Of a DNA stretch of 38,007 nucleotides, positions 1-38,007 are shown one piece after another. The notes beneath the pieces are model-generated. The model saw only the letters and a program-made list of their open reading frames with translations, was not told the DNA's origin and searched no databases. Position 1 is the stretch's first letter. Each line of letters begins with the position of its first letter. The DNA is from a virus. The stretch lies in IMG/VR virus record IMGVR_UViG_3300010885_028659, positions 1 through 38,007 of that record; one strand, 5' to 3'. A program made the translations under genes and the position numbers.

Positions 1-606
1 ACTTGTATAAACGTTACGAGTATATGTTCCAACTGTACCCGCATGAACGCTGGCATTTGAACCCATATAAAAATAGTTGTATCCAGTATCAACAAAAGTA
101 TCCCACGCAGTACCAGCACTTGGACTTGTTATGGTATTTGTATTACTTTGTAGACCAATTCTTCCACCAGCATTGAAGAAATATCTTGCTTGGTCTGCGC
201 TTGCAAAGGTATATGTAAATGTTTTGGTACTGAGTGATGACCAAGCTGTAGCATTTGTATTTGCAGTAGCATTTACGGTGCTACCACTGCTAGCATAGGT
301 ATATTTGCTGTTAATCATATTTGTAATAAATGAGTCAACTGTGTTCAAATATGTAATAACCGCACCACTGGTTGGCGAAGTAATACCAGTACCGCTGCCA
401 TATTGGTGGTTCTGTATTGAGTTCATACGAGCAACGAGTGTTGACCAATCAGTTGCAGGCACAACAGTACCAGCACTGGTTGTAGCAATAGTAGTGCTTT
501 GTCCATATCCGTTGCCAGCATTACCCGTTCCCCAAAGAGCGTTTATTTGGTTTACACGAAGATTGAAATCAGTTGCTTCAATTATACCGCCGCTGCTATA
601 TGCCAT
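1..606 (-). CDS. Tail fibre / virion structural protein, N-terminal 202 residues (runs off left edge)
   Basis: The minus-strand frame is open from an ATG at 606 to the window edge with no stop, so the gene is partial at its 3' end. The product begins MAYSSGGIIEATDFNLRVNQ and continues INALWGTGNAGNGYGQ. This is an opening I know from marine T4-like phage structural and fibre proteins (GG-I-ATDFN followed by NxxWGTG). A related unit, with DW..L..RMN near residue 55 and a Gly-rich turn, follows. There is no signal peptide or membrane segment. An ATAAATA late-promoter-like box lies 21 nt upstream, so the gene probably has its own late transcript. It is the last visible member of the fibre cassette. 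Its N-terminus differs from that of the three paralogous fibres, so it may attach elsewhere. Function is inferred from context and composition. Confidence 0.75.
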   Translation of the reverse strand, partial: MAYSSGGIIEATDFNLRVNQINALWGTGNAGNGYGQSTTIATTSAGTVVPATDWSTLVARMNSIQNHQYGSGTGITSPTSGAVITYLNTVDSFITNMINSKYTYASSGSTVNATANTNATAWSSLSTKTFTYTFASADQARYFFNAGGRIGLQSNTNTITSPSAGTAWDTFVDTGYNYFYMGSNASVHAGTVGTYTRNVYTS

Positions 607-627
607 ATTTTATAGTTCCCACACTTC

Positions 628-634
628 TATTTAT
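628..634 (-). promoter_or_regulatory. T4-type late promoter box (ATAAATA)
   Basis: The minus strand reads AATAAATAG, 21 nt before the ATG at 606 and in the short gap between two fibre genes. It matches the core of the T4 late promoter consensus TATAAATA recognised by gp55-type sigma factors. One of six such boxes in the window. Confidence 0.6.
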
Positions 635-661
635 TTAATCTGTCTAAGTATTTAGAATTTG

Positions 662-1882
662 TTATGGGGCAATGTTTGCCATACTATAAGCACCAAGATA
701 ACTGCTGCCTCCATCATATGTAATAAATGATACAACATCACGATATGATACAGTAGTAGTTAAAGTAGGAGCCTGACCATAACTCCAACGAACAGAAGCT
801 GGATATGTAAGGTTATAACCACCGCTACCACCCTGTGTGGCTACAATAGTAACAGTTTGTGCCTTACCACTTGCTGGTGGATTGGTAAATGAAAGTGTAC
901 AATTTGTTGTTAACGTAATCGTATGAACATCGCTTGCACTCCAATCAACTGTATAAGTTGATCCAACACTGCCAGCAACGTAAACATTTTCTATAATACG
1001 ATTATTAATGGTAGCACTTGTAAATGTAGCAGAATTTGGCGTAACCCCACCAACAATACCGTTTAACGCACCAACATGATTAACTGCAGTAATTGTGCCA
1101 CTGCTTGTAAGACTTGTTAATGTTCCTGTGCTTGTGATATTTGGTTGACTTGCGCCTGTTACGTTCGTTGCATTATAGATACTACCAATAATTGGTGTTG
1201 AAACTGTTAAACCAGTTAGCGTACCAAGACTAGTAATATAAGGTTGTGCATTTGTAATAAGTTGACCACTTAGTGGAATAGCGCCAGTAAAAATATTTAC
1301 GTTAATATTATAGCCTGGATTAATAGTAGAGAAACCAGGATAACTGGATACCCATGTAGAAGTAGGAGTAAATGAAGGGTCTTTACTTAATATACCAGTA
1401 AGTTGATTACCAACAAATAGCGCAAGAACTACGTGAGTTGCACTTGTGACATCAGTAATACTCATAGCAATAGCAGTTGTTTGTTGCTGTGAACTTGAAT
1501 AAGTTGGACCAACTACTAACCATCCACTACCACTATAAATGTATAGTTGCTGATCATCGCTCTTATACCATAAATCGCCCTGAATAGCAGTAGAAGTAGG
1601 CGCAGTTACTGCAACAGTTGCTCCGCCGACAGTTTTAAAAGTTGAACCAGTATAAATTTGCAGTGAATTTGATGTAGTGTTCCACCATAGTTGACCAGTA
1701 ATCGCATTAGACGGCTGAGAAGAACCTGCCCAACTTTGTAGCATGCTAACTAAATCTTGTTGCAGCAACTGTCCATAGTTTGGATAATTTTTACCAACAA
1801 GAGTAATACTTGTTGTAGTATCAGTAGTGCCGTCAAGAATAGTTATTGGCGAGTGATTGACTACAGTAATTGTATAAGACAT
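662..1882 (-). CDS. Tail fibre protein, paralogue A
   Basis: A 406-residue fibre-like protein. Residues 15 to 80 carry the module shared with two other genes here: DGTxxTTxSITLVGKNYPNY, GQLLQQDLVxML, then GQLWWNTTSNSLQIYTGS. A second display-type unit (GDLWYKSDDQQLYIYSGS) follows near residue 103. The middle part has fibre-type repeats (TGxLTxLxVSTPIIG). The C-terminal ~110 residues look like a widespread phage tail domain: DWSASDVHTITL, then YPASVRWSYGQAPTLT, then DVVSFITYDGG. It probably builds a tail-fibre or baseplate appendage for host binding. A late-promoter-like box overlaps the end of the preceding 75-residue gene. Fibre assignment is by family resemblance and context, and the receptor is unknown. 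Confidence 0.8.
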   Translation of the reverse strand: MSYTITVVNHSPITILDGTTDTTTSITLVGKNYPNYGQLLQQDLVSMLQSWAGSSQPSNAITGQLWWNTTSNSLQIYTGSTFKTVGGATVAVTAPTSTAIQGDLWYKSDDQQLYIYSGSGWLVVGPTYSSSQQQTTAIAMSITDVTSATHVVLALFVGNQLTGILSKDPSFTPTSTWVSSYPGFSTINPGYNINVNIFTGAIPLSGQLITNAQPYITSLGTLTGLTVSTPIIGSIYNATNVTGASQPNITSTGTLTSLTSSGTITAVNHVGALNGIVGGVTPNSATFTSATINNRIIENVYVAGSVGSTYTVDWSASDVHTITLTTNCTLSFTNPPASGKAQTVTIVATQGGSGGYNLTYPASVRWSYGQAPTLTTTVSYRDVVSFITYDGGSSYLGAYSMANIAP

Positions 1883-1903
1883 ATTTACAACCTAGTTTAT
1901 AAC

Positions 1904-2131
1904 TTATTTATTAGAAATAACTGCGGTACTTGTATCCTTGTCTATATGCATGTAACCTTCGCATGCAATGTTCCAATCTTGACCATCAGTTTCATCCCAA
2001 CAAGGCACATTTATCTGTACATGCTTTACAATAAATTCCTTGCCATTTTCAAAGATCCGCCACACGTGCTCTAACGAACCACGCCCCTCACTTCCACGAG
2101 ATTTATTAAAACGTATATGATACTTGTTCAT
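1904..2131 (-). CDS. Conserved small hypothetical protein
   Basis: A 75-residue soluble protein beginning MNKYHIRFNKSRG and containing HVWRIFENGKEF and DWNIACEGYMHID. I recall similar small hypothetical proteins of unknown function in marine T4-like phages. It has no membrane segment or metal-binding motif. Its ATG at 2131 overlaps the TGA of the oxygenase gene (ATGA), which points to translational coupling in a five-gene cluster of overlapping small genes. The high share of charged and aromatic residues suggests a small folded beta-rich domain, but I give no function. Confidence 0.75.
   Translation of the reverse strand: MNKYHIRFNKSRGSEGRGSLEHVWRIFENGKEFIVKHVQINVPCWDETDGQDWNIACEGYMHIDKDTSTAVISNK
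1905..1911 (-). promoter_or_regulatory. T4-type late promoter box (ATAAATA)
   Basis: The minus strand reads TAATAAATAAG, 22 nt before the ATG at 1882. It overlaps the stop codon of the upstream 75-residue gene, so the fibre gene at 662-1882 can be transcribed independently of the small-gene cluster. Confidence 0.55.
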
Positions 2132-2742
2132 ACAATATTCGCAGTTTTATAAATGGCACTAACATTAAAATGCAGCATTTTAAAAAATTCTTTGCTACTA
2201 TTCTTTGTGAAAGTATGTGGCAAATATGCGTTAGTAATAATTAATTGGCCAGCCACTGGATTAAAATTAATAGCCTCACTAGCATCTGTTCCGTTATTGA
2301 CATCTTTCTCTGGTAAATAATTTCCAAATTCTTTTGCTGGTCTAGGATCATGAATAACTAATTTACAACTATCTTCTGGACATTCTAAAAAATAAAATCC
2401 AGTTAATATATTGCCATTACCATGAACATGTCGTTCTTGTCCACCACCATACTGATGTTCTTGAACCCAAAATTCGGTAAATACTAGTTCATAATTACTC
2501 ATATCATATCCTTGATTATCTAACACCGTATTACAGGTTTTGATTATCTCAGTTGCCAATGTTGCAATTCTATGATCTTCGTTGAAATTTTCAGTATTGT
2601 AGTATGGAAATAAATCGCTAAACTCGACTATTGTTTTAATTTTTTCAATATATTCATTGCTAACCTCTTTAGCATTTTCAAGATATTCTGGCAACATTTT
2701 ACTGTAAACAGGGCTGCTAAAATAAAACCAACTATCCATCAT
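2128..2742 (-). CDS. 2-oxoglutarate/Fe(II)-dependent oxygenase
   Basis: A 204-residue protein with the layout of the phage 2OG-Fe(II) oxygenase family (PF13759-like). A metal-binding HVH lies at H105 and H107, in RHVHGNGNILTGFYFLECP. VIHDPR follows, then GQLIITNAYLPHTF with the distal histidine H176, then KEFFKMLHFNVS, where the family's 2OG-binding arginine is usually found. That position appears to be Phe or Lys, which is a departure. Such enzymes hydroxylate proteins or small molecules using 2-oxoglutarate and O2. The ATG at 2742 overlaps the previous gene's TGA; a second in-frame ATG follows directly at 2739. Lying inside a tail-fibre cassette, it could modify a virion protein, but the substrate is unknown. 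Confidence 0.82.
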   Translation of the reverse strand: MMDSWFYFSSPVYSKMLPEYLENAKEVSNEYIEKIKTIVEFSDLFPYYNTENFNEDHRIATLATEIIKTCNTVLDNQGYDMSNYELVFTEFWVQEHQYGGGQERHVHGNGNILTGFYFLECPEDSCKLVIHDPRPAKEFGNYLPEKDVNNGTDASEAINFNPVAGQLIITNAYLPHTFTKNSSKEFFKMLHFNVSAIYKTANIV

Positions 2743-3458
2743 TTCTTTATTGCAACCTCATCTCTATAGTAACTTTCATGTGCTTTTAATTTTCGTGAAG
2801 CAATATCTACTTTTTTATAATCTGATTCTGAAAATTTTTCAATTTTTGATTTACTTAATATATCATCTCGTTTAATAGGAATAGCCTGAACTAGTGGTGT
2901 TCCAGCAGGTATAATTCCTGTAAAATTTGGTTGAGTGAACATAAATGGGAAATTAATAAAATTATCATAAACATCTGTATCAACCAAACCACCAATGCAA
3001 GCAAATCGTGTGTCTTCTCTATTGATTGGTGGTATGAACAGTGTACTCCAACCCGGCGGAGTTTGTATTAGCCAAGGATTAATAAATTTTAATGGCGGAA
3101 TATGTTCACGTGGATGTGGCGATTTTTGACTTGTAATTTGTGCTTTGCCATGTTTATCGATGATATTTTTATAAAATTTACTATCCCACTCTATGCCACT
3201 TGCATCGTCATTTGTTTTAATTTCAACATCTGCTGCCAATGGTATAATATAACCCACACTCATAGCATCAAGAAAAGGAACACATCTTTTAACTGTGCTA
3301 TTGTTCAATCGTTCAACATTATCAATGCGCATAGGCAAAGCCTTGAACCATTCAGGTATATATTTTCTTGCGCTATATGGTTTTGGAATAACATTCCAAT
3401 CTTCTTCCATGCAAGCAAACTTAATTTGATTGTTTATTCCAAAAAACGATTTAAACAT
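2739..3458 (-). CDS. Conserved phage protein, DUF6065-like
   Basis: A 239-residue soluble protein. Recognisable stretches are DWNVIPKPYSARKYIPEWFK near residue 20, a central NPWLIQTPPGWSTLFIPPIN, then GGLVDTDVYDNFINFPF and AGTPLVQAIPIKRDD. This series (TPPG-S, PPIN, GxVDTD, FPF, G-P--Q-IP-KR) resembles the DUF6065 family found in bacteria and phages, and similar proteins occur in marine T4-like phages. No catalytic residues are evident. The gene overlaps its neighbours on both sides by a few bases, so it is co-translated with the oxygenase. A jelly-roll partner of the oxygenase is conceivable but is inference. Function unknown. Confidence 0.7.
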   Translation of the reverse strand: MFKSFFGINNQIKFACMEEDWNVIPKPYSARKYIPEWFKALPMRIDNVERLNNSTVKRCVPFLDAMSVGYIIPLAADVEIKTNDDASGIEWDSKFYKNIIDKHGKAQITSQKSPHPREHIPPLKFINPWLIQTPPGWSTLFIPPINREDTRFACIGGLVDTDVYDNFINFPFMFTQPNFTGIIPAGTPLVQAIPIKRDDILSKSKIEKFSESDYKKVDIASRKLKAHESYYRDEVAIKK

Positions 3459-3667
3459 TAATTTTGTCCATTGCCCTTATAGTATCTTATCTCGCCAGCA
3501 TTATCCACATAAATTTTACAGTTTCTCACTTCCCGTTCACCACGAAGTATATGATCGTCATGAAGTGAAAAATGTAAATTTGCTATCCACTGACGCAATT
3601 CAAAGGGTAATTTATCAAAGCAACTCATGACAATCTGCATTCTGCGGATGTCAATGTCATTGTTCAT
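3458..3667 (-). CDS. Small hypothetical protein
   Basis: A 69-residue protein beginning MNNDIDIRRMQIVMSCFDKL and ending with CKIYVDNAGEIRYYKGNGQN. The first 50 residues look helical and amphipathic; the end looks like a short beta-hairpin. It has no recognised family. Its stop overlaps the start of the DUF6065-like gene and its ATG touches the stop of the next gene upstream. That tight packing is the main evidence that it is real. Confidence 0.6.
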   Translation of the reverse strand: MNNDIDIRRMQIVMSCFDKLPFELRQWIANLHFSLHDDHILRGEREVRNCKIYVDNAGEIRYYKGNGQN

Positions 3668-3975
3668 TATAATTTGCTTAGTTCAACTATATTGCTGCGT
3701 GTGATTTCATCAAGACCAACAAGAACAACACCAGTAATATTATACTGATCATCTACTTCATGATAATGAAGAATTGGAAATGTATCTATCGCTTTGTCGT
3801 GAACCCAAGTTTGAAGACTTGCAAACACATCTGCATGTTGATTGATATCCCAATACGCAAGATGTTTAAAATCTACACCTTGTTCTGTTAACCAATCATA
3901 TGCACTGCGATTTTCATTGTTGTCTTTAACTAAACCAGTGCATAAACATATATCTTTAATTTTTACAATACTCAT
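3667..3975 (-). CDS. Small protein, possible thioredoxin-fold domain without CxxC
   Basis: A 102-residue protein. The order of elements recalls glutaredoxins: beta-strand IKDICLCTG, a helix with SAYDWLTEQGVDFKHLAYWD, then FPILHYHEVDD with a Pro at the place of the fold's cis-proline, and a final VVLVGLDEITRSNIVEL helix. It has C-x-C instead of the usual CxxC, so redox activity is doubtful. A good Shine-Dalgarno (CGGAGAT) precedes the ATG at 3975. It opens the five-gene cluster. The fold assignment is a weak inference from pattern; the gene itself is secure. Confidence 0.6.
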   Translation of the reverse strand: MSIVKIKDICLCTGLVKDNNENRSAYDWLTEQGVDFKHLAYWDINQHADVFASLQTWVHDKAIDTFPILHYHEVDDQYNITGVVLVGLDEITRSNIVELSKL

Positions 3976-3986
3976 TTTTATCTCCG

Positions 3987-3994
3987 TGTTTATA
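3987..3994 (-). promoter_or_regulatory. Possible weak late promoter (TATAAACA)
   Basis: The minus strand reads CTATAAACACGGAG just before the Shine-Dalgarno of the gene starting at 3975. It differs from the T4 late consensus TATAAATA at one position. It could serve the small-gene cluster, but a one-mismatch AT-rich octamer can arise by chance. Confidence 0.25.
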
Positions 3995-5288
3995 GACCCT
4001 GATTAGGCCAAGAAATTGTAATTGTTCCAGTGTTGCCAGAGGTACCACTTGAACCTGAACTTCCGCTGCTGCCAGTAGAACCAGTAGACCCACCTGTTCC
4101 ACCACTGCCACCACTCCCAGCACCGCCACCGCTACCGCCTGTTCCGCCATTTCCAACAGTAATACTATAAGTCGTAAACGGTGCAACAGTTGCACTAGCG
4201 TTGCTTGTATTATTTAATGTTGCAGTACCACCAGCATTACCGCTACCGCCAGCATTTCCAGATGCACCAGTATTTCCTGCATTGCCACTGCCAGCACCAG
4301 TACCACTATTGCCACTATTACCACTTGCACCAGTGCCGCCAGCATTGCCTGGACTTCCTGCTGAATTATTAGGAGCGTTTGGATTTCCGCTTGCGCCACC
4401 ATTGCCTGGACTAGTACCACCAGTTCCAGCACTTCCATTTGTGTTACCATTTAAATTACGATCACGCCAGTCGCTTCCACCGCCACTTCCACCGCCGCCG
4501 CCTGCTCCGCCAGTTCCACCTGCGTTACCGCTATTTCCTGCATTACCCGCTGCTCCGCCAGTACCGCCGTTACCACCAGCACCGCCATTACCACCAGCAC
4601 CGCCATTACCACCAGCACCGCCATTACCACCAGAAAAATTAACTATATTGCTAAATTGTGTTGCATTTCCCACATTGCCGCTGCTGCCTACGCTGCCGCT
4701 TGCTCCTGTTCCGCCAGAATTACCCGCAGCACCGCTATTGCCCGCAGCACCGCTATTGCCGCTATTGCCTGCGTTGCCTGCTGTGCCATAACCACCTCCG
4801 CCACCACTGCCCCCCGATGAAGTAGTATATCCACCGCAACTATTAGGTGCGTTGTTCGTAGCGTGTCCGCCAGTACCACCAGTTGTGCCACAGCCGCTGC
4901 CACCAGCGCCGCCGCTTGGTCCGTTACTTCCACGTCCCTTAGTGCCATTTCCACCGGCACTGCCACCAGGTGTTCCAGCAGAACCAGCAGTGCCCGGACT
5001 AGTACAATTACCGCTGCCGGTTCCTTGATTCCCACCACCACCGCCATTGCCGCCAGCACCGCCAGTGCCGCCATTACCGCCTGTGCCTACGTTGCCGCTG
5101 TTTCCACTAACACCTTGTCCGCCTTGTCCACCTTGTCCACCGTTTCCGCCAGCACCGCCATTGCCGCCATTTCCGCCATAACCACTTATAGTGACTCTGC
5201 GAACACCGAAAGGTGCCTTCCAAGTAGTGCTGCTGTTAAAGGTTGCTGAGCCTGCATTTATTCTTGTGTTGAGTAATAATGCTCTCAT
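3990..5288 (-). CDS. Glycine-rich adhesin-like tail protein
   Basis: A 432-residue protein. The first ~30 residues (MRALLLNTRINAGSATFNSS, then TTWKAPFGVRRVTISGYGG) form a normal beta-rich cap. Residues ~35 to 420 are almost entirely Gly, Asn, Ser, Ala and Thr, with Gly in most third positions (GGNGGAGG, GNSGNSGAAG). A short break with FSNIVNFSGG lies near the middle. The end (GTITISWPNQGL) again looks like a beta-strand. Proline is rare, so this is not a collagen helix. The pattern fits bundled polyglycine-II helices, as known in the gp38-type adhesins of some T-even phages. It has a strong Shine-Dalgarno (AAGGAG, 5 nt spacing). It lies among the fibres and probably tips one of them; receptor binding is inferred. 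Internal tandem repeats suggest fast length change. Confidence 0.75.
   Translation of the reverse strand: MRALLLNTRINAGSATFNSSTTWKAPFGVRRVTISGYGGNGGNGGAGGNGGQGGQGGQGVSGNSGNVGTGGNGGTGGAGGNGGGGGNQGTGSGNCTSPGTAGSAGTPGGSAGGNGTKGRGSNGPSGGAGGSGCGTTGGTGGHATNNAPNSCGGYTTSSGGSGGGGGYGTAGNAGNSGNSGAAGNSGAAGNSGGTGASGSVGSSGNVGNATQFSNIVNFSGGNGGAGGNGGAGGNGGAGGNGGTGGAAGNAGNSGNAGGTGGAGGGGGSGGGSDWRDRNLNGNTNGSAGTGGTSPGNGGASGNPNAPNNSAGSPGNAGGTGASGNSGNSGTGAGSGNAGNTGASGNAGGSGNAGGTATLNNTSNASATVAPFTTYSITVGNGGTGGSGGGAGSGGSGGTGGSTGSTGSSGSSGSSGTSGNTGTITISWPNQGL
4573..4633. repeat. Perfect 18-bp tandem repeat, about 3.4 copies
   Basis: The unit ccaccagcaccgccatta occurs three times in a row, plus seven bases of a fourth, inside the glycine-rich gene. 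On the coding strand each unit encodes six residues (N, G, G, A, G, G), so gain or loss of units keeps the frame. Confidence 0.9.
4723..4758. repeat. 18-bp direct repeat, two perfect copies
   Basis: The unit cccgcagcaccgctattg is present twice in tandem within the glycine-rich gene. It encodes the repeated GNSGAA pattern, a second in-frame array of the same unit length as the one near 4.6 kb. Confidence 0.85.
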
Positions 5289-5297
5289 TTTTACTCC

Positions 5298-6752
5298 TTA
5301 CAGAATTACTGCCTCAATTATAGTTTGGATTTGGTCTGCAATTGTTTCCATTGCAATAGCAAATGTATATGGGCTGCTTTGTTCTTCTGCAATAGCTACA
5401 CCCCATGGTGATCCACGCAGTGATTGTCCTTTTAATACAGGACCGCTTACACGAACAGGAACTCGTCCCTTAAGTGCAATATAAGTTCCACCATCAAGAT
5501 CATCATTCATTTTAAAAGCTGGATTTTGACTGACTGTTCCAATAGCACGAACCGCACGACCATCATGTTGAGTAACTTCAGCATCGCCGCCTACCATAAC
5601 AACAGTTCCAACAGGATATTCCGTATCTGTTAAGTATTTTTCGGCCAAGTCGGCGTATTTTGCGGTGGTTGATGTACCATAGAAACTTGTTCCATAGAAA
5701 TTATTAGCAAAACTGTAACTAAACATTGTATTGATATTGCCAATATTTGCAGTTAAATTGCCGTTTGTTAAAAATATATTACCAATACCAAGATTTCCAG
5801 TATATGTTGGAAGATATGCAGCAACTTGTGTATTGCCATAGGAACTAGTAGTGCCGAATACTGTACCATTTGCCCAATAATAAGCAGCACTATAAGTTGC
5901 GGTGTTAGCAACATGATTAGCGGCATACATATTTGCGCTTTGTGCAGTAATGTTGCCGCTTGCAACAACTGTTGTAAATGAACCAGTATTTGCTGTATTA
6001 GCACCAATTGCACCAGTTAGGTAACCAATATGTTGTCCGCCACCGCTCGTAGTAAAACTTGGGCTTGTTAGCGAACCAGTACTTGTTATATTAGTTTGTG
6101 CATTAGTTATTAAGGTTCCACTTAAACCGCTATTTGCTACTACATAAGCAGCATATACGTTAGCGGTCTGTGCAGTAATATTGCCGCTTGATATAACTGT
6201 AGTGAATGTACCACTGTTTGCGGCATTAGCACCAATTGCGCCATTATGATAACCAATAATTTGTCCAGCGCCAGTGATAGTTCCTTGTGAAACTATTGTA
6301 CTTGTTGCAGTAACTGTTGTAAATGCACCCGTATTGGCAGTGTTTGCACCAATAGCACCAGTGTGATAGCCGATTAATTGCCCACCACCGCTGGCTGTTA
6401 AAGCACTAGCCGTTAAAGCACTAGCCGTTAAACTACTAGCCAACGTTACTGCACTGTTAACATTTAAGGTTTCTAAATTACCATATACGGTTTTCCAAGC
6501 ACTATTATCATAAACGTTAAGAAATTTATAAGTGCTATCCCACCATAGTTGTCCTTGAACAGGATATGCAGGTGGATTACTACTTGTATTACTAAAATTT
6601 TCTAAAAGATAAACAAAGTTTTCATTGAGAGCCGTGCCATAATTTGCCAAACTCTTACCGATAAGAGTCAAACTTATTGCGTTAGTATTAGCAGTTCCAT
6701 CGTTAACTGTGTATGTTACGGTCTGTGCTGAATTTTTAATCGTATATGACAT
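5298..6752 (-). CDS. Tail fibre protein, paralogue B, with YADLAE-type C-terminal domain
   Basis: A 484-residue fibre. Residues 15 to 80 carry the shared module (AISLTLIGKSLANYGTALNE, then ENFVYLLENF and GQLWWDSTYKFLNVYDNS). The centre has three repeats of the type GGGQxIGYxxGAIGANTANT followed by FTTVxxSGNIT (about residues 120 to 270), preceded by a short LTASA triplet repeat. The C-terminal ~130 residues (KYADLAEKYLTDTEYPVGTV, VMVGGDAEVTQHDGRAVRAI, GTVSQNPAFKMN, ALKGRVPVRVSGPVLKGQSL) form the peptidase-G2-like domain seen at the end of many phage fibres. In relatives that domain can act as a self-cleaving chaperone; cleavage here is not shown. A late-promoter-like box precedes the ATG by 17 nt. 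Host recognition is inferred. Confidence 0.85.
   Translation of the reverse strand: MSYTIKNSAQTVTYTVNDGTANTNAISLTLIGKSLANYGTALNENFVYLLENFSNTSSNPPAYPVQGQLWWDSTYKFLNVYDNSAWKTVYGNLETLNVNSAVTLASSLTASALTASALTASGGGQLIGYHTGAIGANTANTGAFTTVTATSTIVSQGTITGAGQIIGYHNGAIGANAANSGTFTTVISSGNITAQTANVYAAYVVANSGLSGTLITNAQTNITSTGSLTSPSFTTSGGGQHIGYLTGAIGANTANTGSFTTVVASGNITAQSANMYAANHVANTATYSAAYYWANGTVFGTTSSYGNTQVAAYLPTYTGNLGIGNIFLTNGNLTANIGNINTMFSYSFANNFYGTSFYGTSTTAKYADLAEKYLTDTEYPVGTVVMVGGDAEVTQHDGRAVRAIGTVSQNPAFKMNDDLDGGTYIALKGRVPVRVSGPVLKGQSLRGSPWGVAIAEEQSSPYTFAIAMETIADQIQTIIEAVIL
5940..6400 (-). repeat. Three protein-level repeats in fibre paralogue B
   Basis: Units with GGGQ-IGY--GAIGANTANT and FTTV--SGNITAQ lie at roughly 6400-6310, 6275-6170 and 6045-5940. 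They are similar in protein and DNA but not identical, consistent with older duplication. They probably form the repetitive fibre shaft. Confidence 0.8.
6397..6441. repeat. 15-bp tandem repeat, three copies
   Basis: gttaaagcactagcc is present twice perfectly, followed by a third copy with two changes (gttaaactactagcc). It encodes a repeated L-T-A-S-A/S stretch in fibre paralogue B and keeps the frame. Confidence 0.85.
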
Positions 6753-6769
6753 AGCTGATTCCCACTAAC

Positions 6770-6776
6770 TATTTAT
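6770..6776 (-). promoter_or_regulatory. T4-type late promoter box (ATAAATA)
   Basis: The minus strand reads CCCATAAATAGTTAG in the 28-nt gap between two fibre genes, 17 nt before the ATG at 6752. Position and sequence fit the gp55-dependent late promoter. Confidence 0.65.
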
Positions 6777-6780
6777 GGGT

Positions 6781-7716
6781 TTAGCTAACTAATCTAATTG
6801 AGAGACTTGCGTTGGCAGTATCAATCTGCCCATTAGCATCAGCAATCATAATAAGTTGCAATTGATCACCTGCATTGCACTGTAAATATCCGCTGGCAAC
6901 CATCGGAATGTTAAAAGTATCGCTTAACAAGCTATTAATATTGGTTGCTTCGGTACTTAAACCACTATTTGCAGAATTTTGCCACCATTGCAGTTGTTGC
7001 TTAGTATAGTTAGAAGCATAACCAAGACTGACAGCATGCCCATATACTTGATAAACGCCAGCAACTGGACAAGTGAAGATACCAGTTGTAGCATTAAAAT
7101 GACTACCAATATTAATTGTAACTGATGCTGGCACCATTGTAGTTGGGCTTGCAATACCACTGCTAGTATATGTTCCACCAGATATACCAGTGCCTTGTAC
7201 AACAGGATTATAGGCTGCGTTTACACGACCATAAGCATCAACCGTGAATACGTTGTTACCACCAATCTGCACAATGAAACTATTGGTTCCACTAACACGA
7301 TTTAGACCATCGTTAGTTGTTTGTGGACCAATTGTAATCCAATTTAATTGATCATAATATTTCAACTGTTGGTTAGTGCTATCCCACCAGAAATCATTTT
7401 GTTGTGGGCTGCTTGGTGTGCTACTGCTATAAAGAATATTAGCAACATCTTGCCAGTAATTACTTGCGGCACCACCACGATAATACTTAATTACGTTATT
7501 GCTACTATCATACCATAACTGACCAACAAGTGGATAATTTGGACTTGTGCTATTCGCAAAATTTTCTAACATGCTAACTAAGTCTTGGTTTAATAACTGA
7601 CCATATGTTGGAAAATTTTTACCAATAAGTGTTAAACTTGTTGATGTTGTATTGATTGTACCATCACTAATTGCAGTTAAGTTGGCACCATTTGTATAGT
7701 TTATATAAAAAGTCAT
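6781..7716 (-). CDS. Tail fibre protein, paralogue C, with C1q-like C-terminal domain
   Basis: A 311-residue fibre. Residues 15 to 80 hold the shared module in its clearest form (TSLTLIGKNFPTYGQLLNQD, then LVSMLENFANSTSP and GQLWYDSSNNVIKYYRGG). A second display unit lies near residue 108 (DFWWDSTNQQLKYYDQLNW). From about residue 165 to the end the pattern is that of C1q/TNF-like jelly rolls: FNATTGIFTCPVAGVYQVYG at ~207 to 226, and later GDQLQLIMIADANGQ and a closing SLSIRLVS strand. C1q-like heads trimerise and bind ligands, so this is likely a receptor-binding tip. A Shine-Dalgarno-like CAGGT precedes the ATG. The C1q call is by pattern, not by search. Confidence 0.82.
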   Translation of the reverse strand: MTFYINYTNGANLTAISDGTINTTSTSLTLIGKNFPTYGQLLNQDLVSMLENFANSTSPNYPLVGQLWYDSSNNVIKYYRGGAASNYWQDVANILYSSSTPSSPQQNDFWWDSTNQQLKYYDQLNWITIGPQTTNDGLNRVSGTNSFIVQIGGNNVFTVDAYGRVNAAYNPVVQGTGISGGTYTSSGIASPTTMVPASVTINIGSHFNATTGIFTCPVAGVYQVYGHAVSLGYASNYTKQQLQWWQNSANSGLSTEATNINSLLSDTFNIPMVASGYLQCNAGDQLQLIMIADANGQIDTANASLSIRLVS

Positions 7717-7719
7717 GCG

Positions 7720-8340
7720 TTATACCTGTGAACTTAAGTTGGTTAGAGTTTGTACACGAATTGTGTAATCAATTTGAATAAGACGATTTAAACTTTTCTG
7801 AATAGGATGGAAAATAACATGAGTAATCAGATTACCCTGATCAATCGTGCTTCCATTCCATACTTTAAGTCCTAATTCGTCAAACACGTAAGTGTCATTA
7901 AAGTTAGTTGTATTGTCAAATGCCTGTTGACCACTTGGCTCACCATAATCTAAGGTACAAGTAACAAAGATATCACTATAAACTGTGCCACTAACGTGAC
8001 GAATTTCAATTCGGTTACGAGTTGGATCGGTGTTGTAAGTTGAATTATTATCAACTACTTTATAATAAGTTTGATTATAAAGTGAACTATTGCTGCCACT
8101 TGTGTTTGTAGGAAGATAAGTGATAACACCAGTTGGGTCTACACTTGTTCCACCATTGCCAAATGCCATTTCACTGATATAACCTTGACCTTGGTTACTG
8201 ATACTTTGCGCAAGAGCAAGTGAGAAATTTTCATAATGAATCGCATTGCGTTTGTTTACAAATACTTCTCCTGTTTCTGGATTATGTATTTTAATATGAC
8301 CGCTTAGCGCAATGCCACTTGTCTCGTTAGGACTACTCAT
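7720..8340 (-). CDS. Conserved baseplate-associated structural protein (marine T4-like family)
   Basis: A 206-residue protein directly downstream of the giant wedge gene. It contains LSGHIKIHNPETGEVFVNKR, NAIHYENFSLALAQSI, then ISEMAFGNGGTSVDPTGVIT and a C-terminal HVIFHPIQKSLNRLIQIDYT. I know this type from marine T4-like phages as an uncharacterised virion protein; by position it could stand in for gp8, but sequence similarity to gp8 is not evident. I chose the ATG at 8340 because a good Shine-Dalgarno (GGAAAG, 6 nt spacing) and a late-promoter-like box lie just upstream of it, and because relatives as I recall them begin near here. A longer version from the ATG at 8403, which overlaps the giant gene's stop, would add 21 polar residues. 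Confidence 0.75.
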   Translation of the reverse strand: MSSPNETSGIALSGHIKIHNPETGEVFVNKRNAIHYENFSLALAQSISNQGQGYISEMAFGNGGTSVDPTGVITYLPTNTSGSNSSLYNQTYYKVVDNNSTYNTDPTRNRIEIRHVSGTVYSDIFVTCTLDYGEPSGQQAFDNTTNFNDTYVFDELGLKVWNGSTIDQGNLITHVIFHPIQKSLNRLIQIDYTIRVQTLTNLSSQV

Positions 8341-8369
8341 TTTTTTCTTTCCAGTATTTTCTGTTATAG

Positions 8370-8376
8370 TATTTAT
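8370..8376 (-). promoter_or_regulatory. T4-type late promoter box (ATAAATA)
   Basis: The minus strand reads CCAATAAATACTA, 29 nt before the ATG at 8340. It lies inside the frame if translation began at 8403, so it favours the shorter start. It would give the genes downstream of the 14.5-kb wedge gene their own late transcript. Confidence 0.55.
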
Positions 8377-8399
8377 TGGTTTAGAATTGGTAGTATTTT

Positions 8400-11300
8400 T
8401 CATTTCGTTGCTCTTATAAATTGTGCATATTGAGTAGTGCTAGATTGTAAACTTTCATTGAAATTTGTAAAAATCTTGCCTTGTTTAATTGTACTATTAG
8501 CTGTTACGAGTATACTAGTAACAAAAGATACTGTATTGCTCAATAGCAGATTTCCAGTAGATTTAGTTGTCAGGTTTGCAGTAAGATTGGCACTCAACTT
8601 GACACTACTATTACCTTTATATATATTAGTTACAGTAGTATTTGAAGGAATAATACCACTTATGTTAGAAAATACATATTGATTTAATGAGATATTGGTT
8701 ATGTCATTTAAGGCAATAACATTTGTTCCGCTATAAGCATTTGCACTAATAAATTTAACATTTGTAGCACCACCACCTAGATATGTGTCATTTGGTGTGA
8801 CAACATATGTATCACGACTATTTGGTATTTCAAGAGTGCTGCTGCTATCAATCACACGGGTGCCACTAACATATAGATTAGCTGCACCAGTTCCACCTGT
8901 TGAACGACGAACATTGCCTAAACGTTTATTAACCGTATCTATTAGACCATATGTAATACGCTCACCGTTAATAACAACAACGCCTGCTGTATTAGTGATT
9001 GGTTCTGGGCTTTGAAGAGTGGTAATATCACTTACATAAATCCATTGATCAGTAATATGTAAATTTGCTGCCAAGAATGTTTCACGTGCAGAACGAACCG
9101 CATAATAACGAGTATTATCATTTAGGTCTTTGAATATACGATATTCTAGTGTAGTTTCACGCACAGGTTCACCAAAGATACGAACCCCAATAACACTTGT
9201 TGAACTTATTGTAAGTTCACTGCTTAATACTACGATTGTTGGCGTAACGAGTCTAAAATCACGATATGGCAACAGCGGCAATCCACCAGTTGTATTTGGA
9301 GATTTAAGAGTCATATACAATTGGTTAATATTTGTTACTGCACGTGGCAGAGTATAATATATGGTACCAATGAAATTACTTAATTCATTATCAAATCCAA
9401 CTGTGTCAAACCCAGTCGTATCAAGACCATTATCTATTACACTTGTGTTATTAGTATCGCCACTAAACAACTTAGTATATTGTTGATTAACATCGTGATT
9501 TCCTTGAGTAAAAACTGTTAATTTACTAGGTATAGAAATGTTAACCGCAGGATTAATCCAAAGTTGGTTGCCATCATAAATTTTAAAATCACTTTGGCTG
9601 CTATCGCTGAATACGATTAAACTTCCACTATTTGGTGCAACGGTAAATTGCACAATTGGCATAGCAACATTTGTAGGGTCATGATATATTGTATAGTCAA
9701 TATTGTTTGTTTGTAAAACATTATCTATCAACACCATTACTTCTGCATCTGTAATATTAGCAATATTTTCTACCCAACTATTAGTTAAACTAAAGTTTTT
9801 AGTAATACCATCGCCAATATTATATGTTTGTTGTGGAGGCAATAGGTCACTGCCATTCAAACGAACAATCGCATACGCACTGATAGGTTGTGCATATATT
9901 TCTGGATTGTCTATTGTAAAGTTATAACCAGTTGGATAATTTGCTGAAGTAATAACAAAGGTTTGCTCATATATTTCACTGTATGCACGAGTTCCAAGTG
10001 GAACTCCATATAAATGAACTTGAACATAATCATTAGCATTTGGTGCAGTATTAAAACGAACTGCTAATATTCCCCTACTATTTTCTAATTTATTAACCAA
10101 TGTCCAATTGTCAACCTTGATACCATTTACTTTGACATATGCTTGTTCAACACTATTAAGTGTCGAATCATCTATATTAAAGTCAGTTTGCACACCATCA
10201 GCATAATAATCTTGGTCAAAGATTGGACTTTCACCATTACTACCAAACATCATAACATAGAAAAATGTTCCTACTTGGGGTTCATATACGGTAGTAATAG
10301 TTTTTGTTTGATAGTTTATAGTATAGTGATAAGTTTCAGCAATTGGTCCAAGCGCACGGTCAATTACATAGAATTTCTCAATACCACCCAGTGGATAATC
10401 AACACCAGTAACTAGTGGATCAAAACTAAACGTTTTACTTCCAACATAGTTAGATGTAAAGATTTTAATGTCTGGACCACCATTTTGTATAGGAAGTGTC
10501 TTGACCTTGATATCTAAGGTATCGTTAATGATACTTGGCACAAATTCTTCTGGTGCATGGCTGCTATAAGTGTCAGTAAAAGCACCGCCGTCTACATTAA
10601 TATCTTGTGGACGCAGCCCCAAACCAGTATCTGTGAAGAGCGAACGAATAATAGTATCTTCGGTTTGTGAACCATAAACATCATATACGTTTTCCACATC
10701 TTTTGTAGCTAGATCATATGCAATGCTATCATAGTTATTAACATCATAACCAGGAGTTTGATTAAATGCTGGTCCTAAAATTTGATTACCAGAATACTCA
10801 ATTCCTACCATTACTTGTGCAAGATCACGACCAGCCATTCCGCTTATTGGTGCATAATATGACCATACACGGTCACATGCATTATCAAGCCATAGTCCAT
10901 TATATGCTACCAAGCTGGCAGTATCAAAATTAAGATTGGATGTAAATGTTTCTGTTGCAACATAACTTGTATTTTTGTAAACAACAACATCATTTATTGC
11001 ATATAAAGTTTGTGGATACCAAACTTTAACACGCAATTCTACAAACTTGGTAAAGTCAAATGTAGAACCACTAGTATGATTAGTAATAACACGATATGGT
11101 TGCGCTTCATACACAATAACTGTATTAATCGTATAGGCAGTATTAGCAGCCCAATCAATAACTGTATTGAAATAAGAAATACGATCAAATTTAATATAGG
11201 TGTCTAGGGTACGAGTTAATCCGTTTCCAACAATAGCAACAGCCTTAGCGCCAGTTCCTACACCATTGATTTGAACTGTAGCATATGTATAGTTGACACC

Positions 11301-14300
11301 ATTATTTGTAACAACAATAGTATTTACTGCACCATTAACAATATATGCACGTGCTGTGGCACCAGTTCCATCGCCATTGATTAAAACTTCGGTTGTTCCA
11401 TCATAACCGCTTCCACCATCAACAATGTCAACGAGTCTGACATTATATTTGTGGTTGATAACCCAAGGTTGATAAAGCGCCTGTGTTGCCAATATAGTTG
11501 TATCAAGAGTATTTCCTAATTGTGGGCTGCGATATTTTTTTATTACTGTATTATAATAAGGTTGCAGATCAAAATCAGTGGCATTTGTATAAGCATAATC
11601 TAGTGCATTATTATTATCATACTTTGCAACATACTGTTTGAGTTTAGTATGGAATGGTTTAACTTCACTGAAGAAATCTGTAACAGTGTTTTCTGGTTGT
11701 GGAAGATAAACAGGAAGCTGATCCAAACCACGAACACGATGATATAGGTCAACAAATGAAGTTTTCATCATCCAATCTGTTTGTAGATGTTGACTTGCAA
11801 TTGTGTCAATCATCAATGTCAGAGTTTGTTTATACTCAGTTCTATATTCATTTGTTAACAAATAATTAGTAACAACGTCAAATATTCTATTAAATTCTAA
11901 ATTACTATCAGTGTCAAATCCAACTGCTTGGAATGAACTTGTTTGGAATCCTTGTCCAGCAGCAACCTGACTATAAAGGTTTTCTTTGAATTGAATAGTA
12001 GCATTTTGCTGCGCAAGCAATTCAAGATTTGCGTAGTTTACAAGAACAATTTTCCAACCACCATTTGTACTATTACGAACATAAATTATATCATTTACAT
12101 TAAGTGATAGTTGACTAATATCACTTTCGTTATCTACTGATGTTGTGATAGGAACTAATGGATTATAGTTAGCACTATACCAATCACTATAACTCCAATA
12201 ATCATTTAGATTATATGTTTGAACTTGATATGTTTCCCAACTTCTAGTATTTGGGAATTTTACAATCAAGCGGTTTAAACTCCAACCATTGTTATGTGTG
12301 TTGCTATCTTGTAACACAAGCACACTATCGCCAGCAGCATATGTATTTTTGTCAAGATAACCAAGTTCAGTTATATTAGCAACTACTGTTTTATAAGTGC
12401 CGCTGCTTGGTAGTGGATCGCTGTTGTTTAGTGCAGCAATTGCCTCACTACGAGTTAACACCATTGGATATGTTTTACATATATTGTTAATTTTTTCTAC
12501 GTAAAGCTGACGAGCAAAATACTGATTATTAAACAAACTTTGACGAGGAGCAGTATCCATTCCATACTTTTGACCAATTGGTAGATTAGGATCAGGAATG
12601 ATACGACCGCTTGCATCTTGACCAGTTAAACTATCATTTAGTTTATTGATAAATTCAATGGCAACACCAAGATCAGTGCCATCATCAAACATTGTCCATT
12701 CACTGTGAACAAGTTGTGGTTTTAAAGTATCTTTATATTCAATTACAAGATTTGTATCATCTGTAATAATATTCTGTGCATTGAATACAGCAAATGCATT
12801 AGTTCCAACAATGGCAGCAAACGGTTCACTGCTGTTTCTAGCATTAGCAATATAACTTTGAAGTTCAAGAGCGCTTGGACGACTGCTATTAGTGCTATTG
12901 GTACTGTTATGAATCCAGAAATAGTATTTTGTTACTGGTTGACCAGTATTTTCATCAATTACTATTTGGCTACTATATACATCATTTACTGTATAAAGTG
13001 GTTGAGTTAGTGGGTAACTTGTTGCATAATCTTTAGGCAACTGATCACTTTCAATCCATTCATAAATGGTTACAGTACTAGCAGGGAAAGCAAGCCCCCA
13101 CTTGTTAAATTTTTCAAGAGTATTGCCCTGTGAAGCATCATAGTATTTTATGCTATTGGTATCCCACCAAAGTGTTCCAACTTTTTCACTTCCCCATGCA
13201 TTTTTACGATCATATGCAAAACTTACAGTTGTAGGAACATGATTATAAACGGCTGGGTCATAGTTGATTGTATAATCAATATAACTTTCGGCACTGTTCG
13301 GTAGTGCACCATGTGTTAAATCATATACTGGCAGATCAGCAATAAGTCTGCTGCTTTTAGTATTGTATAGATAAACACGCTCTACAATTCTGCTATCAAA
13401 CTTTTCACCTTCACTGCGAATATTTTTCCAAATTGGTTGTGCATTCTTGTTATAGTAAACATACATTGCGCCGGTATTGTTGCCAAGAATCTTAGCATAT
13501 GGAGCGCCTACTAGAATAAAATTATTGCTAATATCAACACCACTAGCATATCTGTCAAGCGCACCAGCAAACTTGTCGTTAAGTAACGTTGCATATGCAA
13601 AACTGCCTTGATCGCTTGCTGTTTCAGTAGCACTAGTTTGATATTCATAAACATGTGCTGCACCACTGCGATAAACAATGTCTACATAACGAACAGTGGC
13701 ACGGTCAAATGTTGTTTTTGCGCTATCAAATGTGGTAGTAATACGAGTATTTGATAGGGTACTGCCAACAACCAACGTATTTGCATCTGGACTTATGCTC
13801 AGTATTTCACCAAATCTTGCGGTATCTTGCACAAGTGGATTGAACATTTTTTGTACAGATTGCCATTGGTCAATACCCATTGTTGATAATGGATTACCAT
13901 ATTCATTACGCATGTATATCTTGCTTGTTGAATGCAGATCGCTGCTACTAATATAAATTGCGCCGTTGCTTATTACACCAGCAGTTATATAAGGAATCTT
14001 TGCTGCATTAATAGTGTTTGCTGCTTGATATACATCGCTGTTGTAATAAATTGTAGAATATGGCGGTCTTAAAGTTTGACCAAATGTTACAAGGTAATCA
14101 TTAATACGAATACTGCTGTTTGCAGTAACTATGAAATTAGTTTTATTACCAACAATATTGCCATACATTCTTGGAACATTTACAAGACGATATACTGCAC
14201 CATTTTGTGAACTGCTTTGTGAATAACCAGGCGCACTACTAAACGCTAGGCTACCGTTTTGACTTAGTTTAACTGCTTGACCAAAGTTACTGTTTTGTTG

Positions 14301-17300
14301 ACCAACATCTGTAGTTGCAATTTTAATAGGTATAAACTGATTAGTTTCTACATTAACAATGCTTCCACTGCTTGGAATAGCTGCCAATACAACCTGATTT
14401 GTAGTATAGTTGAATGTAGCTGCAACATTTGCACCATCAACAGTTACACTAGGATGTGTAATTACATTTGGTGTGGTAATAGTAGTCAAACCAACAAGAG
14501 CATTGCTTAATTGGAATGTGCTTGTTGTGCCAGTTGCTACAAAATTTTCAGCAGTGCGTTCAAATACATATGTTTTGCCTGCATTAGTATAAGAAGTATC
14601 TGTTGTTGCAGTGCTGCCAGGCGCACCAATTACAACAATTCTACCGTCGTTGTTTGTGCTTACACTGGTGCCAAATCCACTTACTTCAGGATCATCTGTA
14701 ATAATACGGTTTACTTCAGTAAATGAACTTTCATATATCAGATTAATAATTGAATTATTTGGAGGCGCAACGTCAAAAGTAATTGATTCTTGTGATGGGG
14801 TTTTAATATAATCCAAACCAGGAACCTTTAGAACACTATTAACATACACTTTAATATCACGAGCACTTAGATTTAATCCAGTTGCATTAATAGGATATGA
14901 GAATGAAGTACTGCTGCCATCACCTGTGCGTGTACTTGTTGCAGCTACTGCTACATTGCTGTACTTGTAAACATATACACTGTTTGTTGCTGGTTCGCCA
15001 ATGAATAACCAATTTCCATCGCCGCTTGCGCTTATGCTTGTGCCAAATGCACTGCTTGGCGTAACGTTAGGATAAATTCCAATTTTTTGGTTTGCAGAAA
15101 TAGTTGCAGCATTTGTTAATCCAATCAAATTGTAAGCACTTCCAATTGAAAGGTTTGAAATAACAGTTCCATTGGCAATGTTTGCACCAACAATTGGCTG
15201 TCCGTTCGCAACGCCATATAGTGACTGATATCCATTAACAATAAAATGTGAATTATTTGTTGTTGTTGCTGCTGAAGTAATAGATTGAGTAATACCTAAA
15301 TTTGAACCAACAAAAGTAAGTAGGTTTCCAGTTGGTGTAGTTACATTACTACTAAGAGTAAGAACTTTATACCCTGTAATATTACTGATACTTTTAATAT
15401 ATGTCCCAACTGGAATACCGTTACCTAAAACTGGCATAGTATTTGCCACAATTCCAGTGATAGATTGACCAGTATTTCCAATGTAAACATTGGCGTTGCT
15501 GCTTGTAATATTTGCATAAAGAGTAGTAAAGATTGAACTATTGGCAGTTAATATAGTAGCAGCATCACTAAACTTAAGTGTGGCATTTTTAGACATTGTT
15601 ATGTCATTTAAAGCTGCCACAGGAGTTAGATTAGCAATAGTAGTTCCACTTGGAATGCCTGCACCCACTACTTTCATACCTACTGCAAAGTTTGCAAGAC
15701 TATAACTTGCAGTTTGTGCAATATTTGCAGTTGTGCTTAGTGTTGCAGTTGGACTAATCAATATATAACTATTGCTTGTGCTAAATCCAGCACTTAACAC
15801 ATATAGATTATCATAGTGAATTGCTTGATTTAGACTAACTTGCTGACTGTTAACAACAGCAGTGTACACAATACCTTTATTGCCGCTTGGAGCAGCAATA
15901 ATAGCAATGTCATTGCCGTTAATATCGACATTAGCGCCAAAGCTAGCCGAACTATTTGCAGGAGTTAAAATTCCAATTTCTTGCCAAGTATCATCTTGTT
16001 TTTTACCGTAAACAAATGCTTGACCTGTTGTATTTCTACTACTTGCACCAACAACAGCAAATCCTTGATTGTGATTTATCTTTACGCTGCTGCCAAAATT
16101 ATCGGTTGGTTTTGTAAACACAGGACTGCGTGTGTCATTATATACCCAACTATTTGTATTTTGTTTTACAGCGTATCCATCAGGTCCATTATCAATATAA
16201 ACAATTTCACCAGTTTGCCATCCACGTACAGGAACAAATGCGGCGAAGTCATTAACTGTGCTATAACGAACATTGATTAATTTAAACAACTGTGCGTTTA
16301 ATTGTCCGCTGCTAATAGTTACATTGTTATTGATTTTAACAGTAAATGTTGTATTAGTTACTGCACTAATGCGATAAAATCCACTTAGATCAGCAATACT
16401 GCTTGTGCTTTGTGCACTGTTAATCTTTGCATTTCTTAACATAACATAATCAAGGTTAACAAGATTATGTGCACTATTTGTAGTAAAAGTAAGTTCAGTT
16501 GGGCTAGTATGTGATACGCCAATAACAAATACACGACCAGTTTGGCTTAAGCGATACACGCCCCATTGATTTCCGCTATCTGCAGCAATCCAAACTTTAC
16601 TGCTTTCGCCCATTACAGTATTCAATCCACTAATATTGTAAATTTTGCTAATATCAAATACAGTTGCGCTTACATCTGCAGTGTTTACAGGACCAGCATA
16701 TGGAATTATTTGCTTAGATGGTTCTGTTTGAGCAAAGATATTAGTTTTATAGGTTCTTGGACGAATAACCAAATCACTTGGCTTGACAGTATTGTATATG
16801 TCACTTCTTGCATCGCTTTGATTTGTAAATTCAAATAGATATTGGTTATTGATTGCTATAGAATTTCCAATACTAAACTCTAGTTTATCTGTATTAGCGG
16901 TTCCACCATAGTTGCCAAGTTTAATTGCCCACTGTTCACTAATACGTATATCACTATCAATACGTTTTTGTTGATTACGCAAGAAAGCATTTAGAACTGC
17001 TTGTGTTCCTTTTTGTGCAATCATACCAAGATAGAACTTATATTGACTTGTTATATCTAATCCAAGATCAGTAAAGTATTGGCGGCTGGTAAATCCAGTT
17101 TCGTGTTTACCAAGTAAATCGGCTGCGCTATTTAAATCTGCTGCATCAGGATTATGGAAGTTGGCAAATTGAGCAGCACCCGATGCCATATTTGGAATAA
17201 GTTCTTTGTCAAGTAAAGAACCATTAATCGGATACCAATCACTGATCGCAAATTTTTGTGTACCAGGAATAAATTTTTGTGCAGCAAAGTATTGATTCTT

Positions 17301-20300
17301 AAGCAGAACAATATCGCCAGTATAATAATCAGTATAACTTACCCATTGTGGAATCTCGCTTACATTTACAAAGAAACCTGGTGCATAAAGTGAACCATTC
17401 CAATCTTGAGTTTTTGCGCCATCTACACGAAGACGGAACTGACGACTACCAACTTGCTCATCATAAAGAATATCATTGAACACTGTATTATTATCAAATA
17501 TAATAGTGTGTTCATACTGAACAATAGCAATATCTAAAAGATGTATACCTTTTTGTGCATTCTTCAATTCTATAGAGAATGTATTGTCATCACGATAAAC
17601 ACGATAATCACGACCTGTTAATGTTGTATTATCACTGTCTACAACTTTAGTATAGTTGTTTGTATTAGAAATAGTATCAACAATTCCATATGGTGATGAG
17701 AAATTAAGTTTAGTTCCAGCAGGTGTTAAACTGATTACAGTGTCATTACCCCAATTTTGTTGGTTCCAAAATAAAAATTCTTTTGCTGCAAGTGTCCAAT
17801 CACTTTGTGTTGTATTATCAGCAAGGAAGTTATTGAATGAAAAACCTTGGCTGGTTAGATAACGACCATAACTTACAAGAAAATCTACAACTTGTTGCTT
17901 GTTATTAAATATTGAACCATATGGATAAGATGCTACGGTATCTTCGCTGTCCTTGTAAATGATAGCGGTTTCACTTCCAACACTAATTCCATAGTTGTTG
18001 GCACTTACACGGCTAGGTATAGTCAAGAAGTACGGGCGTGCTTTGTCAAATCCAGTTACTTGATATCCACCAGTTACTTTTTTAACAATTACTGCACTAT
18101 ATACAGCACGAGCAACAGGAGCACTCTTGGTTACCTTAACACGATAGTTTTCTTGCGGAATAATAACACTACTGTTTGTGCTTTGTGGACTTACTTGGTC
18201 AGCAACAATAGTTAGATAACTCTTGTCTGTGTATGCACCCATCTTATAAACAAGATTGAATGTGCTGTTTCTAGCAATATTAATCCAATTCTCATTGACA
18301 TCTAAGTTATTGCTGACAAGATAATCACGAATCCAAACATTGATACCTGGTATATAATCATTAGCATCAGTAATACTGTAATCAAATACACGACTATTTG
18401 ACTTACTATTGATTATTTGATTTAAATTGCTGTTGTATGTTAAGTCACGAGTATTGTACTTTAGCGCACAGTATTCTGCTGGTCTTGCCAATGCCCATGC
18501 AATTTGTACTGCAAATGGATAGCTGCTGCTACGACGCCATGCAGTTTCTTGTGGACTTTGATCACCAACTCGCCAATTAAGTGCAGCATCATTTGAATTA
18601 TAATTTACCACAACGCTCTGTAGCGGTGGAAGTAGATTACCATGACTATCTACAGGTATGATCTTACTCAAGCCTGTGCGAGTATAACTGCTATTAATAT
18701 AACTTTTATTTGGCGCACCATTATAAACAAAACCAAGTTCTAAATCACCCCAGAGAACACTGTTTTCACTGCTATATGGCGCTGGACCATAGCGGTTATC
18801 CCACCATGTTGGTTTTTCTGCAAATCCTAGCATTTCCCAAGGATTGGTATGTGGACGATCAGTATCATAGAAATAATTATAGATACCACGCCAATAACCA
18901 GGCACAGAATTACCAAATATCTTATCAACACCGCTGCTATAATTGTAGGTGAATACATCATTGGATACAGTTGTATTTGTAAAGATATCTACATTGTTGG
19001 AATTACTCCAACGTAAATATTCTGAACTTAACAATTGTGTCCATTCAGGAAAACTATAATCACGCACACGGAATGCACCTGGTTCTACGCTTATTAAGTC
19101 ATAATCAGTATTGTTAGCATAATCAACTGTTAAATTGTTATAAACACGCTTTTCAAATTCAAGCAAGATATTATCACGATAGTCACCATATCCAACTGTG
19201 AAGCTGCCATCGTGACCAACGATACCAAGAATGCCATTGCCTTCACCTGATACTGCATATGTGTTATCGTAAACGATTTCAGGTTTAAATTTTGGATAAA
19301 CACCAAGTTTAGTTGGAGTAGCAGGTACGTTGCAACCTTGAGTTGATTTATATTCATTGGTAACGATTTTATCACCACGACTCAAAGTTACGCTGCTATT
19401 GATTACAATAGTAGCGCCAGATATAGTATAATCTACATTATTAATAAGCAATACGCCGTTTAGATAAACAAGAACTGCACGATATTCTTTTGTTGCATTT
19501 GTATAAGATTCTGTAAGGTTATATGTACGATAAGTTGTATTTTGAACAGTGTAACTATTTTCAACATAATTTTTTCCACCTGCTATCATATCAGTATAAT
19601 AGAATGTAGAATTGCTATTGGTTGTTTGCGCAAATTCACTTAAAATATCATCAATATTATCACGATAGTTAGATGGGTCGGGAAATTCTCGTTTATTAAT
19701 ATAGTCAAGCAATTGATTTTTGAATACTGCATAACTATCTGCACCAAAACGAATTGCTGCAATTGGATCAACATCATTGTTGGCATACATTAATGCGGCT
19801 GGTCGTAAACTTGCGCTATGTTGCAGCAATTTACCGCCAACATAGTTAAAGTTTAAATCACGGAAATTATTGCTGCCAGCAGGTTCACCTTGCAGATTTT
19901 GTAAATTATTACCAATTTCAATAAGGTGGTTACGAATTTGTCCAAGCGTAATAGTAGTAAATTCTGTATTCTCACTATTATTGGTTAAGTTGCGAGGCAT
20001 AGTATATGTTTGTTTATATGCGGCACTAGTGCCAAATATCTTTACGAATACTCTATCGCCCACAGAAAGATCATAGGTGAATACTATCTTACTAGTAATA
20101 GAACTTGTTTGTAGTGTATATGTGCCTTTTTGTAAAACATTATTAACATAAACAAATACGTTATTTTCATAATAACTGTTAGCGTATACAACACCTAAAT
20201 CAAAATTATTTTTCTGAACACCAGTTGCAGAAAAAGTTTTTGTTATATATTGTTTGCTCTTATCTTGAACACGATACCAACCATTGGCAAAGGTATAATT

Positions 20301-22919
20301 ATTCCAATCCTTGATAACCGCAGCATATCCAATGTTTACATTTAATACTTTGTCTGCTTGGTTTAGATTATAGTTAAAAGTTTCTGTTTGGTAATAGTTG
20401 TCAAATACAATATCACCGAGATTACCAATACTTTTATAAACTAACGGAAATCCAAGTTCACTATCACGAGCACCAGTTCCAACTGCATATCCAAATAGTT
20501 TAGAACCAGCAAAAGAGCTACTTGGGTATAGTGATTGATCACTTAAACTATAACCATTGCTGTCAATAATATCAAATAGCGGAAATTGCGGACGACTATT
20601 GCGAATCTGAGCACGAGTCCAACTGCCATTTGCATAATAATACATATTACCTTGGTCAACTACACCTTCCATAGCAACAACGGTGTCGCCATCAGCAAAT
20701 GTGTCGATGGGAATTAAATGTACTTGGTCTGCACTGTTATCAAAGGTTATTGTAGTTCCACTAGGAATTTCAGCAATAGTATTATTGCTTATTGTAACAA
20801 CGCCATTTGTGCTATCAAGTGCAACAATGGTGGTATGTGGAGGAATATAATTTAATAGAGTTACTGACTGTCCAATTGCCAAATTAGTAAAAGTATTAAC
20901 AAATAATTTATTTGTTCCACTATTGACAAATGCGTTTGTTGCAACGTTATAACTTGAAGTTGCACGAGTTCTGTTATTTTGAACACGATAAAGTGTTTTG
21001 CGAACATCAGGGTTCGTATCATTAATAAATGCAACTGTAACGCCATTTAGTAACTGTATACCATCAGTATTATAAACATATCGGTTATTTGCTGAATCAT
21101 AAACTGTTTTTGGTATAGCAAAATTATTAAAACCTTCAATTTGTGCAAAGGCATCCGTGGTTTTACTATCGATACAAGTTACAGAACCACGATAATTTGT
21201 TCCATAGTTGAATAGTTTATAATTTGGCAAGAACTCAACAATCGGGCGTTTTGCTTGCTGTGTTGCATCAAATGCATAGGTTCCATTATTTTTCTCTGCT
21301 GCATATTGTAGCACATCACGATGGAACCAACGATTATTGCGACTCCAACTATTGCCATCTACGCTAGCACGATTTATTGTAATATAATCTTTTTCTTCTG
21401 GACTATTAGTTGTCCCATCATATCCTGTTTCATCATATCCACGACTGTTACCAAATGAACTGCCAAGATTTGTATTGATAGTTTCAGGAGTAACTAAAGT
21501 ATCATATTTTATAAGTTTGATACTGCTGCCAACGCCTTCAACAATATATTCATTGCCTTGATATTCAGCAGGCAGTACATAACCAGTAAACTTTACCTTA
21601 AGTCCACTTGTAAACTGTACCCCATTTGGACTTGTGTAATTTGGACGACCGATAATATCATCAACATTGAGCAAACTCTGTGGATCAGGTTCAACAAGTT
21701 GAATTTCACCATAGATAAGAGGATTATCTTGGTCAACATAAAAAAGAACGCTTTGTTGTGCACTTAGTGTTGGAAATTTAGTGATTACATTTACTGAACT
21801 CTTGTAAGCATAAACGTGACCATATACATCGCCTTGACCAACGAATACTTTATAAAGCGGAGTCCAATCAGTAACATAACTTAATGACATCGTTCTATTA
21901 GATTGAACATTGATTTGCCAAATGCCAGTGCGTTGACTGCTTGGAACGCTTCCCCAACCAGTGGTTGAGGTCAGTACAATATACTTTGTATCAAATGCAC
22001 GAACACCATCTAAACCGTTAGTTAAAATAAAATCATCATAATTTTGACCTTGAAGTTGTTGATAGGTCACGCCATCAACGATCATATCAACGCTTTGTGC
22101 TAGGGTTGGATAGCTTAACAAATAATCTTGTGCGGTTGATTGTGGCACATTAAATGTGATAGTTCCAGTATCAACACCGTTATTAGTTACACCCAATACT
22201 TGACGAGTAGAGATATTGTTTTGAACACTGCTTACGCCGCTGGTTCCAATTTCAGTTTGAATCCATAATTTATGTCCGCCCTGACTAATATTAAATTCAT
22301 AAGTGCCACCACGAACTAGGGTAATGGTTGGATTAATAACAGTGGTATAACCATCAACAGTGTATCCACTAATGCCTAGCGCAGCACTTTGAAGTTCTGT
22401 TTCATTATTAGCAACATAACTGTTGCGATGGAAATAATAATTTTTTTCAGTAGCAACGCCACTTGCAGTTACATCAACTGTTTGTGGTCCATTTGGCACC
22501 CAATAGTACTGACGATGATTTGTAATCTTGTCAAGGTCTATAAACCCATTGTAACTATAATAACGATTTTTAAACAAACGTTCATGGTCATTGTTAATGC
22601 CGCCATCAGCAACAATCTGGTTTAGCAAATCTACATAATTATAAACATTATTAATTTTATAAGTGTTTGTTCCAAGTTGGCGCTTCCATAGTACAATGCC
22701 TGGTTCAAGTTGATAAAATTGACTATAATTGTCGCCTTCTGCAATATAATAATCATTCTTATTAAACACTGGACTTTGATCTTGCTGACCAATATAACCA
22801 TAAAATTTCTTAAGATTTGGTTCTTGAATCAACGGATCAAGAGTTGCATTTAAGAAACGTTTATTGGATAACGTCTTGAATACTGAGGGTAGAAAAACTT
22901 CACTTTTACGCTTTGCCAT
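8400..22919 (-). CDS. 7: Giant baseplate wedge protein, gp7-like (4839 residues)
   Basis: An uninterrupted 14.5-kb frame for a ~530-kDa protein, directly after gp6 as gp7 is in T4 (1032 residues there). The marine gp7-like signature is clear. Near the N-terminus are LSNKRFLNATLDPLIQEPNL, FYQLEPGIVLWKR and ITNHRQYYWVPNGP (to ~130). Further on come LPVYLPQPENTVTDFFSEVK (~3730), VWSYYAPISGMAGRDLAQV (~4015), DINVDGGAFTDTYSSHAPEE (~4105) and the C-terminal YRIFKDLNDN and GVVVINGERITYGL. Inserted modules include seven FG-GAP-like repeats (F2275, F2327, F2625, F2749, F2879, F3036, Y3124), three CBM5/12-like units (W1859, W3923, W3967), two GGSGY units (~3830 to 3900), five GIPxGT units and about eight beta-sandwich repeats. 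No membrane segments. Its core role should be to start wedge assembly; the inserted domains may reach the cell surface. Confidence 0.85.
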   Translation of the reverse strand: MAKRKSEVFLPSVFKTLSNKRFLNATLDPLIQEPNLKKFYGYIGQQDQSPVFNKNDYYIAEGDNYSQFYQLEPGIVLWKRQLGTNTYKINNVYNYVDLLNQIVADGGINNDHERLFKNRYYSYNGFIDLDKITNHRQYYWVPNGPQTVDVTASGVATEKNYYFHRNSYVANNETELQSAALGISGYTVDGYTTVINPTITLVRGGTYEFNISQGGHKLWIQTEIGTSGVSSVQNNISTRQVLGVTNNGVDTGTITFNVPQSTAQDYLLSYPTLAQSVDMIVDGVTYQQLQGQNYDDFILTNGLDGVRAFDTKYIVLTSTTGWGSVPSSQRTGIWQINVQSNRTMSLSYVTDWTPLYKVFVGQGDVYGHVYAYKSSVNVITKFPTLSAQQSVLFYVDQDNPLIYGEIQLVEPDPQSLLNVDDIIGRPNYTSPNGVQFTSGLKVKFTGYVLPAEYQGNEYIVEGVGSSIKLIKYDTLVTPETINTNLGSSFGNSRGYDETGYDGTTNSPEEKDYITINRASVDGNSWSRNNRWFHRDVLQYAAEKNNGTYAFDATQQAKRPIVEFLPNYKLFNYGTNYRGSVTCIDSKTTDAFAQIEGFNNFAIPKTVYDSANNRYVYNTDGIQLLNGVTVAFINDTNPDVRKTLYRVQNNRTRATSSYNVATNAFVNSGTNKLFVNTFTNLAIGQSVTLLNYIPPHTTIVALDSTNGVVTISNNTIAEIPSGTTITFDNSADQVHLIPIDTFADGDTVVAMEGVVDQGNMYYYANGSWTRAQIRNSRPQFPLFDIIDSNGYSLSDQSLYPSSSFAGSKLFGYAVGTGARDSELGFPLVYKSIGNLGDIVFDNYYQTETFNYNLNQADKVLNVNIGYAAVIKDWNNYTFANGWYRVQDKSKQYITKTFSATGVQKNNFDLGVVYANSYYENNVFVYVNNVLQKGTYTLQTSSITSKIVFTYDLSVGDRVFVKIFGTSAAYKQTYTMPRNLTNNSENTEFTTITLGQIRNHLIEIGNNLQNLQGEPAGSNNFRDLNFNYVGGKLLQHSASLRPAALMYANNDVDPIAAIRFGADSYAVFKNQLLDYINKREFPDPSNYRDNIDDILSEFAQTTNSNSTFYYTDMIAGGKNYVENSYTVQNTTYRTYNLTESYTNATKEYRAVLVYLNGVLLINNVDYTISGATIVINSSVTLSRGDKIVTNEYKSTQGCNVPATPTKLGVYPKFKPEIVYDNTYAVSGEGNGILGIVGHDGSFTVGYGDYRDNILLEFEKRVYNNLTVDYANNTDYDLISVEPGAFRVRDYSFPEWTQLLSSEYLRWSNSNNVDIFTNTTVSNDVFTYNYSSGVDKIFGNSVPGYWRGIYNYFYDTDRPHTNPWEMLGFAEKPTWWDNRYGPAPYSSENSVLWGDLELGFVYNGAPNKSYINSSYTRTGLSKIIPVDSHGNLLPPLQSVVVNYNSNDAALNWRVGDQSPQETAWRRSSSYPFAVQIAWALARPAEYCALKYNTRDLTYNSNLNQIINSKSNSRVFDYSITDANDYIPGINVWIRDYLVSNNLDVNENWINIARNSTFNLVYKMGAYTDKSYLTIVADQVSPQSTNSSVIIPQENYRVKVTKSAPVARAVYSAVIVKKVTGGYQVTGFDKARPYFLTIPSRVSANNYGISVGSETAIIYKDSEDTVASYPYGSIFNNKQQVVDFLVSYGRYLTSQGFSFNNFLADNTTQSDWTLAAKEFLFWNQQNWGNDTVISLTPAGTKLNFSSPYGIVDTISNTNNYTKVVDSDNTTLTGRDYRVYRDDNTFSIELKNAQKGIHLLDIAIVQYEHTIIFDNNTVFNDILYDEQVGSRQFRLRVDGAKTQDWNGSLYAPGFFVNVSEIPQWVSYTDYYTGDIVLLKNQYFAAQKFIPGTQKFAISDWYPINGSLLDKELIPNMASGAAQFANFHNPDAADLNSAADLLGKHETGFTSRQYFTDLGLDITSQYKFYLGMIAQKGTQAVLNAFLRNQQKRIDSDIRISEQWAIKLGNYGGTANTDKLEFSIGNSIAINNQYLFEFTNQSDARSDIYNTVKPSDLVIRPRTYKTNIFAQTEPSKQIIPYAGPVNTADVSATVFDISKIYNISGLNTVMGESSKVWIAADSGNQWGVYRLSQTGRVFVIGVSHTSPTELTFTTNSAHNLVNLDYVMLRNAKINSAQSTSSIADLSGFYRISAVTNTTFTVKINNNVTISSGQLNAQLFKLINVRYSTVNDFAAFVPVRGWQTGEIVYIDNGPDGYAVKQNTNSWVYNDTRSPVFTKPTDNFGSSVKINHNQGFAVVGASSRNTTGQAFVYGKKQDDTWQEIGILTPANSSASFGANVDINGNDIAIIAAPSGNKGIVYTAVVNSQQVSLNQAIHYDNLYVLSAGFSTSNSYILISPTATLSTTANIAQTASYSLANFAVGMKVVGAGIPSGTTIANLTPVAALNDITMSKNATLKFSDAATILTANSSIFTTLYANITSSNANVYIGNTGQSITGIVANTMPVLGNGIPVGTYIKSISNITGYKVLTLSSNVTTPTGNLLTFVGSNLGITQSITSAATTTNNSHFIVNGYQSLYGVANGQPIVGANIANGTVISNLSIGSAYNLIGLTNAATISANQKIGIYPNVTPSSAFGTSISASGDGNWLFIGEPATNSVYVYKYSNVAVAATSTRTGDGSSTSFSYPINATGLNLSARDIKVYVNSVLKVPGLDYIKTPSQESITFDVAPPNNSIINLIYESSFTEVNRIITDDPEVSGFGTSVSTNNDGRIVVIGAPGSTATTDTSYTNAGKTYVFERTAENFVATGTTSTFQLSNALVGLTTITTPNVITHPSVTVDGANVAATFNYTTNQVVLAAIPSSGSIVNVETNQFIPIKIATTDVGQQNSNFGQAVKLSQNGSLAFSSAPGYSQSSSQNGAVYRLVNVPRMYGNIVGNKTNFIVTANSSIRINDYLVTFGQTLRPPYSTIYYNSDVYQAANTINAAKIPYITAGVISNGAIYISSSDLHSTSKIYMRNEYGNPLSTMGIDQWQSVQKMFNPLVQDTARFGEILSISPDANTLVVGSTLSNTRITTTFDSAKTTFDRATVRYVDIVYRSGAAHVYEYQTSATETASDQGSFAYATLLNDKFAGALDRYASGVDISNNFILVGAPYAKILGNNTGAMYVYYNKNAQPIWKNIRSEGEKFDSRIVERVYLYNTKSSRLIADLPVYDLTHGALPNSAESYIDYTINYDPAVYNHVPTTVSFAYDRKNAWGSEKVGTLWWDTNSIKYYDASQGNTLEKFNKWGLAFPASTVTIYEWIESDQLPKDYATSYPLTQPLYTVNDVYSSQIVIDENTGQPVTKYYFWIHNSTNSTNSSRPSALELQSYIANARNSSEPFAAIVGTNAFAVFNAQNIITDDTNLVIEYKDTLKPQLVHSEWTMFDDGTDLGVAIEFINKLNDSLTGQDASGRIIPDPNLPIGQKYGMDTAPRQSLFNNQYFARQLYVEKINNICKTYPMVLTRSEAIAALNNSDPLPSSGTYKTVVANITELGYLDKNTYAAGDSVLVLQDSNTHNNGWSLNRLIVKFPNTRSWETYQVQTYNLNDYWSYSDWYSANYNPLVPITTSVDNESDISQLSLNVNDIIYVRNSTNGGWKIVLVNYANLELLAQQNATIQFKENLYSQVAAGQGFQTSSFQAVGFDTDSNLEFNRIFDVVTNYLLTNEYRTEYKQTLTLMIDTIASQHLQTDWMMKTSFVDLYHRVRGLDQLPVYLPQPENTVTDFFSEVKPFHTKLKQYVAKYDNNNALDYAYTNATDFDLQPYYNTVIKKYRSPQLGNTLDTTILATQALYQPWVINHKYNVRLVDIVDGGSGYDGTTEVLINGDGTGATARAYIVNGAVNTIVVTNNGVNYTYATVQINGVGTGAKAVAIVGNGLTRTLDTYIKFDRISYFNTVIDWAANTAYTINTVIVYEAQPYRVITNHTSGSTFDFTKFVELRVKVWYPQTLYAINDVVVYKNTSYVATETFTSNLNFDTASLVAYNGLWLDNACDRVWSYYAPISGMAGRDLAQVMVGIEYSGNQILGPAFNQTPGYDVNNYDSIAYDLATKDVENVYDVYGSQTEDTIIRSLFTDTGLGLRPQDINVDGGAFTDTYSSHAPEEFVPSIINDTLDIKVKTLPIQNGGPDIKIFTSNYVGSKTFSFDPLVTGVDYPLGGIEKFYVIDRALGPIAETYHYTINYQTKTITTVYEPQVGTFFYVMMFGSNGESPIFDQDYYADGVQTDFNIDDSTLNSVEQAYVKVNGIKVDNWTLVNKLENSRGILAVRFNTAPNANDYVQVHLYGVPLGTRAYSEIYEQTFVITSANYPTGYNFTIDNPEIYAQPISAYAIVRLNGSDLLPPQQTYNIGDGITKNFSLTNSWVENIANITDAEVMVLIDNVLQTNNIDYTIYHDPTNVAMPIVQFTVAPNSGSLIVFSDSSQSDFKIYDGNQLWINPAVNISIPSKLTVFTQGNHDVNQQYTKLFSGDTNNTSVIDNGLDTTGFDTVGFDNELSNFIGTIYYTLPRAVTNINQLYMTLKSPNTTGGLPLLPYRDFRLVTPTIVVLSSELTISSTSVIGVRIFGEPVRETTLEYRIFKDLNDNTRYYAVRSARETFLAANLHITDQWIYVSDITTLQSPEPITNTAGVVVINGERITYGLIDTVNKRLGNVRRSTGGTGAANLYVSGTRVIDSSSTLEIPNSRDTYVVTPNDTYLGGGATNVKFISANAYSGTNVIALNDITNISLNQYVFSNISGIIPSNTTVTNIYKGNSSVKLSANLTANLTTKSTGNLLLSNTVSFVTSILVTANSTIKQGKIFTNFNESLQSSTTQYAQFIRATK
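10900..11160 (-). other. Tandem CBM5/12-like modules in the giant wedge protein
   Basis: Two adjacent units (W3923: DWAANTAYTINTVIVYEAQP then YRVITNH; W3967: VWYPQTLYAINDVVVYKNTS then YVATETF) show the W----Y-----V-Y----Y-a pattern of chitin-binding type 5/12 modules. A third copy lies apart at about 17350-17240 (W1859). Sugar binding is an inference from the aromatic pattern. Confidence 0.55.
13440..16110 (-). other. FG-GAP-like seven-repeat propeller region within the giant wedge protein
   Basis: Seven units follow the integrin-alpha FG-GAP pattern, FG--V-------ivvGAP-----G-vyVy. Examples are NFGSSVKINHNQGFAVVGAS, SFGANVDINGNDIAIIAAPS, AFGTSISASGDGNWLFIGEP, GFGTSVSTNNDGRIVVIGAP and DRYASGVDISNNFILVGAPY. 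Spacings are 52, 298, 124, 130, 157 and 88 residues. The long gaps are filled by three GIPxGT units (15085-15695) and two beta-sandwich modules (14330-14550 and 14720-14940). Seven units would close one beta-propeller. The fold is inferred by pattern. Confidence 0.7.
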
Positions 22920-22921
22920 TA

Positions 22922-25900
22922 TTAATAACTCACATAGTACTGACCGATGCCAGCACTGTTAATACCACTTAACACACCTTGGACTATTTGAACATTCTCA
23001 ACAGTTGCTGCACTTAAAAATAATTCATTTGGTTGACAACGAATTTCGTATAAACTACCAAAATAACTATTAATATCAGCAGGAATTAGCACAATAGAAC
23101 TTATATAATCACTTAATTGTTTATGAAGATAACCAGAAAGTTCACTGAAATAGAAAGTATCTCCAAAATCCCAGTTATCTAAGCTGAAATATGCATTTAC
23201 CGTATCAATGACACGACTTTTAACTTCAGTATCACTTAGCGTAGTGCTAGGATTTTTAACAACTTGGAAATTTGCTCGTAAACTTGGAATAGCCTTTGTA
23301 CCAAATAACAATTTATATACGCCTGCATTCAATATCATTTCATCACTTATCATTTTATAATTAAACAATCCGCTATAAGAACTGTTTAATTGAACACTAT
23401 CAAGGTCAGCAGGTTTAGCAACTACGCCAGTGGTATCAAGAACGTAATTACGATATGCTTCGTCATAACTGCGTGTTAAAATATAGGTGTCAATAAGATT
23501 AGTTGCCGCAGGATCAAGACGACGAGTATTTTCAGCATTGTGTTGATATTCAAATACTAAATCTTGACGACCTATATACGCATAATAATTTGCGGTAACA
23601 TCAACTACTGTTACAACACCATTTACAGATTGTATTTGATAGAATGAATCTTCTGATAATGCATAAAAGACAGTTCCTACTGGAAAACTATTACGAACAT
23701 AGTTAATATCACTATAAGTTTTATAAATTGAATTTACTGCACCTGTTGGCGATAACTGCAAACGAAGCAAGTTATCACTGTCAATATATGTATTATAAAA
23801 TATATAATTCATACCATCTGTAGTCTCAGTGAATATATCTGGATCGGTTGGCAACTTGCTAGTATTACTAATAGGATAAGTTACATAGATGCGTGTGCTA
23901 TCAGTATAACCATCATTTAATACTACATTTTTATAAATGTTCATATTAACTTCACGGGAAATTCCACTGTTTACAGTTAATAATCTTATATTATCTTTAA
24001 CAATAGTATTTGTTGCTGCATCATAAACAGGCAATGGACTTGTTCCGATAAAAGATACTTGCTTGCCACTGCCAAATACAAAGTCAAGTTGACGATATGT
24101 TACTGTGTATCTTACCCCATCAGTTGTAAAATACATTAACCAACTGCTATCATTCGTTGAATATTGTGAAGCAAGATCAAATTGTGGTAGTTGATTGCTA
24201 GTACCCATATTGACGCTGCTTATAGGAATAATTGTCCACGGGTCACTTGTTGTGCTTGCAGTTTTATTATAATCATAAACTAAACCAAATTCAGTTTTGT
24301 TTAGAATATAATTGGTCATAGCATTAATTGTTGTATTTTGAATAGTAGTTGCAAAGGTTGTATACACACGACTAACAATAGCGCCGGTTGGAATACTTTC
24401 ACTCAGCGTAACTGCACCAATATTACGACCAGCAACCAACACAGTACTTGCACCAGTTCCAGTGACATTTTGAATACTTGCCCAAATAACGGTACGATCA
24501 CTTGTTAGCGTTGGATTACCGTTTACAAGCGTATTAGTAGCATCAAAATAATAACCAGTTGGTGCAGTAAATTTAATCAAGCTGTTAGTGTTTAAAAACT
24601 TACGATAATTTGTAATACTGCTGCCAATTTGCACAGGAGTTTTGGTAGTATCGCTAGGGTCTAGGAAGAAACCTGTACTTGTTGTGGTATCATCAGTACT
24701 GCGAGTCCAAGTAGTTGGCTGCAACACAGTAAAATCAAGTGGTGTCCAATTTTCATAATAGAACTGACGCATTGGATAATCTTGGATAATAGGAGTAATT
24801 TGGTTATTAATAACCTTTAAGATGTCATTGCGACTATTATAGGTAAAATGAAAACTTTGCACAAAATCATCTTTATAAAACACACCATCACGAGCATAAA
24901 GATCAGTAGATGTATATTTTCCAGTTGGGTCAGTGATATCTAAACCACGAGACACGCCACTAGCAAAACGATTTACAGATTTTACTTTTACGATATCGCT
25001 ATAGCTTGTGTATGGGAAAGTATTATAATCTTCGCCATTAACCATACGATTTTGTGCATAATATGCTTGTGGGGCTTTTTGCTTAATATCATTTGTCAAG
25101 TCACGACGTGAAGAATTGCTTACAGTATATTGTAGGCTAGCACCAATAGTAAGAGTTTCTGGGCGACCATTAGCACTGATATAAGGAATAGCCACACTAA
25201 TATTTGCCATATCACTTGGAGCAATGCGATAAGTTAAGCCATTTGATACACGATAATATGCACGATAGTTGCCAAGTGGAATTTCACTGAAACTTCCATC
25301 GCCAAATACAAGATCAATTTGGTCATTAATACGAGTGTTTACACTATAAAGTGTGCGAATACCACGAGCAGTAGAATTGTAAATGGCGTTTGTACCAGAA
25401 GTACTTGCAACCTTTGTCCATTCATTACCAATGGTACCATTAGTAATTTCATACATCCAGATATCACTGTTATTAATGTTGGCTACGTCAATCCCAAATA
25501 CACGATTGGCTACTTTTTCAGTAATAGAAAAATCAGTAGAATTTAACACACCTTGCTTAAAGAATAAGAAGAATCCTGTGTTATGACTTGCATTACCACG
25601 ACTATCATTTTGATAGATGATACCAAATTGTCCACGTGTGCCAGGATCATATTCACTAATTGTGTCACTTGTTAAGATATTTGCACTTACTACTTCAAAG
25701 TTAGTTGCAACATCGCCTACTAATGCGCCAAAAGTAAAGATAGGTAGAATAGTATTTGGAACTGCAATGTTATATTGTTCAGTCTTGATACCATTAATAG
25801 TCTTGCTAGCATAAGGTTTACCAACTTTCTGGCTCTTATTGATAGCAGCATTCATAATTTGTGTAAATTGATTTACCCAACTTGCATTATTAGCATCATT

Positions 25901-26332
25901 CCAATTGATGGTAGTACGACTTAAATTTGAACCATTGATATCAAATAGGTTCTCAGTTGTGTTGACACTGTTAATCTTTAAGAAGCCACTTGCGGCACGA
26001 TTACGATTTGGAACATAATTTAATTGTTTTACTAGTTTCAGGACGCTATCACGGCGTTCTGCTGTTTCTAAAAAGTTTTCACGTGCATTGAGGTCTGTTC
26101 TAAATGCGACACTTTGTGCAGTAAATGCAATAAGGTCAAGTAGGGCTACATACTCACTGCTTTCAATGAAATCATTAAAATCTTCAGCATAATAGGTCTT
26201 GACATAATCAACCATAACCTTGCGCAGAGTTTCAAAGTCGTAACTTTGGAAATCGGCATTAGAAAATGTTGTATATATTTTCTTCCAATCTTCCGCAGCA
26301 AAGATATTAGTTTGACGAGCATTAGTAGCCAT
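22922..26332 (-). CDS. 6: Baseplate wedge protein gp6
   Basis: An 1136-residue protein, much longer than T4 gp6 (660). The N-terminal family region is clear: SYDFETLRKVMVDYVKTYYA, DFNDFIESSEYVALLDLIAF, then FRTDLNARENFLETAERRDS and LKLVKQLNYVPNRNRAASGF (residues ~30 to 120). The C-terminal baseplate-J-like part has KSRVIDTVNAYFSLDNWDFG, DTFYFSELSGYLHKQLSDYI and CQPNELFLSAATVENVQI. gp6 forms the ring of wedge dimers that joins wedges around the hub and drives the sheath-contraction switch. The extra ~450 residues lie in the middle, with beta-rich sequence and a YRQLDFVFGSGKQVSF stretch. The start has Shine-Dalgarno AAGAGG and a late-promoter-like box; the stop sits 3 nt from the giant wedge start. 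Confidence 0.9.
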   Translation of the reverse strand: MATNARQTNIFAAEDWKKIYTTFSNADFQSYDFETLRKVMVDYVKTYYAEDFNDFIESSEYVALLDLIAFTAQSVAFRTDLNARENFLETAERRDSVLKLVKQLNYVPNRNRAASGFLKINSVNTTENLFDINGSNLSRTTINWNDANNASWVNQFTQIMNAAINKSQKVGKPYASKTINGIKTEQYNIAVPNTILPIFTFGALVGDVATNFEVVSANILTSDTISEYDPGTRGQFGIIYQNDSRGNASHNTGFFLFFKQGVLNSTDFSITEKVANRVFGIDVANINNSDIWMYEITNGTIGNEWTKVASTSGTNAIYNSTARGIRTLYSVNTRINDQIDLVFGDGSFSEIPLGNYRAYYRVSNGLTYRIAPSDMANISVAIPYISANGRPETLTIGASLQYTVSNSSRRDLTNDIKQKAPQAYYAQNRMVNGEDYNTFPYTSYSDIVKVKSVNRFASGVSRGLDITDPTGKYTSTDLYARDGVFYKDDFVQSFHFTYNSRNDILKVINNQITPIIQDYPMRQFYYENWTPLDFTVLQPTTWTRSTDDTTTSTGFFLDPSDTTKTPVQIGSSITNYRKFLNTNSLIKFTAPTGYYFDATNTLVNGNPTLTSDRTVIWASIQNVTGTGASTVLVAGRNIGAVTLSESIPTGAIVSRVYTTFATTIQNTTINAMTNYILNKTEFGLVYDYNKTASTTSDPWTIIPISSVNMGTSNQLPQFDLASQYSTNDSSWLMYFTTDGVRYTVTYRQLDFVFGSGKQVSFIGTSPLPVYDAATNTIVKDNIRLLTVNSGISREVNMNIYKNVVLNDGYTDSTRIYVTYPISNTSKLPTDPDIFTETTDGMNYIFYNTYIDSDNLLRLQLSPTGAVNSIYKTYSDINYVRNSFPVGTVFYALSEDSFYQIQSVNGVVTVVDVTANYYAYIGRQDLVFEYQHNAENTRRLDPAATNLIDTYILTRSYDEAYRNYVLDTTGVVAKPADLDSVQLNSSYSGLFNYKMISDEMILNAGVYKLLFGTKAIPSLRANFQVVKNPSTTLSDTEVKSRVIDTVNAYFSLDNWDFGDTFYFSELSGYLHKQLSDYISSIVLIPADINSYFGSLYEIRCQPNELFLSAATVENVQIVQGVLSGINSAGIGQYYVSY

Positions 26333-26347
26333 TTATAAACCTCTTAT

Positions 26348-26354
26348 TATTTAT
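26348..26354 (-). promoter_or_regulatory. T4-type late promoter box (ATAAATA)
   Basis: The minus strand reads AAAATAAATAATAAGAGG, 15 nt before the gp6 ATG at 26332 and next to its Shine-Dalgarno. It lies in the 43-nt gap after gp25, the widest gap in the central baseplate block. Confidence 0.6.
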
Positions 26355-26375
26355 TTTAAGAATTATATACGACTA

Positions 26376-26762
26376 TTAAAGTACGTAAAGTCTGCTGCTT
26401 GACTTATCAAATAGCACACTTAAATCTGCTACTTTATTGTCAGTGGTAAATTGAAGAGAAAAATTTAGTACAAGTCCATGACCATCTGGACTTTCTTGCA
26501 CAATTGTTTGACTAACAACATTGAATCTTGGGTCATATGCAATTATTCTATCAATATCTTGCTTAATTTCATTCTTTAATGCTGGTGTAAGAGGATCAAA
26601 AAGTCGATTCCAAATAATACAACCAATATTTGGATTGTGAAGTTTTTCACCCTTACGAATCTGCAAATGATTTAATAAATCTTGGACTATGAGATCATTG
26701 TCACTGATCGCATAGGGTCCAAAATCACGATTAACTGAACTATAACCTTTATATGTTACCAT
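26376..26762 (-). CDS. 25: Baseplate wedge protein gp25
   Basis: 128 residues, close to T4 gp25 (132). It has the family elements DFGPYAISDNDLIVQDLLNH, LQIRKGEKLHNPNIGCIIWN, RLFDPLTPALKNEIKQDIDR and YDPRFNVVSQTIV, followed by strands rich in hydrophobic residues. The glutamate of the conserved EPR motif seen in contractile-system homologues appears as D in the DPR here. gp25 belongs to PF04965 (also TssE in type VI secretion). It bridges wedge and sheath and acts as the first sheath-like subunit. Despite the old family label lysozyme it has no proven enzymatic role. It lies between the gp5-like hub gene and gp6. Confidence 0.92.
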   Translation of the reverse strand: MVTYKGYSSVNRDFGPYAISDNDLIVQDLLNHLQIRKGEKLHNPNIGCIIWNRLFDPLTPALKNEIKQDIDRIIAYDPRFNVVSQTIVQESPDGHGLVLNFSLQFTTDNKVADLSVLFDKSSSRLYVL

Positions 26763-26777
26763 ATTAATATTTACCCA

Positions 26778-29700
26778 TTAACAACTTGCTGCTCCTTGCC
26801 CAGTAGCAGCACTGCCTCCAGGCGTTCCTTGAGCACCGCCCGGTGCCGCACTGCCTGCGCCAGGTGCTTTTGTATCAGCAGTGATTGGTGCGGTTGGTTG
26901 CGATGCATCAGCATGCACTACTTCATTAGTTCTTGGATCATACTTTAATTCTCCAGTATCAGAACTTGGAGCAGAACTGAAACTGCTTCCGCCGCCAGTT
27001 CCAGATACTGAGCTTGGTCCACCGCTCATACTATCGCCGCCGCCAGTACCTGATACTATACTTGGTCCTTCACTCATGCTGCTGCCACTGCCTGTACCAG
27101 TTGGACTTGAATCATAATACATATATGAATTGTCCGTTGCAGTTGGACTTGAGGTGTTATACATGTATGATGTATCACGATCATATGTAGTATCAGCCGC
27201 ACTAGATTGTAAAGTGCCGCTATCTTCAATTGATTTAATACCGCTGGCACCAATTTCAGAAAGTGAACTTGGCGTTTGCCCTTGGTCAAACAGTGTTTTC
27301 ACTGTGCTGTCTTGAATTACTACATTATTACCAGCGTCATCCTTGCCGATATATTGATACTGACCACTTGCCACATCATATGTTCGTTGTAACCCAGGTA
27401 CTGAGTTATAACTTGGTGGGTTATATTCTGTATTGATACTGCCACCTGGTTCATATGCAGTTGAATCACTGTTACGTGGATAACCTGATGCATAATAAGA
27501 GTTACTATCTGCTTCTATTTGCGCAGAGACTGATCCAGTTGCATCACCAGGTTGCTTATCAAGAAGAGGCGATGTTGCGATAATAGTATCTTTTTGACTT
27601 TGTAATGTAGCAACATCGTTTTGATATGCGATAGTTCTTGGATCATTGGGACCAAAAGTATCCAATGCATTATTATATTGAGTAGTTTTATTAGTAAGTT
27701 GTGAATCAAGTGTGTTAATTTTGTCTTGTGGTGTTGGTTGTGACACAGTAACATTTGTTGATATGCCATTATAACCAGTTCCACTGCCAATAGTTTGTCC
27801 TCTTAACTCTGCTTGTTGCGCAGGATCAAGTAAATTGCGACCGTTGCTTGTTGCAACAGTATCTAAGCTATCTGGACGAGTTGGTGGAATCGGAACATCT
27901 GCGGGAGGATCAACCTTTGTTACAGCACCGGGTACCTGAACACCATTTGGTGAATAACCATTTGCTGCACTCTTTGCAACATAAAATTTGTCTGCACTCT
28001 CTGGACCATTTCCATTTAAAATTACACGTGGTCCGCATGCTTTGCCACTATATTGATCTTGAACTATCATGCCATCACGGTTTCCGTTAGCATCATAGTG
28101 ATAATCAAGGAAAACTGCAGTATGGCTTTGACCGCTTACACCACCACTGCCAGGCGGTGCATAAGCAGGATTTCCATTTGCATCTGTAAAGTTAGTTGTA
28201 ATAATCACTGTTCCTGCCTTGATATCGTTTAGAGAAGAACCCATTACATTTTGACCTTGTTGCAGACTTGACATTGTGCCAAAGTTTGGTATAGTAGATT
28301 GTGCAAGAGCAGCACATTGTCCATTACCAAATACTTTGCCATTTAAATCTGCAAACACGCCTGTATTTTGTGCAATTGCGCTGCCCGTATTAGAAGTATT
28401 ATATCCACTGCCTATAGTTTGACGAATAGTATTACCAACGCTTGCTCCAACATCAGCAGCTACGGTTCCAACAACATTGTTGAGAACGCTATTGAGAATA
28501 TAGTTGCCAATCTGTTGCATTGGACTTGCGCCGCTGTTTACAAGGTTGTTATTAGTTGCTGGATTAACAAAGCCACTATATGGATTTGCACCACTGCTAT
28601 TTTGCCAAGGCTTAGTAACTGGCTGTGCACCGTTAAGGAAAGTTTTAATATCAATGTTTAGACTTAATGCGCAACCATTTGCTACTTGGTCATAGGTATA
28701 AATGATACGACCTTGAATATACTTTATAATATTTGCTGCCCAACCAATACGAGTAGTTGGGTCTTTAAGTGCCACATAATCGTTTGGTCCAATGCCTAAA
28801 TTATTCTGCATAAAACGAGCAGCATCAACAACTCGTGGGTCTTGTAGATTAGTTGCCTTCAAGTATTGTTGTAACAACTGTGCACACACTGTGCTTGGAT
28901 TAGCAGCAAAACTATCAAATAAGGTAATAAGAGCAGCAATTCCTTGTTCTGGTCTTGCATATACTGCTAAATTATGTGCAAATCCAACTGCATACGCATC
29001 TCCGCTGACATATTGTAGATTGCCAGGATTGTTTTGCAATTCTCCAGTGCTATATTCTGGACTACTGTTGTTATCAGAACTTAAATTGGTTATATCAAAG
29101 TATGCACCGCCACCAAAAGTAAGATTTTGAACAAGTGCGGCAGCAGCATAACTTATACCAGTTTGAACAAAACCAGCAGGCGCATAATTTCCAATTGGGT
29201 TGCCTTGTCCTTGTAAACCAGGAGGATTGTTTGTATAAACAATAGGCGGAATATTGTTAGTCATTGGACCATAACTTGGTTGAACGCCACCATTGCCAAA
29301 ATTATTAGGTGCACCATATGGACCAGATGCGCCAGTTGCTTGACCTTGCTGTGAACCATAAGGTTGCTGTGCTTGTGGATTTGGCGGTGAGGCACGACCA
29401 CTAAATGTTTCTTTGCTTGGCATTCCTTGTGGCGGAGTTGCCTTGCCTGCTTCCATTGCTTTTGTTGCTGCCTTTGTATTAATGGTATGACAAGCACCCT
29501 CGGCATCAATGTGCCCATCACTCTTTATCTGTAAACAAGCATCGCCAGTTAGATAAGAATTTTTACCTTTCAAATGCAATGCTGTTTTACCAGTCATCTT
29601 TGCGTTGCCATCTGCCAACACATTAACATCTTTTCCTTGTATATTAAGCGCACCATCGCTTACAATATCAACCGTTGCGCCATGTAATTTGAGTGCACCC

Positions 29701-30650
29701 TTAGTTTCTACGTTAACTTCACTTTGTGCAAAAATGTTTACTTTGCTGCCACTATAAACATTCATGTCGCCTTGTGAGTTAATTTCTACCCAACCAGTGC
29801 CTTTACTATTGATAACATAGATGAAGTCTTTGGTATCATTCATCATAATCATATGACCGCCGCTAGTGCGGAAACGCATCATTTGATTTTTGCCATTTAT
29901 ATCGCCATCATCCATAATAAATGTGTGACCACCTTTGCGACCACGAACACCTATTTCGGTTGTGCCTTCACCAACACTACTTGTATCGGTAGGACTCTTT
30001 GCAGTACTGAGTGGTTGACCAGGCGTACTAATACCAAATACACTACTAGGCGTTTCACGGAATGCACTACTAGTGCCTGGTCCACGATCAGGGTCTTTTA
30101 ATAATCCTTGTTTATCCCATATTGCTTCTTGATATTGATGAACATTGCGCTGGTGTGAAGAAAAATTTTGTAAATCACCAGGCGTACTACTACCATCATA
30201 AAAATCTACAACAGGAGAAGGGACACCGCTGTTACCGCCAGCAGCACTTATGCCAGGAACCATATGTAAACTTGGCCACTCAGGAATACAACCAAACCAA
30301 AATCCATTAAATGGATTGCCGTTAGCAAATGTACAAAGAACTTTAACACCAATATCAGGCGGAACAAACCACATACCATAACTATGTGGATTGCCAGCAT
30401 AATCTTTATTATCACGAATATCTGTTACGCCGTAAAAAGGCGTACAGTAACTCATAGTTCTCCAACTGCTGTGATCATCAGGATCACCACCAAGTTCGGG
30501 AATCCAAACTTGAAGTTTACCGCTGCGAAGAGGATCGGTATTTGCCTTAACAATACCCACATAGGGACCGGGCGATATACGGATACCTTGTGCACTCTCG
30601 TGGGTATATGCTCCACTTGTTTTAGAACTATCTTGTAAACTGTGTTCCAT
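26778..30650 (-). CDS. 5: Baseplate hub spike, gp5-like, with C-terminal putative murolytic domains
   Basis: 1290 residues. An OB fold (~25 to 135) has GPYVGIVKANTDPLRSGKLQ and GFWFGCIPEW. From ~228 to 400 comes the triple-stranded beta-helix, with EINSQGDMNVYSGSKVNIFA, ALKLHGATVDIVSDGALNIQ and similar repeats. T4 gp5 has its lysozyme between these two; here only a short linker is seen. Instead there is a long C-terminal part. Residues ~538 to 650 (NNPGNLQYVSG, YARPEQGIAALITLFDSF, YIQGRI) resemble the P5-like domain of phage and bacterial murein-active proteins. Residues ~770 to 890 look like an NlpC/P60-type Cys peptidase (GNGQCAALAQ with C779, SHTAVFLDY with H843, VQDQYSG with D865). A coiled-coil-like stretch (~975 to 1030) and a Gly/Ser-rich tail follow. 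Enzyme activity is inferred. Confidence 0.85.
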   Translation of the reverse strand: MEHSLQDSSKTSGAYTHESAQGIRISPGPYVGIVKANTDPLRSGKLQVWIPELGGDPDDHSSWRTMSYCTPFYGVTDIRDNKDYAGNPHSYGMWFVPPDIGVKVLCTFANGNPFNGFWFGCIPEWPSLHMVPGISAAGGNSGVPSPVVDFYDGSSTPGDLQNFSSHQRNVHQYQEAIWDKQGLLKDPDRGPGTSSAFRETPSSVFGISTPGQPLSTAKSPTDTSSVGEGTTEIGVRGRKGGHTFIMDDGDINGKNQMMRFRTSGGHMIMMNDTKDFIYVINSKGTGWVEINSQGDMNVYSGSKVNIFAQSEVNVETKGALKLHGATVDIVSDGALNIQGKDVNVLADGNAKMTGKTALHLKGKNSYLTGDACLQIKSDGHIDAEGACHTINTKAATKAMEAGKATPPQGMPSKETFSGRASPPNPQAQQPYGSQQGQATGASGPYGAPNNFGNGGVQPSYGPMTNNIPPIVYTNNPPGLQGQGNPIGNYAPAGFVQTGISYAAAALVQNLTFGGGAYFDITNLSSDNNSSPEYSTGELQNNPGNLQYVSGDAYAVGFAHNLAVYARPEQGIAALITLFDSFAANPSTVCAQLLQQYLKATNLQDPRVVDAARFMQNNLGIGPNDYVALKDPTTRIGWAANIIKYIQGRIIYTYDQVANGCALSLNIDIKTFLNGAQPVTKPWQNSSGANPYSGFVNPATNNNLVNSGASPMQQIGNYILNSVLNNVVGTVAADVGASVGNTIRQTIGSGYNTSNTGSAIAQNTGVFADLNGKVFGNGQCAALAQSTIPNFGTMSSLQQGQNVMGSSLNDIKAGTVIITTNFTDANGNPAYAPPGSGGVSGQSHTAVFLDYHYDANGNRDGMIVQDQYSGKACGPRVILNGNGPESADKFYVAKSAANGYSPNGVQVPGAVTKVDPPADVPIPPTRPDSLDTVATSNGRNLLDPAQQAELRGQTIGSGTGYNGISTNVTVSQPTPQDKINTLDSQLTNKTTQYNNALDTFGPNDPRTIAYQNDVATLQSQKDTIIATSPLLDKQPGDATGSVSAQIEADSNSYYASGYPRNSDSTAYEPGGSINTEYNPPSYNSVPGLQRTYDVASGQYQYIGKDDAGNNVVIQDSTVKTLFDQGQTPSSLSEIGASGIKSIEDSGTLQSSAADTTYDRDTSYMYNTSSPTATDNSYMYYDSSPTGTGSGSSMSEGPSIVSGTGGGDSMSGGPSSVSGTGGGSSFSSAPSSDTGELKYDPRTNEVVHADASQPTAPITADTKAPGAGSAAPGGAQGTPGGSAATGQGAASC
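28056..29040 (-). other. Putative peptidoglycan-degrading region of the gp5-like spike
   Basis: This encodes the P5-like NPGNL unit (N at residue 541) and the NlpC/P60-like unit with Cys779, His843 and Asp865 in the usual order, separated by a ~120-residue linker (Asn, Gly and Ser rich). Both are pattern-based calls. Together they could replace the lost T4-type lysozyme during cell-wall penetration. Confidence 0.55.
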
Positions 30651-30660
30651 TTCTTATCCT

Positions 30661-33600
30661 TTAACCGCCGTCTTCGCTTAATCCCTGACCACGTGCTCCT
30701 GTTATATTTGAATATCCAGAGGCATCTGTAGCACCAACACCACGATTACGAAAATCGTCATTTCTTAATGGACCAGTATAACGAGTTATGTTAGCAACCG
30801 TATCTGGTGCAACTACTGTATTGGTAGGTTTTTCAGCAACAGGACTATTGCCAGCATTATTGCTACTTGTTGGCGCAGCACCATTTACACTGTCGCTACG
30901 AACCGCATTGGTTGGAGGCGCAGATTGGTTGCGCACACGATAATTTTTCAACTTCTGCGTAAATTTACCACCACTAAACGTACTAGTAACTTGTGCTACT
31001 CGATATATTCCACTAAACTCGCTATAGTTGCCAGCAGAATTAAATAAACCGCTAGTATCATCATAATCAGTATTGGGCGTAGCGAAATAAAAGTTAAAAA
31101 ATACAGCATTTTTATAATTTACACTACCATTTTTAAGATATTGTTCATTTCCTATAAAACTTGGATGACATATAGCATAATCTTGGCTAATCCAATCTGG
31201 ATCACCGACTATAGTAAAATCAAGACGAATCATATCTCCACGATTATCATATAATTTTTCCATTAAATCTTGAACTGCAATAGCTTTTCCACTTTGCGTA
31301 GTAGCACCTGTATTTTGTTGACCAGGCAGTCCACGCAAGTAATGATAGCGAGGTTTAAAAAATCTTGGATCGCTGCTACCATCATATCCGCCGCCGCCAT
31401 ACGGTTGTTGCTGACCAGGTGCATCATTTGCTTTATCTACATACTGACCCGGCACACCATTTTTTAATTCAAAAAATGCCATATTGTAATCAACAGTGGC
31501 ATCTATAACATCACGATTATCGCCGCTATAGATATACTTGTAAGTTTTAACAATTTGACTTTGATTTACTGGTGCTTGACCAAAACCAGGCGTATCTTGT
31601 CCATAATTCATATAAGGAGTTATTACATATTTCACAGTTCTTTGATAGTAATTAGTTGAACTATCAATGTCACCAAATTGTATAACTGGAGTAATTTTCC
31701 AAGTTTTTAAAACTTGCGTATCATGTCCGCTATCAGTATTCTGATTTAACATATAATCACTGACAGTGATAACTTTACCGATAAGATCAGTAATTTTTGA
31801 ACCACCATTTACACGGAAAGAACGTTTATCTGTGCTTAATGTGATTGAACCTTGTTTTCCAAGATTAATTGAATTAGTATCTTTACCACCTGTATTTGGT
31901 GCAGATTGTTCTTTAAACACATTTGGGTCTACAATAGAAGCATTGCCAATTTCATCTGCAAATTCAAACTCATAAGTTGTTGGTTTTTTCTTGCCTTTGT
32001 TTTCTGGTTTACACAAGTCTTTTTCGTGATTGTTAAGGGCATCAGCAATACCTTTTGTTACAATTACATTAGATATTCCCGCACCACTAGTAACATCTGC
32101 CACACTAGTTTGTGTTTTAGGTTCTCTGGCATCTAAACCTGTTCCGTTTGTTTGTGTAGCAACGCTGCTAAAAGTTTTTGCATTAAACAAATCAGTGATA
32201 GTGCCTCCTTGAAATTCTGCATGAAATGGAATAGTATTATCCAACCCAGTTAACCCCAATGCATTAACTGGTATAGCTTGACAAGAATATTTGCCGCCAC
32301 TGGCAGTGACACCAAATTTCATATTAATAAATGTAAACGGTATAAATTTTGTAGTTCCAGGTATGACATCGCCGTTAGAATTTTTAGATTGCGGAACACC
32401 TTCATCATTGTATCCAAGAAACTCTATTTTCATTACAAAAAAAGTAGTACTCCAATTACCACCTGGATTAATACTATTTGCTAATATTTGTAATCTGGCA
32501 AGGAAGTTGACCGTATAAGGTTCTATAATATCAAATTTAAGTTTAATAACATCGGTTGCACGTGTTCTTCCACCACTAGTATTAACTATAGTTTCAAGTT
32601 CAAGATTATCTATTGTTAAATCCGCAGGAAAAAATGTTCTATCTACGCCAATTCCACTACCGCCATCAGCACAAACAAATTTAGCACCATTTAATAGTAC
32701 ACTTTCGTTGCCAGGAAAAACTGCCTTAGAATAAATTTGATTAATTGTTGTTCTAGGTATACCATACAACGATATGCGATATGTATAGTTTGTATAAGAG
32801 TGTAATCGGTTTACTCGTGAAGAATTTCCTGTATTGCTACTGCTCGTGTTGCTTACTGCAGTAGTAGGCGATTGTACACCAGTTGCCTTGCCACTACTTG
32901 TAACAGTTACGCTTTCATTTCCATTTGGAATTCTAGTAGTTGCGCCTTCTGATAATGCATCACTTGCTCCGCCAAGCGGCAAACTTCTATTGTTAAGTGG
33001 TGTTTGATCTGTAAATTGTGTGTTATCTACTTTACTTTGATTATTTGTGCCATCTTCGCTAACGCCACTTACTGTATTAAATCCAGTTCGACCCGCACCA
33101 ACTTCGGTTATACTTGGGTCAGCACCAAGAAGGGTTGCATCCTTTACTGCTGGACTTGTAACAATATTGGATTGTGGAATACTGGTTCCTTCTCCACTAC
33201 TTGCAGCAGTATTGTTGTCACCACTTGCTCGTAGGGAATATTGTTGAGCAAGAAGTTGATTTTGTTCTGTTGCGCTTTGTGCCGCAGCTTGAGCAGCCGC
33301 TTGTTGATTAACAATAAGAGTATCTGCCGCTGGATCAATTGGTTGTCCAAATCTTTGATTAAAACTATCACTTGCAGCAATTGTTTCTGAGCTACTAGCA
33401 GGCGGTAATTCAACAGTTGGTGTTGCGTCTTGGCGAGCAACTTGTGCGCCATATGCTTGTGTAAGTGCAGTATCAAATGCAGAACCTTGAGTAGTTTTTG
33501 GTGAAGTATTGATTGCAGTTGTATACTGCTGCGCAGTTATGTTTGTTCGTGGAGTATTAACTAACTGTCCACTGCCAGCGCCAGTATTATTAGAAATAAT

Positions 33601-33840
33601 GGTATCATATGGTCCAATATCTTCAGGTAGCGCAAAAATAGTGTCAAATCCACCCGTTGTGCCGTTTCTTACTGCAACTTCAAGATCAGGATAATTGCCA
33701 CTGTTTAGGATATCATATGCTTTTGCTTCATATTCTCCGCCAAGTACTGCACCTTTTTGTGCTAACTCTTGCTTAAGCCAAGTTTTCAACTGATTGCTTG
33801 CTGCGGTAAGTTGTTCAGTCTTTGTTAAATTGGTTGGCAT
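30661..33840 (-). CDS. Large baseplate hub / tail structural protein in the gp27 position
   Basis: 1059 residues. The N-terminus (1 to ~60) is helical (SNQLKTWLKQELAQKGAVLG). Residues ~100 to 340 are low-complexity and rich in Gln, Ala, Ser, Thr and Asn. A folded core begins at ~342 (HSYTNYTYRISLYGIPRTTI) and continues with FPADLTIDNLELETIV, LKFDIIEPYTVNFLARLQIL and GLDNTIPFHAEFQGG. Near the C-terminus come FTIVGDPDWISQDYAICHP (~878) and FSGIYRVAQVTSTFSGGKFT (~940). That is the G-Y-V--V-s-fs-GkftQ-L ending of hub proteins that receive a gp5-type spike. The gene directly precedes gp5 with a 10-nt gap. T4 gp27 has 391 residues, so this is far larger; homology to gp27 is plausible but not shown, so I leave the symbol empty. 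The Shine-Dalgarno is AGGAAC. Confidence 0.7.
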   Translation of the reverse strand: MPTNLTKTEQLTAASNQLKTWLKQELAQKGAVLGGEYEAKAYDILNSGNYPDLEVAVRNGTTGGFDTIFALPEDIGPYDTIISNNTGAGSGQLVNTPRTNITAQQYTTAINTSPKTTQGSAFDTALTQAYGAQVARQDATPTVELPPASSSETIAASDSFNQRFGQPIDPAADTLIVNQQAAAQAAAQSATEQNQLLAQQYSLRASGDNNTAASSGEGTSIPQSNIVTSPAVKDATLLGADPSITEVGAGRTGFNTVSGVSEDGTNNQSKVDNTQFTDQTPLNNRSLPLGGASDALSEGATTRIPNGNESVTVTSSGKATGVQSPTTAVSNTSSSNTGNSSRVNRLHSYTNYTYRISLYGIPRTTINQIYSKAVFPGNESVLLNGAKFVCADGGSGIGVDRTFFPADLTIDNLELETIVNTSGGRTRATDVIKLKFDIIEPYTVNFLARLQILANSINPGGNWSTTFFVMKIEFLGYNDEGVPQSKNSNGDVIPGTTKFIPFTFINMKFGVTASGGKYSCQAIPVNALGLTGLDNTIPFHAEFQGGTITDLFNAKTFSSVATQTNGTGLDAREPKTQTSVADVTSGAGISNVIVTKGIADALNNHEKDLCKPENKGKKKPTTYEFEFADEIGNASIVDPNVFKEQSAPNTGGKDTNSINLGKQGSITLSTDKRSFRVNGGSKITDLIGKVITVSDYMLNQNTDSGHDTQVLKTWKITPVIQFGDIDSSTNYYQRTVKYVITPYMNYGQDTPGFGQAPVNQSQIVKTYKYIYSGDNRDVIDATVDYNMAFFELKNGVPGQYVDKANDAPGQQQPYGGGGYDGSSDPRFFKPRYHYLRGLPGQQNTGATTQSGKAIAVQDLMEKLYDNRGDMIRLDFTIVGDPDWISQDYAICHPSFIGNEQYLKNGSVNYKNAVFFNFYFATPNTDYDDTSGLFNSAGNYSEFSGIYRVAQVTSTFSGGKFTQKLKNYRVRNQSAPPTNAVRSDSVNGAAPTSSNNAGNSPVAEKPTNTVVAPDTVANITRYTGPLRNDDFRNRGVGATDASGYSNITGARGQGLSEDGG

Positions 33841-33841
33841 T

Positions 33842-34159
33842 TTAAGTTCCTAATGCCGTCTGTAGTGTACTCTTCTGAGGCAAATAAATCACTGTTCCTG
33901 CGGTAAAATCCCATAGCGGATCAAATAGCGTATTAGGATTGCGTGCTGCAAATACCCACCATAGACCAGGATTGCCATATAAGTCATAGGCAAATAAATC
34001 TGGACGCAAATCATATTGTGCAGGAATAGCAGATAGCATATCATTTGCAAGTTTTGGAATTGCACGATAATTCATTATATCAAGAAATTTACCACTATCA
34101 AAAGTAGGAGTGCTGTAATAAGGACTAGTTATAGAATAATTTGTTGGAGTGGTAACCAT
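33842..34159 (-). CDS. 53: Baseplate wedge protein gp53
   Basis: 105 residues with the gp53 hallmark YDLRPDLFAYDLYGNPGLWW, VFAARNPNTLFDPLWDFTAG, then TVIYLPQKSTL; the last part resembles a LysM-like strand. gp53 clamps neighbouring wedges together with gp6 and gp25; T4 gp53 is longer (196), so this is a short version. I set the start at the ATG at 34159: it overlaps the stop of the upstream gene (TAATG) and sits 9 nt after a strong GGAGG. A TTG at 34168 would add three codons but lies only 1 nt from that Shine-Dalgarno, too close to be used. Confidence 0.88.
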   Translation of the reverse strand: MVTTPTNYSITSPYYSTPTFDSGKFLDIMNYRAIPKLANDMLSAIPAQYDLRPDLFAYDLYGNPGLWWVFAARNPNTLFDPLWDFTAGTVIYLPQKSTLQTALGT

Positions 34160-35196
34160 TATAACCAACCTCCAGTTCCATCATTAGCCTTAACCAGAGC
34201 ACCTTTTGCAAATCCTTGCAGACTAAATTCATTGCTAGTCTTGTTGCGGCTGTATGTTGGCATTAGACTTAAATTAACATTTAGGCTAGTTGGCATCTTT
34301 TGTTTTTCGCCTTTTACAGTGCAACTAATATAATCTACATCATTTGGCAATGAATAACTGAAACTGGTTACAACTACTGGTATATGGTCAAAGGTATAAA
34401 TTCCGTATGCATCTAAGAACAGAACTGGCGGCGGTGTGCCAGCCAATTGGTCTTTACCATAAAACATTTTAGTAACACTGCGGAAAAAATGCAACATTGC
34501 AACCATATATTCTGCTTCTGCAGGATAGTTTGCAGTAAATGTTCCTGTAATATTGATACCATCTACACTGCTATGCTGATAAGCAGGCGTAGTATAATTG
34601 GTATGAACAAGGTTCATCATATCATAACTTGCCTTGTGGGTAACTTCAATCGTAGGAGTATATGGAAACAACACGCCGCCTAAATCTGCAAGTGGAGAAA
34701 ATACTGCACTTGCTCCGATAAACTTACCAGTTTGGTCATAAATGATTACACGATCTTCACTATCATCCTGCCATGCAACATTGCTTGCGCCATTACTTGG
34801 TTGCAATAATTGTTCATTGGTAGCACCCTGAGAGATACCGCTGCCATATAAACGCCCATTGGTTGGGTCCATTGTTGCACCGCCAGTTAATCCGCTTACA
34901 AAACCATTTAACGCACTGTTTATTGCAGTATCAACTAACTGAGTTTTTAAACTTTGTGTGCCATATTGACTGATATTATTAATTCCGTAGTTAGCATAAC
35001 TTTGTGCAGGCAAACGATATCCAACTGTGCCTGGTACTTGATTGGTTGGAGTATAGCCAGCAAAAGCAGCAATATTATTCAATACACCATTGCCAATAGG
35101 CTGTGATTGTCCTGGATTATAAAATACAGGATTTTGTTGATTTGCAAATGGAGTTCTGCTATAATATTGTTGTGGTGAAAAATTAAATAAAGCCAT
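34159..35196 (-). CDS. 48: Baseplate tail-tube cap protein, gp48-like
   Basis: 345 residues, near T4 gp48 (364). The C-terminal two thirds carry the family pattern: LFPYTPTIEVTHKASYDMMN, NYTTPAYQHSSVDGINITGT, FTANYPAEAEYMVAMLHFFR, SVTKMFYGKDQLAGTPPPVL, then PVVVTSFSYSLPNDVDYISC and MPTSLNVNLSLMPTYSRNKT. The N-terminal ~130 residues are Asn, Gln and Gly rich and probably extended. gp48 sits on top of the hub and starts tail-tube polymerisation with gp54; a gp54 assignment is the main alternative, since both share the tube-like fold. It is the first gene of the leftward late operon, with Shine-Dalgarno GAGGT and a late-promoter-like box 16 nt before the ATG. Confidence 0.82.
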   Translation of the reverse strand: MALFNFSPQQYYSRTPFANQQNPVFYNPGQSQPIGNGVLNNIAAFAGYTPTNQVPGTVGYRLPAQSYANYGINNISQYGTQSLKTQLVDTAINSALNGFVSGLTGGATMDPTNGRLYGSGISQGATNEQLLQPSNGASNVAWQDDSEDRVIIYDQTGKFIGASAVFSPLADLGGVLFPYTPTIEVTHKASYDMMNLVHTNYTTPAYQHSSVDGINITGTFTANYPAEAEYMVAMLHFFRSVTKMFYGKDQLAGTPPPVLFLDAYGIYTFDHIPVVVTSFSYSLPNDVDYISCTVKGEKQKMPTSLNVNLSLMPTYSRNKTSNEFSLQGFAKGALVKANDGTGGWL

Positions 35197-35212
35197 GACT
35201 ACCTCAGAAAAA

Positions 35213-35219
35213 TATTTAT
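35213..35219 (-). promoter_or_regulatory. T4-type late promoter box (ATAAATA) of the baseplate operon
   Basis: The minus strand reads TTAATAAATATTT, 16 nt before the gp48-like ATG, in the 53-nt divergent gap. It should be read by the gp55 encoded on the other side of the same gap. Confidence 0.65.
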
Positions 35220-35237
35220 TAATTTATAATAACCATA

Positions 35238-35243
35238 TATAAT
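35238..35243 (+). promoter_or_regulatory. Sigma70-like -10 box of the gp55 gene
   Basis: The plus strand has a perfect TATAAT followed by AGTAAC and the ATG at 35250. No good -35 is visible at the proper distance (tttatt at 35215-35220 is weak). Only six nt separate the box from the ATG, so a transcript would be nearly leaderless. Confidence 0.45.
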
Positions 35244-35249
35244 AGTAAC

Positions 35250-36083
35250 ATGACAAATAAACGCACTCCTTACTTAACCAACAAAGAACTACTCAAAGAA
35301 ATTGCTAGAAGCAAGAATACTTACTGTTCATTTCTTACAGAAGAAGATAAGATTTATGATCTTATTCTTCCAAGTTTATCTAAGATAAACCAACGAACTG
35401 TTGCAGAAGCTAAACGTGCTCGTGCTGACCGAATGGGAAAGCAAGCATGGGAAGCAATGACTGCAACAGGCGTAAAAACCAAACAAGATGCTCATGCTGT
35501 TGATTGGCATACTATCAAGAAAACTGATGTAGTTTTTAGAATTGTATGTTGGGATCATATTCCACTTGCGCCAGGTCGTAAGAAAACGCCAAAGAGCAGC
35601 GCCGACCATCATGTCAAAGTTAATTTCCCACCATTTCAACACTATCGTTATAATGAAAATGATGAACTTATTTGTTGCGGCAAAAGCCACTGGGAAGGCG
35701 GCATTGCCAATGGATGGTTTAATAAAGACCATGGCAAGATGACTCCTATGTTGGCTCGCATGTTTATTAAGCTATGTGAACGATATGGCAGTAAAGGTAA
35801 CTGGCGTGGGTATACATACAATGATGAGATGCGTTCTCAGGCATTGTTACAGTTATCACAGGTAGGGCTACAATTTGACGAAAGCAAATCTAATAATCCT
35901 TTTGCTTATTACACTGCTACTATCACCAATAGCTTTACTAGAGTTCTTAACGTTGAAAAACGCAACCAAAACCTTCGTGACGACATCCTCGAAGCAAATG
36001 GATTGAATCCAAGTTATACTCGCCAAACCAATAATGCCTTTAAGGGTGGCGTAGGCGGCAGCGGCATTGATGGTATAGAATAA
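35250..36083 (+). CDS. 55: RNA polymerase sigma factor for late transcription, gp55
   Basis: 277 residues. The C-terminal half carries the gp55 core known from marine T4-like phages: MFIKLCERYGSKGNWRGYTY, NDEMRSQALLQLSQVGLQFD, ESKSNNPFAYYTATITNSFT, RVLNVEKRNQNLRDDILEAN, then GLNPSYTRQ, corresponding to sigma region 2. The N-terminus (TPYLTNKELLKEIARSKNTY, FLTEEDKIYDLILPSLSKIN) is helical. A middle part with IVCWDHIPLAPGRKKTPKSS and ICCGKSHWEGGIANGWFNKD is extra compared with T4 gp55 (185 residues). gp55 directs host RNA polymerase to TATAAATA late promoters. The C-terminus is Gly-rich and shows no obvious hydrophobic clamp-binding tail like that of T4 gp55. It leads the rightward block and faces the late baseplate operon. 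Confidence 0.9.
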   Translation: MTNKRTPYLTNKELLKEIARSKNTYCSFLTEEDKIYDLILPSLSKINQRTVAEAKRARADRMGKQAWEAMTATGVKTKQDAHAVDWHTIKKTDVVFRIVCWDHIPLAPGRKKTPKSSADHHVKVNFPPFQHYRYNENDELICCGKSHWEGGIANGWFNKDHGKMTPMLARMFIKLCERYGSKGNWRGYTYNDEMRSQALLQLSQVGLQFDESKSNNPFAYYTATITNSFTRVLNVEKRNQNLRDDILEANGLNPSYTRQTNNAFKGGVGGSGIDGIE

Positions 36084-36086
36084 TTA

Positions 36087-36115
36087 TTGACAAACAATTT
36101 TTACTATAGTATAGT
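36087..36115 (+). promoter_or_regulatory. Sigma70-like promoter of the gp47 gene
   Basis: A perfect TTGACA at 36087-36092, a 17-nt spacer and TATAGT at 36110-36115 precede the ATG at 36122 by six nt. The -35 and spacing are ideal for a bacterial housekeeping sigma factor, which fits early expression. The predicted start of transcription falls at or within a few nt of the ATG. Confidence 0.7.
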
Positions 36116-36121
36116 AAGAAC

Positions 36122-37135
36122 ATGTCCAACTTATTCCGCAAAGCAGCCATATTCACCGACCTACACTTAGGTTATAAGAGCAACAGCCAACAGTTTCTCG
36201 CAGACTGCGAGAACTATATGACATGGTTTATTGATCTTGTCAAGAGTGAGAATTGTGACACAGTTCTCTTTCTTGGCGATTTTCATGATACACGAAACTC
36301 ACTAAACATTAATACTATGGAAGTGAGCCTACGATCACTTGATCGTCTTAATGACCTTGGGTTGCGTGTTATCTTTATTCCAGGTAACCATGACCTATAT
36401 CATAAAGACCGTCGCACCATTACAAGTGTGCGCTATATTCAAAAGTTTAAGAATATTGAATTGGTTGAAAATCAACATACAGAAGGCGATGTAACCTTTG
36501 TTCCATGGTTGATTGGCGAAGAATATAAGAGTATGCGAAAGATTCGTTCAAAATATGTTATGGGACATTTTGAACTACCACACTTTAAGATGAACGCTAT
36601 GGTTGAAATGCCTGACCATGGTGGACTTAAAGCTGACGATTTTGGTGGAATTGATACTGTCTTTACAGGTCATTTTCATAAACGTCAGATTAAAGGCAAT
36701 GTGCATTATATTGGAAACGCCTTTCCGCATAACTATGCGGATGCGTGGGATGACGAGCGTGGCGCAATGATACTGCAATGGGGTGCGGACCCCGTGTATC
36801 ATAATTGGACAAGCGCCCCTCGTTATCGCACGTTGAATCTTATTCAAATGCTTGAAACACCTGAACAACACCTAGATGATCGAACCTATGCTCGCATTCA
36901 GCTAGATGTATCAATTTCATATGAAGAAGCTAACTTTATTAAAGAAGAAATGCAAAAAACATACAATGTTCGTGAATTGAGTTTAATTCAACATCGTGGT
37001 GAAGTTTTAACTGAAAATGCTATTGGTGACGTTGCTTTTGAAAGTGTAGACCAGATTGTATTGAGTCAAATAAGTAATCTCGATACTCAGCATTATGATA
37101 CTAAGTTGCTTATGGAAATTTATAATAGTCTATGA
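36122..37135 (+). CDS. 47: Recombination endonuclease subunit gp47 (Mre11/SbcD-like)
   Basis: 337 residues, matching T4 gp47 (339). All calcineurin-like phosphoesterase motifs are present: D13 and H15 (FTDLHLG), D53 and H55 (LGDFHD), N89, H90 and D91 (PGNHD), H149 (MGHFE), and H184 and H186 (TGHFHKR). These bind two metal ions for the nuclease reaction. With gp46 it forms the Mre11/Rad50-type complex that resects DNA ends for recombination-dependent replication and degrades host DNA. It has its own sigma70-like promoter. Its stop overlaps the ATG of the next gene (ATGA). Confidence 0.95.
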   Translation: MSNLFRKAAIFTDLHLGYKSNSQQFLADCENYMTWFIDLVKSENCDTVLFLGDFHDTRNSLNINTMEVSLRSLDRLNDLGLRVIFIPGNHDLYHKDRRTITSVRYIQKFKNIELVENQHTEGDVTFVPWLIGEEYKSMRKIRSKYVMGHFELPHFKMNAMVEMPDHGGLKADDFGGIDTVFTGHFHKRQIKGNVHYIGNAFPHNYADAWDDERGAMILQWGADPVYHNWTSAPRYRTLNLIQMLETPEQHLDDRTYARIQLDVSISYEEANFIKEEMQKTYNVRELSLIQHRGEVLTENAIGDVAFESVDQIVLSQISNLDTQHYDTKLLMEIYNSL

Positions 37136-37851
37136 AACTTTATAAGGGCGTAAAACTTTATTCAAAATTGACTCCTGAAATATGGTATCGTCGTGATGAA
37201 CCATTTTCAGAAAATTTTAATGCATCTGATCCTTATGAATTTAAACACATATTTGAAAATAAATTTTCAGTAATATATCATATAGATAAGTTTGGGTTTA
37301 GAAATTATAATGAAATGAATGGCAATTTTTGGTTTTTTGGTTGTAGTCATGTGTTTTGTGAAGCTCTTGAATACGAAAAAAGTTTTCCATACCTAATAGC
37401 AAAAGAATTTCACGTCCCTTTTTATAATTTTGGCACACTTGGCGGAAGTATTGATTTGATTGCAAGGCTTTTGTTCAAATTAAAAAACAAATTAAAAGAT
37501 AAAACTTTAATTATTTTTTTACCGCAACATAGTAGATATGAAACATTAATTTTTGACAAATTTTATAACATAGTTTCAAATCACGAGATATATCTTGAAA
37601 ATCTGCCAAATAAAAATGTTGAAGATTCACTTAACTATAGGTTAATAAAAAATATTATGATGATAAAAAGCATAACTGAAAATAACAAAGTGCATTTTTT
37701 TTCCACTTACACTAATGAAATATTACAAAAAAATTTACAAATAAATTTAATACCAGAAAATTTACTAGTAGATTATGCGTATGATAATATGCATTTTGGT
37801 GAAATAACAAATAAAAATATTGCAAATTTCATATTAAACAGTATACAATGA
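37132..37851 (+). CDS. SGNH/GDSL-hydrolase-like protein
   Basis: 239 residues, rich in Asn, Lys, Ile and Phe. GDSL-type elements in the right order are visible: WFFGCSHVF with Ser72 as possible nucleophile, FYNFGTLGGS (the block with Gly), IIFLPQHSRYE, and near the end YDNMHFGE with Asp218 and His221 spaced as in the catalytic D-x-x-H. Such enzymes are esterases or acyl-hydrolases acting on lipids or on O-acetyl groups of sugars. The DNA is clearly more AT-rich than gp47 and gp55, with long A and T runs, suggesting a recently gained cargo gene between the gp47 and gp46 genes. It overlaps gp47 by ATGA and ends 6 nt before gp46. Function is inferred from motif spacing. Confidence 0.65.
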   Translation: MKLYKGVKLYSKLTPEIWYRRDEPFSENFNASDPYEFKHIFENKFSVIYHIDKFGFRNYNEMNGNFWFFGCSHVFCEALEYEKSFPYLIAKEFHVPFYNFGTLGGSIDLIARLLFKLKNKLKDKTLIIFLPQHSRYETLIFDKFYNIVSNHEIYLENLPNKNVEDSLNYRLIKNIMMIKSITENNKVHFFSTYTNEILQKNLQINLIPENLLVDYAYDNMHFGEITNKNIANFILNSIQ

Positions 37852-37857
37852 GGTATT

Positions 37858-38007
37858 ATGTTAAAAATCAATAGTCTAACAGCTAAGAATTTCATGAGCG
37901 TGGGCAATGCGACCCAAGCCGTGAATTTTGACCGTAGTGACCTAACCTTGGTGTTAGGTGAAAATTTAGATTTAGGAGGTGATGACACTGGTGCTAGAAA
38001 TGGCACG
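37858..38007 (+). CDS. 46: Recombination endonuclease subunit gp46 (Rad50/SbcC-like), N-terminus only
   Basis: The first 50 codons, from an ATG at 37858 with Shine-Dalgarno GAGGT, run off the right edge. The product begins MLKINSLTAKNFMSVGNATQ and continues LTLVLGENLDLGGDD to ARNGT. This is the phage gp46 start: a short beta-sheet followed by an ABC-ATPase Walker A loop (G34 onward) cut by the window edge before the expected GKT. gp46 supplies the ATPase and coiled-coil arm for the gp47 nuclease. Order and spacing (47, cargo gene, 46) support the call. Confidence 0.9.
   Translation, partial: MLKINSLTAKNFMSVGNATQAVNFDRSDLTLVLGENLDLGGDDTGARNGT

Follow-up and report, generated by a model that had tools for sequence, protein, structure and literature searches.

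In phage T4, the lysozyme of the spike protein gp5 sits between the OB fold and the beta-helix, and the chain ends at the helix tip. The protein described from phage CBB, which was found in virions, combines an N-terminal gp5 domain with a lysozyme at the C-terminus and possibly an M23 domain (PMC5259590). Together with the RaK2-like spikes compared below, that report means that a spike plan with enzymes as cargo is already known. VgrG2b, an evolved VgrG of the P. aeruginosa T6SS, joins a gp5/DUF2345 helix spike to a TTR adapter and a metallopeptidase that acts in the periplasm and kills rivals (PMC6899460). Two free enzymes are also relevant here. Tae2, a T6SS effector with an immunity protein, cleaves the mDAP-D-Ala cross-links of peptidoglycan (PMC3695027). 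For the Enc34 endolysin, a lysis enzyme, Glu131 is named as catalytic together with Trp79 and Tyr95, and in the excerpted text of that report Glu131 is assigned from the structure and not by mutation (PMC8943055).

The DNA analyzed here (the window) is an IMG/VR fragment of about 38 kb (38,007 nucleotides), and all of its features described below lie on the minus strand. ORF calling and family matches identify a gene at 26778..30650 that starts with ATG and encodes a gp5-like baseplate spike of 1,290 amino acids. It is preceded by a gp53-like baseplate wedge gene (33842..34168; PF11246, PHROG 7145) and, just upstream and in the place of the hub gene, by a gene for a large virion structural protein (30661..33840; PHROG 11190, 2.2e-18). 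A gp25-like wedge gene (26376..26762; PF04965, 1.2e-8) follows directly downstream, and then a gp6-like wedge gene (22922..26332; PHROG 10646, 1.2e-275). This is the T4-like baseplate order, and similar synteny is found in RaK2, PA5oct and CBB. No PAAR tip protein was found among the proteins scanned in the window, which is itself a fragment.

The N-terminal OB fold (residues about 24-125; 30276..30581) matches PF04717 at residues 84-121 with an E-value of 5.8e-5, at the Pfam cut-off. PHROG 13211, 'baseplate hub subunit and tail lysozyme', covers residues 20-383 at 2.2e-36 without a large insert. A triple-stranded beta-helix region (residues about 235-400; 29451..29948) is placed by PHROG 13211 and by the families DUF2345 and Gp5_trimer_C, which match relatives in the corresponding stretch. 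Thus an OB fold followed by a gp5/DUF2345-type helix and a gp53/gp25/gp6 neighborhood are both present, as in gp5-like spikes. What separates OB fold and helix is a conserved linker (residues 126-234; 29949..30275) with a RGPGTSSAFRETPSSVFGISTPG block common to all these spikes. At about 110 residues, without a match and alignable over its full length with all relatives, it leaves no room for a lysozyme, and the first-pass annotation was right on this point. Since the T4-type insert is absent, we class the protein as gp5-like and not as a T4-type tail lysozyme.

Compared with T4 gp5, the window spike has the OB fold, the triple-stranded beta-helix and the gp53/gp25/gp6-type neighbors in common (PMC5259590), but it lacks the mid-chain lysozyme and continues for about 890 residues past the helix, whose conserved region stops near residue 400; about 900 had been estimated. 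Relatives in named phages (RaK2, PA5oct, Atu_ph07, 121Q, CBB and other large phages) are 23-33% identical, and their matches always cover only the first 23-31% of the protein; the PA5oct protein, of 477 amino acids, consists of OB fold and helix, and no further domain was found in it. RaK2-like spikes (RaK2, 121Q, CBB_240 and Serratia BF) resemble the window in the gp5 OB fold, the DUF2345/gp5 helix, the baseplate synteny, the missing lysozyme between OB fold and helix and the two wall hydrolases that follow the helix. Their hydrolases, however, are M23 and GH24 domains, not homologous to those described below; the proteins are about 890 amino acids long as against 1,290 and lack a tail with a terminal cysteine; and a second, free lysozyme gene follows the spike in their loci but is absent from the window. 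The earlier suggestion that the tip architecture differs needs correction, in that hydrolases behind the helix are the rule in RaK2-like spikes and not unique to the window. We take the protein to be the spike at the center of the baseplate in a large T4-like phage related to RaK2 and PA5oct, presumably trimeric and placed at the tail tip.

Behind the helix, a linker rich in Pro, Gly, Asn and Gln with a conserved YGPMTNNIPP block (residues 401-519; 29094..29450, from the alignment) leads to two domains, which we call D1 and D2. Single-sequence searches with residues 400-1290 returned nothing convincing from Pfam, NCBIfam, PHROGs or the PDB, and the domain assignments came from family profiles. 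Two murolytic-like domains had been proposed at this place; same-family matches were found in dozens of independent contigs, and both domains match solved lysins by profile and by fold. A first AF2 model of residues 490-905, built with 12 sequences, was poor (pLDDT 52.8; about 70 in the D2 part), and it still gave the right PDB matches as its significant ones in Foldseek.

D2 (residues 745-905; 27936..28418) is a predicted papain-like amidase domain of the Tae2/BPSL0067 type, as judged from the family profile and from a model with a pLDDT of only about 70 in this part. The profile matches Tae2 (6win) in the PDB at 9e-14 with Cys, His and Asp aligned, Foldseek of the window model reaches 6win at 1.5e-4, and BPSL0067_fam (NF033857, NCBIfam) matches 7 of 12 relatives, the best at 1e-18. 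The window copy does not reach the thresholds of NCBIfam or Pfam, and a single-sequence PDB search with it found nothing. The predicted catalytic residues Cys779 (28314..28316) and His843 (28122..28124) are invariant in 30/30 distinct sequences, and the third, Asp865 (28056..28058), is Glu in one subgroup of relatives. All three lie exactly where they had been placed and align with the catalytic C, H and D of Tae2. The region had been called NlpC/P60-like. Cysteine catalysis and its residues stand, while the family is specifically Tae2/BPSL0067: there is no PF00877 (NLPC_P60) match, and the site is C-H-D as in Tae2, not the C-H-H triad. The two families belong to the same papain-like superfamily (PMC10318531). 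By analogy with Tae2, D2 may cleave mDAP-D-Ala cross-links. D2 differs from Tae2 in that it is built into a structural protein of a phage and has no immunity partner; because it lies in a structural gene with gp25 directly after, we regard it as a Tae2-family domain and not as a T6SS effector. No D2 match was found in 50,697 phage records or in the PHROG families searched, and BPSL0067 proteins encoded on Methylocella and Beijerinckia plasmids share 62% identity (1e-32) with a sister D2.

D1 (residues 520-690; 28581..29093) carries an NNPGNL motif and is assigned to the Enc34 endolysin fold by profile, AF2 and Foldseek. Remodeled with 37 relatives, it gave a confident structure (pLDDT 85.9), for which the only significant PDB matches were two chains of 7q47, the Enc34 endolysin (1e-6 and 8e-6; TM 0.65-0.70). 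Its profile finds 7q47 at 1e-10 and phage Gp29 at 5e-13, and tblastn and the BFVD library place the same type of domain in ordinary phage virion proteins. phi29 gp13 was considered as a relative and rejected (E 0.06-0.1). The first-pass annotation had likened this region to P5; the fold is that of Enc34, and the listed PDB profile and Foldseek matches did not include phi6 P5. D1 has the fold and NNPGN motif of the Enc34 catalytic domain (7Q47, PHA02564) but not its active site. Glu131, Trp79 and Tyr95 are all kept in Enc34, in Gp29 and in the non-spike viral proteins L168 and L169. In every fused spike, the Glu131 column is I, V, L, M, N or T, the Trp79 column Y, F or L, and the Tyr95 column M, F, L or A; the corresponding window residues are Ile645 (28716..28718), Tyr and Ala.

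Because the site residues are replaced, D1 is treated as a homolog and not filed as an active glycosidase. Nonetheless, D1 is under strong purifying selection, with dN/dS of 0.04-0.16 in most close pairs and about 0.3 in two distant ones, and this holds also in spikes without D2 or any other recognized domain. Loss of the site while the fold is retained points to a binding or holding role, and D1 is probably a non-catalytic adapter. Several D1 spikes have no recognizable enzyme, however, which suggests that D1 may do more than hold. Of the two murolytic-like domains proposed earlier, both are thus of a wall-enzyme type, but a second murolytic activity is unlikely.

Comparison of relatives shows that the enzyme slot behind D1 is exchangeable while D1 itself stays. 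In most relatives the slot holds Tae2; in L021 it holds SLT and in L164 a phiKZ gp144-like transglycosylase, and no enzyme was recognized there in L015, L143, L150, L151, L153 or L154. The absence of D2 requires several changes on the tree of OB fold and helix; L015, for instance, lacks D2 and its near relative L013 has it. In the wider family the place after the helix is taken by M23 and GH24 (RaK2, CBB, BF and Vibrio 2.275.O), SLT_3 (XacN1), a trypsin-like domain (Atu_ph07), VanY (six uncultured spikes) and, in others, GH19 or SLT. Hydrolases after the helix are found in many uncultured spikes as well as in the RaK2-like ones. Within the collections searched, the pair of a Tae2-type domain and a probably dead Enc34-type domain is new.

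The chain ends in a low-complexity and probably disordered tail (residues 906-1290; 26781..27935), 78% of which is G, S, T, N, P, A, Q, D or Y by composition. It has no cysteine except the last residue, Cys1290 (26781..26783). A terminal cysteine is present in 44/44 distinct relatives, a set made up of full-length D1 spikes, C-terminal fragments that include D1 and the second proteins from split pairs; these sequences are related, and the count does not represent 44 independent events. Their last 250 residues contain no other cysteine in 10,956 positions, and the tails around the terminal cysteine are down to 38-41% identical between some relatives. As background, 4/353 ORFs in these loci and 0/42 spikes without D1 end in cysteine. 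The short separate D1 protein of L023 also lacks it. As to its role, our guesses are a disulfide link or a bound metal on the trimer axis.

Taken as a whole, the explanation that we favor, with reasonable though not full confidence, is that the spike delivers wall-cutting cargo behind its tip, with D2 cutting and D1 holding. By homology, the OB fold would attach the trimeric spike to the hub, and tail contraction would drive the beta-helix through the outer membrane. In the periplasm, D2, whose residues are intact, would cut stem-peptide cross-links as Tae2 does and so open a path for the tail tube. D1, given its residue loss and purifying selection, would hold or aim the cargo on peptidoglycan without cutting. 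The long tail might reach far from the tip, and a disulfide or a metal bound through the last cysteine might fix it.

A clade related to the window bears on how D1 and its cargo are joined. In six relatives (L021, L159, L162, L164, L166 and L167), which form one clade with L022 and L023 on the tree of OB fold and helix (support 99), the reading frame of the spike ends within D1, and the second half of D1 opens the gene that follows immediately. The junctions read TAATG, ATGA, or TAA followed within a few bases by ATG, and ribosome-binding sequences such as AAGGAGG precede the ATG. As distinct contigs have such junctions in common, we rejected a sequencing error or a programmed frameshift, and an intron was rejected because the ORFs abut. 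Glu131 is kept in these six, on the second protein, and in no fused member; it is lost in L158, which is split at a different place, and in L023, which is split just ahead of D1. A wider search for further members of the clade yielded no new contig. In one close pair the two halves have dN/dS of 0.07 and 0.10, and purifying selection on both suggests that they still join. On this likely reading, completion of the domain would be what attaches the second protein to the spike.

These splits show that a two-chain form works in relatives, which is one argument for a rival explanation in which the C-terminal cargo is cleaved off before or during infection, as an extension of T4 gp5-type maturation, to yield a freed soluble enzyme. 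The long flexible linkers flanking D1 and D2 would suit such cleavage as well. We nevertheless consider it unlikely: we noticed no conserved site of processing in the aligned sequences, and selection on both D1 halves speaks for their joining.

Somewhat less probable again is a spike in which both domains are active, D1 as a glycan cutter and D2 as a peptide cutter. The selection on D1 even as the sole recognizable domain is in keeping with this, as is the comparable M23 and GH24 pair of RaK2-like spikes. The acid of D1 would then most likely be Glu537, beside NNPGN; this Glu of the GE(L)QNNPGN motif (GELQNNPGN in the window) hardly varies among spikes, is missing from Enc34-type enzymes and could serve as an alternative. 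Yet all three Enc34 site residues are replaced, and the split clade, which keeps Glu131, has a Glu537-type residue too, so that Glu537 does not look like a substitute for Glu131. That the Tae2 domain is instead an antibacterial or superinfection weapon riding on the virion, with no part in entry, seems very improbable: Tae2 is a T6SS effector family, and the methanotroph-plasmid relatives of the sister D2 adjoin a small gene that could encode immunity, but hydrolases borne at the same place on the tails of known phages are ordinary wall enzymes, and the window has gp25 and no immunity-like gene beside the spike.

Returning to the reading in which D2 cuts and D1 holds, a more speculative extension, which we put forward tentatively and think rather doubtful, is that these phages use one standard coupling: a dead lysozyme-fold adapter, interchangeable enzymes, a flexible and otherwise cysteine-free tail fixed by its invariant terminal cysteine and, in the sister clade, a docking joint made of the split D1. 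If so, the sister-clade D1 and its active site would form only once the cargo protein docks, and a split lysozyme would itself be the docking joint. The terminal cysteine and the lysin domain divided between two genes pose testable puzzles about how blunt-ended spikes are built and loaded. The window also runs against the habitual annotation as 'tail lysozyme', in that the lysozyme-fold part is probably dead and the cutter is a predicted amidase. A Tae2-type family so far known from bacterial weapons is found here on a phage spike, and contractile phage spikes, like evolved VgrGs, use the stretch past the helix as a slot for cargo, in which unrelated wall enzymes are exchanged.

Two abutting genes, apparently coupled, take the place of a single spike gene in several of the compared loci. 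The split falls inside the Enc34-endolysin-fold domain (D1), at position 7800 in L021, 6201 in both L159 and L164, 6207 in L162, 6219 in L166, 6222 in L167 and 6393 in L158. The catalytic Glu of D1 is retained in six split members of one clade, L158, split at another place, not being among the six, and it is lost from all spikes carrying D1 within one gene. The second protein of the L166 pair (6222-9179) resembles an SGNH/GDSL hydrolase by eye (LSTGTNSWGSNP...VIGDSRA); database searches with it returned no match.

Other enzymes also follow the beta-helix. A trypsin-like serine peptidase domain lies C-terminal to it in the spikes of Agrobacterium phage Atu_ph07 (L083 3971-6565) and Sinorhizobium phage Phosso (L087 4001-7132). 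In the C-terminal parts of the L178-L253 spikes, six carry a VanY D-Ala-D-Ala carboxypeptidase, three (L193, L197 and L203) SLT and one a GH19 chitinase-like domain. Elsewhere in the tail block of the window, a 4,839-aa ORF (8400-22919, minus strand) contains FG-GAP repeats (1.4e-16); it also matches CBM5/12 weakly.

The last residue is an invariant Cys in the window spike (26781-26783) and in 43 other distinct proteins. It is the only Cys in the last 250 residues of these tails, and no spike without D1 has it. Identity between the L013 and L010 spikes is 94% in the C-terminal tail versus 68-80% in the body, while for L102 and L103 it is 56% versus 96-100%. Because tail and body relatedness are discordant in both pairs, these sequence comparisons suggest that tails are swapped by recombination.

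Tae2-type domains, like the papain-like amidase domain that follows D1 (D2), also terminate another kind of viral protein (L111 3090-4877; L112 4642-6438), with weak similarity to the PHROG 'head protein'. The closest bacterial relatives of a sister D2 are BPSL0067 proteins on methanotroph plasmids (62% identity), among them one on a Methylocella tundrae plasmid, whose gene is followed and overlapped by a small ORF that perhaps encodes immunity (L254 2446-3730). These plasmid relatives may hint at a donor or host.
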